Source of the DNA: Rhodanobacter sp. FW104-R8 | Lineage (GTDB): Bacteria > Pseudomonadota > Gammaproteobacteria > Xanthomonadales > Rhodanobacteraceae | Assembly: GCF_001617365.1 (NCBI RefSeq) | Contig: NZ_LVJR01000026.1 | Span: forward strand, 1-64,000 | Direction of reading: 5' to 3' | Length of the DNA: 64,000 nt | Part shown: positions 1 to 64,000 of the stretch, piece after piece | How the letters are laid out: every line of letters begins with the position of its first letter | Position numbering within the stretch: the first letter of the stretch is position 1 | The notes under the pieces: model-generated | What the model was told of the DNA's origin: nothing | The model's database searches: none | The model's input: the letters and a program-made list of their open reading frames with translations, nothing else | Position numbers and translations under genes: made by a program

Positions 1-1
1 G

Positions 2-769
2 GTGGCCTCGACCGGGCGCGTCGCGTCCGCATCCGCTTCCATCGGCGGGGTGGTGGACCGCTTCGTGGCGGCCGCGTTCGTTCCCGGCTTCGTCGTATTC
101 AGCCTGATCAGCGGCAAGCAGCCGCATTACCTGCTGCCGCTGCTGCCGGCGCTGGCCCTGGCCGGCGGGGTGCGCCTCGGCGCCGGCCGCTGGCGCGTGG
201 TGGGCTGGCGCGTCGGGCTGGTGCTGGCGCTCATCGGCATCGCGGTGGCGATCGGCCTGGGCCGGCTGGCCACCGATCGCGCCGGCCGTGCGGGAGCCAT
301 CGCCTGCGGCGTACTCATCGTCATCGTGGGACTGGCGTACGTGTGGCAGCGGGCGCCGTCGCTGCCGGTGAGCCTCGCCGCGCTGGGCATGCTGGCGGCG
401 CTGCTGCTGTGCAAGCTTGCCTTCGTGCTCGGCGCCGGCCCCCACTACGACGTCAAGACGGCGGCCCGGCGCGTGGCCGCCGCGCAGCAGGCGGGTGTCC
501 CGCTGCTGTTCGCCGGGCCACAGTACGGCCTGCTCACCTTTGCCGGGCGGCTGACTGCGCCGATCCCGGCGACCACCGACCCGGCCGCTGTCGCGGCGTG
601 GGCGCGCGTGCATCCGCAAGGGTGGGTCATCAGCGGCGAGCCGGGCTACCAGTACCCGGCCCCGCCGTTGTACCGGCAGCCCTATCGCGACGGCAGCCTG
701 CGCATCTGGCATGCCGGCGACATCGTGGGGACGGCAGCGGCGCCACCGGTGGATCCTCGGCGTGGCTAG
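2..769 (+). CDS. GT39/ArnT-like membrane glycosyltransferase, C-terminal part
   Basis: This is the C-terminal 255 residues of a protein whose start lies left of the window; the first in-frame GTG at base 2 is not claimed as the real start. It has several hydrophobic membrane segments, then a soluble tail. The stretch FSLISGKQPHYLLPLLPALA matches the equivalent region of the full-length GT39-type protein at the other end of this window (61963-63693), which reads FSLISGKQLYYPLPELAGAA. Known for the family: transfer of a sugar from a polyprenyl-phosphate donor on the periplasmic side of the inner membrane, as in ArnT. The acceptor here is unknown. Its stop codon overlaps the stop of the convergent gene through the palindrome CTAG. 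Confidence 0.75.
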   Translation: MASTGRVASASASIGGVVDRFVAAAFVPGFVVFSLISGKQPHYLLPLLPALALAGGVRLGAGRWRVVGWRVGLVLALIGIAVAIGLGRLATDRAGRAGAIACGVLIVIVGLAYVWQRAPSLPVSLAALGMLAALLLCKLAFVLGAGPHYDVKTAARRVAAAQQAGVPLLFAGPQYGLLTFAGRLTAPIPATTDPAAVAAWARVHPQGWVISGEPGYQYPAPPLYRQPYRDGSLRIWHAGDIVGTAAAPPVDPRRG

Positions 770-1659
770 TAGGCGGCCCGGCCGGAACGCGCCGCGATCG
801 CCTGCAGCAGTTCGAGGTTCAGTGCGTGCTGTTGCGCCTGCCAGCCGGCGAGCTGCGCGGGGTCGATCACCGGCTGCTCGTCCAGCGCAGACAGCTTGCG
901 CTTCCACCATTGGCGGTAGCGGTAGTGCGAGACCTCGCCATTGATGTCGCTGCCGACCAGGCCGTGGCGCAGGCTGTCGATCAGCGCCCGCGCATGGTCG
1001 AGCTGCAGGCGGCCCTGGTCCCAGTTGGTGCGGGCCACCTCGGGCGCGAACGCGTCCTTGTCGATCGACAGGTAGCTCGGCGCGGCCTGCGTGCGCTGGT
1101 GCTCGACAAACGCGTCGACCAGCGCCGCAGGCGTATCGAAACCGTGGAACGCCCGCGCCAATCCGAGCCGGCGCGCCCAGCTGGTATCCACGCCGAGGCT
1201 CCAGTAGCTCAGCTTGCCGCGCCACAGCGGCGCGAGGTAGTTCTCCCAGGCGTGGCCGCCGCCGATGTCGGGCGAGGTAATGCCGAGCACGTGCACGTGG
1301 CTCACCTGCGGCAGCATCGCCACCTTGCGCACCCACGAGCCGCAATGCACGCCGAACGGGAAGCGCATGTTGTCCGGGTGGTTGTCCAGCACCACGACCT
1401 GGAACGGCGCGGCCGGCCGCAAGCGCGCGATCAGCGGCCAGCTGAGGTGGTGGAAATCGCCGCTGCCCAGGAACACGGTGCCGTACTCGGCCGGCAGCAG
1501 CTCGTCCAGCATGGTGCGGAAACGCCGCATGTCCGCCAGCGAGCAGCCGAAGCGGATCGACTCCTGCCAGTGTTCCAGCGGCAGCACCAGCCGGCCGGGC
1601 AGGGGGCCGACCGAGCGGTCGATGTCGAGCACGACGGGGCGGTTCGCGAGGTCATTCAT
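766..1659 (-). CDS. arginase/agmatinase-fold (ureohydrolase-like) protein
   Basis: A 297-residue protein carrying the metal-binding signatures of the ureohydrolase fold: GSGDFHH near residues 65-71, D-N-H-P-D at 92-96, and S-I-D-K-D at 198-202. These correspond to the GGDH, DxHxD and SxDxD manganese-ligand motifs of arginase and agmatinase. Overall it is divergent, so the substrate (a guanidino or acyl-amide compound) cannot be read from sequence. The ATG at 1659 was chosen because it overlaps the end of the upstream GNAT gene by 8 bases, which implies translational coupling. Together with the GNAT, ACP and ketoacyl synthase genes next door it suggests a small pathway making an acylated amine, which is inference. 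Confidence 0.75.
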   Translation of the reverse strand: MNDLANRPVVLDIDRSVGPLPGRLVLPLEHWQESIRFGCSLADMRRFRTMLDELLPAEYGTVFLGSGDFHHLSWPLIARLRPAAPFQVVVLDNHPDNMRFPFGVHCGSWVRKVAMLPQVSHVHVLGITSPDIGGGHAWENYLAPLWRGKLSYWSLGVDTSWARRLGLARAFHGFDTPAALVDAFVEHQRTQAAPSYLSIDKDAFAPEVARTNWDQGRLQLDHARALIDSLRHGLVGSDINGEVSHYRYRQWWKRKLSALDEQPVIDPAQLAGWQAQQHALNLELLQAIAARSGRAAY

Positions 1660-2722
1660 CGGCGGCTTCCGCGGCCGCCTGCCAGTGGCGGTCGCTCTCG
1701 AAATGGCTGCCCAGCCGGCGCAGCAGCGCGCGCAGCAGGGGATTGCGGGCGTACACCGCATGGCGGGTGAAGGTCATGCGGGCGCCGAGGAAGGATTTCA
1801 CCTCGGGGTCGGTCCAGCCGGCCACGTAATGGCTCAGGCCGCGCCGGCGCGCATGCCCGAGGTTGTGCATCCAGCTGACGAAGTACAGGTTGTGCTCGCG
1901 CGCCGCGGGGTAGGCGAGGCCGATGTACTTGTCGACCAGCTTGCCGCCGTACTCGTAGCACAGGTTCCAGCCGATCATCCTGCCTTGGTGGCGGTAGACG
2001 AACACCACGCCGCCGCTGGCCGCGTCCTGCAGCAGCAGGCGGAAGAAGTCCGCGCCGAGGCGGTCGAAGTGGATGGTGCTCTGCGCGTACACGTTGTCGA
2101 ACAGCGCCTGGAACGCGGCCAGCGTCGCCTCGTCGCGGAAGCAGGCGTCGCCGGTGCGCAGCGTCTCGATCTCGAGATCGGCGCGCGAGCGCAGCTTGCG
2201 CCGGATGTTCTTCCGCCGGCTGTAGCTGAGCCTGGCCAGGTATTCGTCGTCCGAGCCGAAGTCGATCGGCACGAAGGCCAGCGCCTGGCCTTCCAGCAGC
2301 ACGAAGCCCGCCGCCGCGCAGGCCGCGGCGAAGGCGCGCGCGTGGGCGTTGGCCGCGTCGTCCAGCAGCGGCGAATCCTGCGCGATGTCCTTCACGATCA
2401 GCAGGGCGCATTCGCCCCCGAAGGCGGCTTTCAGCCCCTGCGCCAGCGCCGCCGGCGCCACGTCCGGCGGCAGCGGCGCGTACTCGGTCACCGTGGTGCC
2501 CGCGAAGCGGGTGCGCCAGCGCAGCAGGCGGCTCCAGTGGCGGTACAGCGGCAGCGCGGCCACGCGGCGGCGCAGCGCGTCGTCGGCCGTGGTCAGCAGG
2601 TCGAACGGCGCCACGAAGGCCGGCATGCCCTGCGGCGAATGGTCCACCTCGAAGCCGGCCGGCGGCTCGGCCATGAACGCGGCGAGCAGCGCGTCCGGTT
2701 CCAGTTGCGAAATGAAAGGCAT
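1652..2722 (-). CDS. FemAB-like GNAT acyltransferase (DUF482/peptidogalycan type)
   Basis: A 356-residue protein resembling the FemAB-like GNAT family (Pfam PF04339 type, named for peptidogalycan biosynthesis). Recognisable features are the basic stretch SRRKNIRRKLR in the middle, and a C-terminal GNAT-like segment with GRMIGWNLCYEYGGKLVDKY followed by a W-TDPEVKSFLGA block. The family is presumed to transfer an acyl or aminoacyl group to an amine. The start at 2722 (MPFISQ) is the natural Met. It is transcribed away from the ACP gene across a 95-bp gap that must hold two divergent promoters, and it is coupled to the arginase-like gene downstream. The donor might be the acyl-ACP made by the neighbours, which is inference only. 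Confidence 0.75.
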   Translation of the reverse strand: MPFISQLEPDALLAAFMAEPPAGFEVDHSPQGMPAFVAPFDLLTTADDALRRRVAALPLYRHWSRLLRWRTRFAGTTVTEYAPLPPDVAPAALAQGLKAAFGGECALLIVKDIAQDSPLLDDAANAHARAFAAACAAAGFVLLEGQALAFVPIDFGSDDEYLARLSYSRRKNIRRKLRSRADLEIETLRTGDACFRDEATLAAFQALFDNVYAQSTIHFDRLGADFFRLLLQDAASGGVVFVYRHQGRMIGWNLCYEYGGKLVDKYIGLAYPAAREHNLYFVSWMHNLGHARRRGLSHYVAGWTDPEVKSFLGARMTFTRHAVYARNPLLRALLRRLGSHFESDRHWQAAAEAADE

Positions 2723-2817
2723 GCGTAAGCGAGTTTGCCTAGACTGTGCTGGCCAATAGCTTGACCGGCCCACCTTGCGCCGGCCTTCCATTGTCGCCCG
2801 CCACCAAGGACCCCGCC

Positions 2818-3090
2818 ATGACCGGAACGATCCAGCAGCAAGTGTTCGAGCTCGTCGCCACACAGGCCAAGGTCGACGTGGCCAGCGTGAAGCCCGAGTC
2901 CACCCTGAAGGACCTCGGCATCGCCTCGCTGGAGGCGATCGAGCTGATCTTCGATATCGAAGAGCACTTCAACATCAACTTCCCCGACCAGCAGGGCGCC
3001 AATTTCGACAGCGACACGGCGCAGAGCCTGGTCGACGCCGTGCAGAAGGCGCTGGACGAAAAGGCCGCCGCCGGCGAGGGCGCGAAGTGA
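2818..3090 (+). CDS. acyl carrier protein with ASL instead of DSL motif
   Basis: A 90-residue acidic helical protein with the acyl-carrier fold. Ser37 in KDLGIASLEAIEL is the expected phosphopantetheine attachment site. The residue before it is Ala36 where most ACPs have Asp (DSL). Helix II continues as IEEHFNINFPD, as in typical ACPs. The ATG at 2818 is preceded by AAGGA at 2805-2809, so a longer reading from 2746 is unlikely. Its stop overlaps the start of the ketoacyl synthase gene by one base (TGATG), so the two are almost certainly cotranslated. It is a dedicated carrier for this cluster rather than the housekeeping AcpP, judging from context and the altered motif. Confidence 0.9.
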   Translation: MTGTIQQQVFELVATQAKVDVASVKPESTLKDLGIASLEAIELIFDIEEHFNINFPDQQGANFDSDTAQSLVDAVQKALDEKAAAGEGAK

Positions 3091-4322
3091 TGCAAGGTGA
3101 TCCGGCACGCCGTATCGCCATCACCGGGATGGGCGCGATCAGCCCGCTCGGCGTCGGCGCCGGGGCGCTGTGGCAGGGCCTGCGCGAAGGCCGCAGCGCG
3201 ATCGGCCCGCTGCAGCATCCCGATGCCGGGCGGCTGCGCGTGAAGGTCGCCGCGCAGGTGCCCGGCAGCTTCGACCCGGCGGCGAACATCGACGAGCGCA
3301 CCCTGCCGATGCTCGATCGCACCTCGGAATTCGCGCTGCACGCGGCGCGCGAGGCGGTCACGCAGTCCGGGCTGGACTTTCGCCAGGGCCAGCTCGGCCT
3401 GCGCACCGCAGTGATCGTCGGCACCGGCGTGGGCGGCGAAACCACCCAGGACGAACAGAGCCGGCGCCTGTACGGAGAGAATTCCAATCGCGCCCATCCA
3501 CTGACCATCGTGCGGCTGATGACCAACGCCTCGGCCAGCCAGATCAGCATTGCCTGGGGCCTGCGCGGCCCCACCTTCGCGGTGGCCAGCGCTTGCGCTT
3601 CGGCCAATCATGCGATCATCCAGGCGGCGCAGATGATCCGCTGGGGCCTGGCCGACGTCGCCATCACCGGCGGCACCGAGGCCTGCCTCACCTACGGCGC
3701 GCTGCGCGCCTGGGAAGCGATGCGCGTGCTCGCCGACGACACCTGCCGCCCGTTCAGCGCGAACCGGCGCGGCCTGGTGCTCGGCGAGGGCGCCGGCATC
3801 TTCGTGCTGGAATCCATGGAACATGCGCAGGCGCGCGGCGCCACCATCCTCGCCGAACTGGCCGGCAGCGGCATGACCGCCGACGCCACCGACATCGTGA
3901 TGCCCAGCGCCGATGGCGCGGCCGCCGCGATGGGCCAGGCGCTGGCCGACGCCGGGCTGAATCCCGCGGACGTCGACTACATCAACGCCCACGGCACCGG
4001 CACGCAGGCCAACGACGTCACCGAGACCCGCGCGATCCGGCTCGCCTTCGGCGCGCACGCCGACCGCCTCGCGGTGTCCTCGACCAAGTCCATGCACGGC
4101 CACGCGCTGGGCGCCTCCGGCGCGCTGGAGCTGGTGGCGGTGATCGGCGCGCTGCGCGACGGCGTGGTGCCGCCCACCGCGAACCTGGACCAGGTCGATC
4201 CGGCCTGCGACCTGGACTACGTGCCGAACGTGGCGCGCGAGATGCCGGTGCGCGCGGTGCTCAGCAACTCGTTCGCGTTCGGCGGGTTGAACGCGGTGCT
4301 GGCGTTGAAGCGGGCGCCGTGA
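3090..4322 (+). CDS. beta-ketoacyl-ACP synthase, FabF-like (KAS II family)
   Basis: A 410-residue thiolase-fold condensing enzyme. Catalytic residues are all visible: Cys169 in ASACASA, His301 in NAHGTGT, and Lys333/His338 in STKSMHGHALGASG, matching the C-H-H set plus Lys of FabF. It therefore should carry out decarboxylative condensation of malonyl-ACP with an acyl primer, presumably on the ACP encoded immediately upstream. Its start overlaps that gene's stop by one base. The product is unknown. Absence of ketoreductase, dehydratase and enoyl reductase genes nearby implies it borrows those from general fatty acid synthesis or performs a single elongation. Confidence 0.92.
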   Translation: MQGDPARRIAITGMGAISPLGVGAGALWQGLREGRSAIGPLQHPDAGRLRVKVAAQVPGSFDPAANIDERTLPMLDRTSEFALHAAREAVTQSGLDFRQGQLGLRTAVIVGTGVGGETTQDEQSRRLYGENSNRAHPLTIVRLMTNASASQISIAWGLRGPTFAVASACASANHAIIQAAQMIRWGLADVAITGGTEACLTYGALRAWEAMRVLADDTCRPFSANRRGLVLGEGAGIFVLESMEHAQARGATILAELAGSGMTADATDIVMPSADGAAAAMGQALADAGLNPADVDYINAHGTGTQANDVTETRAIRLAFGAHADRLAVSSTKSMHGHALGASGALELVAVIGALRDGVVPPTANLDQVDPACDLDYVPNVAREMPVRAVLSNSFAFGGLNAVLALKRAP

Positions 4323-4359
4323 GCGGCGGCGCCTCAAGCAAGCCCGCCTCCCGCTCGTC

Positions 4360-4683
4360 ATTCCTGCGAAGGCAGGAATCGCAGTGCCTTAGCCTTTGTG
4401 TTGCTACAAGTCACAAAGCGGTTTCGTGCGCCTGCCGGTGCCCGAGTTACTTTCTCTTTGCGTGCTCAAAGAGAAAGTAACCAAAGAGAAAGAGCACCCC
4501 GATTGGCGCTTGCCGCCCATCCATGGGCGGCAAGTCTGTGAGGCGGGGCCTGGCTTTTCGGCCGGGCCTCCTGCCCGGTCGAAAAGGCATCGCCCTCCAT
4601 GGCGATGCCCGCTGCGCGGCCTGATCGTCCACGCCTCACCGCCGCCGAGGAGCCCCGAAGAGTAGGCGCGCGTCGTGCGCGCC
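4360..4683. repeat. multi-hairpin extragenic repeat element
   Basis: A non-coding block packed with hairpins. Seen directly: 8-bp stem 4360-4367/4372-4379 with GAAG loop; perfect 14-bp stem 4447-4460/4467-4480; 11-bp stem 4509-4519/4524-4534; 14-bp stem with one mismatch 4554-4567/4573-4586; 9-bp stem 4586-4594/4601-4609; 7-bp stem 4665-4671/4677-4683. An outer pairing of 4538-4545 with 4632-4639 encloses two of the hairpins. CAAAGAGAAAG is repeated directly at 4467 and 4482. From memory, similar blocks recur between genes in Xanthomonadales. It sits between the ketoacyl synthase gene and the lower-GC membrane protein. Confidence 0.85.
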
Positions 4684-4730
4684 AGAAGCCAAGTGCCGCG
4701 AGCTTGCGGGCCATTGCCCCCGACAGCTTT

Positions 4731-5759
4731 TCACTTGACGGGTTTTGCGCTGATCACCGACGCACGTGAGATTTTTTCGCGCAGCATCTCCGCCTCGATG
4801 CTCAGAGTGACCAAGGATTTGCTCCATTCCGCATCTTGGATGGCTTGCTTGTCGTTCGGTGGTAAGTCGCCCATGACATCGGCAACGAACTGCAGCTGAT
4901 CCGACTGACGGCGAACCGTGACGCGGAATCCATCCCCCTTATCCGTACGGTTGCCAATGATCGCGAAGTCGCCTTGAATATCCAGCACCTTGGAATGCTC
5001 ACGCTCGGGCTGCGCAATTTCATGAGCTTCTTCAGCGGTAACCGGTACACCTTTGGTCTCGAACCTGTCGCCCGGGCGCGTGGCCTTCAAGAATCGGTTC
5101 GCCGTGATCTGTACATCCTCTTCAACGCTACGAAGCGCTGGCTGCCGAGTCATCGCATCACGCATGATTTCCATGCGCCGCGTCTCTTCCTGTGACTGCT
5201 GAATCCTGGCCTCGATATTCTTGCTGTCCAGTTCCGCGCGACTCTGCAGCTCTTTCTCTTTGATGCGGTGATTCAGCCACGCCTTGTACATCACGGGCGA
5301 GGTGATCATGAGCCCAATGCTCAGCACAGCAATCAATGCTTCCACACCGTTCATGCGTCCGATTGCCGCCTCTGTGATTTTAATGAGCTGATCCGACAGG
5401 TCCGCCGTGAACAGCGACGACCCCTTCTCGACTTTGACCACCACTTCAAGCTCGTCGCGCTCATCATCGCGTAAGCGACGCAGGTTTGCATCGCCGTATC
5501 GTACCCCCGCAAAGGCACGATTAATGTCCTTCTGAACATCGAGGAGCGGCGGCATGATGCGTGTGGGCACCGTGCTTTGCCAATCGTGTCCCTTCGCATC
5601 TAGCGACCAAACCGGCCAGCCCGCGAAGCGCAAACGCGCGGCATCGAGAGATGCTTCGCCGGAAACCGCTGCCTCCAAGGTATCCCATGCGTCCTCTTCG
5701 CTACGAATGACCAATGCGTTGCCGTCATCGTCACCCATGTATGTACTTGCTCCTGCCAT
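4731..5759 (-). CDS. hypothetical single-pass membrane protein with coiled coil
   Basis: A 342-residue protein I do not recognise. The N-terminal ~145 residues are soluble and acidic. One strong membrane segment follows (GVEALIAVLSIGLMITSP), then a charged region rich in Glu, Arg and Gln that looks like a coiled coil (KEKELQSRAELDSKNIEARI), then a ~120-residue soluble C-terminal domain. The start at 5759 (MAGAST) is preceded by GGGGAGAGAAG, a plausible ribosome binding site. Base composition is visibly lower in GC than the flanking core genes. Together with the repeat on one side and a toxin-antitoxin pair on the other, this suggests acquired DNA. No function is proposed. Confidence 0.6.
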   Translation of the reverse strand: MAGASTYMGDDDGNALVIRSEEDAWDTLEAAVSGEASLDAARLRFAGWPVWSLDAKGHDWQSTVPTRIMPPLLDVQKDINRAFAGVRYGDANLRRLRDDERDELEVVVKVEKGSSLFTADLSDQLIKITEAAIGRMNGVEALIAVLSIGLMITSPVMYKAWLNHRIKEKELQSRAELDSKNIEARIQQSQEETRRMEIMRDAMTRQPALRSVEEDVQITANRFLKATRPGDRFETKGVPVTAEEAHEIAQPEREHSKVLDIQGDFAIIGNRTDKGDGFRVTVRRQSDQLQFVADVMGDLPPNDKQAIQDAEWSKSLVTLSIEAEMLREKISRASVISAKPVK

Positions 5760-6006
5760 TGCTTCTCTCCCCCTGTATCCAAAACGGGAGCAGAGTAGCT
5801 TGTCTGACAAACTGAGTGCACGCTCTGGACCTTTGAATTGACCGCGATGCTCGATGTGGTACTTCTGGCGCGCAGGATGCACGCCCGCTGTCCCGGGCCC
5901 TTCGACGGCGGTGGGAAAAAGGTGCCGCAAGGAAAAAGGTGCCAGGGACAAATAGCTGCAAAGCGAGGTCAGATTCAATTACCACAGCCCCACCATCCAG
6001 CACGGC
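5760..6006. other. gene-free gap with a 13-bp direct repeat
   Basis: No convincing coding sequence. GGAAAAAGGTGCC occurs twice, at 5914-5926 and 5931-5943 (17-bp period), followed by GAGGTCAGATTCAATTA, a type of sequence often left beside transposon relics. It separates the unknown membrane protein gene from higA. Confidence 0.5.
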
Positions 6007-6303
6007 TCACGCAGCCCGCGGCTGGATATGCGCCAAAGCCCCCTGCAACTCGCGCCGTGCGACCTCCAGTTCGTAACGCTTCTGCAGGTTCATCCACAGC
6101 TCGGGCGTGGTGCCGAAATAGCGGGCAAGGCGCAGTGCGCTGTCGGCGGTGATGCCGCGCTTTTCGTTGGCGATGTCGTTCACCCGTGCAGCCGTGACGC
6201 CAATGGCGCGCGCCAGCGCGTTGCTCGACAGGTCGAGTGGCCGCATGAACTCCTCGCGGAGGATTTCGCCCGGATGCACCGGCGGCAGCAGTTTGGTGGC
6301 CAT
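6007..6303 (-). CDS. higA: HigA-type antitoxin (XRE-family repressor)
   Basis: A 98-residue helix-turn-helix protein with the diagnostic HigA opening PPVHPGEILREEFM and an XRE domain (NALARAIGVTAARVNDIANEKRGI). HigA neutralises the HigB mRNA interferase and represses its own operon. The start at 6303 (MATKLLPP) matches family length; an ATG at 6315 would add four residues. It follows higB by 20 bases on the same strand, the toxin-first order usual for higBA. The palindrome at 6604-6633 upstream of higB is a likely operator. Confidence 0.93.
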   Translation of the reverse strand: MATKLLPPVHPGEILREEFMRPLDLSSNALARAIGVTAARVNDIANEKRGITADSALRLARYFGTTPELWMNLQKRYELEVARRELQGALAHIQPRAA

Positions 6304-6323
6304 GGTCGTTTCCATTCCCGTCG

Positions 6324-6602
6324 TCAGTGGTAGTCGCAGATTTCCACGTCGAAGGCGTCGCCGCCGTTCCATCGGAAGCACACGCGGAACTGGTCGTTCA
6401 CCCGGATGCTGTGCTGGCCGGCACGATTGCCCTTGAGCGCCTCCAGACGGTTGCCAGGTGGTATCCGCAAATCTGCCAATACCGCCGCTGCGTCCAGGTA
6501 CTCCAGCTTGCGGCGAGCAGGTCCTTCGATGTTCGCGAAGCGACGGACACGCGTGCCGTTGAACAAGGCTTCCGTATCCTCGTCGGCAAACGTCTTTATC
6601 AT
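6324..6602 (-). CDS. higB: HigB-type toxin (RelE-superfamily mRNA interferase)
   Basis: A 92-residue protein typical of the HigB/RelE plasmid-maintenance toxin family: it opens MIKTFADEDTEALFNG, has RRFANIEGPARRKLEYLDAA in the middle, and ends with NDQFRVCFRWNGGDAFDVEI and DYH. Family members cleave mRNA on the ribosome when not bound by HigA. Length and termini are complete and no broken residue is visible, so the pair is probably functional. It is the first gene of a two-gene operon with higA. Confidence 0.93.
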   Translation of the reverse strand: MIKTFADEDTEALFNGTRVRRFANIEGPARRKLEYLDAAAVLADLRIPPGNRLEALKGNRAGQHSIRVNDQFRVCFRWNGGDAFDVEICDYH

Positions 6603-6603
6603 G

Positions 6604-6633
6604 AACTTACCGTATATCGAGTAACGATAAGTT
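6604..6633 (-). promoter_or_regulatory. putative HigA operator upstream of higB
   Basis: A nested palindrome immediately before the higB start: outer arms AACTTA 6604-6609 and TAAGTT 6628-6633, inner arms TATCG 6615-6619 and CGATA 6625-6629 around AGTAA. Its position over the expected promoter and its two-fold symmetry fit an autorepression site for HigA. Binding is inferred. Confidence 0.5.
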
Positions 6634-6758
6634 GCAAGTCGGTGCGTTGCCGCTCTGATGCTTGCGGAGGCGGTGAGGCAAGGGCCTCCTCCCCCAACCC
6701 TTCTCCCGCAAGCGGACGGGGGGAGAGCGAGATCATCGCGAGCACCCCCTCACCCCAG

Positions 6759-6781
6759 CCCTCTCCCCGAAGGGGAGAGGG
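6759..6781. repeat. CCCTCTCCCC hairpin repeat
   Basis: A perfect 10-bp stem (6759-6768/6772-6781) with a GAA loop, inside a pyrimidine-rich gap (6634-6805) that also holds a second, imperfect copy of the same theme around 6685-6727. This type of intergenic repeat is common in high-GC gammaproteobacteria. No gene is seen in the gap. Confidence 0.6.
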
Positions 6782-6805
6782 AGAAAGGCGAAGGACCGAA
6801 AAACA

Positions 6806-6835
6806 AAAGGCCCGGCGGTTTCCCCCCGGGCCTTT
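6806..6835 (-). terminator. terminator of the aminotransferase transcript
   Basis: A 10-bp stem AAAGGCCCGG/CCGGGCCTTT with a 10-base loop. It lies 21 bases beyond the stop codon of the aminotransferase gene. Read on the minus strand it is followed by TTTTGTTTTT, a good intrinsic terminator tail. Confidence 0.85.
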
Positions 6836-6855
6836 CGTTTGTACCGTGAGCGCGA

Positions 6856-8256
6856 TCAGCCCTTCTTGGCCTTCGTCAGCAACTGATCCAGCAGCGACAT
6901 CGCCAGATCGATCTCCTCGTGCGTGATGTCCAGCGACGGCGCGAAGGTGATCACGTTCTTGTACCAGCCGCCCACGTCGAGCACGAGGCCGATCTTCTTG
7001 CCGTTGTGTTCCAGGTCGCCGGCGAGGCCGATGTCGACCATCTTGTCGAGCAGGGCCTTGTTCGGGGTGAAGCCGTCCTCGGTGCAGATCTCGGCGCGCA
7101 GCGCCAGGCCGAGGCCGTCGACGTCGCCGATTTCCTTGTGCTTCTTCTGCAGCCCGCGCAGGCCTTCGAGGAAATGCGCGCCCTTCACCGGCACGGTTTT
7201 CTCGTAGTCCAGCTCGTAGCCCATCTTGATGACTTCGAGGCCCAGCGAGGTGCCCAGCGGGTTGGAGTTGAACGTGCTGTGCGTGGAGCCCGGCGGGAAG
7301 ATCGTCGGGTTGATCAGCTCCTCGCGCGCCCACAGCCCGGACAGCGGGTTGAGGCCGTTGGTGAGCGCCTTGCCGAACACGATCACGTCCGGGGTCACGC
7401 CGAAGTGCTCGATCGACCACAGCTTGCCGGTGCGCCAGAAGCCCATCTGGATCTCGTCCACCACCATCAGGATGCCGTACTGGTCGAGCACCTTCTTCAG
7501 GTCCTTGAAGAAGTTCATCGGCGGCACGACGTAGCCGCCGGTGCCCTGGATCGGCTCGACGTAGAACGCGGCGTACTCGCACTGGTTGGTCTTGGGGTCC
7601 CACACGCCGTTGTATTCGGTCTCGAACAGGCGCGCGAACTGGCGCACGCAGCTGTCCGAATATTCTTCCGCCGTCATGCCCTTGGGGCGGCGGAACGGGT
7701 ACGGGAACGGCAGGAACATCGCGCGCTCGCCGAAGTGGCCGAAGCGGCGGCGGTAGCGGTAGCTCGAGGTGATCGACGAGGCGCCCAGGGTGCGGCCGTG
7801 GTAGCCGCCCTCGAAGGCGAACATCAGGCTCTTGCCCTGCTTGTAGTTGCGCACCAGCTTCAGCGAATCCTCGATCGCCTGCGCGCCGCCCACGTTGAAG
7901 TGCACGCGGCCGTCGAGGCCGAACTTCTTCTTCGCGTCCAGCGCCACCGTCTTGGCCAGCTCGATGCGGGTCTGGTGCAGGTACTGGCTGGCGACCTGCG
8001 GCAGCACGTCGATCTGGCGCTTCAGCGCGTCGTTGAGGCGCTTGTTGCCGTAGCCGAAGTTGACCGCCGAATACCACATCTGCAGGTCGAGGAACGGCGT
8101 GCCGGCGGTGTCGTACATGTAGCTGCCTTCGCCGTGGCGGAAGATCTTCGGCGGGTCGACGTAGTGCACGGTGTCGCCGAAGGAGCTGTACTTCGCCTCA
8201 TCGGCGAGCAGTTGCGCGTCGTCGATGAAACCGACGGCGTTCTTGTCGATTTTCAT
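6856..8256 (-). CDS. class III (PLP-dependent) aminotransferase
   Basis: A 466-residue fold-type I aminotransferase of class III (ornithine/lysine/GABA type). The PLP Schiff-base lysine is Lys296 in VIVFGKALTNG; Asp267 in VVDEIQ would contact the pyridine nitrogen; NVGGAQAIEDSLKL (residues 121-134) is the cofactor-phosphate/substrate region. Length and both ends are normal. The amino donor cannot be decided from sequence; lysine 6-aminotransferase or beta-alanine/omega-aminotransferase are possible. It lies 62 bases downstream of a HAD phosphatase gene on the same strand and is followed by a strong terminator, so the two form one operon. Confidence 0.9.
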   Translation of the reverse strand: MKIDKNAVGFIDDAQLLADEAKYSSFGDTVHYVDPPKIFRHGEGSYMYDTAGTPFLDLQMWYSAVNFGYGNKRLNDALKRQIDVLPQVASQYLHQTRIELAKTVALDAKKKFGLDGRVHFNVGGAQAIEDSLKLVRNYKQGKSLMFAFEGGYHGRTLGASSITSSYRYRRRFGHFGERAMFLPFPYPFRRPKGMTAEEYSDSCVRQFARLFETEYNGVWDPKTNQCEYAAFYVEPIQGTGGYVVPPMNFFKDLKKVLDQYGILMVVDEIQMGFWRTGKLWSIEHFGVTPDVIVFGKALTNGLNPLSGLWAREELINPTIFPPGSTHSTFNSNPLGTSLGLEVIKMGYELDYEKTVPVKGAHFLEGLRGLQKKHKEIGDVDGLGLALRAEICTEDGFTPNKALLDKMVDIGLAGDLEHNGKKIGLVLDVGGWYKNVITFAPSLDITHEEIDLAMSLLDQLLTKAKKG

Positions 8257-8318
8257 GGTCTGGGTCCGGGAAACGGTTTCTGGGGATGCTGCGGGGAAGG
8301 GGCAGGCGGCGCCGGCGG

Positions 8319-9017
8319 TCAGGCTGCCGCTGCCTCGTGGTAGCGCACGTGATGCACCAGGCTACCGTCGAGCAGGCGCGGCAGGTACTCCAGCGCGTCC
8401 TCGAAGCCGGTGATCGGCATGTAGGGGATGCCGGCGGCGCGGCAATGCTCGATCAGGCGGTGCTTGGCGAACACGAAGTCGACGCGGTCGGCCGCGCAGA
8501 AATCCGAGGCGCCGTCGCCGATCAGCAGGGTCTTCGCGCCGCCCTGGCGGGCCTGCGCCACGCAGGCGCACTTGCAGGTGCCGCTGCGGCAGCCGTCGGC
8601 CTGGAACGGCGAGGTCAGCTGCCACTGCTTCGGCGGCTCGGCCGGCGCCAGGTGGTTGGCGGCCAGCGGCAGATCGTCCAGGCCGTAGCGGCCGAGGATC
8701 TGGTGGATCGCGTAGTCGAGGCCGTCGCTGACGATGCGGATCGGCACGCCCAGCTCGCGTGCCTTCGCCACGAAGCCGGGGAACGCATGGTCGATCCACA
8801 GCTCGCGCAGGTGCTCGTCCAGCTCGGCGCGGGTCATCTGCAGCAGGTCGACCTGGCCGGCCATGCACTCGCGCGAACCGATGCGGCCGGCACGCCAGTC
8901 CTGCTCCAGCACTTCCCAGCCCGGGCGGCCGAAGCGGTCGAGCAGGGAGTCGATCACGTCCTCGACGGAAACGGTGCCGTCGAAATCACACAGGATGGTC
9001 CAGCCAGAGGGGGACAT
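8319..9017 (-). CDS. HAD-IB family phosphatase, MtnX-like
   Basis: A 232-residue haloacid-dehalogenase hydrolase. Motif I is CDFDGTVS (Asp11 nucleophile, Asp13 acid/base), motif II lies in RIVSDGLDY, motif IV in LLIGDGASDFCAADR. The architecture matches the MtnX/phosphoserine-phosphatase-like IB subclass. A GCRSGTCKCAC cysteine cluster in the cap region could bind metal. Start at 9017 gives normal length. The partner aminotransferase downstream suggests a phospho-intermediate in an amino acid or methylthio-sugar pathway, but no other mtn gene is present here. Confidence 0.82.
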   Translation of the reverse strand: MSPSGWTILCDFDGTVSVEDVIDSLLDRFGRPGWEVLEQDWRAGRIGSRECMAGQVDLLQMTRAELDEHLRELWIDHAFPGFVAKARELGVPIRIVSDGLDYAIHQILGRYGLDDLPLAANHLAPAEPPKQWQLTSPFQADGCRSGTCKCACVAQARQGGAKTLLIGDGASDFCAADRVDFVFAKHRLIEHCRAAGIPYMPITGFEDALEYLPRLLDGSLVHHVRYHEAAAA

Positions 9018-9195
9018 CGGAAACTCGCAACCATGACGATGGCTTGCAGGGTAGGCAGCCTGCCTTTCGGCCTCCTTTCCCTGCGTGCCCGCGCCGCGCG
9101 CCGCGACCAAACCGCAGCTGAGCGGCGCGCGGGCGCGGCCAACCGCCGGCGTCCCAGGCCGTTTAAGCTGCCGACCTCCCCGGCCCGTCCCCTTC

Positions 9196-9972
9196 ATGCA
9201 TCCCGATCGCCTGCCCCTGCTGCTTGCCTTGCTGTGCCTGTCGCTGGCGCCGGTGGCGGCGCGCGCCGACGACGGCGCGACCACCGTGGCGGTCGGCGCA
9301 GGCATGCAGCGCATGCCTGCCTGGGCCGGCTCGCGCCACGAGCGCGTGGACCCGATCCCGTTCGTGGACATCGAGCTGCCGCGCGCGGGCTTCAGCCTGT
9401 CCACCCAGAACGGCCTGCAGTTCGACCTGATCCGCGGCCAGCAGCTGCACGGCGGCCTCTACGGCAGCTTCCAGTGGGGGCGCGACCGCGACGATCTGCG
9501 CACGCTGGCCGGCAAGGTGCCGGCGCTGGCGTCGCGCGCCACCGGCGGCGGCTACCTGGAGTGGGACTTCACCCCGCAGCTGAACCTGAGCGCCTTCCTC
9601 AGCCACGACCTCGCCGGTGCCGGCGCCTACACCGAGCTGCAGCTCGAGTGGGACCCGCCCATGCCCGGCCTGATGGAGCAGTCGCTGCAGCTGCGCTGGC
9701 AGTCGATGAACGGCGCGGCGATGCGGCGCTTCTTCGGCATCACGCCCGACGCCGCGCAGGCGCTGGGCGTGCCGGCGTGGGCGCCGGGCGCGGGCAGCCA
9801 GCAACTGGCGCTGGCCTGGGACCTGTTCCTGCCCACCAGCCGTCACACCGGCCTGGCCGCCTCGCTGGAATACGCCCGCCTGCTCGGCAACGCCGCGTCC
9901 AGCCCGCTGGTGGCCCGCTTCGGCACGCGCAACCAGGTGTCCTGCTCGCTGGCCTTCGTCTACCACCTGTAG
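9196..9972 (+). CDS. MipA/OmpV family outer membrane protein
   Basis: A 258-residue protein with a clear signal peptide (LLLALLCLSLAPVAARA, cleavage near residue 25) and alternating beta-strand pattern ending in an aromatic-type C-terminus (VSCSLAFVYHL), typical of a small outer membrane barrel of the MipA/OmpV family. Members act as scaffolds for murein synthesis or as porins. It precedes the RND efflux genes by about 75 bases on the same strand and may be cotranscribed with them. Confidence 0.8.
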   Translation: MHPDRLPLLLALLCLSLAPVAARADDGATTVAVGAGMQRMPAWAGSRHERVDPIPFVDIELPRAGFSLSTQNGLQFDLIRGQQLHGGLYGSFQWGRDRDDLRTLAGKVPALASRATGGGYLEWDFTPQLNLSAFLSHDLAGAGAYTELQLEWDPPMPGLMEQSLQLRWQSMNGAAMRRFFGITPDAAQALGVPAWAPGAGSQQLALAWDLFLPTSRHTGLAASLEYARLLGNAASSPLVARFGTRNQVSCSLAFVYHL

Positions 9973-10047
9973 GCCGCCCGGAGCCCGTGCATGGCCAGGC
10001 CGCAGGCAGGTAAGAAAGAACTAAGCGGCCGCCGCCAGAATGACCGC

Positions 10048-11442
10048 ATGCGCCTTCCCCGCCTGCTGCCATTCACTGTTGGACCGTCGTGTCCGCGCCT
10101 GCCCGGCCTGGGCCTCGTGCTGGCGCTGGCCGGCTGCGCCAGCTACGCGCCGCAGCCGCTGGGCACGGGGCAGGGCGCGGCCGACGTGGCGCACCTGACC
10201 GCGCCCACCGCGGCGATGTCGCTGCCGACGCTGGCCGCGCATCGCTTCGACCCGAGCGACGGCCTGGACGCCACCGAGGTGGCGATGCTGGCGGTGGCGA
10301 ACAGCCCGGCCCTGAAGCTGCAGCGCGACGCGCTGGGCATTGCCCGCGCGCAGGCCTTCGCCGCGGGCCTGCTGCCCGATCCGCAGCTCAGCTTCGGCGC
10401 GGACTTTCCGCACGACTCCGGCAGCGGCCTCACCCGTGCCTACAACCTCGGTCTCAGCCAGGACGTGAGCGCGCTGCTGCTGCGCTCCTCGCGCCGGCAC
10501 GCGGCGAACGCGCAGGCCGAACAGGTGAACCTCGACCTGCTGTGGGCGGAATGGCAGACCATCGCGCAGGCGCGCCTGCTGTTCGGCCAGGTGCAGGGCC
10601 TGCGCGCGCAGCAGGTCGAGCTGGATGCCGAAGTGCAGGCTCTGGCGCCGGTGGACCGGGCGGTGCAGGCGGCGCTGGCCGCGGGCAACCTCAACTACGA
10701 CGGCGCCAGCGCGGGGCTCAACGCGATGGCGGACGCGCGCAAGCGCGCGGGCGACAACGCGGTGGCCCTGCACCAGGCCGAAAGCGACCTGCGCCAGCTG
10801 CTGGGCCTGGCGCCCACCGCGCCGCTGGAGCTGGCCGGCGCGCCGTACCAGGCCGAGCCCGATGCCGCGCAGCTGCAGGCGGCGCTGGCCGACCTGCCGC
10901 GGCGGCGCCCCGACCTGCTGGCGCTCGAGGCCGGCTACCGCGCGCAGGAGGCGCGGCTGCGCGGCGCCATCCTCGCCCAGTTCCCCGCGATCACCGTGGG
11001 CCTCACCCGCGCGCGCGACACCAGCAACATCACCACCAATGGTTTCAGCATCGGTCTGACGCTGCCGCTGTTCGACCGCAACCGCGGCAACATCGCGATC
11101 GAGACCGCCACCCGCCAGCAGCTCAAGGACGACTACGACGCACGCCTGCTGGCCACGCGCAGCGACATGCAGCGCCTCTCTGCCGACCTCGCCACGCTGG
11201 ACCGCCAGCGGGCGGCGCAGATCGCGCATGCGCAAAGCCTCGACGCCGCGCGCCGTGCCGCGGAGCAGGCCTGGCAGCAGGGCCTGCTCGACTGGCCGAC
11301 CTATCTCGCCATCCGCGGCAACGCGCTGGCCGCCGACATGGACCTGCTCGCGCTGCGGCAGGCACGCGCCACCGCCGCGATCGCGCTGGAGGCCTTGCTG
11401 GGCCACACGGATCTCGCCAATGAACGGACGTCCAAACCATGA
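10048..11442 (+). CDS. TolC/OprM-type outer membrane efflux lipoprotein
   Basis: A 464-residue outer membrane channel component. It starts with a lipoprotein signal whose lipobox is LAGC (Cys30), followed by the long helical repeats of the TolC/OprM family (two OEP repeats, such as LALEAGYRAQEARLRGA). It would form the exit duct of the pump with the next two genes. The ATG at 10048 puts the signal peptide at the N-terminus; a start at 9991 would add a hydrophilic leader and is less likely. Its stop overlaps the adaptor gene start by 4 bases (ATGA). Confidence 0.9.
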   Translation: MRLPRLLPFTVGPSCPRLPGLGLVLALAGCASYAPQPLGTGQGAADVAHLTAPTAAMSLPTLAAHRFDPSDGLDATEVAMLAVANSPALKLQRDALGIARAQAFAAGLLPDPQLSFGADFPHDSGSGLTRAYNLGLSQDVSALLLRSSRRHAANAQAEQVNLDLLWAEWQTIAQARLLFGQVQGLRAQQVELDAEVQALAPVDRAVQAALAAGNLNYDGASAGLNAMADARKRAGDNAVALHQAESDLRQLLGLAPTAPLELAGAPYQAEPDAAQLQAALADLPRRRPDLLALEAGYRAQEARLRGAILAQFPAITVGLTRARDTSNITTNGFSIGLTLPLFDRNRGNIAIETATRQQLKDDYDARLLATRSDMQRLSADLATLDRQRAAQIAHAQSLDAARRAAEQAWQQGLLDWPTYLAIRGNALAADMDLLALRQARATAAIALEALLGHTDLANERTSKP

Positions 11443-12527
11443 AGCGAACCCTGATGGCGCGCGCCGTCGCGCTGGGCCTGATGACGCTGCTGGCCGCCTG
11501 CGCCAAGGGCGGCGGCGACGATGAACACGCCGGCGAGGCCAAGGGCGTGGCGCTGGTCACCACGGCGATGCCGGTGCAGCGCAGCTTCCACGACAGCGTG
11601 GCGGCCTGGGGCAGCGCGGCGGCCGATCCGCATGCCGCGCGCTCGATCAGCCTCGCGCACGGCGGCCAGGTGGTCGCGCTCAAGGTCAGCGCAGGGCAGA
11701 CGGTCGGGCGCGGCCAGCCCTTGCTGGTGGTGACGCCCGATCCCGCGGCGCGCAGCGCGTACCAGCAGGCGCAGAGCGCGGCGACGCTGGCGCAGGGCGA
11801 GCTGCAGCGCACCGAACAACTGGCGGCACAACACCTGGCCACGCAGTCGCAAGTCGCCATCGCGCGCAAGGCGCTGGCGGATGCGCAGTCCGCGCTGGCG
11901 GCGCAGCAGGCGCTGGGCGGCGGCGCGGCCGAGGAAACCGTGGCGGCGCCGGACGACGGCGTGGTCACCGCGGTGCCGGTGACGCTGGGCGACCGCTTCG
12001 CCGCGAACGCACCGCTGCTCGGCTTCATGCCCGCGCATGCGCTGATCGCCGCGCTGGGCGTGCAGCCCGATGCCGGCACACGGCTGCGCGCGGGCATGCC
12101 CGTGTCCGTGCATGGCGTGTACGGCGACGGCGCAACCTTCACCGGAAAGCTCGTCATGGTGGGGCGCGCGGTCGACCCGCAGACCCACCTGCTGCCGGTG
12201 CAGGCCGAGCTGCCCGCCGGCGCCGATGCCACGCTGGTGGCCGGCGCCGCGATCGAGGCCGCGATCCAGAGCGGCGACTACACCGCCTGGGCGGTGCCGC
12301 GCGCCGCCGTGCTGCACGACGAGCAGGGCGACTACCTGTTCCAGTTCGACCACGGCAAGGCGCATCGCGTGGACGTGCAGCTGCGCCAGCCGGCCGGCGA
12401 CAGCGTGGGCGTGCTCGGCAAGCTCGACGCGCAGCTGCCGGTGATCGTTCAGGGCGCCTACGAACTGGACGACGGCGCGGCTGTGCGCCAGGGCGATCGC
12501 CAGGCCGACGGCGAGCGCAAGCCGTGA
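11439..12527 (+). CDS. RND efflux periplasmic adaptor (membrane fusion protein)
   Basis: A 362-residue HlyD/AcrA-type adaptor with a lipobox LAAC at Cys21, so anchored in the inner membrane facing the periplasm. A lipoyl-like hairpin half (GGQVVALKVSAGQTVGRGQPL, residues about 73-93) and its partner (AAPDDGVVTAVPVTLGDRF) bracket a helical hairpin rich in Ala/Gln. It links permease and TolC-like channel. Start and stop overlap both neighbours by 4 bases, so the three genes form one translationally coupled operon. Confidence 0.92.
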   Translation: MKRTLMARAVALGLMTLLAACAKGGGDDEHAGEAKGVALVTTAMPVQRSFHDSVAAWGSAAADPHAARSISLAHGGQVVALKVSAGQTVGRGQPLLVVTPDPAARSAYQQAQSAATLAQGELQRTEQLAAQHLATQSQVAIARKALADAQSALAAQQALGGGAAEETVAAPDDGVVTAVPVTLGDRFAANAPLLGFMPAHALIAALGVQPDAGTRLRAGMPVSVHGVYGDGATFTGKLVMVGRAVDPQTHLLPVQAELPAGADATLVAGAAIEAAIQSGDYTAWAVPRAAVLHDEQGDYLFQFDHGKAHRVDVQLRQPAGDSVGVLGKLDAQLPVIVQGAYELDDGAAVRQGDRQADGERKP

Positions 12528-15500
12528 TCGCCGCACCGATGACGATCACCCAGTGGATGCACCAGCACCGGCGTTCGCTGCTGTTCCTCGCCTTGATCCT
12601 CGCCATCGGCGGCATCGCCGGCGCGTTCAACCTGCCGGTCTCGCTGTTTCCCAACGTGTCGTTCCCGCGCGTGCGCGTATCGCTGGACGCCGGCGACCAG
12701 CCCGCTGACCAGATGGTGGTCGCCGTCACCCGGCCGGTGGAGGAGGCGATCCGCCGCGTGCGCGGCGTGCGCGAGGTGCGCTCCACCACCAGCCGCGGCA
12801 GCGCCGAGATCAACATCGGCTTCGACTGGGGCGCGGACATGGGCCGCGCCCTGCTCGACGTGGATGCCGCGATGGGCGAGGTGCTGCCGCGCCTGCCGCC
12901 CGGCATCAACGTGGCGGCGATCCGGCTCGATCCCACGGTGTTCCCGATCCTCGCCTACAGCCTGCGCTCGGACACGCTCACGCCCGCCCAGCTGCACGAC
13001 ATCGCCGAGTTCCAGCTGCGTCCGCTGCTGTCCGGCGTCGGCGGCGTGGCCCAGGTGGACGTGCAGGGCGGCGACGTGGCCGAGTTCCACGTGGACGTGG
13101 ACGTGGCGCGGCTGCGCGCGCAGGGCCTCACCCTGGCCGACCTCGATCACGCGGTGGCGAATGCCGCCACCATCCAGTCGATGGGCCGCCTGCAGGACCA
13201 CTACAAGCTCTACCTGCTGCTGGCGAACAACCAGCCGGCCACCGCCAGGGCGCTGGGCGACATCGTGCTGCGCGCCGATGCGCACGGCGTGCTGCGCCTG
13301 GCGGACGTGGCCACGGTACAGATGAGCCACCAGCCGCAGTGGGTGCGCACCACGGCGGATGGCCACGACGCGGTGCTGATGCAGGTGTTCCAGCAGCCCA
13401 GCGGCAACAGCGTGCAGATCGCCCGCGACGTGAAGCAGCGCCTGGCCGACTACGGGAAGCAGGCGCCCAAGGGCCTGCGCATCGCCAACTGGTACGACCA
13501 GAGCCAGCTAGTGCTGGGCGCGGCCGGCAGCGTGCGCGACGCGATCCTGATCGGCATCGTGCTGGCTGGTCTGGTGCTGTTCGTGTTCCTGCGCAACGCG
13601 CGGGTGATCCTGGTGGCGATGATCGTGGTGCCGGGCACGCTGGCGATCACCGTGCTGCTGCTCGACCTGCTGCACATGAGCTTCAACATGATGACGCTGG
13701 GCGGCATGGCGGCCGCGGTGGGCCTGTTGATCGACGACGTGATCGTGATGCTGGAACACATCATGCGCCGGTTGCGCGACGGCACGGGGCCGGTGCGTGA
13801 GCGCATCGCTGGCGCGGCGTGGGAATTCACCCGCCCGCTCACCGGCTCCAGCGCGGCCACGGTGGTGATCTTCCTGCCGCTGGCCTTCCTCACCGGCGTC
13901 ACCGGCGCGTTTTTCAAGGCGCTGTCGCTGACCATGGCCAGCGCGCTGGTGATCTCCTACCTGCTCACCTGGGTGGTGGTGCCGCTGCTGGCCGAGTGGC
14001 TGATCGACGAGCGGCATGCCGTGGAGCATCCGCCGGGCCGTTTCTCGCAACGCCTGCTGGCCGGCTACGAACGCACGCTGGGGCGCCTGCTGCAGCGGCC
14101 GGTGCTGGTGCTGGCCGGGGTAGTGCCGCTGCTGGTGGCGGGTGCGCTGGCCTATGGCCAGGTCGGCAGCGGCTTCATGCCGAGGATGGACGAGGGCGGC
14201 TTCGTGCTGGATTACCGCTCGCTGCCGGGCACCTCGCTGGACGAAACGGACCGGCTGCTGCAGCAGGTCGAGCAGATCATCCGCGCGAATCCCAACGTGG
14301 ACACCTACTCGCGGCGCACCGGCCTGCAGCTGGGCGGCGGCCTCACCGAGGCGAACACCGGCGACTTCTTCGTGCGCCTGAAGAACGGCGCGCGGCCATC
14401 CACGGCCACGGTGATGGAGCAGGTCCGCCAGCAGGTCGTGGCCAGGGTGCCGGGCCTGGACGTGGACGTGGCGCAGCTGATGGAGGACCTGATCGGCGAC
14501 CTCACCGAGGTACCGCAGCCGATCGAGATCAAGCTGTACGGCGACGACGAGGCCCAGCTCGGCACCACCGCGCAGCGGGTGGCTGCGGCCATCGCCAAGG
14601 TCGACGGCGTGGCCGAGGTGCGCAACGGCATCAACCCCGCGGGCGACGCACTGGACGTGCAGGTCGATCCGGTGAAGGCCGGCCTCGCCGGGCTCGACCC
14701 GGTGGCGGTGGCGCAACAGGTCTCCGACGCGGTGGCCGGCAACGTGGCCGCGCAGCTGCCGCAGGGGCCGAAGATGGTCGGCGTGCGCGTGTGGCTGCCG
14801 CCGAATGCGCGCGCGCAGCTGGAGCAGTTGCAGGCCTTGCCGATCCGCGCCGGCGACGGCCACGTGCTGCCGCTGTCCGCGCTGGCCACGATCCGCGCGG
14901 TGCAGGGCCAGCCGCAGATCAACCGCGACAACCTCAAGCGCATGGTGGCGGTGACCGCGCGCATCGTGGGCCGCGACCTCGGCTCTACCGTGAATGACGT
15001 GAAGCGGGTGCTGGCGAAGCCGGGTCTGCTGCCGCCGGGCATGTACCATGAGCTGGGCGGCCTGTACGCGCAGCAGCAGATCGCCTTCCACGACCTCACC
15101 GTGGTGATGCTGGCGGCGATCGCGCTGGTGTTCACCCTGCTGCTGTTCCTCTACGAGAGCTTCCGCGTGGCGCTGGCGATCATGGCCGCGCCGCTGCTGG
15201 CCCTGTCCGCCGTGTTCGTGGGGCTGTGGGTCACCGGCATCGAGCTCAACATCTCCGCGCTGATGGGCATGACCATGATCGTGGGCATCGTCACCGAGAT
15301 CGCGATCTTCTACTTCACCGAGGCGGCCGACGCCGAACAGCGCATGCCGCTGCCCGACGCGCTGCGCTACGCCGGCCACCACCGCATGCGGCCGATCCTG
15401 ATGTCCACCATCGCCGCGATCCTCACCCTGCTGCCGCTGGCGTTCGCGCTCGGCCAGGGCTCGCAGATGCAGCAGCCGCTGGCGGTGGCGATCATCGCCG

Positions 15501-15589
15501 GCATGTTGGTGCAGGTGCCGCTGGTGCTGCTGGTGATGCCGGTGCTGTACACGGTGCTGCGCCGGCGCGGCGCCGCGCCGGCGACCTGA
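12524..15589 (+). CDS. RND efflux permease
   Basis: A 1021-residue RND transporter with twelve predicted membrane helices and two large periplasmic loops. In helix 4 the motif GLLIDDVIVMLEHI has Asp404-Asp405 and Glu411, the double-Asp proton relay of AcrB-type (HAE) pumps; metal (HME/CzcA) pumps normally have an additional upstream Asp here, which is absent. Substrate is therefore more likely organic than metal, though this is inference. GTG at 12524 overlaps the adaptor stop (GTGA); an ATG at 12539 is an alternative start five codons in. Together with the two genes before it this is a complete tripartite pump. Confidence 0.92.
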   Translation: MIAAPMTITQWMHQHRRSLLFLALILAIGGIAGAFNLPVSLFPNVSFPRVRVSLDAGDQPADQMVVAVTRPVEEAIRRVRGVREVRSTTSRGSAEINIGFDWGADMGRALLDVDAAMGEVLPRLPPGINVAAIRLDPTVFPILAYSLRSDTLTPAQLHDIAEFQLRPLLSGVGGVAQVDVQGGDVAEFHVDVDVARLRAQGLTLADLDHAVANAATIQSMGRLQDHYKLYLLLANNQPATARALGDIVLRADAHGVLRLADVATVQMSHQPQWVRTTADGHDAVLMQVFQQPSGNSVQIARDVKQRLADYGKQAPKGLRIANWYDQSQLVLGAAGSVRDAILIGIVLAGLVLFVFLRNARVILVAMIVVPGTLAITVLLLDLLHMSFNMMTLGGMAAAVGLLIDDVIVMLEHIMRRLRDGTGPVRERIAGAAWEFTRPLTGSSAATVVIFLPLAFLTGVTGAFFKALSLTMASALVISYLLTWVVVPLLAEWLIDERHAVEHPPGRFSQRLLAGYERTLGRLLQRPVLVLAGVVPLLVAGALAYGQVGSGFMPRMDEGGFVLDYRSLPGTSLDETDRLLQQVEQIIRANPNVDTYSRRTGLQLGGGLTEANTGDFFVRLKNGARPSTATVMEQVRQQVVARVPGLDVDVAQLMEDLIGDLTEVPQPIEIKLYGDDEAQLGTTAQRVAAAIAKVDGVAEVRNGINPAGDALDVQVDPVKAGLAGLDPVAVAQQVSDAVAGNVAAQLPQGPKMVGVRVWLPPNARAQLEQLQALPIRAGDGHVLPLSALATIRAVQGQPQINRDNLKRMVAVTARIVGRDLGSTVNDVKRVLAKPGLLPPGMYHELGGLYAQQQIAFHDLTVVMLAAIALVFTLLLFLYESFRVALAIMAAPLLALSAVFVGLWVTGIELNISALMGMTMIVGIVTEIAIFYFTEAADAEQRMPLPDALRYAGHHRMRPILMSTIAAILTLLPLAFALGQGSQMQQPLAVAIIAGMLVQVPLVLLVMPVLYTVLRRRGAAPAT

Positions 15590-15621
15590 ACCGCCGTTTC
15601 CTAGCCACGAGGACCGCTGCC

Positions 15622-16641
15622 ATGACCCTGTTGACCCGCACGCTCCTGTCTGCCGCGCTGCTGGCGTCGGCCTCCGCCGCCAGCGCCGCCACGCCGCCGC
15701 CCAGGCTGCTGAACCAGCTGCAGCTGGGCGGGCCGGGCGGCTGGGATTACCTCAGCTTCGACGCGGCGCACCGCCACCTGTTCGTCAGCCGCGGCGACCG
15801 CGTGCTGGTGGTCGATGTCGATGCCGGCCGCCAGGTCGGCAGCATCGCCGGCACCGGCGGCGTGCACGGCATCGCGCTGGCGCCGGCGTTGCACCGCGGC
15901 TTCACCAGCAACGGCCACAGCGCTTCGGTGACGGTGTTCGACCTGGACACGCTGCAGACCGTGGCCACGGTCGGCGGCACCGGCGCCAACCCCGACGCGA
16001 TCCTCTACGACGAGGCCTCGCACCACGTGTTCACCTTCAACGGCAGGAGCCGCACGGCCAGCGTGATCGACCCGGCGAAGAACGCGGTGGTCGGCAGCAT
16101 CGCGCTGCCCGGCAAGCCGGAGTTCGCGGTGGCCGACGGCGCCGGCCACGTCTACGTGAACATCGAGGACAAGTCGGAGCTGGTCCAGCTCGATTCGATC
16201 GCCGGCAAGCTGCTGCAGGCCTGGCCGCTGGCGCCGTGCGAATCGCCCAGCGGGCTGGCCCTCGACAACCCGCACCACCGGCTGTTTGCGGTGTGCGACA
16301 ACCGCACGATGGCGGTGCTCGACGCGGTGGACGGCCACCACGTGGCCGATGTGCCGATCGGCGACGGCCCGGACGCGGTGGTGTTCGACGCGGCCGAGGC
16401 GACGGTCTACAGCTCCAATGGCGAGAGCGGCACGGTCACCGCCGTGCACGAGGACGACCCGGACCACTACCGCGTGACGGCGACCATTCCCACCCAGACC
16501 AGCGCGCGCACGCTGGCGCTCGACCCGAAGCTGCATCGGCTGTACCTCTCCGCGGCACGCCTCGGCGCGACCAGACAGGCCAACGGCCGGCCGACGGTCG
16601 AGCCGGACAGCTTCGGCATCCTCGTCGTCGGGCGGCCCTGA
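15622..16641 (+). CDS. YncE-like beta-propeller protein, periplasmic
   Basis: A 339-residue protein with a Sec signal peptide (ends ASASAASAA) and repeated ~40-residue blades of the YVTN/NHL-like type (for example AHRHLFVSRGDRVLVVDVDAG and ASHHVFTFNGRSRTASVIDP). It is thus a secreted seven-bladed propeller, a fold used for ligand or protein binding. Function is not known. It begins 32 bases after the pump permease with ribosome binding site ACGAGGA at 15607-15613, so it probably belongs to the pump operon. It converges on the histidine kinase gene. Confidence 0.82.
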   Translation: MTLLTRTLLSAALLASASAASAATPPPRLLNQLQLGGPGGWDYLSFDAAHRHLFVSRGDRVLVVDVDAGRQVGSIAGTGGVHGIALAPALHRGFTSNGHSASVTVFDLDTLQTVATVGGTGANPDAILYDEASHHVFTFNGRSRTASVIDPAKNAVVGSIALPGKPEFAVADGAGHVYVNIEDKSELVQLDSIAGKLLQAWPLAPCESPSGLALDNPHHRLFAVCDNRTMAVLDAVDGHHVADVPIGDGPDAVVFDAAEATVYSSNGESGTVTAVHEDDPDHYRVTATIPTQTSARTLALDPKLHRLYLSAARLGATRQANGRPTVEPDSFGILVVGRP

Positions 16642-16649
16642 GCCGCCCG

Positions 16650-18040
16650 TCAGGGCAGCGGCGGGATCACCACGCGCACGCGCAGGCCGCTGCCGTATGG
16701 CGAGTCGAGCAGCTCGATGCTGGCGTGGTGCAGCTCGGCCGCGCGCTGCACGATCGACAGGCCCAGGCCGTAGCCGTCGCCGCGGCTGCCGGTCTCGCGG
16801 TGGAAACGCGCGAACACGCCGGCGCGGTGCTCGGCGGGAATGCCGGGGCCGTCGTCGGTCACGTCGACCAGCGCGCCCTGCGCGGTGCGGTCGAGCGACA
16901 GCTGCACCCGCCCGCCGGCCGGGGCGTGGCGCAGCGCGTTCTCCAGCAGGTTGCGCAGCAGCGCCGCGAGGGCGGCCTCGTAGCCCTGCACCGCCACCTG
17001 CGGCATCAGCCGCGCGAAGCTCAGCTCCGCGCCGCTCTCGGCGATCACCGGCGCCAGTTCCTCGATGACGTCCATCGCCACGGCGACCAGGTCGACCCGG
17101 CTGCGCTGGCCCGATGCGGCGCCCGCTTCCAGCCGGGCCAGCGCCAGCAGCTGCTCGACCCGCCGCGCCAGCGCGGCGAGGCCGTGCTGGGCGCTGCCCA
17201 GCGCGAGGTTCAGTTCGGCCGGGTCGGTGCTGGTCATCGCGCTTTCGAGGTTGATCGTGGCCGAGGCCAGCGGCGTGCGCAGCTCGTGCGCCACGTCGGC
17301 GCTGAAGCGTCGCTCGCGCTCCAGGGCATCTTCCAGCCGGGTCAGCTGTTCGTTCAGCGCCGCCAGCACCGGCTGCAATTCCTGCGGCGCGTCGCCCAGC
17401 AGCACCGGCTCGTGGCTGCCCGGCTCCCGCGACGACAACGCACGGGTCAGCGCCTCCAGCGGGCGCAGGCCGCGGCGTATCGCCCAGCCCACCAGCAGGG
17501 CCAGCAGCGGCAGGCCCACCAGCAGCGGCAGGCTGTGCTCCAGCCACACCGCGTGCATGATCTCGTCGCGGCTGTCGTAGCGCTCGCCGGTGCGGATCAC
17601 CACGCGGTTCGCGGTGTCGTGCAGGGTGAACACGCGCCAGCGGTACGGCCCTAGCCGCACGTCCTGGAAATCCGCGTCGCCGGCCTGCGGCGGCGGCATG
17701 CCGGCGAGGTTGGCGGTGGCCAGCACCATGCGGCCGGTGCGGTCGAACACCTGGAAGCCGACCTCGGACTCGTAGGTGTAGCGCTGCCGCGGCGGGCTGC
17801 CGACGAGGCGGGCCTCGATCGGCACCAGCAGGCGGTCGGCATCGCGGCGCTGCAGGGCGTCCAGGTCGGCATGCGCGATCAGCACCTGCAGCGTCCGCGC
17901 CGACTGCGCCAGCCGGCCGTCGGACAGCTCGCCCACTTCGCGGACAGTGCGCTTGAAGCTGAGCACGCCCAGTGGCAGCAGCACCGCGGCGAGCACCACG
18001 ATGATCAGCCAGCGCAGCCGGCCGTGCAGGCTCGCCGGCC

Positions 18041-18044
<4 letters not shown>
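16650..18044 (-). CDS. sensor histidine kinase (QseC/TctE-like)
   Basis: A 464-residue inner membrane sensor kinase: first membrane helix near residues 11-30, periplasmic sensor to about 170, second helix at about 171-190, then a dimerisation domain with phospho-acceptor His253 in FSADVAHELRTPLA, and an ATPase domain with N box LLRNLLENALRHAP, G1 DVTDDGPGIP and G2 GDGYGLGLSI. It overlaps the response regulator gene by 4 bases, so they are a cognate pair. Convergent to the efflux operon; it may sense the pump substrate or envelope stress, which is inference from position only. Confidence 0.93.
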
Positions 18045-18706
<662 letters not shown>

Positions 18707-19004
18707 GGACAGGTTCCTCCAGCCGACCTGCGCGCAGGTCGGCGCATGCGGGGATTATCCAGCCATCCGCTTACGAAGTGCTTAAGCCGGGCCGTCATGC
18801 GTTGCGGCGCATTTGCCGCCCGTTCGGGCCGGACGATAGAATCGGGCGGCGTGACGTGTGGCCATTCGGGTGATTGCAAGGATCGCCCGCGGTACGGCAT
18901 GCGGTGGCGTTGTCCCGCCATGGCATGCGGATGCCCATGAAGTGCCGGGGTGCCCGTCCCGTTGCCGGCGGCACCGACGACCTTTCCAATGAGCGCTGCG
19001 ACCG
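18707..19004. other. 298-bp intergenic region, divergent promoters
   Basis: Separates the response regulator gene (minus strand) from the antiporter operon (plus strand), so it must hold promoters for both. I see no convincing small gene, hairpin or repeat in it. Confidence 0.5.
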
Positions 19005-21911
19005 ATGCCCGACAACGCCCTGCCCAGCGCCATCGTCTGCCTGCCCTTCGCGGCCAGCGTGGCGGTGTCCCTGCTGCGTGGCCGCTGCGGCGGCCACAAG
19101 CTGGCGGCGTGGCTGATGACGGCCACCGCGCTGCTCGGACTGGTGCTTTCGCTGTGGCTGTACCCCGCGCTTGCCGCCGGCGGGGTATGGCGCCAGGTCA
19201 TCCCGTGGGCGCCGGGGCTGGACCTGGTGCTGCGGGTGGACGGTTTCGCCTGGCTGTTCATGCTGCTGGTCTGCGGCATCGGTGCGCTGGTGGGGCTGTA
19301 CGCGCGCTACTACATGTCGCCGGACGATCCGCTGGCGCGCTTCTACGCGTTGCTGCTGGCGTTCATGGGCTCGATGCTGGGCATCGTGACGGCGGGCAAC
19401 GTGATCCAGCTGGTGTTCTTCTGGGAGATGACCAGCCTGTTCTCGTTCCTGCTGATCGGCTACTGGCACCACGGCGCGTCGGCCCGCGACGGCGCGCGGA
19501 TGGCGCTGATCGTCACCGCCGGCGGCGGCCTGTGCCTGTTCGCCGGCGTGCTGCTGCTGGGCCATATCGCGGGCAGCTATGATCTCGACGCGATCCTCGC
19601 CGCCGGCGACGCGGTGCGCGCACATGCGCTGTACACGCCCACGCTGCTGCTGGTGCTGCTCGGCGCGTTCACCAAGAGCGCGCAGTTCCCGTTCCACTTC
19701 TGGCTGCCGCAGGCGATGTCGGCGCCCACCCCGGTGTCGGCCTACCTGCATTCGGCCACCATGGTGAAGGCCGGCGTGTTCCTGCTGGTGCGCTTCTGGC
19801 CGGTGCTGGGCGGCACCGGCGAGTGGTTCTGGATCGTCGGCGGGGTGGGCCTGGTCACGCTGGTGCTGGGCGCGTACTCGGCGATGTTCGAGCAGGACCT
19901 GAAAGGCGTGCTGGCCTATTCGACGATCAGCCACCTGGGCCTGATCACCATGCTGGTCGGCCTGGGCAGCGCGCTGGGCGTGGTGGCGGCGATCTTCCAC
20001 ATCGTCAACCATGCCACCTTCAAGGCCTCGCTGTTCATGGCCGCCGGCGCGGTCGACCACGAGGCCGGCACGCGCGACCTGCGCCGGCTCGGCGGGCTGC
20101 GCCGGGTGATGCCGGTCACCGCCACGCTGGCCCTGGTCGCGGCGGCGGCGATGGCCGGCGTGCCGCTGCTGAACGGCTTCCTGTCGAAGGAGATGTTCTT
20201 CGCCGAGACGCTGGCCGGCCGGCATGGCCCGCTGCTGGACGTGCTGACGGCGGTGCTTGCGGTGGCGGCCAGCGCGTTCGGCGTGGCCTACTCGATCCGC
20301 TTCGTGCGCGGGGCGTTCTTCGGCCGCCTGGCTACTGGCCTGCCGCGCCAGCCGCACGAGCCGCCGCTGTGGATGCGCGTGCCGATCGGCCTGCTGGCGC
20401 TGGCCTGCCTGCTGGTGGGCGTACTGCCGGCGCGGGTGATCGGGCCGTCGCTGCGGCTGGCGGCCGGCGCGGTACTGGGCGACGGCATGCCGGCCTACAG
20501 CCTGGCGGTGTGGCACGGCCTGACCACGCCGCTCGTGATGAGCGTGTGCGCGTTCGTGGCCGGCTGCCTGCTGTTCGCCGGCCTGCGCCGCCGTTTCGCC
20601 GGCCTCGAGGCGGCGCCGCTGACCGGGCGGCTCAGCGGCAAGCGCATCTTCGAGCGCGCACTGGCGGTGTTCGCCGCAGATATCCCGCGGCGGATCGAGC
20701 GCCGCTACCCGAGCCGCCGGCTGCAGCCGCAGCTGCTGCTGATCGTGCTGCTGGCGTTGCTGGCCGGCACCTTGGCGGCGACCAGCGCGCCGTTCGGCTT
20801 CCATCCGCGCTGGTCCAGCGTCGACCCGGCGTTCGCGCTGCTGTGGCTGCTCGGCGCGGCCTGCGCGATCGGCGCGGCGAGCCAGGCCAAGTTCCACCGC
20901 CTCGCCGCGCTGGTGCTCACCGGCGGCGCGGGGCTGGTGTCGTGCGTGAGCTTCGTGTGGCTGTCGGCGCCGGACCTGGCGGCGACCCAGCTGCTGGTCG
21001 AGGTAGTCACCACGATCCTGATCCTGCTCGGCCTGCGCTGGCTGCCCAAGCGCATCGAGGGGCTGGCGCCGGAGAGCCGCGCGCACCGCTTCCGTCGCCG
21101 GCGCGACGTCTTCATCGCGATCGCGGTGGGCCTGGGCGTGGCCACGCTCGCCTATGCGGCGATGATGCATCCGGTGGCCGACTCGATCTCACGCTTCTTC
21201 CTCGAGCGGGCCTATACCGAGGGCGGCGGCCGCAACGTGGTTAACGTGATCCTGGTCGACTTCCGCGGCTTCGACACGCTGGGCGAGATCAGCGTGCTGG
21301 CGATCGTGGCGCTGACCGTGTTCGCCCTGCTGCGCCGCTTCCGTCCGGCGGCCGAGAGCATCGACGCGCCGCTGCAGCAGCAGCGGCAGGCGGCGCCCGA
21401 CGCGGACCAGCCCGGCCGCGCGCCCGACCATTCGCTGACCGACTACCTGATGATCCCGGGCCTGATCATCCAGCTGATGTTCCCGCTGATCCTGCTGTTC
21501 GGGCTGCACCTGTTCCTGCGCGGGCACGACCTGCCGGGCGGCGGTTTCGTCGCCGGCATCACCGTGTCGGTGGCGCTGATCCTGCTGTACATGGCGCGCG
21601 GCGCACGCTGGGTGGAGGCGCACCTGCGCGTGCTGCCGGTGCGCTGGATCGGCGCCGGCCTGCTGCTGGCGGCGGGCACCGGACTGGGCTCGCTGGCGTT
21701 TGGCCGTCCCTTCCTCACCTCGTATTTCCGCTACGCGGAGCTGCCCCTGCTGGGCCAGCTGCCGCTGGCCTCGGCGGTGCTGTTCGACCTCGGCGTGTTC
21801 TGCGTGGTGGTGGGCGCCACCACGCTGATGCTGATCGCGCTGGCGCACCAGTCGCTGCGCCGTCCGCGCCAGGCGGCGGATGCGCCGGCCGCGGCGGGAG
21901 GGCCGGGCTGA
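19005..21911 (+). CDS. mnhA: Na+/H+ antiporter subunit A with fused subunit B
   Basis: A 968-residue Mrp/Mnh subunit related to the NuoL subunit of complex I. Glu141 (FFWEMTSLFSF), Lys224 (FTKSAQFPFHFWLP) and Lys255 (HSATMVKAGVFLL) sit at the conserved proton-path positions. Past residue ~790 the sequence (DYLMIPGLIIQLMFPLILLF onward) is a MrpB-like module, so A and B are fused, as in group 2 Mrp operons of Gram-negatives. With subunits C-G it forms a heptad-equivalent antiporter exporting Na+ (or K+) for protons, supporting alkaline and salt tolerance. The TGA overlaps the next ATG by one base. Confidence 0.95.
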   Translation: MPDNALPSAIVCLPFAASVAVSLLRGRCGGHKLAAWLMTATALLGLVLSLWLYPALAAGGVWRQVIPWAPGLDLVLRVDGFAWLFMLLVCGIGALVGLYARYYMSPDDPLARFYALLLAFMGSMLGIVTAGNVIQLVFFWEMTSLFSFLLIGYWHHGASARDGARMALIVTAGGGLCLFAGVLLLGHIAGSYDLDAILAAGDAVRAHALYTPTLLLVLLGAFTKSAQFPFHFWLPQAMSAPTPVSAYLHSATMVKAGVFLLVRFWPVLGGTGEWFWIVGGVGLVTLVLGAYSAMFEQDLKGVLAYSTISHLGLITMLVGLGSALGVVAAIFHIVNHATFKASLFMAAGAVDHEAGTRDLRRLGGLRRVMPVTATLALVAAAAMAGVPLLNGFLSKEMFFAETLAGRHGPLLDVLTAVLAVAASAFGVAYSIRFVRGAFFGRLATGLPRQPHEPPLWMRVPIGLLALACLLVGVLPARVIGPSLRLAAGAVLGDGMPAYSLAVWHGLTTPLVMSVCAFVAGCLLFAGLRRRFAGLEAAPLTGRLSGKRIFERALAVFAADIPRRIERRYPSRRLQPQLLLIVLLALLAGTLAATSAPFGFHPRWSSVDPAFALLWLLGAACAIGAASQAKFHRLAALVLTGGAGLVSCVSFVWLSAPDLAATQLLVEVVTTILILLGLRWLPKRIEGLAPESRAHRFRRRRDVFIAIAVGLGVATLAYAAMMHPVADSISRFFLERAYTEGGGRNVVNVILVDFRGFDTLGEISVLAIVALTVFALLRRFRPAAESIDAPLQQQRQAAPDADQPGRAPDHSLTDYLMIPGLIIQLMFPLILLFGLHLFLRGHDLPGGGFVAGITVSVALILLYMARGARWVEAHLRVLPVRWIGAGLLLAAGTGLGSLAFGRPFLTSYFRYAELPLLGQLPLASAVLFDLGVFCVVVGATTLMLIALAHQSLRRPRQAADAPAAAGGPG

Positions 21912-22252
21912 TGGAACTGGTGCTTGCCGCTGCGATCGGCATCCTCGCCGCCTCCGGCGTGTGGCTGCTGCTGCGCCCGCGCACGTTCCAGGTGATCATC
22001 GGGCTGACCCTGATCTCCTACGCGGTGAACCTCTTCATCTTCTCCATCGGCGGCCTGCGCACCGGCGCCGACCCGGTGCTGCAGGGCGCGGCCGGCGACC
22101 TCGCGCAGTACGCCGACCCGCTGCCGCAGGCGCTGGTGCTCACCGCGATCGTGATCGGCTTCGCCACCACCGCGCTGTTCCTGGTGGTGCTGCTGGCCTC
22201 GCGCGGGCTGACCGGCAACGACCACGTCGACGGCGAGGACGGCACGCCGTGA
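21911..22252 (+). CDS. mnhC: Na+/H+ antiporter subunit C
   Basis: A 113-residue three-helix membrane protein homologous to NuoK: it reads GVWLLLRPRTFQVIIGLTLI with the family's charged motif in the following helices (FSIGGLRTGADPVL). Starts on the last base of mnhA's stop and overlaps the mnhD GTG start by 4 bases. Essential small subunit of the Mrp complex. Confidence 0.94.
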   Translation: MELVLAAAIGILAASGVWLLLRPRTFQVIIGLTLISYAVNLFIFSIGGLRTGADPVLQGAAGDLAQYADPLPQALVLTAIVIGFATTALFLVVLLASRGLTGNDHVDGEDGTP

Positions 22253-23847
22253 ACAACCACCTGATCATCGCGCCGATCGTCACGCCGCTGCTGGTGGCCG
22301 CGCTGCAGCTGCTGGTGGGCGAGAAGCGCCGGCGCATGGTGCTGGCGCTGAGCATCGCCTCGTGCGTCGCGCTGGTGCTGCTGGCCGCCGCGCTGATGCT
22401 GGCGGTGTCCGGTGACGGCGCGCCGGCGGCGGTGTACCGCCTCGGCGACTGGCCGGCGCGTTTCGGCATCGTGCTGGTGGCCGACCGGCTGTCGGCGCTG
22501 ATGGTGCTGCTCACCGGCGTGCTCGCACTGGCGCTGCTGCCGTACGCGCTGGGCCGCTGGCAGCACCGCGGCGGCCACTTCCAGCCGCTGCTGCAGTTCC
22601 TGCTGATGGGCCTGAACGGTGCCTTCCTCACCGGTGACCTGTTCAACCTGTTCGTGTTCTTCGAGGTGCTGCTGGCGGCGTCCTACGGCCTCGCCCTGCA
22701 CGGCTCGGGCGCGCGGCGGGTCAGCGCGGGGCTGCACTACATCGCGGTGAACCTCACCGCCTCGATGCTGTTCCTGCTCGGCGTCAGCCTGATCTTCGGC
22801 GTCACCGGCACGCTCAACATGGCGGCGCTGGCCGAGCTGATTCCGCACGTGCCCGAGCGCACCCGCGCGCTGCTGCATGCGGGCGCGGCGCTGCTCGGCG
22901 TGGCGTTCCTGATCAAGACCGCGATGTGGCCGCTGGGCTTCTGGTTGCCGCGCACGTATGCGGCTGCGTCGCCGGCGGTGGCGGCGATGTTCGCGCTGAT
23001 GACCAAGGTCGGCATCTATGTCTTGCTGCGGCTGGGCCTGCTGCTGTTCGGCGCCGGCGCCGGTCCGGCGTCCGCCCATTTCGGCAGCGGCTGGATGCTG
23101 TGGGGCGGGGCGGCCACCGTGGCTGCCGGCGTCGTCGGCATGCTGGGCGCGCGCGACCTGGCCAAGCTGGCCGGCTACAACGTGGTGATCTCCTCCGGCA
23201 CCCTGCTCGGCGCGATCGGCCTGCAACAGCCGGCGGTGACCGCCGGCGCGCTGGCCTACCTGGTGATCTCCACACTGGCGATCGCCGCGTTCTTCCTGGT
23301 CGTCGGCCTGCTCGCCTCCGACGGCGACGACGAGACCGACGACAGCCTGAGCCTGGAGCCGTACGAGCAGCCGGGCGAAACGGCAGCGAACGAAAGCCTG
23401 TACGCGCAGGAGGACGAGCGGCCGGTGGTGATCCCCGCGCCGATCGCGATGCTGGGCGTGAGCTTCAGCGCCTGCGCGCTGCTGCTGGCGGGGTTGCCGC
23501 CGCTATCCGGCTTCCTGGCCAAGTTCGCGCTGCTGGCGCCGATGCTCGACGGCGGCGCGCGGTCCGGCGCGGGCGTGCTGTTCGCGCTGGTCGTCGTGGC
23601 CGGTTTCGGCACGGTGATCGCGCTGTGCCGCGCCGGCATCCAGATCTTCTGGGTCGAGCCGGAGCGGATCTTCCCGAAGGTGCATCTGGTCGAGAGCGCC
23701 TCCATCGCGATCCTGCTCGGCCTGTGCCTGCTGCTCACCGTGCTGGTCGAGCGGCCGCTGCGCTACCTGCGCGACACCGCCGGCCAGCTGCATGCGCCGG
23801 CCGGCTACGTCCACGCGGTGCTGCCGCCGGGGGAGGCCGCGCCATGA
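22249..23847 (+). CDS. mnhD: Na+/H+ antiporter subunit D
   Basis: A 532-residue polytopic protein related to NuoM/NuoN and to MnhA. The glutamate in LFNLFVFFEVLLAASYGLA and the lysine in FLIKTAMWPLGFWLP occupy the conserved proton-path positions. The start is a GTG at 22249 (GTGA overlap with mnhC); a longer reading upstream would run through mnhC out of frame. A hydrophilic insert of ~50 residues (GDDETDDSLSLEP onward) sits near residue 360-390, as in several proteobacterial homologues. Confidence 0.94.
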   Translation: MNNHLIIAPIVTPLLVAALQLLVGEKRRRMVLALSIASCVALVLLAAALMLAVSGDGAPAAVYRLGDWPARFGIVLVADRLSALMVLLTGVLALALLPYALGRWQHRGGHFQPLLQFLLMGLNGAFLTGDLFNLFVFFEVLLAASYGLALHGSGARRVSAGLHYIAVNLTASMLFLLGVSLIFGVTGTLNMAALAELIPHVPERTRALLHAGAALLGVAFLIKTAMWPLGFWLPRTYAAASPAVAAMFALMTKVGIYVLLRLGLLLFGAGAGPASAHFGSGWMLWGGAATVAAGVVGMLGARDLAKLAGYNVVISSGTLLGAIGLQQPAVTAGALAYLVISTLAIAAFFLVVGLLASDGDDETDDSLSLEPYEQPGETAANESLYAQEDERPVVIPAPIAMLGVSFSACALLLAGLPPLSGFLAKFALLAPMLDGGARSGAGVLFALVVVAGFGTVIALCRAGIQIFWVEPERIFPKVHLVESASIAILLGLCLLLTVLVERPLRYLRDTAGQLHAPAGYVHAVLPPGEAAP

Positions 23848-24332
23848 TCCGGCGCTGGCTGCCGTACCCGATCCTGTCCGCGCTGCTGCTGGCGGTCTGG
23901 CTGCTGCTGCAGCAGAGCGTGGCGCCGGGCACGATCCTGCTCGGCGCGCTGTTGGGCGTCGCGCTGGCGAAGGTGTTCGGCCTGCTGCGCCCGCCGAAGG
24001 CGCGGCTGCGCCACTATCCGCTGCTCGGCCGGTTGTTCCTGCGCGTGGTGCTGGACATCTTCCGCTCGAACCTCGCGGTGGCCCGGCTGATCCTGCGCCG
24101 CGACAGCCGCACGCGCTCCGGCTTCGTGGCGATCCCGCTGACCCTCACCGACCACCACGGTCTCGCCGTGCTGGCGTGCATCATCACCTCCACGCCGGGC
24201 ACGATCTGGGTCAGCTACGACCCCGACGCGAACATCCTGCTGATCCACGTGCTGGACCTGGTCGACGAGGCGGGCTGGATCGATTCGATCAAGCGGCGCT
24301 ACGAGCGCCCCCTGCTGGAGATCTTCCAATGA
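23844..24332 (+). CDS. mnhE: Na+/H+ antiporter subunit E
   Basis: A 162-residue protein with two N-terminal membrane helices and a soluble C-terminal half; the signature TSTPGTIWVSYDPDANILLI is typical of MnhE. Coupled to mnhD and mnhF by 4-base ATGA overlaps. Confidence 0.94.
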   Translation: MIRRWLPYPILSALLLAVWLLLQQSVAPGTILLGALLGVALAKVFGLLRPPKARLRHYPLLGRLFLRVVLDIFRSNLAVARLILRRDSRTRSGFVAIPLTLTDHHGLAVLACIITSTPGTIWVSYDPDANILLIHVLDLVDEAGWIDSIKRRYERPLLEIFQ

Positions 24333-24610
24333 GCCACGGCCTGCTTGGCGCCGCCGTCATCGTCGCGCAGATCCTGCTGCTGCTGGCGATGAGCTTCTCG
24401 ATCATCCGCATGGTGCGCGGCCCGCGCGCGCAGGACCGCGTGCTGGCGCTGGACGCGCTGTACGTCAACGCGATGCTGCTGCTGCTCACCGTCGGCATCC
24501 GCAGCGGCAGCCTGCTCTACGTCGAGGCCGGCCTGATCATCGCGCTGCTCGGCTTCGCCGGCACGGTGGCGCTGTCGAAATTCCTGATGCGCGGGCAGGT
24601 GATCGAATGA
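24329..24610 (+). CDS. mnhF: Na+/H+ antiporter subunit F
   Basis: A 93-residue three-helix membrane protein with the MnhF signature RMVRGPRAQDRVLALDALY. Overlaps mnhE and mnhG by 4 bases each. Confidence 0.94.
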   Translation: MSHGLLGAAVIVAQILLLLAMSFSIIRMVRGPRAQDRVLALDALYVNAMLLLLTVGIRSGSLLYVEAGLIIALLGFAGTVALSKFLMRGQVIE

Positions 24611-24960
24611 GCCGCCTCGACGCGCTGCCGCCGTGGGCGGCGATCCTGGTGGCGGCCTTCGTGCTGCTGGGCGCGCTGTTCGCCTTCGTCGGCTCGCTCG
24701 GCCTGCTGCGCCTGGAGAACTTCTACCAGCGCGTGCACGCACCGACCCTGGGCACCACGCTGGGCACGTTCTTCATGCTGGCCGGCTCGATCACCTGCTT
24801 CTCGGTGCTGCACGGCCGGCCGATCTTCTACGAGATCCTGATCGGCGTGTTCCTCACCCTGACCACGCCGATCACCCTGATGCTGCTGGTGCGCGCCGCG
24901 CTGTACCGCGACCGCGAGGAAGGCTCGCAGGACGTGCCGCAGCTGACGCCGAAGGACTGA
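24607..24960 (+). CDS. mnhG: Na+/H+ antiporter subunit G
   Basis: A 117-residue three-helix protein with the MnhG motif LGLLRLENFYQRVHAPT followed by a G/T-rich helix (LGTTLGTFFMLAGS). Last gene of the antiporter operon; the cytoplasmic tail is short and charged. The operon thus contains the complete set A(B)-C-D-E-F-G. Confidence 0.94.
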   Translation: MSRLDALPPWAAILVAAFVLLGALFAFVGSLGLLRLENFYQRVHAPTLGTTLGTFFMLAGSITCFSVLHGRPIFYEILIGVFLTLTTPITLMLLVRAALYRDREEGSQDVPQLTPKD

Positions 24961-25008
24961 CGCGCGGAGCCGCCGCAACCGCAGCGACCCCGTGCGATAC
25001 CGGCGGGA

Positions 25009-25206
25009 TTACAGCGTCCGCTCGAAATCCCGCACCTGGCGCTTGGCCTCGTCGCGCGCGATGCCGTAACGCTCCTGCACCTTGCCGACCAGATACTCGG
25101 TATTGCCCTCGGCCCGGGTCAGGTCGTCGTCGGTCAGGTCGCCCCACTTGGCCTTGATCTTGCCGGTGAGCTGTTTCCAGTTGCCCTGGATGCGGTCGTC
25201 GTTCAT
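25009..25206 (-). CDS. CsbD-family stress protein
   Basis: A 65-residue hydrophilic protein with the CsbD signature [20 protein letters not shown] and a charged C-terminus. CsbD-like proteins are abundant under general stress; their molecular role is unknown. Start at 25206 preceded by GGAGTGACACG. It converges on the antiporter operon. Confidence 0.9.
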
Positions 25207-25447
25207 GTCGTGTCACTCCGTTTGCGAATAGGGATGACAGGCGTGCCGTTGCAACCCGTCGCGGACCACTATCCGCACGGTGGCGTTAGGGCCAGGTGGT
25301 GGCGACGTGCATGGGTGGGGCGGGCGTTCAGGCGGTGGTGCATGGCGGAGGGTTCTAACCCGAGCGATGAACGCCGTTCGTGGCCGATTCCCACCAGTGG
25401 TCACACGGTGATTAGGATTCCGGTGTACGGATCATGATTGATTGGTG

Positions 25448-26773
25448 CTACTGAACGACTTCATCGGTGTGTGCAACCCAAAAGCCCGACGTCAGCGACA
25501 GATCCTCAACCAATCGATCGTTCTGCAGATCGAACGGCACGACCCGAAGGTGTAGATGCTGCGAATAGGTGAACACCGGCAACGGCTGCTGGAACCTGTG
25601 GGTCATGGGGTAGATCAGCAGCATCTGTCCTTCCGCGGGTAGGTAGCGGTGGCCGTAGGCGAAGAGCTGATAGAAGTCGGACTGGCTGAGGCCGTACTTA
25701 TCCTTGGTGCCACCCAAGGCCTGGTCAAGCAGCTTCCACTTGGTATCCAGTACCCAGGTCCGCTCACCCTGCTTGATGAGAAAGTCGGGTTTGAGCTGAA
25801 ACCAGTTCTGGCTGTCGTGTTCGCACAGGTACTGGCTGGACGCCTGCGTCTTGATTGTCGCGTCACGGGGTAGCGTCTTGCGCAGGCAGGCCTCGACATA
25901 GCGTTCGAAGATCTTCTCCATCGGGAACAGCAGGCTGGTGCCATGCCACTCGCCCATGACCGACAGCGGGGTCCGCTCGCCGAGTATCAATGCGCACCAC
26001 GGACGTGCTGGTTGGTAGTGCGTGAGTAGGCGATCGCTGCGCCAGCGGCGGAAGTCCTCGTTGACATTGCGGCTGCGTGGCACCGGCGCGAGAAAGGTCG
26101 CCAGCTCGTGGGCTAGCCGCCAGTTGCCAGCGTCGCGGGTCAGCCGACAGACTCGGTCCAGCGCTAAGCACAGCAGCCGATTCTCGGGTCGGTCGGCATC
26201 AAACACGTCGTGCTCGATCTGGAACAGGTGGTCGCGTCCCGGCGGCTGGCGCAGCTGGCGCGGTACATCCAGCCGGCCGCGCAGAAAACGCTGCTCTTCC
26301 TGCACATGGTGGTAGTCGAAGCGCAGGCCGCGTTTTACGAGCTTGTCCAGCGCTTGCAGGAACTGACGCATCACCCATTCGGTCAGCGGTGCGTCAAAAG
26401 TCTGGATCTCGGTGGGCGACGTTTCACGGGCTGGCACATCCAGGCAACGTGCCAGCATCTTTCGCAGCAGCCGGCGGGCCGCGTCGCGGTTGTCGCCGTG
26501 TTCTGCCGTCTTTGGCAAGATCTCGATGCGCGTTCCGCAAGGCGTCTCGATCACGCCGACATAGCTGTCCAGCCGCAACCAGCGGCGATCATCCACCTGC
26601 ACCAAAGCAGCGCCGGACTTCTGCAGTCGTGCGCTCTCACGGCACAGCCAGTCGAATGCCGATTCCGATACACGGGCGACGTCTAGCGAGCCCTCTGCAA
26701 CGGCTGACGTGGTTAGCCGAGCGTATTCCCTGACGACGACAGGCTGGCGCACCTGTTCAGACCTTGCCGTCAC
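25448..26773 (-). CDS. mcrC: McrC-type restriction nuclease subunit
   Basis: A 441-residue McrC homologue. The C-terminal half has a PD-(D/E)xK nuclease core: Asp330 in LKPDFLI, then Asp343 and Lys345 in WVLDTKW. The N-terminal domain would dock on the McrB AAA+ ring. In McrBC systems this subunit cuts DNA carrying modified cytosines after McrB translocation. The GTG at 26773 overlaps the mcrB end by 17 bases. Last gene of a six-gene defence operon. The gap between it and csbD (25207-25447) contains no gene that I can see. Confidence 0.9.
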   Translation of the reverse strand: MTARSEQVRQPVVVREYARLTTSAVAEGSLDVARVSESAFDWLCRESARLQKSGAALVQVDDRRWLRLDSYVGVIETPCGTRIEILPKTAEHGDNRDAARRLLRKMLARCLDVPARETSPTEIQTFDAPLTEWVMRQFLQALDKLVKRGLRFDYHHVQEEQRFLRGRLDVPRQLRQPPGRDHLFQIEHDVFDADRPENRLLCLALDRVCRLTRDAGNWRLAHELATFLAPVPRSRNVNEDFRRWRSDRLLTHYQPARPWCALILGERTPLSVMGEWHGTSLLFPMEKIFERYVEACLRKTLPRDATIKTQASSQYLCEHDSQNWFQLKPDFLIKQGERTWVLDTKWKLLDQALGGTKDKYGLSQSDFYQLFAYGHRYLPAEGQMLLIYPMTHRFQQPLPVFTYSQHLHLRVVPFDLQNDRLVEDLSLTSGFWVAHTDEVVQ

Positions 26774-29285
26774 CGAGAATGCCCAGGTAAGTCTGGGGCT
26801 TATTGAAGGCTTCTTCGTCCAATCGCCATGCCTTGGCTTCCGGTACGACGTCGCCCGTGTTGCCGAACAACGAGTCCATGGAATAAGTGGCGGGCACGAC
26901 GAAACGGAATCCCTTGTCTTTGCGATGGTCGTTCAGGACCCACGCAATGCGCTGCCAGTCCTCAAAGAAGTATTCCTGAAGGAGCGGGATGATCTGCTTC
27001 AGGAAGATGCTCGACAGCCTCGACAGGTCGTTGCTGTTCTCGAGCGACATGAAATAGGCGTGACCAATCTGGTGGTCACGATCGAGCAAGATCTCGATGC
27101 GGCGGTTCATCGTTTCAAGTACAGCCGACATGTCGATTTCGGCCACTTTGATGCCTGTCAGCTTGTCCGGCCTGGGGGGCATTTCCACAAAGTCGAAGCG
27201 TCGACGAAGCGCTATATCGAGGCCGGCCAGTGAACGGTCAGCCGTATTCATGGTGCCGATCAGGTACACGTTATCCGGCACGCTGAATGGATCTTTCGAG
27301 TAGGGCAGCAAAACCTCGAGCGCCTCGGCAGCACCTGAGCGCTTGGATGGCTCGATCAGCGTGATCAGCTCGCCAAAGATTCGCGAGACATTGCCCCGAT
27401 TGATCTCGTCGATGATCAACACGCGCGGCCGGTCAGGACCGGCCCCCGTGTCTTCGGATTTCAGAAGCGCGCGAAACTTGTCGTAGTTGATCGAGCCCGC
27501 TCGCAGCTCGTATACGGTCATCTGACTGAAGCGGTTTTCCATCAGCGCGCCGTAGGGCAAGGCGGGCTTATAGGCGCGCAGCCAACGTACAGTTCGCGCC
27601 TGGGAGTAGTTGTCACTCTCACGAGCAACCAACTCATAGTCGGCGGTGATCTCGCCAATGGCACGGAACTTCAAGTTGCCTTCGCTCACGACAACGAGGT
27701 CGCCCTTCTTCATCTGGCGGACAAAGGTATTGATGGCCGTGATCGGGTAGTCACCCAGCGAGAGCTGCTCACCGGAGGCGGCAAAGACCTTTTGGATATC
27801 TTCGCGGGATTGGCACTGAGAAAAGTCTGCATTGTTGCCAAAGCCCATCAGGGCAAGGCCTTTCTCCATGCACTCCTCGTAGATGTGTCCCTCGGTGTTG
27901 GAGTCGCCCAGCGACAACTTCCAGATGCGCCGCCCCGACAGCTCCAGTGGAGCGTCGTCGCTCCTGCGTACCAGCCGGGTGCGCGCGGATTCACAGAGCT
28001 CCTTGAAGACGCCGTCTTCCACGTCATAGCGGATCTGCCTGGTATCGGGATCAGAGCTCGCGCTCAAACCCTCGACGAAGTTCTCGTAGCTGAAGCTCTG
28101 GTGGAACGTCACGAACTGCACAAGGCCTTCCTTCGCCAGTTCGTCGTAGCGCTGCTTGAGCTCCTTCCGGCGCTCGTCGCTTTCGTCATCACCCAACCGC
28201 AAGAGAAATGAAGGGTCGAGGATCTCCAGAGCCTTCTCGATGGCCTGGTAGGTCTTCCCCGTCCCCGGCGGTCCGAAAAGGATCTGATTCAAAGGGGGGC
28301 GCTCGGCGGCACAGTCTTTCGCCGAGGTCGCAGTGGAGGTTGTTGCAACCGGTGCCACCGGACCGACTGCATGGGTCGCCACCTTGGAGGACAAAAGGTA
28401 GGTCCCATTACCGTCCTGAGTGACGGTGATGACGTCACCTGCCGCTGCACCAATGTCCTTGAAGTAGCTGCCCAGCCGGTGACGTAGTCGACCGCTGCCG
28501 GGGCTTGAAACGCGTATGTCGGTGTCGAACTCCAGGCCCGAGTCGGTGCGGAAGTGCGCCGTGTCGGCGGCGTCTTCCGGCGTCTTGCCGCCGTACATGG
28601 TCTCCGGGAACGGCGCGGAGATGAGGTTGACCGGGAGATAGCCGTGCTTGACAGCTCCCTCGCTCAGCTTGACGACAAACGGTGTGTTGGCCACCCAGTC
28701 TTTCCAGAGCCGTTCGCTGAACGCGAAGATGCTCTCATCCGCCTGGCGCAATTTCGCGAGGGATCGATAGAGCTCACTTTGAGGTGTCGTGCTATCGGAA
28801 GCCGGCAGGCCGAGAAGGTGCAAAAGAGGCTTGCGCACGTATACGCAGGGGATGCTCGGGTTCTGCAGCGGCTGATAGTGAAAGGCAATTTTCCAGCGAT
28901 AGGCCGCGCCAAGCGGGCTGCTGTCGATCTCGTCCAGGCGACCGTCACGAGCAGCCTTGGCCACGGCTACCACATGGCCACGGATGGCCTGAAATGCCTC
29001 TTCAGGGGAGCTGCCGAATCGGCGGTACCACCCGTAGTGCTCGTCGTAAGCCAGCGCCGTGTCGCCATCGCGCGCCACGGTGTCCTTGCGGGAGAAGATC
29101 GCGAACTTGAAAGCGGAGCCCCCCGCGATGCTGCCGTAATCAATCAGCCGGAATTCCAGCCAATAGATGAAGCAGTCCTTGTCACCCGCCGTGGTGTACT
29201 GGGCCAGGGTCATGGTGCGTAGCCGCTCCAGCGGCCACACCTGAAGAAACTCGCGCCACAACGTGTCGTCCGGGCTGAAGGCCAT
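26757..29285 (-). CDS. mcrB: McrB-type AAA+ GTPase with EVE/PUA-like insert
   Basis: An 842-residue protein. N-terminal ~300 residues are a DNA-recognition region of unclear family, with a basic GSGRLRHRLGSYFKDIG block at 263-279. The AAA+ motor follows: Walker A GPPGTGKT at 338-345, Walker B RVLIIDEIN at 621-629, and sensor GTMNTADRS at 677-685. Walker A and B are unusually far apart because a ~110-residue module (about 450-560, from RRIWKLSLGDSN to KGDLVVVSEG and FRAIGEITADYEL) is inserted; it looks like an EVE/PUA-type modified-base reader. McrB proteins form rings that translocate DNA using GTP. Three bases downstream of hsdS. Confidence 0.9.
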   Translation of the reverse strand: MAFSPDDTLWREFLQVWPLERLRTMTLAQYTTAGDKDCFIYWLEFRLIDYGSIAGGSAFKFAIFSRKDTVARDGDTALAYDEHYGWYRRFGSSPEEAFQAIRGHVVAVAKAARDGRLDEIDSSPLGAAYRWKIAFHYQPLQNPSIPCVYVRKPLLHLLGLPASDSTTPQSELYRSLAKLRQADESIFAFSERLWKDWVANTPFVVKLSEGAVKHGYLPVNLISAPFPETMYGGKTPEDAADTAHFRTDSGLEFDTDIRVSSPGSGRLRHRLGSYFKDIGAAAGDVITVTQDGNGTYLLSSKVATHAVGPVAPVATTSTATSAKDCAAERPPLNQILFGPPGTGKTYQAIEKALEILDPSFLLRLGDDESDERRKELKQRYDELAKEGLVQFVTFHQSFSYENFVEGLSASSDPDTRQIRYDVEDGVFKELCESARTRLVRRSDDAPLELSGRRIWKLSLGDSNTEGHIYEECMEKGLALMGFGNNADFSQCQSREDIQKVFAASGEQLSLGDYPITAINTFVRQMKKGDLVVVSEGNLKFRAIGEITADYELVARESDNYSQARTVRWLRAYKPALPYGALMENRFSQMTVYELRAGSINYDKFRALLKSEDTGAGPDRPRVLIIDEINRGNVSRIFGELITLIEPSKRSGAAEALEVLLPYSKDPFSVPDNVYLIGTMNTADRSLAGLDIALRRRFDFVEMPPRPDKLTGIKVAEIDMSAVLETMNRRIEILLDRDHQIGHAYFMSLENSNDLSRLSSIFLKQIIPLLQEYFFEDWQRIAWVLNDHRKDKGFRFVVPATYSMDSLFGNTGDVVPEAKAWRLDEEAFNKPQTYLGILGDGKV

Positions 29286-29288
29286 GGG

Positions 29289-31574
29289 TCAAAACTCCAT
29301 CGTGGTTTGTTGCATCGTGCGCGGCGGGTGACCGAGGGGGACGACATCGTTCTGGCGCATCCACCCCAGCCATTTGTGCAGCTCGGCGGGCGCAAAGCGC
29401 TGCTTGCTGGCGTGCCAGTGCTCGCGCACCTCTTTGACGATCCAGTCGTCGTCCAGCGTGTGACCATCAAGCAGGGCGTCGTTCCAGGCAGCAAAAAGGG
29501 TGGCGATGATCTCGACCTGTTCGGTCTTCAAGCCACCCATCAAGTCGATCAGTCGATCCATCTCTTCGCGCAAAGGGCCAAGCACGGCGACGCCTTCTTC
29601 GGCCAACGCCTTGAGAGCCTTACCGGGCACGTAGCTCACCTTTTCCTTACCGGAAGGAAGCGTCTCGACGCGGTGGGTGTACCAGTCAGCGGCCTCGGCC
29701 TGCTTCTCCAACGCGTAGATGCCGGTGTCCAGCGGGCCGGCTGCTTGGCGCATGTAGCGGCCACTCAGATTCAGGCCAAGGCGCGACTCGGCCAGATAGA
29801 GGTGCTTCATGTGCGCGGTACGGCCGAAGTTTCGCTTGGAGGCGAGATGCGAGACCACGTAGCCGCTCACGGCAGCGCGTGGATGTTCGATGTTCACCGT
29901 TGGAGCAGGGGCCAGCGCTTCGTGTAGCAGTGCGTCGAGCAGGCGACTGCGGGTGGTTTCGCTGGTGGTGAGGCTGGCTTCCAGCTGGTCACACAGCATC
30001 ATCAGCTCGTCGAGTTTGGCGACGATACGGTGCTGTTCCGCGAGTGGCGGCAGTGGCAGTAAGGCTCGCCGCATATCCGACACGTTTACGTGTCTCGCGC
30101 CAATTCCCTTGTGCCGCTCTAAGAGTCTTTCCAACGATGAGGGCTCCGATATAGCGAGTTGAAAGTACTTTGGAGTCATTAAATCCGAGGGACGAAAAAG
30201 CATGACTCTTTGGCCCATACAGCAGCGCATCCCCTCGGGGACCACCGCCGATTCGCCAACGCTGCCCTCCCTCGCAAAGATGATGTCGCCGGCCTCTGGT
30301 GTAAGGCGGCGGATGCGGTCCCGATAGACTTCTTCGCTTACGAAGCGAAGCTTGGCGTGTAAGACGGTGCCGCCCTTGACGCTGTTGGTGTCAAGACAAG
30401 CGATTCCGTGCGAACTAAACACAGGGGTGGAATGCGGGCAATCCACGATTGCTGCGCATATTTCTTCTGTGGTCGCCCATATCCAGTTGACCGGAAGCTC
30501 ATACGGCGTTGCGCTATCAGCGGTGTGGCGGCGGCTCTCATCTCTATCGTCTGATTTCCGCTTTGCTGATTTGAGTAATTCTTGCTGGACCTGTTCGCAA
30601 TCGTGGCGTTGGGCCACGAGCTTGCCGCGGACGGCGAGGTTGAGGATGGTTTGGCGGAGTTGCTTGATCTGGTCGGGGCGGGTGGTGAGAGCCGGGAGGG
30701 AGTCGAGGGCGAAGCGGGCGTCGGCGCGGAAGGTGTCCGGATCGGGCGCGTTGAGGCGAGTCAGGCTTGCCGCGGCCAGCCGGTCGCGCGTGGCCTCGCG
30801 CTGCGTCCGCGCTGCTTCCAGCTGATCGCACAGCGCCATCAGCTCATCGACCTTAGCGACGATGCGGTGTTGTTCGGCTAGCGGAGGTAGTGGGAACGGC
30901 GAATAGGCAAAGTAGTCGGTCGGCACACGCTTCTGCCCCGCAGTGCCTGTCATCCTGGGGATGCCTGATTCGATGAAGTGCGGACTCTTGAGGAAAATGA
31001 GCACGTAGTCCGGATTGATCAACAACGGCCGAACGATGTGCAACTCCGTTGTTCCACTCCCTAACTTCCCGGACAAATTCCTGAATACGGTGGACTTGCC
31101 GTTCTCGAAGCAGGGCGTGATCTTCGCCAGTCCAACATCACCCTCCGAAAAATGCGTATAACCCTTTTTGATTTCCCGCCATACGCGAACCTCATGGCCA
31201 TTCGGTGCCCCGTACTCAGCGGCAATCAAGTTCATCGGGACAAAGGACGCCTGCATATCATCAGCCGCGTCGTTGCGCGGGCTCAATATCCCGATCTCGG
31301 CGATCTGTGACCACGTCCAATCGGATGGGATCGCAAAAGGCGCTTCTTCAGGTGGCGGGGCCGACTTTGCCTTTCTGACGGTCTCTGTTTGGATAAGCCG
31401 CGTCTTCTCGGCAGTGACCCTCTCCAGCAGTTTGCTGGCGGGCTCGTCGCCAGACTCCTGCGCCACCAACTTTCCCCTTACCGCCAGGTCCAGCACGAAC
31501 CGCCGCAGCTTTGCGATCGCATTCGGCGCGTCTGCGATTCGCGCGTAGTGCGTCAACAAACCTTGGACATTCAT
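29289..31574 (-). CDS. hsdS: type I restriction specificity subunit HsdS with C-terminal extension
   Basis: A 761-residue specificity subunit. Two target-recognition domains are each closed by the same conserved helix, PLPPLAEQHRIVAKVDELM and PLPPLAEQHRIVAKLDELM, the spacer repeat that sets the gap between the two half-sites of the recognition sequence. After residue ~558 an extra ~200-residue domain follows (TVNIEHPRAAVSGYVVSHLA to the end), absent from EcoKI-type HsdS (about 460 residues). Start overlaps the hsdM stop (ATGA). Confidence 0.92.
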   Translation of the reverse strand: MNVQGLLTHYARIADAPNAIAKLRRFVLDLAVRGKLVAQESGDEPASKLLERVTAEKTRLIQTETVRKAKSAPPPEEAPFAIPSDWTWSQIAEIGILSPRNDAADDMQASFVPMNLIAAEYGAPNGHEVRVWREIKKGYTHFSEGDVGLAKITPCFENGKSTVFRNLSGKLGSGTTELHIVRPLLINPDYVLIFLKSPHFIESGIPRMTGTAGQKRVPTDYFAYSPFPLPPLAEQHRIVAKVDELMALCDQLEAARTQREATRDRLAAASLTRLNAPDPDTFRADARFALDSLPALTTRPDQIKQLRQTILNLAVRGKLVAQRHDCEQVQQELLKSAKRKSDDRDESRRHTADSATPYELPVNWIWATTEEICAAIVDCPHSTPVFSSHGIACLDTNSVKGGTVLHAKLRFVSEEVYRDRIRRLTPEAGDIIFAREGSVGESAVVPEGMRCCMGQRVMLFRPSDLMTPKYFQLAISEPSSLERLLERHKGIGARHVNVSDMRRALLPLPPLAEQHRIVAKLDELMMLCDQLEASLTTSETTRSRLLDALLHEALAPAPTVNIEHPRAAVSGYVVSHLASKRNFGRTAHMKHLYLAESRLGLNLSGRYMRQAAGPLDTGIYALEKQAEAADWYTHRVETLPSGKEKVSYVPGKALKALAEEGVAVLGPLREEMDRLIDLMGGLKTEQVEIIATLFAAWNDALLDGHTLDDDWIVKEVREHWHASKQRFAPAELHKWLGWMRQNDVVPLGHPPRTMQQTTMEF

Positions 31575-33028
31575 CGCGCCAGCGCCTCGGCCAGGATCGC
31601 CTTGAGCTGGTCGCGCAACCGCGCCGTCTCGGCTTCGGCGGCGTCGAGGTCAACGAGCAGGGTCTCCGGGTCTCCGTGGTCTTCGGCTTCGGTGTGCGGG
31701 TTCCTGATGTCGAGGTTGTAGCCGCGGGCTTTGATCTCCTTCGCCGTCACTTTCCATGCCTGCGGGGTTTCGACACGGCCTTCGCGGCTGGCGCCGCCCC
31801 ACCAGTCGACGCAATCCTGCAGGTGCTCGATCCTGATTGGCCGGGTCATGGAGTAGGCCTTCTGGCCTTCGGGCACGCGGTGCTCGTAGTACCAGATGTC
31901 CTGCGTGGGGCTGCCCTTTTCGAAGAACAGCAGGTTGGTGCCGATGCTGGCGTAGGGTTTGAACACGCTGTTGGGCAGCCGCACGATGGTGTGCAGGTTG
32001 CACTCTTCCAGCAGGTGCTCCTTGAGGCGGGTCTTTACGCCTTCGCCGAACAGCGAGCCGTCCGGCAGCACGATGGCCGCGCGGCCGCCGGGCTTGAGCA
32101 GGCGGATGAACAGCGCCAGGAACAGGTCGGCGGTTTCCTTGGTGCGGAAATGCGCGGGGAAGTTGGACTCGATGCCGTCCTCTTCCTTGCCGCCGAAGGG
32201 CGGGTTGGCAAGGATGATGTCGACGCGCTCCTTCTGCTCCCAGCTGATGTAGGGCCGGGCCAGGGTGTTGTCGTGCTGCACGAAGCTGGGGTCTTCGATG
32301 CCGTGCAGCAGCATGTTGGTGACGCACAGCATGTGCGGCAGCGGCTTTTTCTCCACCGCGCGCAGGCCCGCTTGCAAGGCCTTTTCGTCGGCCACCGATT
32401 TCACGTAGCGGTCGCGCATGTGGCGGATGGCGCATGTGAGAAAGCCACCCGTGCCGCAGGCCGGATCGAACAGCTTTTCGCCGGGGTGCGGGTCGATGCG
32501 GTCGACCATGAAGGCGGTAACCGCGCGCGGCGTGTAGTACTCGCCGGCGTTGCCCGCGTTCTGCAGATCGTTGAGCAGCTGCTCGTAGACCTCGCCGAAA
32601 TGCTTGCGCTCGGCCAGGTCGTTAAAGTCTACGGTGTTGATCTTGTTGATCACCTGACGCATCAGGTGGCCGGACTTCATGTAGTTGTAAGCATCACCGA
32701 ACAGGCTGCGGATGACGCGGGCGCGGTTGGCCTGCTTGCCTAGCGCGGGCAATTCCTTGAGCGCGGGAAACAGGTCGTCGTTGACGAAGGCCATCAGCGT
32801 GTCGCCGGTGTCACCCTCGGGATCGGCGGCCCAATTACGCCATTGCAGGCGCGGCGGGATCGGCGAGGTGAAGCCGTCCTGCATCAGCTCCAGCTGCTGA
32901 TCCTGATCGTCGATGATCTTGAGGAAGAACATCCAGCACAGCTGGGAGAGGCGCTGGGCATCGCCATCGACGCCGACATCCTGGCGCATGAGGTCCTGGA
33001 TGGATTTAACAGTGGTGCGGGCTGACAT
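31571..33028 (-). CDS. hsdM: type I N6-adenine DNA methyltransferase HsdM
   Basis: A 485-residue methyltransferase with the SAM motif FDPACGTGGFL (187-197) and catalytic NPPF at 275-278, plus the N-terminal helical HsdM domain. It methylates adenine in both strands at the site chosen by HsdS and protects host DNA. Length and motifs are intact. It lies 6 bases after the FRG gene and overlaps hsdS by 4 bases. Confidence 0.95.
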   Translation of the reverse strand: MSARTTVKSIQDLMRQDVGVDGDAQRLSQLCWMFFLKIIDDQDQQLELMQDGFTSPIPPRLQWRNWAADPEGDTGDTLMAFVNDDLFPALKELPALGKQANRARVIRSLFGDAYNYMKSGHLMRQVINKINTVDFNDLAERKHFGEVYEQLLNDLQNAGNAGEYYTPRAVTAFMVDRIDPHPGEKLFDPACGTGGFLTCAIRHMRDRYVKSVADEKALQAGLRAVEKKPLPHMLCVTNMLLHGIEDPSFVQHDNTLARPYISWEQKERVDIILANPPFGGKEEDGIESNFPAHFRTKETADLFLALFIRLLKPGGRAAIVLPDGSLFGEGVKTRLKEHLLEECNLHTIVRLPNSVFKPYASIGTNLLFFEKGSPTQDIWYYEHRVPEGQKAYSMTRPIRIEHLQDCVDWWGGASREGRVETPQAWKVTAKEIKARGYNLDIRNPHTEAEDHGDPETLLVDLDAAEAETARLRDQLKAILAEALAR

Positions 33029-33034
33029 CGATTA

Positions 33035-33880
33035 CTAACCTAAATGCTTGAGGAGCTTGAAGAGCGGATCGCGAGAGTTGGGGTAGAGAGCGGTGCGCGC
33101 GACCTTTGGGAAGTCAGGATCTGCCCAAAAGCAGCGCAGATCGAGACAAAACTTGGCAATCAGCCTCCTACCGAAATCGATTTCGTAGTGCCTGTAGTTC
33201 TGCTTCTGTTCGAAGTCGGGCATCTCCGGGTATTCACCGAGTAAGTAGCCCTCCTGGATATACGGGCGAACAGCGTTGGGCGGGCAGATGCCTGCCAGCT
33301 TGACCGTCTGCAGGCCCGCTTCAGCGCTCGCACTGATTACACCGCTGATATTGGGCACGGCGAGCACATAGACGAACGCTGTTGGCCCTCTTCCCACGGA
33401 TGCAAAAGAGGCAGCAATCCGAATGGATTGCGACACATCGAGGAGTGGTGTGCCGCATTTCTCATAGTGCTGGAGAATCGACCAACGAAGAAGGCGGTGC
33501 CTCGCGACGCGCTGTCTGCCTAACGCCTCGCTGAATTCAAGGGTTTCCATCAAGCGGCGTTCGTAACGTTTGAGCTCCTCGAACCTCGATCTCAACTCCT
33601 CAGGAACCGGGGGGATGAGAGGTTTTTCAGGATCAGAGCGAAGAATGCTCGGCTTCAACGTGGTGTTACGCGCACTGTTCTTGAAGTCGGTGGGTTGTCC
33701 TCGGAAAAAGAGCACGTGCTCCTGGTTATAGAACTGGAGCTCGGCGACTTTCTTCGCTAGCTCAAGATAGGACGAGACTGGATGGCCATCGCCTGCTCGA
33801 ATTTCACTGTTTGTCGCTTGCTTTATCTTCTTGGTGTCGTCAAAGAAGGCGAAGACTTTGGCTTTTCCGACCTCTTCCAT
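33035..33880 (-). CDS. FRG-domain protein inside the restriction operon
   Basis: A 281-residue soluble protein with an FRG domain: the name-giving FFRGQ at about residue 58, then LQHYEKCGTPLLDVSQSIRI and a downstream ASFASVGRGP block. FRG proteins are widespread in defence and phage loci; their biochemical activity is not settled. It is wedged between hsdR (2 bases upstream) and hsdM (6 bases downstream), so it must be cotranscribed with the type I system. GC content is lower than the flanking hsd genes, suggesting a later insertion into the operon. Confidence 0.8.
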   Translation of the reverse strand: MEEVGKAKVFAFFDDTKKIKQATNSEIRAGDGHPVSSYLELAKKVAELQFYNQEHVLFFRGQPTDFKNSARNTTLKPSILRSDPEKPLIPPVPEELRSRFEELKRYERRLMETLEFSEALGRQRVARHRLLRWSILQHYEKCGTPLLDVSQSIRIAASFASVGRGPTAFVYVLAVPNISGVISASAEAGLQTVKLAGICPPNAVRPYIQEGYLLGEYPEMPDFEQKQNYRHYEIDFGRRLIAKFCLDLRCFWADPDFPKVARTALYPNSRDPLFKLLKHLG

Positions 33881-33882
33881 GG

Positions 33883-36339
33883 CTATGCTGTCTCGTCGTA
33901 AAGCGCGTTCTGAAGCTCGTGCACAGCGTGCTCGAAGCCGGCCTTGCCGCCGAAGGGTTTGATGAGCTGAATGGGCGTGCCCATCGCGTTGAACGGAGGG
34001 ATCTCCAGCACCCGCACATTATCCAGATCGGTGACCACGCCTTCATCCCGGTATTTGTCGAGCAGCGCTTCCAACACCGCGCGGGCTTGCGGGCCGTATT
34101 TGGTGAACACGTCGCGCTTGGTCACGTTGTCGGCACGCTCGCGTCGGCTCATCGGTGGCTGGTCGAAGGCGATGTGACAGATCAGGTCGAAGGGATCAAG
34201 ATCCTTGCCCACCTCTTGCTGCAGCGGCTCCAGCAGTAGGCCTTCCTCGGCCAGCTCGGCAATCAGCGACTCCTTGCGTTCGGCTTCGCGCCAGCGGCGC
34301 AGGAAGGCATCCAGACTGATGAAGTGGCGGCGAATGGTGTTGCGGCTGTAGTCGCGCAAGGACTCGGTGACCAGCTTGCCGGATTCATCGAGGTATTCCA
34401 CGCGTTCCAGCACTACGGTGACCGGGCGCTGCCTGACGTAGAACTTGCGGGGACGGTCGTCCTCGACGCTGGGCGGCGGAATCTGTGGCGGTGATTGATC
34501 GACGATGGTCTCTTCGTCGGTGGGCTGCGGCGGTAACGGCGTGCCGTCCTCATCAAGAGGCACATCATCGGGAGGAACCGGCGAGTCGTAGGCCTCGGGC
34601 TGGTAGATTTGCACTGGTTCGCCGTCGAAGTCGGGGTCAGCGAAGTGGTTAGTGGCTTTGCGGAAATCGACCAGAGTGAAGTAGTACTTGTGGGTGTCCT
34701 CGTGGACGCGCGTGCCACGACCGACGATCTGCTTGAACTCGGTCATTGAGCCCACTTCGCGGTCGAGCACGATCAGGCGGCAGGTCTGCGCGTCCACTCC
34801 CGTGGAAAGCAGGCGCGACGTGGTAACGATCACCGGCCAGGTCGACTCGGGGTCGATGAAGTTGCCAAGCTGCGCAGTGCCCTCAGCATCGTCGCCGGTG
34901 ATGCGCATGACATAGCGTGGGTTCACCTTCACGAGGTCGGCGTTTTCGTTGACCAGCGCTTGGCGCATGCGCGCGGCGTGCTCGGTGTCGACACAGAACA
35001 CGATGGTCTTCTGAAAGCGGTCGCCGCTCTGCTTCAGGTAATCGGAAATCCATTTCGCTACGCGCTGGGTGCGCTCATCAATCACCAGAGTGCGGTCGAA
35101 GTCCTTCTCGTTATAGAGCCGGTCGTCAATCGCGTAGCCATGCTTGTCGGTTTCGCCGCGCTGCGGGCGGTAACCCTGCACGTCGACATCCAGATGCACC
35201 TTGATCACCTTGTACGGAGCCAGGAAGCCGTCGCTGATGCCCTGCTTGAGCGAGTAGGTGTACACCGGCTCGCCGAAGTAGTGGATGTTGGAGACGTACT
35301 CGGTCTCCTTGGGCGTGGCGGTGAGGCCGATCTGGGTCGCGTTACCGAAGTACTCCAGAATCTCCCGCCAGGCCGAATCTTCGGCTGCGCTCCCGCGGTG
35401 GCACTCGTCGATCACGATGAGATCGAAGAAGTCCGGCGAGAATTCGCGGAACAGCTTCTGGCGTTCTTCCGGCCCGGTGATCGCCTGGTACAGGCCGAGA
35501 TAGATTTCGTAGGCCGGGTCGATGCGGCGCTTCTTGTCCAGCGCCAGCGTCAGCTCGATCTCGCTGCCGTCCGCGCGCTCGATCGTCTTGCTGGCGGTGC
35601 TGAGCTTGGCCATGGCCGCGCCGAATGGGCGGAAATCGTTGACCATGGTCTGATCGATCAACACGTTGCGGTCGGCCAGGAACAGGATGCGTTTCTTCTG
35701 CCCCGCCTTCCACAGCCGCCAGATGATCTGGAACGCGGTATAGGTCTTGCCAGTGCCGGTGGCCATCACCAGCAGGATTCGGTTCTGCCCCTTGGCGATC
35801 GCCTCGACGGCGGCGTTGATGGCGTTGCGCTGGTAGTAGCGTGGCTCCTTGCCGCTGCCATCCTCGTAGTATGCCTGCAGGACGGTACTTTCCTGTGCGG
35901 GCTGCAGGCCCTTCCAGCTTCGGTAATGGTTCCACAGTTCGTGCGGGCTGGGGAACGCGTCCATCGACAGCGACTGCTCAAGCGGCACCGAAACGCCACT
36001 GCGGTCGTGGAACTGGAAACCTTTGCCGTTGGAGGAGAAAACGTACGGGATATCGAGCGTGGCGGCATAGCCCAGCGCCTGCTGCATGCCGTCGCCGACG
36101 GTATGGGACTGATCCTTGGCTTCGATCAGCGCCAGCGGGAGATGCTTGTAATACAGGACGTAGTCAGCCCGCTTTGCCTTGCCTCGGGTGACCAGCCGGC
36201 CGCGCACGATGATGCGACCTTTGGTAAAGCCCACTTCCTCGCGAATTTGTGTCTGCACGTCCCACCCGGCAGCCACCAGCGCTGGGGTGATGAATTTGGT
36301 GCAGACATCGCGTTCGCTCAGTTTCGCCCCTGCGTCCAC
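33883..36339 (-). CDS. hsdR: type I restriction endonuclease/translocase HsdR
   Basis: An 818-residue motor and nuclease subunit. N-terminal PD-(D/E)xK nuclease: Asp59 in RADYVLYY, Glu73 and Lys75 in LIEAKD. Helicase motor: Walker A MATGTGKT at 192-199, DECH at 311-314, LTATP (motif III), and QIVGRGTRVHEDT (motif VI). It translocates unmodified DNA and cleaves at a distance. All motifs are intact. It is the first gene of the six-gene defence operon; the promoter must lie in 36340-36581, which is AT-richer than the chromosome and shows no gene. Confidence 0.95.
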   Translation of the reverse strand: MDAGAKLSERDVCTKFITPALVAAGWDVQTQIREEVGFTKGRIIVRGRLVTRGKAKRADYVLYYKHLPLALIEAKDQSHTVGDGMQQALGYAATLDIPYVFSSNGKGFQFHDRSGVSVPLEQSLSMDAFPSPHELWNHYRSWKGLQPAQESTVLQAYYEDGSGKEPRYYQRNAINAAVEAIAKGQNRILLVMATGTGKTYTAFQIIWRLWKAGQKKRILFLADRNVLIDQTMVNDFRPFGAAMAKLSTASKTIERADGSEIELTLALDKKRRIDPAYEIYLGLYQAITGPEERQKLFREFSPDFFDLIVIDECHRGSAAEDSAWREILEYFGNATQIGLTATPKETEYVSNIHYFGEPVYTYSLKQGISDGFLAPYKVIKVHLDVDVQGYRPQRGETDKHGYAIDDRLYNEKDFDRTLVIDERTQRVAKWISDYLKQSGDRFQKTIVFCVDTEHAARMRQALVNENADLVKVNPRYVMRITGDDAEGTAQLGNFIDPESTWPVIVTTSRLLSTGVDAQTCRLIVLDREVGSMTEFKQIVGRGTRVHEDTHKYYFTLVDFRKATNHFADPDFDGEPVQIYQPEAYDSPVPPDDVPLDEDGTPLPPQPTDEETIVDQSPPQIPPPSVEDDRPRKFYVRQRPVTVVLERVEYLDESGKLVTESLRDYSRNTIRRHFISLDAFLRRWREAERKESLIAELAEEGLLLEPLQQEVGKDLDPFDLICHIAFDQPPMSRRERADNVTKRDVFTKYGPQARAVLEALLDKYRDEGVVTDLDNVRVLEIPPFNAMGTPIQLIKPFGGKAGFEHAVHELQNALYDETA

Positions 36340-36581
36340 TGCCCTAGGCCCCTGGTTGCCCGTTCGAAGCGCGGGTGTTCCCAGAGCTTAACAAAGGATG
36401 CCTCAAATAATGCCTTCTGAGAGCTTTGGAATTGGTCGGTTGGAAACAGACCCTAGGGAGATCTGTGTGCGATGCCTGTGGAGTTGGCAGCCGTCTAGAG
36501 ATCCCGCATAAGCTAACCAGCTCCTGTGGATGGCAGCGCCAAACTTTTGAAGAACGCATGGCGGGCGCCACGCGCGCAGGA

Positions 36582-36657
36582 TGGTGGGCCCACCAGGACT
36601 CGAACCTGGAACCAAGGGATTATGAGTCCCCTGCTTTAACCATTGAGCTATAGGCCC
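36582..36657 (-). tRNA. tRNA-Ile2 (anticodon CAU), copy 1
   Basis: A 76-base cloverleaf with encoded CCA: acceptor GGGCCTA/TGGGCCC, anticodon loop CTCATAA, T arm CCAGG-TTCGAGT-CCTGG. The CAU anticodon with this body matches the minor isoleucine tRNA whose C34 is converted to lysidine by TilS to read AUA, not initiator Met. Compared with copy 2 (57291-57366) it differs at three positions: 28 and 42 change together and keep the stem paired, while A22 leaves a C13-A22 mismatch in the D stem. Its 3' end faces the defence operon. Confidence 0.93.
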
Positions 36658-36723
36658 GCGAGCGTGGGAGTTTACCGTAGGGCGCGGCGCGCCCACGAGA
36701 TCGGACCTTCGCCGGAACGAAGA

Positions 36724-36743
36724 AGCCCCGCGTCGGCGGGGCT
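36724..36743 (-). terminator. terminator of the lipid operon
   Basis: An 8-bp stem AGCCCCGC/GCGGGGCT with loop GTCG, 27 bases beyond the lipocalin stop. On the minus strand it is followed by TCTTCGTT, a weak T-rich tail. It ends the eight-gene operon starting at 44181. Confidence 0.75.
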
Positions 36744-36770
36744 CCCTGGCGGGCGCGGCGGGTTGTTCGG

Positions 36771-37307
36771 TCATTGCCGGGCTTGCTGCGGCACCTTGCG
36801 GATCTTGTCCATGGGGTAGCCCAGCGCCTGCACCCGGGCCAGCAGCGCGTCGTAGTCGGCCTGCGGAATGGTCGGCGTGCGCGCCATCACCCAGGTGTAG
36901 TCGCGCGCGTCGCGGGCCACGATGACCTGGCTGTAGTCGTCCTTGAGGTAGGCCACGATGTACTGCGCCTTCAGCGGCCAGAACACCTGCACGCCCCACA
37001 CCGCATTGCCGCTGCCGGGCTTGACGATGCCGGTGGAGTGGATGTCCTTCTTCTCGCCGTCGAAGCTGCCTTCGCGGAAATGGAACGAAGTGGCGACGTC
37101 GCCATTGGGCTTGAGCGCGTAGACCTCCAGCGCGTCGTAGGCGTTTTTCTCGAAGCGGGTGGGGATGCTGGCGATCACGTACCAGTTGCCCATGAAGCGG
37201 GGCAGGTCGACGTGGGCCACCGGGGTGATCGGCGGCAGTTCGCTGGCGCAGGCGCTGGCGTTCAGCAGCACGGCGCAGGCCATCAGCAGGGTCTTCGAAA
37301 GTTTCAT
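36771..37307 (-). CDS. blc: Blc-like outer membrane lipocalin
   Basis: A 178-residue bacterial lipocalin. N-terminal signal with a weak lipobox ASAC (Cys20), then the lipocalin motif FMGNWYVIA (GxW) and the later block DYTWVMARTPTIP near the family's third conserved region. Blc binds lysophospholipids and fatty acids in the periplasm. It is the last gene of the ECF-controlled lipid operon, 35 bases after the second Cfa-like gene, consistent with salvage or carriage of modified or damaged lipids during membrane stress. Confidence 0.9.
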   Translation of the reverse strand: MKLSKTLLMACAVLLNASACASELPPITPVAHVDLPRFMGNWYVIASIPTRFEKNAYDALEVYALKPNGDVATSFHFREGSFDGEKKDIHSTGIVKPGSGNAVWGVQVFWPLKAQYIVAYLKDDYSQVIVARDARDYTWVMARTPTIPQADYDALLARVQALGYPMDKIRKVPQQARQ

Positions 37308-37342
37308 GGTCGCTCCGGGCGAAGGTGGTGAGGGGCGCGCAG

Positions 37343-38425
37343 TCACGGCCGCGCGAAGCGGTAGTGCGCCACCAGCCACTCCTGGCCGTCGGCGTAGCCG
37401 AACAGTTCGGCGCAGGACATCCAGAACATGCGCCAGCGCTGGAACCACAGCGGCGCCGCCTGCCGTCCATAGGCTTCGGCGAGTACGTTCATCACCTGCT
37501 CGCGGTGGGCATCCTGGTTGGCCAGCCAGTGGTTGGCGGTGCGCTGGTAGTGCGTGCCGTCGACGTGCCAGCGCTGTTCGAGGTGCAGCGCGGACTGGAA
37601 CCACAGCAAGGTGTCCGATGCCGGCATCAGCCCGCCGGTGAAGAAATGCCGGCCCATCCAGTTGTCGTCGCCCGCGGTCTCGAACGGGTACATCGCGGTC
37701 TTGTGCGCGAAGATGTGCACGAACAGCTTGCCGCCGGGCCGCAGCCAGCCGGCGATACGCTGCAGTAGGGTCTCGTAGTTGCGCATGTGCTCGAACATCT
37801 CGATCGACACGCAGCGGTCGAACTGGGCTGCTTCCAGTTCCAGCCGGTTCACGTCGCAGGTCGTCACGCGCACGTTGAACAGCCCGCGGCTGCGGCACTG
37901 TGCCTCGATGTATTCCCGCTGCTGGTTGGAATTGGAGACGGCCCTGATCCGCGCATTCGGATAGCGCTCGGCCATCCACAGGGTCAGCGAACCCCAGCCG
38001 CAACCCAGCTCCAGGATCCTCTGCCCATCGGCCAGTTCGGCGCGTTCGCTATATAGCGCCAGCATGGCCTCCTCGGCTTCGTCCAGCGACTCGTCGCCGC
38101 GCGGGTAGTGGCAGCCGGAATATTTCAGCCGCTTGCCCAGGCACAGCTCGAAGAACGCCGGCGGCAGTTCGTAGTGTTGCGCGTTGGCCTTGTCGGCATG
38201 GATCGCCACCGGGCTGTGCCGCAGCATCGCGATGCGTTCGGAGTAGCGTGCGGCCTGGGCGTCGAGGCCGCCGGCCTGCTCTTCGCGCAGGCGCTGCGCG
38301 CACAGCCGGCGGATGCCCCGGCGCAGCAGGGCATCGGGGATATGGCCACGTTCGGCCATGCCCAGCAGGCCCGGCGCCGGGCGCTCGCCCGGCAGTTCGG
38401 TGATGGCGGGGGCGGCGGTATTCAT
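37343..38425 (-). CDS. Cfa-like SAM-dependent methyltransferase (short CMAS type)
   Basis: A 360-residue methyltransferase of the cyclopropane-fatty-acid/mycolic-acid synthase superfamily. SAM motif ILELGCGWGSLTLWMA; substrate region AQHYELPPAFFELCLG; the active-site loop is KYSGCHYP (Cys105), one residue displaced from the YSC arrangement of E. coli Cfa. It lacks the N-terminal Cfa domain. RBS AGGAGG is present 8 bases upstream, so it is well translated despite the ATGA overlap with the preceding gene. The product (cyclopropane, methylated or furan-precursor chain) is open. Confidence 0.88.
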   Translation of the reverse strand: MNTAAPAITELPGERPAPGLLGMAERGHIPDALLRRGIRRLCAQRLREEQAGGLDAQAARYSERIAMLRHSPVAIHADKANAQHYELPPAFFELCLGKRLKYSGCHYPRGDESLDEAEEAMLALYSERAELADGQRILELGCGWGSLTLWMAERYPNARIRAVSNSNQQREYIEAQCRSRGLFNVRVTTCDVNRLELEAAQFDRCVSIEMFEHMRNYETLLQRIAGWLRPGGKLFVHIFAHKTAMYPFETAGDDNWMGRHFFTGGLMPASDTLLWFQSALHLEQRWHVDGTHYQRTANHWLANQDAHREQVMNVLAEAYGRQAAPLWFQRWRMFWMSCAELFGYADGQEWLVAHYRFARP

Positions 38426-39204
38426 CGGTCGTTCCTCCTGGGAAACCAGGGAATCAGCATCGGGGTGGTGCGCTGGTATTCGCGGTAGTCCTCGCCGCGA
38501 CTGCGCAAGGCCTGCGCCTCGGTGTACGGCACGCCGCTGATCCAGCGCAGGAACACGTACATCAGCAGCGGACCGGACCAGGCCAGCCAGGCGATCGGCG
38601 AACCGATGGCGAGGCCGACGTAGGCGAACCAGTGCAGCCACTCGAAGAAGTAGTTCGGGTGGCGCGACCAGCGCCACAGGCCCGCACGGCAGGTACGGCC
38701 CCGGTTGGCCGGGTCGCTGCGAAAGCGTGCCAGCTGCGCGTCGGCGATCGACTCGCCGATCACGCCGAGCAGCCAGATCGCCGCGGCGACGAGCAGCCAC
38801 AGGCCGGAAGCTTCCGGGTTGCGCGACACCGCCACGAACGGCAGCGCGAACAACACGACCAGCACGGCCTGGAACTGGAAGAAGGCGAAGAACCTCCACT
38901 GGCTGCCGTGCCAGTGCGCGCGCAGGTTCCGGTAGCGGCCGTCCTCCGGCTCGCCGCGCACCCGTCGCCACAAATGGACGGCCAGACGGCCGCCCCACAG
39001 GCCGCCGAGAACGGCCAGCAGCAGCCGCGTCCACGGCGCGCCGCTGCCGGTGATCGCCAGCAGCACGGCACTGCCGCCCACGCCGGCGGCCCACAGCGCG
39101 TCGACGATGCCCGCATTGGCGTGGGTGCGCTGCCAGCGCCAGCCCAGGCTCATCATGGCCGCCGCGAGCGTCCACACGATCAGCAGTTGCCAGCAGGCAT
39201 TCAT
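38422..39204 (-). CDS. DUF1295 integral membrane protein (steroid-reductase-like)
   Basis: A 260-residue polytopic protein of the DUF1295 family, related to ICMT and 3-oxo-5-alpha-steroid 4-dehydrogenases. The C-terminal signature WRWSRHPNYFFEWLHWF with GEDYREYQRTTP is diagnostic for the family and for NADPH/lipid-binding membrane reductases. Presumably reduces or modifies an unsaturated lipid within the membrane. ATGA overlaps on both sides put it in the middle of the coupled lipid operon. Confidence 0.88.
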   Translation of the reverse strand: MNACWQLLIVWTLAAAMMSLGWRWQRTHANAGIVDALWAAGVGGSAVLLAITGSGAPWTRLLLAVLGGLWGGRLAVHLWRRVRGEPEDGRYRNLRAHWHGSQWRFFAFFQFQAVLVVLFALPFVAVSRNPEASGLWLLVAAAIWLLGVIGESIADAQLARFRSDPANRGRTCRAGLWRWSRHPNYFFEWLHWFAYVGLAIGSPIAWLAWSGPLLMYVFLRWISGVPYTEAQALRSRGEDYREYQRTTPMLIPWFPRRNDR

Positions 39205-39761
39205 GCGGCCTGTCCTCGTGCCGGCCGGGACGAAGCGGTCGTGCGCGACGACGTCGAGACGCGCCTCGCCAGCCAGGCCAGCGCGGGGGTCGCCAGCGCC
39301 CAGCCGGCGGCAAGCACCAGCAGGCCGCGCCAGGCCGGCTCGGCGAAGCTCACCACCTGCCAGCCGCGCGCGGCGCCCAGATAGGCCAGCGGGCCGCCGG
39401 CCAGTCCCAGCAGCGCCGCCAGCCACAAGTGATTCTGCAGGTGGCGCAGCGACTGGCTGAAGGTCAGCGCGAAGGTGATCCACAGCGCCAGGATCCACGC
39501 CGGGGCCAGTCGCGGATTCGGCCAGCCGCTGGCATAGCTGACCAAGCCATAGCGGATCATCCCGCCGTCGAGCAGGACACCGAGCACCGTTGCGGCCGCG
39601 ATCAGGCTGAGATCGACGCGGATATTCCGCGCCAGGGCCAACTGGGCCACTGCGTAGACCAGCATGCCGAGCACGCCCGGCCAGGCCATGCCGTGGCCGG
39701 CACCGATCACCGCGGCAAACCACACTGCCTGGTAGCCGATCAGGCTGGGCCAGAAGCTCAT
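39201..39761 (-). CDS. DUF2878 integral membrane protein
   Basis: A 186-residue protein with about five membrane helices (QAVWFAAVIGAGHGMAWPG; LGVLLDGGMIRYGLVSY), matching DUF2878. The family has no assigned biochemistry, but it is repeatedly found with Cfa-like, DUF1295 and DUF1365 genes. ATGA overlaps link it to the genes before and after. Confidence 0.8.
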   Translation of the reverse strand: MSFWPSLIGYQAVWFAAVIGAGHGMAWPGVLGMLVYAVAQLALARNIRVDLSLIAAATVLGVLLDGGMIRYGLVSYASGWPNPRLAPAWILALWITFALTFSQSLRHLQNHLWLAALLGLAGGPLAYLGAARGWQVVSFAEPAWRGLLVLAAGWALATPALAWLARRVSTSSRTTASSRPARGQAA

Positions 39762-41053
39762 GCCGGCATCTCCACGCCAGCGGCCAGCCCGGGCAGCACG
39801 GCGGCGCGGCGATGGCCGGGCTTGGCCAGCAGCAGCTGCGCCACGCCGATCGAGCGCTCGCGGAAGCCACCTTCGCAATACGCCAGGTAGAACTCCCACA
39901 TCCGGATGAAGCGCTCGTCGAAGCCCAGCGCACGTACCTGCGGCAGCTTCGCCATGAAGCGTTCGCGCCAGGCTTTCAGGGTCAGCGCGTAGGAGCTGCC
40001 GAAGTCGTCCAGCCGGGTCAGCGCCAGGTCGCTGGCGCGGGTCTTCGCCGCCAGCAGCGCGTTGATCGACGGGATGAAGCTGCCGGGAAACACGTGGCGC
40101 TTGATGAAGTCGACCGATTTCACGGCCTGCGCGTAGCGGTGATCCTCGATGGTGATCGCCTGCAGCAGGGCCAGGCCATCCGGTTTCAGCAGGCGGCCGA
40201 GCTTTTCGAAATAGACGTCCAGGTAGGCCGCGCCGATCGCCTCGACCATCTCGATCGAGACCAGCTTGTCGTAGTGGCCGTCGAGGTCGCGGTAGTCCCG
40301 CAGCAGCAGGGTGACGCGATCACCCAGGCCCGCAGCCGCGACGCGGGCGCTGGCCAGCGCATGTTGCTCGCGCGAGATGGTGGTGGTGGTGACATGGCAA
40401 CCGTAATGCGTGGCCGCGTACAGCGCGAAGCCGCCCCAGCCGGTGCCGATCTCGATCACCCGGTCGGTCGGCTTCAGGTCCAGCTTGCGGCAGATCCGCT
40501 CCAGCTTGCGCGCCGAAGCGGTCTCCAGCGTGTCGGCCGGATCGGTCCAGAGCGCGGACGAATACATCAGGTCGCTCGACAGGAACAGGCCGAAGAAGTC
40601 GTTGCCGAGGTCGTAGTGCGCCGCGATGTTGCGCCGGCTGCCGTCGCGGGTGTTCCGGCGCAGCGTGTGCCAGGCGCGCATCGCCATGCCGCCGAGGCGG
40701 GCCAGCCCGCTTTCCATCCCGTCGAGCAGGTCGCGGTTGCGCAGCAGCAGCTGGATCAGCCCCACCGGATCGTCGCAGCGCCAGTGGCCGTCCATGTACG
40801 ACTCGCCGGCGCCGACGCTGCCGTTGCGCGTCACCGCGCGGTAGAACTCGGGGTCCAGCACCCGCAGCTGGATCGAAAGATCCGGATGCGCACCGGCCGG
40901 GTCGCCCAGCTCGACCGTGCCGCAGGCGTCCATGAGCAGCAGCCGGCCGTGCCGCAGGCCGCGCAGCCGGCGGAGCAGTTGCTGGCGCAGGAAGCGGTCG
41001 ATGGCGCCGAAGGGCGCGTTTTCACCTGCAAGGGTGGTGGCGATGTCGTTCAT
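39758..41053 (-). CDS. Cfa-family methyltransferase with Ser in place of the active-site Cys
   Basis: A 431-residue full-length Cfa-type enzyme: N-terminal lipid-binding domain, then the catalytic domain with HYDLGNDFF (146-154) and SAM motif VIEIGTGWGGFAL. In E. coli Cfa the loop reads YSCAYW with Cys139; here it is YSSALW, so Ser166 replaces the cysteine. This pattern argues against assuming ordinary cyclopropane synthesis and fits methylases such as Rhodobacter UfaM, which methylate unsaturated phospholipid chains as the first step to furan fatty acids (inference). The start at 41053 is preferred over 41077 for length. Confidence 0.88.
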   Translation of the reverse strand: MNDIATTLAGENAPFGAIDRFLRQQLLRRLRGLRHGRLLLMDACGTVELGDPAGAHPDLSIQLRVLDPEFYRAVTRNGSVGAGESYMDGHWRCDDPVGLIQLLLRNRDLLDGMESGLARLGGMAMRAWHTLRRNTRDGSRRNIAAHYDLGNDFFGLFLSSDLMYSSALWTDPADTLETASARKLERICRKLDLKPTDRVIEIGTGWGGFALYAATHYGCHVTTTTISREQHALASARVAAAGLGDRVTLLLRDYRDLDGHYDKLVSIEMVEAIGAAYLDVYFEKLGRLLKPDGLALLQAITIEDHRYAQAVKSVDFIKRHVFPGSFIPSINALLAAKTRASDLALTRLDDFGSSYALTLKAWRERFMAKLPQVRALGFDERFIRMWEFYLAYCEGGFRERSIGVAQLLLAKPGHRRAAVLPGLAAGVEMPA

Positions 41054-41073
41054 GTCGGGTCTCGGGGATGTCT

Positions 41074-41874
41074 TCACTCGGAATCACGGGAATGCAGCGA
41101 AGGGTGGTCGTGCACCGGGTTGCGCTTCAGCCACAGCCGCAGCGCCTGCCAGTGGATGGCGCCGACCACCTGCGCGGTCATCAACGGGTAACGCCACAGC
41201 ACGCGCGCCAGCGACGCGCCGCCGAGCGGCCGGCGCGTGAGGTTCAGCGTGGCGTCGAACGTGCGTGCACCGTCGCGCAGCACGTTCATGTGCACGCGCA
41301 GGTCGTCGCCGGGCACGGTGAAGCGCCAGTCGTAGGCGCAGTCCATCGGCATGAACGGCGAGACATGGAAGGTCTTGGCGAATGTCCAGTGCAGCGCGCG
41401 ACCGTGGATGCGCGCGTGCTCGATCGGCAGCACGTAGGCGTGGCGCTCCTTCCATGGCGTGTTGGTGACCTCGGCCAGCACCGCCACCAGGGTTTCGCCG
41501 TCCAGGGCGTAGCAGTAGTAGAAGCTGACCGGGTTGAACACCAGGCCGAAGTAGCGCAGGTGGGTGAGCAGGCGCACCGGCCCGGCCGGGCGCTGGCCGG
41601 TGGCCTGCTCGACGCGGCGGCGCACCGCTTCGGCCAGCGGCACGCCGGCGGGGCCGAGATAGTCGCTGCGGCGGAACTGCGCCACGTTGCCGTGCGCGGT
41701 CGACCACAGCCAGCGCCGGGCGAACACCTGCTCGACCTCGTCCAGATCCAGATACAGCTGGGCCATGCGATAGGCGAACGCGTGCGGGTGCGGCGCGTGG
41801 CGGCGATGGCGCACCACGCCTTCATACACCGCGCTGCGCGGCTGCCACTTCGTGCTGGCGGTTTGCGCCGTCAC
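41074..41874 (-). CDS. DUF1365 protein
   Basis: A 266-residue soluble or peripheral protein of DUF1365 (COG3496). Signature features: YEGVVRHRRHAPHPHAFAYR at the N-terminus and HLRYFGLVFNPVSFYYCY in the middle, KTFHVSPFMPMDCAYDWRF later. Start is GTG at 41874 overlapping the FAD oxidoreductase stop (GTGA). DUF1365 genes almost always lie next to such an oxidoreductase and a Cfa-like gene, and are in the RpoE-ChrR regulon of Rhodobacter. No enzymatic role is established. Confidence 0.9.
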   Translation of the reverse strand: MTAQTASTKWQPRSAVYEGVVRHRRHAPHPHAFAYRMAQLYLDLDEVEQVFARRWLWSTAHGNVAQFRRSDYLGPAGVPLAEAVRRRVEQATGQRPAGPVRLLTHLRYFGLVFNPVSFYYCYALDGETLVAVLAEVTNTPWKERHAYVLPIEHARIHGRALHWTFAKTFHVSPFMPMDCAYDWRFTVPGDDLRVHMNVLRDGARTFDATLNLTRRPLGGASLARVLWRYPLMTAQVVGAIHWQALRLWLKRNPVHDHPSLHSRDSE

Positions 41875-43169
41875 GCCACCAGCTCCGCTTCGCGCGCCAT
41901 CGTTGCCGGCATCGGCCCGGTGCGCAGCGGCCAGTGCACGCCAAGCGCGGCGGCGACTTCCACCGCGCTGCGCATGCCGTCCTCGTGGAAGCCCCAGCCC
42001 CACCAGGCGCCGGCGAACCAGGTGCGGCGAGCGCCCTGGATTTCCGCCTTGCGCGCCTGCGCCTGTACCGATGCGCGGGTGTAGACCGGGTGGTGGTAGC
42101 GCATGCACGCCAGCACCTTGTCCGGGTCGATCGCCGCTGTGCGGTTGAGCGTGACCACGAACGGTTCGGGCGAATCGATGCCCTGCAGCAGGTTCATGCA
42201 GTAGCTGACCGTGCAGGCAGCGTCGGCATCGCGTGGCAGCCAGGCGTTCCACGCCGCCCACGCCTTGCGCCGGCGCGGCAGCACGCTGGCGTCGGTATGC
42301 AGCACGGTGTCGTTGGCCTGCCAGGCGATCGCGCCGAGGATCGATTGCTCGCGCTCGCTCGCATCGGCGAGCAGGGCCAGCGACTGGTCGCTGTGGCAGG
42401 CCAGCACGATCTGCTCGAAACGCTCGGTGCCGGCGGCGCTGTCCACCTCCACCCCGTCGTGCTGCCGCCGGATGGAGAACACCGGGCAGTTCAGCCGCTC
42501 GCGCACCGGCCAGTGCGCGCGCAGCGCCGCCACGTAGGTCGACGAGCCGTCCTTCACCACGCGCCACTGCGGACGGTCGCTGAGCTGCAGCATCTGGTGG
42601 TTGGCCATGAACTGCACCAGGTAGCGCGCCGGAAACTGCAGGATCTGCGTGGGCGGCGACGACCACAGCGCCGACGCCATCGGGACCAGGTGCTCGTCGC
42701 GGAACGCCGCGCCGTAGCGGTGCTGATCCAGGTAGGCGCCCAGCGTGGTCGCGTCATCACGCTGCGACAGCAGCGCCGGGGCCTCGCGATAGAAGCGGGC
42801 CAGGTCGCGCACCATGCCCAGGAAGCGCGGCGACAGCAGGTTGCGGCGCTGGCAGAACAACGTGTCCAGCGTGGCCGCGTTGTACTCCAGCCCGCTCGCC
42901 TCGCTGTGCACCGAGAAGCTCATCGTGGTCGGCTGCGAGGCCACGCCGAGCTGCGCGAACATCTGCGTCAGCAGCGGGTAGTGCGCCGGGTTGTGCACGA
43001 TGAAGCCGCTGTCGATGCGGTAGCGCCGGCCGGCCTGCTCCACCGCGTGGGTGTGGGTGTGCCCGCCGAAATAGCTGTTCGCCTCGAACAGGGTGACCTC
43101 GTGCTGGCGCGACAGCAGCCACGCCGAGGCCAGCCCCGCGATGCCCGATCCGACCACGGCGATGCGCAT
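41871..43169 (-). CDS. FAD-dependent oxidoreductase (amine oxidase/COG2907)
   Basis: A 432-residue flavoprotein: dinucleotide-binding GSGIAGLASAWLLS with GxGxxG at residues 7-12, an FAD motif FEANSYFGGHTHTH, and a C-terminal GARRTWFAGAWWGWGFHEDG segment. COG2907-type members act on lipids rather than amines; they are commonly paired with DUF1365 and Cfa genes. It may desaturate or oxidise a methylated acyl chain. Four bases after the desaturase stop. Confidence 0.9.
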   Translation of the reverse strand: MRIAVVGSGIAGLASAWLLSRQHEVTLFEANSYFGGHTHTHAVEQAGRRYRIDSGFIVHNPAHYPLLTQMFAQLGVASQPTTMSFSVHSEASGLEYNAATLDTLFCQRRNLLSPRFLGMVRDLARFYREAPALLSQRDDATTLGAYLDQHRYGAAFRDEHLVPMASALWSSPPTQILQFPARYLVQFMANHQMLQLSDRPQWRVVKDGSSTYVAALRAHWPVRERLNCPVFSIRRQHDGVEVDSAAGTERFEQIVLACHSDQSLALLADASEREQSILGAIAWQANDTVLHTDASVLPRRRKAWAAWNAWLPRDADAACTVSYCMNLLQGIDSPEPFVVTLNRTAAIDPDKVLACMRYHHPVYTRASVQAQARKAEIQGARRTWFAGAWWGWGFHEDGMRSAVEVAAALGVHWPLRTGPMPATMAREAELVA

Positions 43170-43173
43170 GGCT

Positions 43174-44181
43174 TCAGTACCTCGCCCTGGCCAGCACCCA
43201 GGCCGGCACCGGCTTCAGGCCGCGCACCAGGCCAAGCGCCGCCATCAGCTTGAGCCCGTACCAGGTCAGGTCCACTTCCCACCAGCGGAAGCCCTGGCGG
43301 CTGGAGCCGGGAAAGAAATGATGGTTGTTGTGCCAGCCTTCGCCGAAGGTGAGCAGGGCCAGCCACAGGTTGTTGCGGCTGTCGTCCTTCGTCTCGAAGC
43401 GGCGCCTGCCGAGGCGGTGCGCCAGCGAGTTGATCGTTACGGTGGCGTGGAACAGCACGATGGTCGAGACGAAGAAGCCCCACACCAGCATCTGTCCGCC
43501 GCTGGTGCCAAGCTGCGGCGCGATATCCTGCAGCAGTACGCCCAGGCCATACAGCGCCAGTGCCAGCAGCACCGGCACTGCAATGTCATAGCGATCCAGC
43601 CAGCGCAGTTCCGGATACCCGGCCAGATCCGGTACCCGCGACAGGTCGGTGCGGAAGTTGCGCGGCGTGAGGAACCAGCCGACGTGGCTCCACAGGAAAC
43701 CGTGCACGCCCGGCGAATGCGGGTCGTTCGCGGTGTCGGCGTGGCGGTGGTGCTGGCGGTGGTGCGCGGCCCACCACAGCGGCCCGCGCTGCACGCAGGA
43801 GGCACCGATCGTGGCGAACACGAACTGCACCGTGCGCGAAGTCTGGAAGCTGCGATGCGAGAAATAGCGGTGGTAAAACCCGGTCAGCGCGAACATGCGC
43901 AGCGCATACAGCGCCGCCGCCACGAGCAGCGCAATCGGCGACACGCCCACCCAGGCCACGCCGAGGCAGGCCAGGTGCATCGCCACGAACGGCACGGCAC
44001 GCAGCCAGTCGATGCGGTCCTCGCGCGCCTCGTCCACCTCCACCACCGCGCTGGTATCGAACCAGCGGCGCAGCGTGCGCAGCAGCCAGGCGGGCTTCGG
44101 GCTGGCCTGATGTGTCGCGCCGCCGGTCGAGGCTTCGACTCGGCGGGGCAGCGCAATCCGGGGCGGTCGGGGAGTGGCCAT
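43174..44181 (-). CDS. acyl-lipid/acyl-CoA desaturase (delta-9 type)
   Basis: A 335-residue membrane di-iron desaturase. The three histidine boxes are intact: HRYFSH (104-109), HHRQHHRH (140-147), and HNNHH (284-288). It inserts a cis double bond in saturated acyl chains using O2. First gene of the eight-gene lipid operon, 30 bases after a promoter matching that of the ECF sigma gene, so it should be induced together with it. Supplies the unsaturated chains that the Cfa-like enzymes downstream would modify. Confidence 0.93.
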   Translation of the reverse strand: MATPRPPRIALPRRVEASTGGATHQASPKPAWLLRTLRRWFDTSAVVEVDEAREDRIDWLRAVPFVAMHLACLGVAWVGVSPIALLVAAALYALRMFALTGFYHRYFSHRSFQTSRTVQFVFATIGASCVQRGPLWWAAHHRQHHRHADTANDPHSPGVHGFLWSHVGWFLTPRNFRTDLSRVPDLAGYPELRWLDRYDIAVPVLLALALYGLGVLLQDIAPQLGTSGGQMLVWGFFVSTIVLFHATVTINSLAHRLGRRRFETKDDSRNNLWLALLTFGEGWHNNHHFFPGSSRQGFRWWEVDLTWYGLKLMAALGLVRGLKPVPAWVLARARY

Positions 44182-44210
44182 GAAAGGTGCCTGTCAGCGG
44201 TATCAATGAC

Positions 44211-44239
44211 AGATACGGCGGAAGCCGCGTAGCGGATGC
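44211..44239 (-). promoter_or_regulatory. ECF sigma promoter of the lipid operon
   Basis: Read on the minus strand: -35 GCATCCG (44239-44233), 15-base spacer, -10 CGTATCT (44217-44211). Same sequence and spacing as the sites before the sigma factor gene and tspO. 29 bases separate it from the desaturase ATG. Confidence 0.85.
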
Positions 44240-44296
44240 ATGGGCGGTGAAGCGGACGCACTTCACGCCGCTTCGCCACGGCCTGTGTGAAGAAGC

Positions 44297-44325
44297 GGAT
44301 CCGGAAGACCGCGCAACTCGTATGT
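44297..44325 (+). promoter_or_regulatory. ECF sigma promoter of tspO
   Basis: -35 GGATCCG (44297-44303), 15-base spacer, -10 CGTATGT (44319-44325), 24 bases before the tspO ATG. Divergent from the lipid-operon promoter, with their -35 boxes 57 bases apart. Confidence 0.8.
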
Positions 44326-44349
44326 GATGACACACGCCGGGAGAGACGC

Positions 44350-44838
44350 ATGTCGGGCATGAAACAGATCGTTGGAGTGATCGGCTGGCTGTTGCTCAGC
44401 TTCGCCGCCGCCGCGACCGGTGCGATGGCCTCGGTGCAGGCCGCCACTTTCTACCGGCGATTGGCGCAGCCATCGTGGGCGCCGCCCGCGTCGGTGTTCG
44501 GCCCGGTGTGGTCGGTGCTGTACGTGCTGATGGGCATGGCCGCCTGGCTGGTCTGGCGCAACGGCGGTTGGCGCCGGCAGCATGGCGTGCTCGCGCTGTT
44601 CGTGATCCAGCTGATGGCCAATGCGCTGTGGAGCTGGCTGTTCTTCGGCTGGCACCGCGGTGCGCTGGCCTTCGCCGACATCGTGCTGCTGTGGCTGCTG
44701 ATCGTCGCCACCGCGATCGGCTTCTGGCGCGTGCGGCCACTGGCTGGCGCGCTGCTTCTGCCGTACCTGGGCTGGGTCGGCTTCGCCATGGCGCTGAACT
44801 ACGCGGTGTGGCATCTCAACCCGTCGACGCTGGGCTGA
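44350..44838 (+). CDS. tspO: TspO/MBR-family translocator protein
   Basis: A 162-residue five-helix membrane protein with the TspO signatures YRRLAQPSWAPPASVFGPVW and ANALWSWLFFGWHRGALAFA, and the final NYAVWHLN. TspO binds porphyrins and can promote their photo-oxidative breakdown, which suits a singlet-oxygen response. The ATG at 44350 has RBS GGGAGAGA just upstream; the extended reading from 44287 would run through the promoter and is rejected. It converges on the photolyase gene with only 9 bases between. Confidence 0.93.
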   Translation: MSGMKQIVGVIGWLLLSFAAAATGAMASVQAATFYRRLAQPSWAPPASVFGPVWSVLYVLMGMAAWLVWRNGGWRRQHGVLALFVIQLMANALWSWLFFGWHRGALAFADIVLLWLLIVATAIGFWRVRPLAGALLLPYLGWVGFAMALNYAVWHLNPSTLG

Positions 44839-44847
44839 TACTGCTGC

Positions 44848-46260
44848 TTAGCGGATGGACGCATAGGCGTCCAGCGCCTGCTGGCGTGACTGGCCCAGGT
44901 CGATCATCGGCACCGGATAACCGCTGCGCTTGAGCAAGGCGGTGTCGGTCCACGGTTCGTGCAGCAAGGGCAAGGGCGCACTGGCCAGTTCAGGCAACCA
45001 GCGGCGCAGGTAGTCACCGCTCGGGTCGAATTTTCTTGCTTGCGTCACCGGATTGAACACGCGGAAGTAAGGCGCGGCGTCCGCACCGCAGCCGGCCACC
45101 CATTGCCAGCCCAGCGTGTTGCTGGCCAGGTCGGCATCGACCAGGGTGTCCCAGAACCAGCGCGCGCCGTGCCGCCAGTGCTGGCGCAGGTTCTTGGTCA
45201 GGAAGCTGCCCACGATCATGCGCACGCGGTTGTGCATCCAGCCGGTGTGCCACAGCTCGCGCATGCCGGCGTCGACCAGCGGGATGCCGGTGCGGCCGCG
45301 CCGCCAGCGTTCGAGCAGCGCGTGGTCCGCGGGCGCCCACGGGAAATCGTCGAAGCGCGGATTGAAGTTGCCGGCGGCTGTGTGCGGAAAGTGCCAGAGC
45401 AGGTGGTGGGCGAATTCGCGCCAGCCGAGTTCGCGCAGGTAGGGTTCGAGATCGGGGCGGCGCTTCGCATCGGTGGCACGGGCGCGGCGATCGAGTTCGA
45501 AATGGATCTGCTGCGGCGAGATCTCGCCGAAGTGCAGGTGCGGCGACAGCCGCGAGGTGCCGTGGCGTGCGGGCAGGTCGCGTGCGTGCGCGTAGTCGCC
45601 GATAGCGTCGTCGGCGAAGAGCTCCAGCAACTCGCGCGCGCCCGCGGCGCCGGGTCGCCAGCTTTCGGCCAGCCCGCCGGCCCAGGCGATGCGCGGCAGC
45701 AGTTCGAGCGCGGCCAGCGGCAAGCCGCCAGGCAGCTCGTGCCAGCCCGGAACGCGCGCTGCGGGCAGCGGCTCCGTCACCTGCAGTAGCGGGCGCAGGT
45801 TGCGCCAGTACGGCGTGAACACCTTGTACGGGTCACCCTGCCGGGTGGCGGTCTGCCAGGGTTCGCGCCACAGCGTGGCGTTGTGGCTGTGCACCGCGAT
45901 GCCCTCGGCCCGCAGCGCGCTCTTGACCCGCGTGTCGCGCGCGATCGCGGCCGGTTCGTACAGCCGGTTCCAGTACACCGCGTCGGCGCCGCTGCGGCGG
46001 ACCAGTTCGCGCAGTACTTCAAGCGGGTCGCCACGGCCCAGGTGCAGGCCAGCTCCATTCGCGCGCAGCTCCCGCTCGAGCGCGGCCAGCGAGTGGTGCA
46101 GCCACCAGCGGCTGGCGGCGCCGGCCGCCCACTCGCCGTCGTCGCCGGGTGCGTGGATGAATACCGGCAGCACCCGCGCGTGCGCGGCGCACGCGGTGTC
46201 GAGTGCCGGGTTGTCGGCCACGCGCAGGTCGCGCCGGAACAGCACCAGCGCCGTGCTCAT
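44848..46260 (-). CDS. phrB: deoxyribodipyrimidine photolyase
   Basis: A 470-residue CPD photolyase. N-terminal antenna domain begins LVLFRRDLRVADNPAL; the FAD domain has TSRLSPHLHFGEISP, WREFAHHLLWHFP, and the conserved DAGMRELWHTGWMHNRVRM and DADLASNTLGWQWVAGCG blocks. It uses blue light to split cyclobutane pyrimidine dimers. Third gene of the sigma operon, 31 bases after chrR, so it should be induced by the ECF sigma factor, as phrA is in R. sphaeroides. Confidence 0.96.
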   Translation of the reverse strand: MSTALVLFRRDLRVADNPALDTACAAHARVLPVFIHAPGDDGEWAAGAASRWWLHHSLAALERELRANGAGLHLGRGDPLEVLRELVRRSGADAVYWNRLYEPAAIARDTRVKSALRAEGIAVHSHNATLWREPWQTATRQGDPYKVFTPYWRNLRPLLQVTEPLPAARVPGWHELPGGLPLAALELLPRIAWAGGLAESWRPGAAGARELLELFADDAIGDYAHARDLPARHGTSRLSPHLHFGEISPQQIHFELDRRARATDAKRRPDLEPYLRELGWREFAHHLLWHFPHTAAGNFNPRFDDFPWAPADHALLERWRRGRTGIPLVDAGMRELWHTGWMHNRVRMIVGSFLTKNLRQHWRHGARWFWDTLVDADLASNTLGWQWVAGCGADAAPYFRVFNPVTQARKFDPSGDYLRRWLPELASAPLPLLHEPWTDTALLKRSGYPVPMIDLGQSRQQALDAYASIR

Positions 46261-46291
46261 CGGCTCGCGCTCCGTCGAGAAAGCACTGCGT

Positions 46292-46957
46292 TCAGAAACC
46301 GAGCAGCGGCTGCAGCGTGCGGGCGACCCAGCCGGAGAACTTCAGCGGCGCATCGGTCGCGGCCACGCAGATGCACGGCACGCCCGGCGAAGTCACCGGC
46401 TGGTGCTGCGTCCGGCCGTCCAGGTCGGCCACGTCGCCGGGGCCGAAGTGGCCGAGCATGTCGTCGTAGGCGCCGTCCAGGATCACGGTCAACTCATTGC
46501 CGCCATGGCTGTGCAGCGGCAACTTGCTGCCGGGCGCGATGCGCAGCAGCATCAGGTCGCCGCCGGCGATGCCGCTGGCGCGAATGCGCTGAACGCCGGG
46601 CGCCACGCGTTTCCAGCGCAGCGCGCGCACGGAGTGGCCGAACCACGGCTGCAGCGCGCCGGGCAGCCGGTCCGGGTCGGCTTCCTCCTCCACGAGGTCG
46701 GCCGGTGCTGCCGCCGGTTCGCTCGCCGGTTCGGCGTCCAGCAACGCCAGCATGGCGGCGCGCGCATCGTCGGTCGGCGCGTCGATGCGTTGCTGCTGCA
46801 TCAGCACGCCACCGATCCGATCGGCGTCGAGCAGGCGCACCCGGCATGCTGCGCAGCGCTCCAGGTGGGTGGAAGCGACCACCGCCAGCGCCGTCGGCAG
46901 CGCGCCGGCGGAATAGCTGAGCAGGGTGGCGTCGTCGAGATGGTGGCTCGGTTTCAT
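46292..46957 (-). CDS. chrR: ChrR-type zinc/cupin anti-sigma factor
   Basis: A 221-residue two-domain anti-sigma factor. The N-terminal zinc anti-sigma domain has His6, His31, Cys35 and Cys38 (THLERCAAC), the same spacing and numbering as Rhodobacter ChrR. The C-terminal cupin domain has His149, His151, Glu155 (LPLHSHGGNE) and His185 (RTQHQP), the second metal site needed for the singlet-oxygen response. It holds the sigma factor inactive until singlet oxygen or related signals arrive. Overlaps the sigma gene by 4 bases (ATGA), ensuring equal expression. Confidence 0.95.
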   Translation of the reverse strand: MKPSHHLDDATLLSYSAGALPTALAVVASTHLERCAACRVRLLDADRIGGVLMQQQRIDAPTDDARAAMLALLDAEPASEPAAAPADLVEEEADPDRLPGALQPWFGHSVRALRWKRVAPGVQRIRASGIAGGDLMLLRIAPGSKLPLHSHGGNELTVILDGAYDDMLGHFGPGDVADLDGRTQHQPVTSPGVPCICVAATDAPLKFSGWVARTLQPLLGF

Positions 46958-47589
46958 CGCGCGCCTCCCATGCTGCCCTGCAGCTTCGCGAAAGCGCGCC
47001 GCAGCGAGGATTTGACCGAGCCCAGCGGCATATCCAGCTCGCGTGCGATTTCGCTGTGGCTCTTGCTTTCGAGGTAACACATGCGCACCAGCTTGGCCTG
47101 CACGGCGGGGAGTCGGTCGATCGCCTGCTTCAGGGCGTCCTGGTCGATCAACGATTCGGGCGCCGAGTCGCGCCGGTCGGACTCGGCATGATCCAGCCGA
47201 TCCAGCCCCTCCTGGATCGGCAGCCAGTGCGGCTCGCGCCGCACCTGGTCGATGTACAGGTTGCGCGCCACGCGGTACAGCCAGGTGGCGAGGCTGGCCC
47301 GCGCCGGATCGAACAGGCCGGCCTTGCGCCACAGCGTCAGCAGCGCCTCCTGCACCAGTTCGTCCGCGAGCGGCTCGGCTACCCCCAGGTTGCGCAGATA
47401 GCGCTGCAGCCGCGGCGAGAAATGATCGTAGATGCGCATGAAGCTGGCGCGGTCGCGCTGCGCCGACACGGCCGACATCTGGGTCGACCAGTACTGCGCA
47501 TCGGGGGCGGCGTTGCTCACGGGAGGGGCCACGACTCGTTTCGCCCGGAAAGGCGCTACCTCGGCAACGGCTTGGTCGGAATCCATCAT
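46954..47589 (-). CDS. rpoE: ECF sigma factor, ECF11/RpoE type (ChrR partner)
   Basis: A 211-residue ECF sigma factor: region 2 with RIYDHFSPRLQRYLRNLG, DELVQEALLTLWRKA and FDPARASLATWLYRVARNLY; region 4 with RLPAVQAKLVRMCYLESKSH, SEIARELDMPLGSVKSSLRR. Region 2 and 4 are joined by a flexible linker. ATG at 47589 follows RBS GGGAAG; downstream Mets would clip a ~33-residue N-terminal tail. The promoter at 47654-47682 matches its other presumed targets, so it appears to activate its own operon with chrR and phrB. Confidence 0.95.
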   Translation of the reverse strand: MMDSDQAVAEVAPFRAKRVVAPPVSNAAPDAQYWSTQMSAVSAQRDRASFMRIYDHFSPRLQRYLRNLGVAEPLADELVQEALLTLWRKAGLFDPARASLATWLYRVARNLYIDQVRREPHWLPIQEGLDRLDHAESDRRDSAPESLIDQDALKQAIDRLPAVQAKLVRMCYLESKSHSEIARELDMPLGSVKSSLRRAFAKLQGSMGGAR

Positions 47590-47653
47590 ACGCAACTTCC
47601 CGCCTGCGACGACCGCCGGACGATCCGGCCGTTTTGCATGCTTGATGCCGATG

Positions 47654-47682
47654 GCATACGGCGAGCGAGGGAAATCGGATGC
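47654..47682 (-). promoter_or_regulatory. autoregulatory ECF promoter of the sigma operon
   Basis: Read on the minus strand: -35 GCATCCG (47682-47676), 15-base spacer, -10 CGTATGC (47660-47654), about 64 bases before the sigma ATG. The -35 is identical to that of the lipid operon. Confidence 0.8.
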
Positions 47683-47776
47683 ACCGGGCCGATGCCGCAT
47701 GCCGTGATTGACCGCGCGGTGCAGCAACGGCCTCATCGGGAAGCACGCCACCAGCGCGTCGCCGCCGTGCCATTCG

Positions 47777-47800
47777 CGTTCGAGCGGTACGGCTCGAACG
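47777..47800. terminator. hairpin after the propeller gene
   Basis: A 9-bp perfect stem CGTTCGAGC/GCTCGAACG with a 6-base loop, about 60 bases beyond the stop of the propeller gene. There is no T run, so termination is possible but unproven. Confidence 0.35.
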
Positions 47801-47858
47801 GGGCGCCCAGGCCGCGCCGGAGTTCCATCACGCGCGGATGCGCGCCGACGCTGCTCAC

Positions 47859-48530
47859 CTACTTGCCCGCGGCCCCGGCGGGTGCCTCGGCGGTCGTGCG
47901 GCGGGGGCGGCGCACGGCGCGCAGCTTGCCGCTGTTGCCGCCGCCGCAGAAGAAACGGTCGGCGCCGTCGGACTCGAGTCCCGACACGACGATGTCGGGC
48001 AGCATCCGCAGGCTTTCCTGCACGGCCCCGGTGCGGGGGTCGATGCGCCGCAATTCGCTTTCGTCGTTTTCCCAGGTGCCGTGCCAGAGTTCCCGCCCGG
48101 CCCAGGTGACGCCGGTGACGAAGCGGTTGGATTCGATGCTGCGCAGGACCGCGCCGGTCGCGGGGTCGACCTGGTGGATTTTGCGCGCGCGGTACTCGCC
48201 CACCCACAGCATGCCTTCGGCCCACGCCAGCCCCGAATCGCCGCCGCCGCCGGGCGCCGGGATGGTGGCGAGCACGCGGCCGCTTTCCGGGTCGATCTTC
48301 AGGATGCGGTCCTCGGCGATCTGGTACAGGTGGCGGCCGTCGAACGCCGTGCCGGCGTGGGCGGCGACCTCGAGCGCGCGCTGTGTCGTCCCGCTCGCCG
48401 GATCCAGTGCGCACAGCCGGTCGCCGGTGGCAAGCCAGACGTGGTGGCCGTCGTAGCTCACTCCACCCACCTTGTCGATGCCCGGGAAGGGGCCGTACTC
48501 GCGGACGATGTCGGCGTTCGATCGTTTCAT
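47859..48530 (-). CDS. beta-propeller protein (glutamine cyclotransferase-like)
   Basis: A 223-residue protein of repeated propeller blades (GVSYDGHHVWLATGDRLCAL; DPESGRVLATIPAPGGGGDSG; ELRRIDPRTGAV). It resembles the PQQ-like/glutamine-cyclotransferase propellers but has no signal peptide and is short, so it is probably cytoplasmic. Function is unknown. It is 9 bases after the HTH regulator gene and likely cotranscribed. Confidence 0.72.
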   Translation of the reverse strand: MKRSNADIVREYGPFPGIDKVGGVSYDGHHVWLATGDRLCALDPASGTTQRALEVAAHAGTAFDGRHLYQIAEDRILKIDPESGRVLATIPAPGGGGDSGLAWAEGMLWVGEYRARKIHQVDPATGAVLRSIESNRFVTGVTWAGRELWHGTWENDESELRRIDPRTGAVQESLRMLPDIVVSGLESDGADRFFCGGGNSGKLRAVRRPRRTTAEAPAGAAGK

Positions 48531-48539
48531 GCGCGCATC

Positions 48540-49760
48540 CTAGTCGCCCGGCAGCGGGGTGGGGAGTAACAACACCGTCGCGAATCCCGGCAGCGGCGGC
48601 GTGCTCCAGCGGCGCGCCCGTCCGCGTCCGAGCGGTTGTACCTTGCCGACGGCGGCCAGCGCGTCGAGCGCGCGCTGCACGCTGCGCTGGCTGGCGCCGA
48701 GCGCCAGCGCCAGTGCCGAACTCGACCAGGCCTCGCCGTCGGCAAGCAGGGCCAGCACCGCCGCGTGCGCCTCCTCCACCGGTCGCGCCAGCACCACCAC
48801 CTCGCGCGCGGCGGGCGGCACTAGCACGAAGCCGTGCGGCGTGGCACGCACCTCGGCCAGCGGCGCGAGCGCCGCGCGCAGTCGGCCGATCTCCACGCGC
48901 AGGCGCGCGCGGTGCGTGTCGTCGGCGTAGCGGGTGCGGAAGGCCCGCGCGATCAGCATGTGCCGGGCCACGTCGTCGGGCCACGCCTCGCCCAGCGCGC
49001 GGGCCAGCGCGAACAGCACCGGCCGCCGCGCCAGCGGCACCACCGCGGCAGCCGTGCGCACCGCATGGCGGCAGGCGTCGACCACCAGCGTGCTCGACGC
49101 CAGCAAGGCCTCGACCTCGTCCAGCCGCAACGACCGCTCGCCGCCGCGCGCGAGCAGGCGCGCCGCCGGCGCCTCCAGCGTGCGCGCGATGTCGGCCACC
49201 TCCGCCGCCAGCGCCGGGATGCCGGCCTGGCGCGCGGCGCGGTCGGCCCGGGCCAGCGCGGCGCGGGCCTCCAGCGTGCGCAGGCGATGCAGCGCGATGC
49301 CCGCCTCCAGCAGCGCATGGGTGGCCGCCAGCGCAGGCGGCCACGGCGCGGGATCGAGCCCGGCGAGGGCGCGCCCGGCCTCGTCGAGGCGGCCGATCAG
49401 CAACAGGCGCCGGATGTCGAGGCAGCGCGCGTGCGCGGCGTTCGCGCGGTCGCCGTGCGCTTCCAGCGTGGCCCGCGCGGCGTCGAGCGCCTTCGCCGGC
49501 CAGGCGAGGTCGCGCGAGGCGAGCGCGACCTCGGCCGCGGCCACCACGCAGCGCGCGCGGGCCATCGCCTCGTGCGGGCCGAACGCGCGCGTGGCACGGC
49601 GCAGCAACGCCTTGGCGCGCACGTAGTCGCCGAGCTGCGCCATCGCGATGCCGCGCAACGCCAACGCCGGCGCGTCGTCGCGCAGCGCGACCCGCTGCAG
49701 CGCGCCGAACGGGTCGCCCGCCGCCAGCGCGCGGGCCGCGGCGGTGATCAGCGAGTCCAT
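48540..49760 (-). CDS. BTAD/SARP-like transcriptional regulator
   Basis: A 406-residue protein. The N-terminal ~200 residues are Ala/Leu-rich helical repeats of TPR type; the C-terminal part holds a winged-helix region (RARLRVEIGRLRAALAPLAE and then a second helix-turn-helix, ALALGASQRSVQRALDAL). This layout is like BTAD-containing SARP-type activators. It probably controls the propeller gene it is cotranscribed with, or the divergent GST-DUF899-DUF2182 genes on the other side of a 150-bp gap. The ligand is unknown. Confidence 0.68.
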   Translation of the reverse strand: MDSLITAAARALAAGDPFGALQRVALRDDAPALALRGIAMAQLGDYVRAKALLRRATRAFGPHEAMARARCVVAAAEVALASRDLAWPAKALDAARATLEAHGDRANAAHARCLDIRRLLLIGRLDEAGRALAGLDPAPWPPALAATHALLEAGIALHRLRTLEARAALARADRAARQAGIPALAAEVADIARTLEAPAARLLARGGERSLRLDEVEALLASSTLVVDACRHAVRTAAAVVPLARRPVLFALARALGEAWPDDVARHMLIARAFRTRYADDTHRARLRVEIGRLRAALAPLAEVRATPHGFVLVPPAAREVVVLARPVEEAHAAVLALLADGEAWSSSALALALGASQRSVQRALDALAAVGKVQPLGRGRARRWSTPPLPGFATVLLLPTPLPGD

Positions 49761-49910
49761 CGGCGCGGACTCATTCCGGCGAGCCTTGCGAATCCCGCCA
49801 CACTTGTCACTCCCACCCCTCGATGGCCCGGCCGCAGTCTAGCCCACGACCGCCGACCAATGCGCCGCCGCGAGCGGCGCCGGCATGACACCAACACGAG
49901 GAGCAACGAC

Positions 49911-50564
49911 ATGGAAAAGATCGCCGTATGGGGTTTCAGCTGGGTGCCGCCTTTCGCCCAGGGGCTGGTGCGCGACCTGCGCGTGCGCTGGGCGCTGGAG
50001 GAGGCGGGGCTCGCTTACGAGAGCCGCTGGATCGATGCCGAGGAGCGCAAGTCCGAAGCCTTCCGGCGCAAGCATCCTTTCGGCATGGTGCCCGTGCTGG
50101 ATTCCGCCGACGGCACCTTCACCGAGTCGGGCGCCATCGTCCACGCCATCGCCGAGCAGAGCGAAGCGCTGATGCCGGCCGGCCGGCGCGCCGAGACGCT
50201 CACCTGGATGTTCGCCGCGCTCAATACCGTCGAACCGGCGCTGTGGAACCTGTTCGTGCTCGACCAGCTGCACGGCGACGAGGCATGGGCAGGGCTGCGG
50301 CGGCCCGGGGCGGTCGACGAGGCGAAGGCCCGGCTGGCCGCGCTGTCGGACTGCCTCGACGGGCGCGAGTACCTGCTCGACCGTTTCACCGGGGCCGATC
50401 TGCTGATGGCGACCGTGCTGCGGTTCGTGCGGCACACAGATCTGGTGGCCGGATTCCCGCTGCTCGACGCCTACGTGAAGCGTTGCGAGGCGCGGCCGGC
50501 GTTCCAGGCGGCGTTGCGCAACCAGGCGGCCGGCTACGCGCGCCACGCGCCGGTCGCGGCCTGA
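49911..50564 (+). CDS. glutathione S-transferase family protein
   Basis: A 217-residue GST. Thioredoxin-like N-terminal domain with the GSH-site cis-Pro in KHPFGMVPVL and ESGAI (residues about 55-75); helical C-terminal domain with FTGADLLMATVLR. Such GSTs conjugate or reduce peroxides and electrophiles with glutathione. Ribosome binding site ACGAGGAG 10 bases upstream. Head of a three-gene run with DUF899 and DUF2182. Confidence 0.9.
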   Translation: MEKIAVWGFSWVPPFAQGLVRDLRVRWALEEAGLAYESRWIDAEERKSEAFRRKHPFGMVPVLDSADGTFTESGAIVHAIAEQSEALMPAGRRAETLTWMFAALNTVEPALWNLFVLDQLHGDEAWAGLRRPGAVDEAKARLAALSDCLDGREYLLDRFTGADLLMATVLRFVRHTDLVAGFPLLDAYVKRCEARPAFQAALRNQAAGYARHAPVAA

Positions 50565-50584
50565 GTCCGGACCGGAGAACAGCG

Positions 50585-51373
50585 ATGAACCATCACCCCA
50601 TCACCACATGTGAAGCATGGCTGGCCGCGCGACTGGAGCTGCTGGCCGAGGAAAAGGCACTGACCCGGCGCAGCGACGAACTCGCGCGCCGGCGCCGGCA
50701 GCTGCCGTGGGTGCGCGTCGACAAGGCGTACCGCTTCGACACCGACGCGGGCGCCGCCACGCTGGAGCAGTTGTTCCAGGGCCGCTCGCAGCTGCTCGTC
50801 TACCACTTCATGTTCGGACCCGACTACATGGCGGGCTGCCCGTCCTGCTCGATGATCGCGGACGGCTTCAACGGCTTCGCCGTGCACCTGGCCCACCACG
50901 ACGTGATGCTGACGGCGGTGTCGCGGGCGCCGCTGGCGAAATTGCAGGCGTACAAGCAGCGCATGGGCTGGACCTTCCCCTGGGCGTCGTCGTCCGGCAG
51001 CGACTTCAACGCCGATTACGGCGTCGGCTTCACCGAGCAGCAGCAAAGCGAAGGCTACGAGTACAACTTCCAGCAGACGCCGCCCATCTCGCGCTCGACG
51101 ACGGACGCGCCGGACACCTTCGCGGCGATGTGCGGCGTCGACGGGCGGACCTTCCTGCGCGAGCTGCCCGGCATGAGCGCGTTCGTGCTCGAGGACGGCG
51201 TGGCCTACCACACCTATTCCACCTACGCGCGCGGGCTGGACGGCCTGTGGGGCGCGTACCAGTGGCTGGATCGCGCGCCGCTGGGCCGCAACGAGGACGA
51301 CGGCATCTGGTGGCGCCGCCACGACGAGTACGCCGCGCCGGCGCAAGGCGCGAGCGAGTCCTGCTGCGCCTGA
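50585..51373 (+). CDS. DUF899 thioredoxin-fold protein
   Basis: A 262-residue DUF899 protein. It has a thioredoxin-like CPSC motif at Cys85-Cys88 (AGCPSCSMIADGF), the block KLQAYKQRMGWTFPWASSS, and a C-terminal WLDRAPLGRNED typical of the family. Probably a peroxiredoxin/thioredoxin-like oxidoreductase; substrate unknown. It follows GST by 20 bases on the same strand. Confidence 0.88.
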   Translation: MNHHPITTCEAWLAARLELLAEEKALTRRSDELARRRRQLPWVRVDKAYRFDTDAGAATLEQLFQGRSQLLVYHFMFGPDYMAGCPSCSMIADGFNGFAVHLAHHDVMLTAVSRAPLAKLQAYKQRMGWTFPWASSSGSDFNADYGVGFTEQQQSEGYEYNFQQTPPISRSTTDAPDTFAAMCGVDGRTFLRELPGMSAFVLEDGVAYHTYSTYARGLDGLWGAYQWLDRAPLGRNEDDGIWWRRHDEYAAPAQGASESCCA

Positions 51374-51376
51374 GCG

Positions 51377-52231
51377 ATGGATGCCGCGTCCGCCATCGGT
51401 GCCGGGGCGCACCCGTCGTGCAAGGTTTCCTGGCGTACTTCCCGGCGGGTCTTTGGCGGCGTCTCGGCGCTGCTTTTCGCCGCCAGTACGGGGACAGCCA
51501 TCGTCGCGTGCACGTCGATGCCGGCAGTGGGCACACTGCCGATGCCCGGCGGCTGGGCGCTGTCGATGGCCTGGATGCGGATGTGCGGGCAGACATGGTC
51601 CGGCGCCGTGGCGTCGTTCCTCGGCATGTGGGTCGTGATGATGGCGGCGATGATGCTGCCGTCGCTGCTGCCGGTGCTGTGGCGCTACCGCCGGGCCATC
51701 GGCGATGGCGGCACTGGCCCGTATCGCCAGGTGGCGCTGCTGGGCGCCGGCTACTTCGCGGCGTGGAGCGCGCTCGGCCTGGCCGTATACCCGCCGGGCG
51801 TCGCGCTGGCGGCGCTGGCGATGCGGCTGCCGGTCTGGGCGCGTGCCGTTCCGGTGGCGACCGGCGTGGTCGTGCTGGCTGCCGGCGCGTTGCAGTTCAG
51901 CGCATGGAAGGCGCGTCGCCTTGCCCGGTGCCGTGAGGAGATGCCGGGACGCGGCCGGCCCTTGCCGGCGGGCGCCGGCATCGCCTGGCGCCACGGCCTG
52001 CGTTGCATCTGCAGCTGCGCCAACCTGACGGCCCTCCTGCTCGCCATCGGCATCATGGACCTGCGCGCCATGGCCGCCGTGACGGTCGCCATCACCCTCG
52101 AGCGCGTCGCCCCGGCAGGTTGGTGCGTCGCGCGAGCCATCGGCGCCGTTGCCGTCGGGGCGGGGTTGGTGCTGATCGCACAGGCTGCGATGCCGATCCT
52201 GCCGGCAATCGGTGGGCTCGTTTTCCATTAG
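51377..52231 (+). CDS. DUF2182 integral membrane protein
   Basis: A 284-residue protein with about seven membrane helices. The family hallmark MMAAMMLPSLLPV is present, together with a Cys/Met/His-rich cytoplasmic region (HGLRCICSCANLTALL). DUF2182 is predicted to bind metals; no function is proven. It begins 3 bases after DUF899, so they are cotranscribed. Confidence 0.88.
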   Translation: MDAASAIGAGAHPSCKVSWRTSRRVFGGVSALLFAASTGTAIVACTSMPAVGTLPMPGGWALSMAWMRMCGQTWSGAVASFLGMWVVMMAAMMLPSLLPVLWRYRRAIGDGGTGPYRQVALLGAGYFAAWSALGLAVYPPGVALAALAMRLPVWARAVPVATGVVVLAAGALQFSAWKARRLARCREEMPGRGRPLPAGAGIAWRHGLRCICSCANLTALLLAIGIMDLRAMAAVTVAITLERVAPAGWCVARAIGAVAVGAGLVLIAQAAMPILPAIGGLVFH

Positions 52232-52400
52232 CGACGAGTGCCGGTTGCTGGCCGTGCCGGCAAGCGATGCCGGCGAGCCGGTGCCGCAAGGACACGCTGC
52301 GGGCGTTGGCCCGATGGGGGCTATTGGTTGAAGCGTGGCACAGGCGCACACTCGCGCGACTGGCGGCCGGTTCGGTCGTCTTTCCGACGAATGGGGCTCC

Positions 52401-53255
52401 ATGTCCGTTCCGAAGACTCATTTTCAAGACCCGGCCCACGTACCTGCGGCACTCGCCGGCGCGTTGCTGGCGGCAATGGCGGAAGGGCTTGGCCGGAGGG
52501 TCGGGCGGGCGCTGGCCGATGCCCGGCACCGGCACAACGGGATCCACCGGGCGCGCAAGGGCCTGCGCGTCCAGCGGGCCCTGCTCGCGCTGCTGAGGCC
52601 GGCGCTGGACCCGGCCGGGCGCGCCCGGCTGGACCGGATCGATACCCGGCTGAAGCGTCTTTGCAGAGGTCTCTCGCACCTGCGCGATGCCCATGTGGCC
52701 GTGCTCGCCGCCGAGGCCCTGGACGATGCGCCCTCGCCGCGGCTTCGGCAAAGGCTGGTGAAGGAATTGACCCGGCAGCGTGACCGGATCACCCGCCATG
52801 CACTGCGCCTCGATCCGGCGTTCGCCGCACGACGTGGCGCGGTGGCGGCGGTCCGCGCCGAGCTGGCCGCCCTGCCCTGGCAACGGCTCGATACGCGCGC
52901 CATGAAGCAGGCAATCAGCCGCAGCCAGCGTCGCGTCGAGCGCGCGGCGCGCAAGGCGAACCGTTCGCCGACCACGCCGAACCGTCATCGCTGGCGCCGG
53001 CGTCTGCGCCGGCTGCGCCTGCAAGTCGAGTCCATCGAGCAGGCGCAGGACCTTGGTGCCGCGATCACGCTCGATGGACTGCCGGGCAGCCATCGCCTGA
53101 AGCAGCAGGCCGATCGGCTGGGGCGCCTGCAGGACGTGCAGCTGTTGTGCCGGCTGGCGCGGCGGATCGATCGCGTCCGCAACGACCAGCGCCTTCGCAC
53201 CCTGCTCGCCGTCGCGATGCGTGCGGCGCGCGCCGGCTACGCCGAGGCGGGTTGA
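52401..53255 (+). CDS. CHAD-domain protein
   Basis: A 284-residue alpha-helical, strongly basic protein with a CHAD domain: conserved histidines and arginines in IHRARKGLRVQRALLAL, LKRLCRGLSHLRDAHVAVL and NRHRWRRRLRRLRLQVE. CHAD domains bind polyphosphate and granules. Start at 52401 (MSVPK), with GGGGCTCC upstream as a weak RBS; a 22-residue N-terminal extension from 52335 is possible. No VTC/CYTH partner gene is beside it. It converges on the EAL-GGDEF gene. Confidence 0.85.
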   Translation: MSVPKTHFQDPAHVPAALAGALLAAMAEGLGRRVGRALADARHRHNGIHRARKGLRVQRALLALLRPALDPAGRARLDRIDTRLKRLCRGLSHLRDAHVAVLAAEALDDAPSPRLRQRLVKELTRQRDRITRHALRLDPAFAARRGAVAAVRAELAALPWQRLDTRAMKQAISRSQRRVERAARKANRSPTTPNRHRWRRRLRRLRLQVESIEQAQDLGAAITLDGLPGSHRLKQQADRLGRLQDVQLLCRLARRIDRVRNDQRLRTLLAVAMRAARAGYAEAG

Positions 53256-53273
53256 CGCCAGACCGCGTCCCGT

Positions 53274-55079
53274 TCAGATGGCCGGCTCCGGCAGTTCGCC
53301 GCCCATGACGGCGAGCACATGGAAACCCAGCCGCTCGCGCTTGGCGTGGCGCTTGGCGCGCGCGGCCAGCGTGGCGATCAGTTCGGGACGGCGCGGCGCC
53401 TGCGCGGGCACCTGCACCGCGCCGATCGACACTGTGGTCAGCGCGAAGAACTGCCGTGCGCCGCGGCGGTCCTCGCCCTCGATGCCGCCCAACGCGAGGT
53501 CATCCTCGTCGAACAGCGTGCGGGCCCGCTCGTTGAACTCGGCAATGATGCCCCGGCAGCGCGTTTCCCAGTCTCCGCTCTGGAACAGGATCATGAAGTC
53601 GTCTCCGCCGATGTGGCCGACGAAGTCGTGCCGCGCATCGATGCTGGCGGTGAGGATGGCGGCCAGCAGGCGGATCATCTCGTCGCCGCGGAAGTAGCCG
53701 TACTGGTCATTGAAGGGCTTGAAGTCGTTGAGGTCGATGTAAGCGGCGACGAATGGCCGCTGCTCGCGCATCAGCCGCTCGATGTGGGCGGTGACTGGAA
53801 TGTTGCCGGGCAGGAACGTCAGCGGATTGGCATAGCGTGCCGCCTCGATCCGCTGCTCGGTGACCCGCCGCACCAGCGACTCGCCGGTGCCAAGGCCGAG
53901 GTAACGCCCTTCGCGGGTGATGATGAAGCCGTCGGTGAGATAACGCTGGTCCTCGCCGCGCAACACGTCGGTGAGGCTGTCCAGCGATTGCTGCTCGTCG
54001 CAAAGCAGCGGTTCGGCGTGCATGAAACTGACGCAGGACTTGCGCCCGAAAAGCTCGCGGGCGAACGGTTGCGCCATGCGTTCGGCGAACACGCGGCGAT
54101 TGATCAGGCCGACCGGCCGGTCGCGGTCGGTCACCGCCACCGCATGCAGCGACTCGTTGCGGCCGAACAGCGTGGCCACGTCGTCGTTGAGCTGCTGCAT
54201 GGTGAGGCTCGGCGCGGCGATCACCAGGTGCCCGGCGTGCAGCGGCCGTTGCGTGACCGGCCCGCGGGGGCGCGGCGGCACCGGGACGGCATGGATGCGG
54301 ATGGCGTCGCGCGCCTCGTCCCGCACCTCGGCGGCGAGGAAAGGCTGGGGTACGCCGAGCAGGTAGCCCTGCGCGTAGGAGATGCCCAGCTCGCGCAGCA
54401 TGCGAAGGTCTTCCGCCTCTTCCACGCCTTCGCCGACCAGATCCGCGCCGAGCGTTTCGGCCACGCTGCACAGCGCGCGCACGATGGCGAGCTTTTCCGC
54501 GCTGCGCGCCAGCCCGTTGACCAGGTAACGGTCGATCTTCACCACGTCCGGGTGCAGCTCGTTCCACATCTCGAAGTTGGAGTGGCCGTTGCCGAAGTCG
54601 TCCAGCGCAATGCGCGCGCCGCGGGCGCGCAAGTAGCCCAGCGCATGGGCCAGCTCGGCGGGATTCTCGACGATATCGCGTTCGGTGATCTCCACCGTGA
54701 TGCGCTCCATCCCGATGCCCGCGCCAGACAACGCCTCGATCACCTGATCCGGTCGCAGGCCGCCGTGCAGCACGGCCTGTGCGCTGAGATTGACCAGCAG
54801 CCGGCCTTGGCCGCCCTGGGCCGCGAACGCGCTGCACACGGTGCGTGCAGCCAGCAGTTCGAATTCGCCCAGCCGCCCCTTGGCGCGCGCCAAGTCCAGC
54901 ATGTCCAGCACGCTGAGGCCGCCGGCGGCCTCGGCCGGGCGGCTTAGGCCCTCGTGCGCGACCACCGTCATGGCCTCCAGCCGCACGATCGGTTGGAACA
55001 TCGCGCGCAGGCCGGTACCGCCCGTGATCTGGTCGAGCAGTGAGGCGTTGCGGTGGTCCAGGCCGTGGGCTGGGGTCAT
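53274..55079 (-). CDS. EAL-CBS-GGDEF cyclic-di-GMP protein
   Basis: A 601-residue cytoplasmic protein with three domains: EAL phosphodiesterase (about 20-255), a CBS-pair-like sensor (about 285-405), GGDEF (about 415-590). EAL residues are present: Glu43 (EGL), Asn97, Asp160-Asp161 (LDDFGNG), Lys181, Glu217, Gln237. The GGDEF site reads GGDDF (491-495), conservative E-to-D at the fourth position, and no RxxD inhibitory site precedes it. Phosphodiesterase activity is likely; cyclase activity is uncertain. 18 bases after the chemoreceptor gene, so they probably form one operon. Confidence 0.9.
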   Translation of the reverse strand: MTPAHGLDHRNASLLDQITGGTGLRAMFQPIVRLEAMTVVAHEGLSRPAEAAGGLSVLDMLDLARAKGRLGEFELLAARTVCSAFAAQGGQGRLLVNLSAQAVLHGGLRPDQVIEALSGAGIGMERITVEITERDIVENPAELAHALGYLRARGARIALDDFGNGHSNFEMWNELHPDVVKIDRYLVNGLARSAEKLAIVRALCSVAETLGADLVGEGVEEAEDLRMLRELGISYAQGYLLGVPQPFLAAEVRDEARDAIRIHAVPVPPRPRGPVTQRPLHAGHLVIAAPSLTMQQLNDDVATLFGRNESLHAVAVTDRDRPVGLINRRVFAERMAQPFARELFGRKSCVSFMHAEPLLCDEQQSLDSLTDVLRGEDQRYLTDGFIITREGRYLGLGTGESLVRRVTEQRIEAARYANPLTFLPGNIPVTAHIERLMREQRPFVAAYIDLNDFKPFNDQYGYFRGDEMIRLLAAILTASIDARHDFVGHIGGDDFMILFQSGDWETRCRGIIAEFNERARTLFDEDDLALGGIEGEDRRGARQFFALTTVSIGAVQVPAQAPRRPELIATLAARAKRHAKRERLGFHVLAVMGGELPEPAI

Positions 55080-55097
55080 GGCGGGGGAGTTCCGTGC

Positions 55098-56735
55098 TCA
55101 GGCGAGCGCCTCGGTTGGCAGCAGGACAAGCCGTTCCCTGGCGGCAGCTCGATCCGGAGCCGGTGCGGTCGTCTCGTCCAGGAGGGTGAAGAAGCCCACG
55201 TCGCGCACCAAGGCAGTGACGCTCTCCAGCATAGCGCGGCTGGCGGCCGCGGCCTGCTCGCCGAGCGCCGCGTTCTCCTGGGTCATCGCGTCCATGGCGA
55301 TCACCGCCTGGCTGACCGCGGCGATCTCGTCCCCCTGCGTGCGGCCTGCAGCGAGGATGGCCGTCACCGTCCCGGCCAGCCGGTCGACGCTGCTGCCGAT
55401 GTTCTCGATCACCTCGCCGGTGCGGTTCACCCGCTCCAGGCCGCTGCGCACGGCTTCTTCGCTGCCGGCGACCAGGCGGCGAATGTCGCGCGCGGTCTCC
55501 GCGCTGCGCTGCGCCAGTTCGCGGACCTCCGTGGCAACTACGCCGAAACCCTTGCCATGCTCGCCGGCACGCGCAGCCTCGACTGCGGCGTTGAGCGCCA
55601 GCAACCGGGTCTGGAAGGCAACCTGGTCGATGAGATCGAGCATGTCACCCATGCTGCGGCTGCTGCGTTCGATCGAGCCCATGGCATCGATCGCCTCGCC
55701 TATCGCGGCGCGGCCCAGCCCGGCCTGGCGGCGTGCCTCGTCCACCGCGCGATCGGCCTGCGTGCCGAGCTGCCGATGTCCGGTCAGGGTGGCGGCGATG
55801 CGGGACATGGCACCGGAGGCCTGCTCCAGCCGCATCGCCTGCAGCTCGGTGCGCTGGCTCAGTGCGTCATTGCCGTCGGCCATGCTCGACGCGCCCTGGT
55901 TGAGGGTGTCGGCGCGCTGCCGCACACGGCTCACCACCTGCACGAGCTTCCTGTCCATGCGGCCGAGGCCGGCCAGCAGGCGACCGATCTCGTCGTTGCG
56001 GCCGGGGTCGACCGGCGCGCCCAGCGCCCCCTCGCTGATCCGCGACGCCACGCTCGTGGCAGCCACCAGCCGTCCGGTGAGCTGGCGCAGGATGCGCAAG
56101 TCCATCCACAGCGTGAGGCCCATCGCTGCCAGCGCCAGCGCGACCAGGGCATAGAGGCCGATCCGGTTGACCCGGTGTTGCACGGCAGCCATGGCCTGGC
56201 CATCGTCCAGCGCCAGGCCGAACAGGTTGGAGAAGTCGCTTTGCAGCGGCCCGAACGCGTCGTGCACGTCGTTGGATACTTTCAATCGCGCAAGATCGAA
56301 CTGTTCCGCCTTGAGCAGCTGCATGGTGTCGTCCACTGCCTGGTCGGCCGCCGCACGATGTGCGTCGATCAGGCCGAGCAACTGCTTCTGTTTCGCTCCC
56401 AGGCCGCTATCCAGCAGGCGCTGCCGGTACTTGGCGATGTCCACGCGGCGCGCCCCGATCAGCGTCTGCGCATCGTCGACCGACGAGGGCAGTTCGGTGA
56501 GTGCGGCATGGGTGAGCGTCTGCAGCACCGCGTTGTAGTCGTTCTGGATGTGTCCCACCGCCGAGACAGGCGCGAGTGTTTCGGACACGACGCTCTGCAG
56601 CCGCGTGTCGGAGCGGCTGAGCAATCCGGCCGACACCAGCAGTACCAGCAACAGCAGCGCCACCGTACCCGCGAGACGGGCAACCAGGCGTGCACCAAAC
56701 GAGGACGGCGAGGGGAGAGGCAATCGCGGAAACAT
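55098..56735 (-). CDS. methyl-accepting chemotaxis protein
   Basis: A 545-residue chemoreceptor: first membrane helix at about 16-38, periplasmic four-helix-type sensor to about 190, second helix ([19 protein letters not shown]), then HAMP and signalling coiled coil. The hairpin tip is [20 protein letters not shown], followed by [20 protein letters not shown]. No che genes adjoin, so it feeds a distant array. Upstream of EAL-CBS-GGDEF, suggesting linked control of motility and c-di-GMP. Confidence 0.93.
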
Positions 56736-56931
56736 GGGGATACCGGCTGTCGGGGGAGCTTGCTTAGCGGCAGATCGGATCGGGAGCTTGAGGGAAACTT
56801 AAAATATTTCTCTTTTGTTTCAGTGATTTGAAACATCCATGGCGCTTCGCGTAATACGCCAGCCCAGCATAGTCGGCGTACGTGAAAGATCAGCGTCGTG
56901 TGCCGAAGTATCCGGGTCGGTTCACGTTGAG

Positions 56932-57148
56932 CTGGCCTCGGCGTACCTCTTCTTCAGGCGTCGGTTCTCGTCCTGCAATTCCTTGAACCGGGACATCAAC
57001 GGTGCATCCACGTCGTCAAACTTGCTGCGCCACCAGCAGAACGTCGCTGTGCTGAGGCTTTGTCACGGCACTGCTTCGGTACCGGCGTGCCGGCTTCCGC
57101 CTCGCGCAGGAAGCCGATGATTTGTTCTTCGGTAAACCGCTTCTTCAC
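56932..57148 (-). pseudogene. IS3-family transposase orfA relic, frameshifted
   Basis: Reading from a GTG at 57148 on the minus strand gives KKRFTEEQIIGFLREAEAG and PVPKQCRDK, then the frame is lost. A different frame continues as LSTATFCWWRSKF, SRFKELQDENRRLKKRYAEA and stops at 56932. Together these match IS3-family OrfA (HTH plus leucine-zipper), with one frameshift. No orfB follows and I cannot see intact terminal repeats. An inactive relic between the chemoreceptor gene and tRNA copy 2. Confidence 0.85.
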
Positions 57149-57290
57149 GTCCAATCTCCTTCGGATGGGGGATTGGACTCCAAACCACGGTGCTACTCAA
57201 AAGCGGGGGGACGTCGGTGGCTAGCGAAGATTGCGCAAACGCGCAAACTCTATTCGTCTGCACAACAAGTCGCACTCTCGGACAAATGTG

Positions 57291-57366
57291 TGGTGGGCCC
57301 ACCAGGACTCGAACCTGGAACCAAAGGATTATGAGTCCTCTGCTCTAACCATTGAGCTATAGGCCC
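57291..57366 (-). tRNA. tRNA-Ile2 (anticodon CAU), copy 2
   Basis: A 76-base cloverleaf with encoded CCA and CTCATAA anticodon loop. All stems pair fully, including C13-G22, so this looks like the standard copy. It is 73/76 identical to copy 1 at 36582-36657, in the same orientation, and shares the upstream TTTACCGTAG. An IS3 relic lies beyond its 3' end. Confidence 0.93.
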
Positions 57367-57483
57367 GCGCAAGGGCGGAAGTTTACCGTAGCGCGCCAGT
57401 CGTGCACGAAGACGACATGCCGCAAGTCGTGTGGTGACGTGATGGCTCGGGGCGTAGGCTGGTCATCCCCCCTAGGTCGGAGC

Positions 57484-57861
57484 ATGCGCATGAACACCGA
57501 GGCGATCGCGAAACGGTTGGTCGAGTTGTGCCGTGAAGGCAAATACGAGGACGCGCAGCGTGAGCTGTATGCGGAGGATGCGGTGAGCATCGAGCCGGAT
57601 GGCCTGCCGCCGGGGGCGCTGGGCAACGTGCGCGGGCTGGCGGCGATCTACGAGAAGGGGCGGCAGTTCAGCGCGATGATCGAGGCGGTGCACGGTGGCA
57701 GCGTGAGCGAGCCGGTGGTCGCGGAGAACTGGTTCAGCATCGCGCTGGCGATGGACGTGACGATGAAGGGCCGGGGCCGGACGAACATGAGCGAGATCTG
57801 CGTGTATCGCGTGCACGGCGGCAAGATCGTGCGCGAGCAGTTCTTCTACGACGTCGGCTGA
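57484..57861 (+). CDS. SnoaL-like/NTF2-fold protein
   Basis: A 125-residue protein with the alpha+beta cone fold of SnoaL-like/NTF2 proteins: helix AKRLVELCREGKYEDAQREL, then YAEDAVSIEPDG, and the terminal strands MSEICVYRVHGGKIVREQFF. Small stand-alone members bind or isomerise small hydrophobic ligands; the ligand here is unknown. Start could be 57484 or 57490 (two Mets). Single gene, followed by a strong terminator. Confidence 0.82.
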   Translation: MRMNTEAIAKRLVELCREGKYEDAQRELYAEDAVSIEPDGLPPGALGNVRGLAAIYEKGRQFSAMIEAVHGGSVSEPVVAENWFSIALAMDVTMKGRGRTNMSEICVYRVHGGKIVREQFFYDVG

Positions 57862-57878
57862 GTGCGTACCCATGAAAA

Positions 57879-57910
57879 CGAAGAAGCCCCGCATCGGCGG
57901 GGCTTCTTCG
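57879..57910. terminator. bidirectional terminator between the SnoaL-like gene and rpoD
   Basis: A perfect 14-bp stem CGAAGAAGCCCCGC/GCGGGGCTTCTTCG with loop ATCG, lying 17 bases after one stop and 23 bases after the other. T-rich on both strands at the stem edge, so usable in both directions. Confidence 0.9.
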
Positions 57911-57933
57911 ATGTTGCGATGACGCAGCAGTGA

Positions 57934-59811
<1,878 letters not shown>

Positions 59812-59978
59812 TCACCGACCGCCGCAGGGTTCAAGAACCGGACATTATAGCGATGTGCTGCTTTTTTGACCAGTTTTCAAGTGGAAAAAGGTCGCGGGGG
59901 GACACGCAAAAATCGCGCCAGATCGCGGTGTTGCCATGTCTCGCCGGCCTCGGCTTGGCGAAACACGCCACCCGCCGT

Positions 59979-60419
59979 TCAGCCGGTGTCGAGCCAGAAG
60001 GTCACCGGGCCGTCGTTCACCAGCTGGACCACCATATGGGCGCCGAAGCGCCCGGTTTCCACCCCGGGGTACGCGGCGCGGGCCAGCTCCAGCAGCCGTT
60101 CGAACCAGCGCCGGCCGTGTTCGGGCGGTGCCGCGCTGGTGAAGCTGGGGCGCATGCCGGAACGGGTGTCGGCGGCGAGGGTGAACTGGCTGACCAGCAG
60201 CAGGCCGCCGCCGGTGTCGGCGAGCGAGCGGTTCATCTTGCCGTGGTCGTCGGCGAACACGCGGTAGCCGAGCAGGCGTTCCAGCATGCGTTTCGCCTGT
60301 GCCTCGCCGTCGTCGGGCTGCACCGCCACCAGGGCCAGCAGGCCGGGGCCGATCGCGCCGACCGTTTCGCCGCCGACGCCGACGCTGGCAGACAGGACAC
60401 GCTGGATCAGGGCAATCAT
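59979..60419 (-). CDS. dtd: D-aminoacyl-tRNA deacylase
   Basis: A 146-residue Dtd. The catalytic and substrate motifs are intact: [14 protein letters not shown] (SQxT) and the cross-subunit Gly-Pro motif in [10 protein letters not shown]. It removes D-amino acids (and Gly mischarged on tRNA-Ala) from tRNA. Dimeric, cytoplasmic. It is 167 bases upstream of rpoD on the same strand; the gap 59812-59978 shows no gene. Confidence 0.96.
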
Positions 60420-60423
60420 CTGT

Positions 60424-60451
60424 TCGGGATTCGGGATACGGGACTCGGGAT
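60424..60451. repeat. short heptanucleotide tandem repeat
   Basis: Four 7-base units: TCGGGAT, TCGGGAT, ACGGGAC, TCGGGAT, in the 91-bp gap between dtd and the divergent acyltransferase gene. It overlies the likely promoters of both genes. Confidence 0.6.
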
Positions 60452-60510
60452 TCGCAAGAGCATAAGCGATGGACGGCTGGCGGCGCGCGGCCCGCTACAC
60501 TGGCGCCCCT

Positions 60511-61392
60511 ATGCGCATCGACATGTACCTCATCTACCTGCTGCTGCGCCTGCTGGCGCTGCTGCCGCTGCGCGTGCTGCACGGCCTGGGCGCTGCCCTG
60601 GGCCGGCTGTTGCTGTGGCGTGGCGGCCGCACGGTGCACAACAGCGCGGCGAACCTGGCGATCGCGCGCCCGCAGCTGGACGGCGCGGCGCGGGCGGCGC
60701 TGCTGCGCGAGGTGCTGGCCGAAAGCGGCAAGTCCGCCAGCGAGATCGTCAAGGTCTGGGGCGCGGGCGCCGGGCGCGCGCTGGCGCTGGTGCGCGAGGT
60801 GCGCGGCGAGGCCTTGCTGGACGCGGCGCTGGCCGCGGGCAAGGGCGTGATCATCGCCGCGCCGCATCTGGGCTGCTGGGAGCTGCTGAACTACTGGCTG
60901 TGCCGCAAGACGCCGATGGCGATCCTGTACCGGCCGCCGCGCATCGCCGCGATCGAGGGCCTGCTGCGCAAGGTGCGCGGCGCGCTGGCGCCGGAGCAGG
61001 TGCGCGCCGACGGCGCCGGCGTGCGCACGCTGTACAAGCGGCTGGCCGCGGGCGGCACGGTCGGCATCCTGCCGGACCAGAAGCCGCGCGCGGGCGAGGG
61101 CCAGGTCGCGCCGTTCTTCGGCCGCGACGCGCTGACCATGGTGCTGCTGCCGCGGCTGGCCGCGCGTACCGGGGCGACCGTGCTGTACGCGTTCGCCGAA
61201 CGGTTGCCGCGCGGCGCCGGCTATCGCATCCACCTGCTGCCGGCGCCGGGCGGGCTGGCCGACGCCGACCTGGGCGTGGCCTGTAGCGCGCTCAACCGGG
61301 GGGTGCAGGAATGCGTGGAGCTGGCTTTCACGCAGTACCAGTGGCAGTACAAGCGCTACTCGGCGGATGGCCTGGTCAGCCCGTACGACTGA
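60511..61392 (+). CDS. LpxL/HtrB-like lysophospholipid acyltransferase
   Basis: A 293-residue protein of the LPLAT (lipid A late acyltransferase) family. The catalytic motif HxxxxE is HLGCWE at about residue 132, followed by YRPPR and LPDQKPRAGEGQVAPFFG, the family's glycerol/lipid-phosphate binding blocks. One N-terminal membrane helix. It adds a secondary fatty acid to lipid A (or ornithine lipid). ATG at 60511 gives a proper membrane anchor; the longer reading from 60469 is less likely. Divergent from dtd. Confidence 0.88.
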   Translation: MRIDMYLIYLLLRLLALLPLRVLHGLGAALGRLLLWRGGRTVHNSAANLAIARPQLDGAARAALLREVLAESGKSASEIVKVWGAGAGRALALVREVRGEALLDAALAAGKGVIIAAPHLGCWELLNYWLCRKTPMAILYRPPRIAAIEGLLRKVRGALAPEQVRADGAGVRTLYKRLAAGGTVGILPDQKPRAGEGQVAPFFGRDALTMVLLPRLAARTGATVLYAFAERLPRGAGYRIHLLPAPGGLADADLGVACSALNRGVQECVELAFTQYQWQYKRYSADGLVSPYD

Positions 61393-61413
61393 GCGAACGG
61401 GTAGGGGCACACT

Positions 61414-61633
61414 CCGTCCACAAGGGACTTCCTTCGGTCGTGCGTGAATGCTCTTGAGGGTTGATTACAACCAAAAGCATTCGCGCACAGGGTGCGCTCT
61501 ACAGTTTCGTAGGGCGGACACCGTCCGCCGGCTCTTCGACAATGCGCCACGGCCGAGGGCGGCGGACAGTGTCCGCCCTGCGAAGCCAAGGCAAGGGCAT
61601 CGCGCACGACCGAAGGAAGTCCCTTGTGGACGG
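61414..61633. repeat. 220-bp composite palindromic element with 31-bp arms
   Basis: Perfect 31-bp inverted repeats, 61414-61444 and 61603-61633. Inside are further paired segments: GTGCGTGAATGCT with AGCATTCGCGCAC (one mismatch), enclosing GGTTG/CAACC; and CGTAGGGCGGACAC with GTGTCCGCCCTGCG (one mismatch), one arm of which also folds locally (GGCGGAC-ACC-GTCCGCC). No reading frame is credible. The theme words are ones I recall from Xanthomonadales extragenic repeats. It lies between the convergent acyltransferase and TPR genes, 6 bases from the TPR stop. Confidence 0.9.
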
Positions 61634-61639
61634 GGCGCG

Positions 61640-61966
61640 CTACCGCTGGGCCTTCTCCAGCCGGCGCAGGAACACGCCCATTTCCTTCTCGGCCTGCTTG
61701 TCGCCGCGAAGGGCGGCGGCGGCGATGCCGCTGCGCCAGGCGTCGGCGGCGGCGATTTCGTCGCCGTGGGCCAGGCAGGCCTTGCCGAGCAGCTTCCATG
61801 CCGCCGAATAGGTCGGATCGAAGCCGAGCGCGCGGCGCAGTTCGTCGACCGCGGCGCCGGCGTCGCCTTCGGCTAGCAGCGCGCTGCCCAGCGAGAAGCG
61901 CAGCAGCGCGCCGTCGCGCGGGCCGCCGCATTGCTGGCGCAGGCTGGCGATCAGGTTCGCGCTCAT
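61640..61966 (-). CDS. small TPR-repeat protein
   Basis: A 108-residue helical protein with about two TPR units (GDAGAAVDELRRALGFDPTY; SAAWKLLGKACLAHGDEI). A protein-interaction scaffold; partner unknown. Overlaps the GT39 gene's stop by 4 bases (ATGA), so it is cotranslated with that glycosyltransferase. Confidence 0.82.
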   Translation of the reverse strand: MSANLIASLRQQCGGPRDGALLRFSLGSALLAEGDAGAAVDELRRALGFDPTYSAAWKLLGKACLAHGDEIAAADAWRSGIAAAALRGDKQAEKEMGVFLRRLEKAQR

Positions 61967-63693
61967 GGCTGGGTGCGGTAGCGCCAGTCGTCGGCCGGGT
62001 AGACCCGGGTCGGCTGCGCGGGTTCGGGCGGGGTGTGGCCGCTGCGCAGGTCGGCCAGCGAGACGGCGGGCCAGGCCACCAGCCAGGAGGAGCGGAACGG
62101 CTGCGCCAGCAGGGCGTAGCGCAGGTCGTTCGCGTCCGGCCTGTGCACGTGCAGCACGATCACGCCGTCCGGGTGGGCGCGGGCGAAATCCTGTATGGCC
62201 TGGTCACCGAACAGTTCGCTGATCGGCCGGGTCAGCCGCCCCTCGAAATGGAACTGGCCTTCGTAGTTGCCGGTGTAGGCGAGCGGGTGGCCGGCCTGTT
62301 CGGCGGCGCCGAGCAGGTGGGCGATCGGGCGCAGGTCGAAACGTGGCCACAGGGTCAGCGTGAACAGCGCGTTGAGCGCGAGCACGCCGACCAGCCCGGC
62401 CACCGCCAGCCGACGCAGCTCGCCGCGGCCGCGCAGCAGCAGCAGGCCGCCGAGCAACAGGAACACCACGCTGAAGTAGCGGCTGTACGGCGCCGCCGAG
62501 TCGACCCACTCGCCGTGCAGGCGGTTGCTCGCCACCAGCAGCGGCAGCATGAACAGCGCCACGGCGAACGCGATGCCGCCCACGCCCAGCGGCCACGTGC
62601 CGAGCCAGCCGTTGCCGGCCAGGTTCGGCCGGCGCTCGCGCAGCACGGCGATCGCGCCGGCCATCAGCAGCGCGGCGCCGGCGAGTTCCGGCAGCGGGTA
62701 GTACAGCTGCTTGCCGCTGATCAGCGAAAACACCACGAAGGTGGGCAGCAGCCAGCACAGCGCAAAGCGCAGGCCCGGTTCCAGCGGCCGGCGCAGGCCG
62801 GCCACGGCCACCCAGATCCGCGGCCAGCCGCTGAACGGGAACAGCATCAGCGGCAGCCACAGCAGGTAGAACCAGAACGGCTCGGCGTGGTTCTGCAGGT
62901 CCTTGCCGGCGGCCAGCTTGTCGACCACGCGGCCGGCAGTCTGGGTGAAGAACAGCCGCTGCCGGTACGCCTCGCCGCCGGAGAAGCCGGCCGGCAGCGC
63001 CCATGCCAGCAGCATCGCGCCGCCGAGCAGCAGCGCCAGCGCGCCGCGGCCGTACCAGCGCGCGCGGTGGCGGTCGGCCCAGTCGTTCCACAACGGGCCG
63101 AGCAGCCAGGGGAAGGCCACGTGCAGCAGCATCACCGGCCCCTTGGTCAGCAGTCCCAGGCCCACGCACACGCCGAACAGCAGCCAGCGCGGCTCGGCCC
63201 GCTGCGTCTTCGGGGTCAGGCACAGCAGGGCGGCGAGCGCCCACGTGGCCAGCAGCACGTCGTACATGATCTGCAGGCCGAACAGGAACGCGTAGCCGAA
63301 TGCCAGCAACATCCACGGCGTCGCCTTGGCCATCCACGGCCGGTTCGGGAACAGTCGCCGCGCCAGCAGCGAGGCCAGCACCAGCTGCGCGCCGCCCACC
63401 AGCACCTCGAGCACGCGCGGCCACGCGTCGCTGACGCCGAACGCGAACCAGCCGGCATGGATCAGCCAGAACAGCAGCGGCGCCTTCTCGCTGTACGGCT
63501 GGCCGTTGATGTGCGGCACCAGCCAGTGGCCCTGGTTCCACATCTCCCAGGCCACCGCCAGGGTGCGGGTGGAATACAGCGGCATCGGCCCGTGCGAGAA
63601 GATCGCCAGCAGCGCCACGGCGGCCCACAGCGGCAGCCAGGGCCAGACGGCGCGCAGTTGTTCGGAACGGCTGTAGGAGGGGCTCAATGACAC
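61963..63693 (-). CDS. GT39/ArnT-like membrane glycosyltransferase
   Basis: A polytopic protein of ~576 residues (GTG start at 63693; a 596-residue reading from ATG 63753 is also possible and neither start has a clear RBS). About a dozen membrane helices; the first periplasmic loop carries YSTRTLAVAWEMWNQGHWLV and HINGQPYSEKAPLLFWLI, typical of ArnT/PMT-type enzymes with their catalytic acidic residues near the N-terminus. It likely adds a sugar (such as 4-amino-arabinose or a related residue) to lipid A or another envelope lipid. Homologous to the truncated gene at 2-769. Confidence 0.85.
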   Translation of the reverse strand: MSLSPSYSRSEQLRAVWPWLPLWAAVALLAIFSHGPMPLYSTRTLAVAWEMWNQGHWLVPHINGQPYSEKAPLLFWLIHAGWFAFGVSDAWPRVLEVLVGGAQLVLASLLARRLFPNRPWMAKATPWMLLAFGYAFLFGLQIMYDVLLATWALAALLCLTPKTQRAEPRWLLFGVCVGLGLLTKGPVMLLHVAFPWLLGPLWNDWADRHRARWYGRGALALLLGGAMLLAWALPAGFSGGEAYRQRLFFTQTAGRVVDKLAAGKDLQNHAEPFWFYLLWLPLMLFPFSGWPRIWVAVAGLRRPLEPGLRFALCWLLPTFVVFSLISGKQLYYPLPELAGAALLMAGAIAVLRERRPNLAGNGWLGTWPLGVGGIAFAVALFMLPLLVASNRLHGEWVDSAAPYSRYFSVVFLLLGGLLLLRGRGELRRLAVAGLVGVLALNALFTLTLWPRFDLRPIAHLLGAAEQAGHPLAYTGNYEGQFHFEGRLTRPISELFGDQAIQDFARAHPDGVIVLHVHRPDANDLRYALLAQPFRSSWLVAWPAVSLADLRSGHTPPEPAQPTRVYPADDWRYRTQP

Positions 63694-63772
63694 GGGCAGG
63701 CTCTTGGCGGGCTGGAGACGGATTCTAGACTGCGCGAGGCGGCGGCAAGGCAACCGGGCCCGGGCACCCGGC

Positions 63773-64000
63773 TCAGGCCGGGCCCCAGTAGCCGATGCGC
63801 CGGCGGATCTTCAGCTTGCGCCACAGGTTCAGCGGCTTGCGCCGGCGGTTGCGCGCGCCGGCGGCAACGAAGCTGTCGATCGCGTCCAGCACGCGTTCGC
63901 TGGAGCGGCCGTCGCGGTAGGGGTGGATCGCGTCGGCGTACCCGCGGATCGCCTGCAGCAGTTCCGGTGGACGCGCCAGCGCGCGCTCGATCGCGCTCTC
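63773..64000 (-). CDS. C-terminal fragment of an envelope-type transferase, cut by the window
   Basis: An open frame of 75 codons plus stop running off the right edge. It reads ERALARPPELLQAIRGYADA, then IHPYRDGRSSERVLDAIDSF, then a very basic tail ending RRIGYWGPA. The HPYRDGRSSERVLDA block is reminiscent of the C-terminus of CDP-glycerol glycerophosphotransferase-like proteins, but this is recall, not proof. Same strand as the GT39 and TPR genes, 79 bases before them in transcription order, so possibly one operon. Confidence 0.5.
   Translation of the reverse strand, partial: ESAIERALARPPELLQAIRGYADAIHPYRDGRSSERVLDAIDSFVAAGARNRRRKPLNLWRKLKIRRRIGYWGPA

What the first reader, a model, noticed from the sequence alone, without database searches (positions are those of the whole stretch)
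25448..36339. Six-gene composite defence operon: type I restriction, FRG protein and McrBC
hsdR-FRG-hsdM-hsdS-mcrB-mcrC lie on one strand with gaps of 2, 6, -4, 3 and -17 bases. A modification-dependent nuclease (McrBC) and a modification-protected one (type I) sharing a single transcript is unusual: together they would attack both unmodified and heavily modified phage DNA. All catalytic motifs look intact.
Basis: partly seen in the sequence, partly recalled or inferred. Interest (0 to 1): 0.75.

Follow-up and report, generated by a model that had tools for sequence, protein, structure and literature searches.

The report
Restriction island with ART-fold stowaway gene
This is a compact, mobile bacterial anti-virus island that joins two kinds of DNA-cutting defence in the way E. 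coli's textbook restriction region does, plus one unusual extra gene that looks like an NAD-using toxin slotted precisely between two restriction genes.

Summary
Six intact genes (hsdR-frg-hsdM-hsdS-mcrB-mcrC) lie on one strand at 25448-36339 with gaps 2, 6, -4, 3 and -17, in a low-GC island next to tRNA-Met(CAU). One congener (G156) has all six genes beside a different tRNA-Met copy. The claim that type I plus McrBC together is unusual does not hold. E. coli K-12 has hsdR-hsdM-hsdS-(symE)-mcrB-mcrC on one strand, and a published census says the E. coli-like McrBC branch is frequently associated with type I systems, usually unidirectional. In this family, 7 of 11 genomes with a McrC match have an HsdM-like match upstream on the same strand. 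"Modification-dependent" is not shown: McrB's N-terminus has no Pfam match. What stands out is FRG. It is present or absent at exactly the hsdR|hsdM junction within one genus, recurs there in Dyella, a Paracoccus plasmid and a viral-collection contig, and is under purifying selection. The 50 listed structural alignments of its model are all ADP-ribosyltransferases (modest scores; Foldseek alone not significant). A few other type IB loci carry HNH, Mrr-like or AbiE-like genes in that slot. My reading: a modular restriction island with an optional, probably NAD-using effector. Coupling to restriction (PrrC-like) is inferred.

The parts
33883..36339 (-). hsdR, EcoAI/FtnUII-type (type IB) restriction and translocation subunit, 818 aa, GTG start
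   Evidence: NF046051 1160 bits; PADLOC REase_I 1131 bits; motifs
33035..33880 (-). frg, FRG-domain protein, 281 aa; predicted ADP-ribosyltransferase-like fold; optional cargo in the hsdR|hsdM junction
   Evidence: PF08867 32.7 bits; PADLOC candidate PDC-S15; model and fold comparison; presence/absence
33701..33703 (-). codon of FRG Arg60, invariant in 38 of 38 aligned FRG proteins
   Evidence: catalytic role inferred
31571..33028 (-). hsdM, N6-adenine methyltransferase subunit, 485 aa
   Evidence: N6_Mtase 242.6 bits, HsdM_N 43.6 bits
29289..31574 (-). hsdS, specificity subunit, 761 aa
   Evidence: Methylase_S 58.5 bits; PADLOC Specificity_I PDLC03196 matches 11-759 of 761
30064..30608 (-). 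second target-recognition region of hsdS, replaced in G156
   Evidence: identity drops to 0.45-0.51 at 30100-30599 with higher identity on both sides; naming it the second recognition region is my reading
29289..29897 (-). C-terminal extension of HsdS (about residues 560-761), unassigned
   Evidence: no Pfam match at E<=1; the same extension is in Dyella (by eye) and in G432 (46% over 512-761), which has no FRG in the junction
26757..29285 (-). mcrB, McrB-like AAA+ GTPase, 842 aa, NxxD signature (NTAD) present
28863..29255 (-). McrB N-terminal region (residues 11-141) similar to PADLOC PD-T4-1; no DUF3578/ADAM by Pfam
27486..27938 (-). insert between Walker A and Walker B of McrB (about residues 450-600), similar to PADLOC PDC-S02
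   Evidence: inserts of likely specificity domains described in PMC11090510 (passages)
25448..26773 (-). mcrC, McrC nuclease subunit, 441 aa
   Evidence: PF10117 385.8 bits
36582..36657 (-). tRNA-Met(CAU) by ARAGORN, immediately upstream of hsdR; island site
   Evidence: G156 and G153 also have the operon 3' of a tRNA-Met
25289..36581 (.). island: about 60% GC against about 70% in flanks; absent from the close relative G149

Best explanation
A mobile, modular immigration-control-type defence island beside tRNA-Met. Core: a type IB (EcoAI/FtnUII) restriction-modification system that methylates adenines in host DNA at a site set by HsdS and cuts unmethylated DNA, plus a downstream McrBC that probably cuts DNA carrying marks or motifs read by McrB's N-terminal and inserted domains. 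Accessory: an FRG protein with a predicted ADP-ribosyltransferase-like fold, inserted exactly at the hsdR|hsdM junction. The most likely mechanism is layered defence: type I acts first, McrBC catches DNA that evades it, and FRG is a NAD+-using effector (NADase or ADP-ribosyltransferase) that damages or arrests the infected cell when restriction is engaged or inhibited, comparable in position and logic to PrrC in hsd loci. Shown: gene content, order, intact motifs, the block at two different tRNA-Met sites, presence/absence of FRG, purifying selection. Supported by prediction: ART-like fold. Inferred only: NAD use, toxicity, trigger, coupling to HsdRMS, McrB target, single transcript.
For: Order and gaps. 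Same six genes in G156 beside another tRNA-Met copy: L036 16500-20000 matches window 57878-61370. G153 has five genes without frg at the same site as G156. frg is swapped in or out cleanly, together with the last HsdR residues. hsdR-frg-hsdM recurs in Dyella kyungheensis, a Paracoccus plasmid and an IMG/VR contig. FRG dN/dS 0.11 against G156 (NG86). Model pLDDT 77; the 50 entries listed by VIA-align are all ADP-ribosyltransferase-superfamily proteins, best Z 6.2. FRG is described as an ART-superfamily member and possible NADase immune effector in PMC9503650 (passages). PrrC precedent in PMC2610378 (passages). Type I plus McrBC precedent.
Against: No activity, toxicity or transcript data. Foldseek gave no match with E<=0.001; its list (best E 1.3) mixes ART toxins with unrelated folds such as ZipA, and no VIA-align Z reaches 8. 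The position of the ART glutamate is not clear: residue 210 is Glu in the seven close relatives but is not among the invariant or nearly invariant columns of the wider FRG set, where Gln209 is invariant. Two of seven close FRG relatives have no hsd match in the stretches held (6.0 and 11.1 kb), so FRG can exist alone. Most type IB junctions examined are empty. NG86 dS differs along the operon (mcrB 0.17, hsdM 0.26, hsdR 0.52, frg 1.0), so the parts do not share one history.
Confidence: 0.55

Rival explanations
1. Defence-island neighbourhood without functional coupling: HsdRMS, McrBC and FRG are independent defences that share a site and perhaps a transcript; FRG is a hitch-hiking defence gene placed where insertion does least harm.
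For: Different dS along the operon; FRG and McrBC are each lost or gained separately (G153 and G093 lack FRG; Dyella keeps FRG with only a 52-residue McrB match); two close FRG relatives have no hsd match nearby; other unrelated genes occupy the same slot in a few loci.
Against: Five of seven close FRG relatives sit in precisely this junction (window and G156 of one genus, Dyella, Paracoccus, an IMG/VR contig), while 0 of 80 canonical FRG loci had a match to the window's hsd or mcr proteins. The five are not independent.
Confidence: 0.3
2. FRG regulates the type I enzyme (for example modifies HsdR or HsdM, or limits self-restriction) and is not a toxic effector.
For: It lies between hsdR and hsdM, and hsdR C-terminal residues change with its presence (ALYDETA with frg, ALYASxTQQESA without).
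Against: G153 and G093 have nearly the same HsdM (96.5-96.9% identical) and HsdR without it, so by inference the enzyme works alone. The published view of FRG is as an immune effector (PMC9503650 passages).
Confidence: 0.12
3. McrBC here is not modification-dependent but reads an unmodified motif or another feature, as LlaJI does, so the two nucleases do not split unmodified and modified DNA.
For: No DUF3578/ADAM or other Pfam match in residues 1-330 at E<=1. LlaJI precedent (PMC12707154 passages).
Against: LlaJI carries its own two methyltransferases (same passages); the only one here is HsdM. McrBC of this kind also occurs with no hsd match in a 19-kb stretch (G298).
Confidence: 0.2
4. Several transcription units as may be the case in E. 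coli K-12, rather than one operon.
For: K-12 has the same order but with gaps of 200 (hsdR-hsdM), 227 and 161 bases around symE.
Against: Here all gaps are at most 6 bases or overlaps, and similarly small in G156 (2, 3, -4, 3, -17); no terminator-like site in the gaps.
Confidence: 0.15

Closest known systems
E. coli K-12 immigration control region (hsdR-hsdM-hsdS-symE-mcrB-mcrC; mrr opposite)
   Same: Order and strand of hsdRMS and mcrBC; type I and type IV restriction together in a variable island (PMC12707154 passages); EcoAI-type hsdRMS-symE beside yjiX-yjiA in an E. coli record filed as a plasmid
   Different: K-12 has symE between hsdS and mcrB and larger gaps, and no FRG; its type I system is type IA (recalled); McrB of K-12 has DUF3578/ADAM (PMC11090510 passages), this one has no Pfam-recognised N-terminus
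Pseudoalteromonas sp. HL-AS2 plasmid NZ_CP133572: EcoAI-type hsdRMS plus McrBC-like pair
   Same: hsdR-hsdM-hsdS followed after 2 bases by an AAA_5 ATPase and after 2 more by a DUF2357 nuclease, same strand
   Different: Different McrBC subtype; junction gap of 117 bases without a gene; no FRG
PrrC/EcoprrI and RloC (accessory nuclease in hsd loci)
   Same: Accessory effector-like gene inside a type I locus; guard logic proposed here by analogy (PMC2610378 passages)
   Different: PrrC is an anticodon nuclease with ABC ATPase motifs linked to type IC; FRG shows neither and sits in a type IB locus
FRG-domain proteins / PADLOC PDC-S15 candidates
   Same: PF08867 and PDC-S15 matches; invariant R60, G61, Q137, H138, Y139, T144, D148, F159, Q209
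   Different: The 80 canonical FRG loci examined on viral contigs had no match to the window's hsd or mcr proteins
BREX plus BrxU (pEFER)
   Same: Modification-blocked system and type IV enzyme in one island giving complementary protection (PMC8565348 passages)
   Different: BREX instead of type I; BrxU (GmrSD family) instead of McrBC; experimentally shown there, not here

Membership tests
Type IB (EcoAI/FtnUII) restriction-modification | EcoAI/FtnUII-family HsdR | tested here: met
   NF046051 1160 bits, cut-off 550; nuclease and helicase motifs present
Type IB (EcoAI/FtnUII) restriction-modification | HsdM N6-adenine methyltransferase and HsdS beside it | tested here: met
Type IB (EcoAI/FtnUII) restriction-modification | ATP-dependent restriction and m6A methylation activity | not testable with these tools
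   needs assays or methylome
McrBC | McrB-type AAA+ GTPase with NxxD signature beside McrC with PD-(D/E)xK | tested here: met
   PF10117 385.8 bits; GPPGTGKT, IIDEINRG, NTADRS, LDTKWK; solved McrB GTPases matched with E down to 1.9e-60
E. coli-type McrB (with DUF3578/ADAM reader) | DUF3578/ADAM at the N-terminus | tested here: not met
   no Pfam family at E<=1 for residues 1-330; NCBIfam PRK11331 117.9 bits against cut-off 637
Type IV (modification-dependent) restriction | cuts modified, not unmodified, DNA | not testable with these tools
   inferred from McrBC homology only
CoCoNuT branch of McrBC | NxxD reduced to NxD | tested here: not met
   NTAD is present; definition from PMC11090510 passages
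FRG domain (PF08867) | match over the curated cut-off | tested here: met
   32.7 bits, cut-off 25
ADP-ribosyltransferase superfamily | ART fold | tested here: inconclusive
   model pLDDT 77; 50 of 50 listed VIA-align entries are ART proteins but best Z 6.2 and best Foldseek E 1.3; published assignment in PMC9503650 (passages)
ADP-ribosyltransferase superfamily | NAD+-dependent activity | not testable with these tools
   needs biochemistry
PrrC/RloC anticodon nucleases | ABC ATPase domain with an ACNase triad | tested here: not met
   at E<=0.001 only FRG found by Pfam and only PDC-S15 models by PADLOC; the triad itself was not searched
Single operon | one transcript over six genes | not testable with these tools
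   gaps and the consensus scan are compatible

The most novel reading that the evidence does not exclude
The FRG protein is a NAD+-consuming or ADP-ribosylating abortive-infection effector held silent by, and sensing the state of, the type IB restriction complex whose operon it is embedded in: a new guard-type coupling of restriction and cell suicide parallel to PrrC. The hsdR|hsdM junction would then be a general slot in which type IB systems exchange such effectors (FRG, HNH, Mrr-like, AbiE-like).
Probability: 0.27. Interest if true: 0.75.

Novelty: new variant of a known kind. Interest (0 to 1): 0.42.

Why it matters
The McrBC plus type I pairing is textbook, so that part changes nothing. 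The FRG gene matters because FRG domains are thought to be NAD-using immune effectors (PMC9503650 passages), and the passages I read name no trigger for them. A natural on/off series in one genus (with FRG: window and G156; without: G153) gives a clean test of what FRG adds to a restriction system. The hsdR|hsdM junction is also a practical place to look for new effectors coupled to restriction.

Tried and rejected
Rejected: that the gene pairing is unusual; that the array is an assembly accident (G156 has it); that it belongs to the CoCoNuT branch (NxxD intact).

Led nowhere: the first FRG model with 4 sequences had pLDDT 41 and was not used. A profile of 7 FRG proteins found no solved relative (two chance-level rows, best E 0.22). 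Foldseek alone gave no significant match. A viral-contig scan with this McrB (two N-terminal peptides) confirmed no relative. The genome-contig scan with the FRG alignment (two peptides, so narrow) confirmed only Dyella. FRG in phage records by tblastn at E<=1e-5: none.

Papers: 'FRG domain' with 'phage defense' is in 0 papers; with 'type I restriction' in 2; with 'restriction' in 7. Passages of four of the seven describe no FRG gene in an hsd operon; the other three were seen only as listings. Papers were also searched. The 2020 paper that reported FRG as an immune effector (recalled as Burroughs and Aravind, J Bacteriol) is not held, so I cannot say that the FRG-hsd linkage is unpublished.

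No repeat of the tRNA end at the far island edge was seen by eye, nor among the 20 listed of 41 direct-repeat families of 18 bases or more. None of the six genes is an integrase. How the block moves is open.

Limits of counts: the 80 canonical FRG loci are the 80 listed of 99 stretches, selected by a motif that the window protein lacks; the stretches are 1.3 to 15 kb long. The 5 of 7 close FRG relatives include three from one bacterial family. Of 39 HsdM loci on viral contigs, 5 lacked hsdR on the stretch, one (L153) has an interrupted hsdR frame, and two (L154, L158) show only the last 70 residues of hsdR. Of 33 plasmid records with HsdM I opened 9, one of them because it held FRG.
Full report
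What is there. Family assignments are firm for HsdR (EcoAI/FtnUII, type IB), HsdM, HsdS and McrC, and adequate for McrB and FRG. Catalytic motifs are intact. GC is about 60% across the block and about 70% outside. A tRNA-Met(CAU) ends at 36582, 242 bases upstream of hsdR. No sigma-70-like site was found in 24900-36900, and no terminator-like site lies in the gaps; with 2.6 and 10.2 expected in shuffles this says little. The genome has one FRG-domain match.

Other genomes. In 233 family genomes, FRG at 66% identity or more is in 3 (own, G156, G052; a fourth hit, G221, is weak), and McrC at 89% or more is in 4 (own, G153, G156, G093). G156 (same genus) has all six genes in the same order; identities hsdR 94, frg 79, hsdM 97, hsdS 73, mcrB 95, mcrC 95%. 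G153 (same genus) and G093 (other genus) have hsdR-hsdM-hsdS-mcrB-mcrC without frg, hsdR-hsdM gap 3. Dyella has hsdR-frg-hsdM-hsdS followed by a 52-residue match to the start of McrB and no mcrC match.

Mobility. The close relative G149 lacks the block: window 25288 and 36633 are adjacent there, and only the 5' part (about 25 bases) of the tRNA gene remains. In G152 window 24988 and 36784 are about 20 bases apart, with no room for the tRNA. In G156 and G153 the block sits 3' of a tRNA-Met whose other flank matches window 57878-61370 and 57291-60672, that is, the window's second tRNA-Met locus. So the block occupies two different tRNA-Met sites in one genus. In G093 and G157 a tRNA-Arg(CCG) lies beside the corresponding loci. 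In 250-base bins, nucleotide identity between window and G156 is mostly 0.92-0.98 over mcrBC (one bin 0.84), falls to about 0.5 in the second target-recognition region of hsdS (30100-30599), and is about 0.75 in the 5' part of frg. NG86 dS is 0.17-0.18 for mcrBC, 0.26 hsdM, 0.52 hsdR, 1.0 frg, with dN/dS 0.06-0.15 except hsdS 0.34. The genes are under purifying selection and the block is a mosaic.

Type I with McrBC is ordinary. E. coli K-12 has hsdR-hsdM-hsdS-symE-mcrB-mcrC on one strand. PMC11090510 (passages read) states that the McrBC branch with the E. coli system is characterised by frequent association with type I RM, usually unidirectional and with the potential of a single operon. Of the 11 family genomes with a McrC match at E<=1e-60, 7 have an HsdM-like match upstream on the same strand within the fetched stretch: own, G153, G156 and G093 with the type IB HsdM, and G157, G095 and G025 with matches of only 29, 28 and 25%, so of another type. 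G036 (only a weak hsdR-like match) and G231 do not; G226 and G230 lie on contigs of 7.3 and 3.8 kb and cannot tell. A Pseudoalteromonas plasmid has EcoAI-type hsdRMS followed after 2 bases by an AAA_5 ATPase and then a DUF2357 nuclease. Against this, none of the 39 type IB HsdM loci on viral contigs had this McrBC beside it (one weak match to the McrB insert, L134), so the pairing is recurrent, not universal. Complementary restriction is experimentally known for BREX plus BrxU (PMC8565348, passages).

McrB specificity is open. Residues 1-330 match no Pfam family at E<=1; residues 11-141 resemble PADLOC PD-T4-1, and a stretch between Walker A and B resembles PDC-S02. Inserts of likely specificity domains in McrB GTPases are described in PMC11090510 (passages). 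LlaJI shows that McrBC relatives can act on unmodified sites (PMC12707154, passages).

The FRG gene. FRG is in PF08867. With frg, HsdR ends ALYDETA (window, G156) or ALYEEIA (Dyella); without it, ALYASxTQQESA (G153, G093); frg starts and ends within a few bases of its neighbours. The arrangement hsdR-frg-hsdM recurs in Paracoccus seriniphilus plasmid NZ_CP067132 (FRG 45%) and in IMG/VR contig 2891415116 (FRG 50%, next to what I read as a tyrosine integrase), neither with an McrBC match in the stretch held. So FRG goes with type IB rather than with McrBC. Two more distant relatives, G677 (39%) and IMG/VR 3300037045 (34%), have no hsd match in 6.0 and 11.1 kb; that makes 5 of 7 in the junction. 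Control: 0 of 80 canonical FRG loci on viral contigs have a match to the window's hsd or mcr proteins. In a phylum sample of 398 genomes only 2 (own and G677) have this FRG at E<=1e-10.

The junction as a slot. In 39 type IB HsdM loci on viral contigs, 34 show hsdR; the junction holds a gene in 3 (FRG in the contig above; an Mrr_cat protein; an HNH protein), one hsdR frame is interrupted, and 30 have gaps of -4 to 123 bases, two of these with only the end of hsdR. In the 8 further chromosomal loci of the order sample, one (G432) holds a winged-helix plus AbiEii-like pair (both below Pfam cut-off) and 7 are empty. Of 9 plasmid loci opened, Paracoccus has FRG (opened for that reason), Pseudomonas aeruginosa pPAG5 has an HNH gene directly before hsdM (no hsdR in the incomplete gene table), and 7 have none. 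The slot is usually empty but is filled several times by effector-like genes.

Fold. With 38 sequences the FRG model has mean pLDDT 77 and pTM 0.78. Foldseek alone is not significant (best E 1.3, an Rhs toxin; ZipA and other unrelated folds follow). VIA-align of 662 candidate chains gives 78 with Z>=2, 25 with Z>=5 and none with Z>=8; the 50 entries listed are all ADP-ribosyltransferase-superfamily proteins (cholera and pertussis enzymatic subunits, Tpt1, Rhs toxins TreTu/TreX, Scabin, Arr, CARDS, PARPs; naming them ART is my knowledge). Candidates were preselected by Foldseek, and many rows are one protein in several entries. One FRG relative also has a sub-threshold Pfam hit to NarE (E 0.013), an ADP-ribosyltransferase (recalled). 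Across 38 FRG proteins R60, G61, Q137, H138, Y139, T144, D148, F159 and Q209 are invariant. The cholera A1 alignment begins at model residue 54 against chain residue 1, which would put R60 at its Arg7 (catalytic, recalled) if ungapped; this was not checked residue by residue. PMC9503650 (passages) calls Frg an ART-superfamily domain, a potential antiviral effector and possibly a NADase.

Mechanism. Most likely: layered defence, with type I against unmethylated DNA, McrBC against DNA that evades it, and FRG as a NAD-using effector that arrests the cell. The step that FRG is silenced by or senses the type I complex is by analogy with PrrC, which is silenced by its linked type IC enzyme and switched on by a phage anti-restriction peptide (PMC2610378, passages). 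I give the layered-island reading 0.55 overall and the guard version 0.27.

Verdict. Observation confirmed; the interpretation of rarity not supported; the FRG insertion is the interesting part and makes this a new variant of a known kind.

Noticed in passing
window 36582-36657 and homologues in G150, G151, G155, G157, G160, G164, G166, G168, G169, G175, G176, G179, G181, G190, G191: In these congeners a tRNA(CAU) copy matches in two pieces about 250-300 bp apart, split just after the anticodon, which looks like a group I intron (recalled parallel: Azoarcus tRNA-Ile). The window copy has none.
   Followed up: no
L038 about 14774 (G149) against window 25288/36633: G149 lacks the island and keeps only about the first 25 bases of the tRNA-Met gene at this site.
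   Followed up: partly
L037 14199-14357 (Dyella): A match to the first 52 residues of mcrB after hsdS, suggesting a lost McrBC.
   Followed up: partly
window 29289-29897: HsdS has an unassigned C-terminal extension of about 200 residues, shared with Dyella and G432; it has no Pfam match at E<=1.
   Followed up: partly
L111 7086-8443 (G432): A winged-helix-like protein and an AbiEii-like nucleotidyltransferase (both sub-threshold in Pfam) fill the hsdR|hsdM junction of another type IB locus.
   Followed up: partly
L107 14295-15374 (Paracoccus plasmid) and L119 13181-14140: A NucS-domain gene stands between hsdM and hsdS in Paracoccus; a 319-aa protein that looks NucS-like to me (not scanned) and a metallo-beta-lactamase-like protein (not scanned) follow hsdS in the IMG/VR contig.
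   Followed up: no
L075 14373-14449 and L077 6157-6233: tRNA-Arg(CCG) beside the hsd/mcrBC loci of G093 and G157, a second tRNA type linked to such islands.
   Followed up: no
L283 6-980 and L281 1-876: A WYL-domain gene and a viperin-family gene near the Pseudoalteromonas hsdRMS plus McrBC-like array.
   Followed up: no
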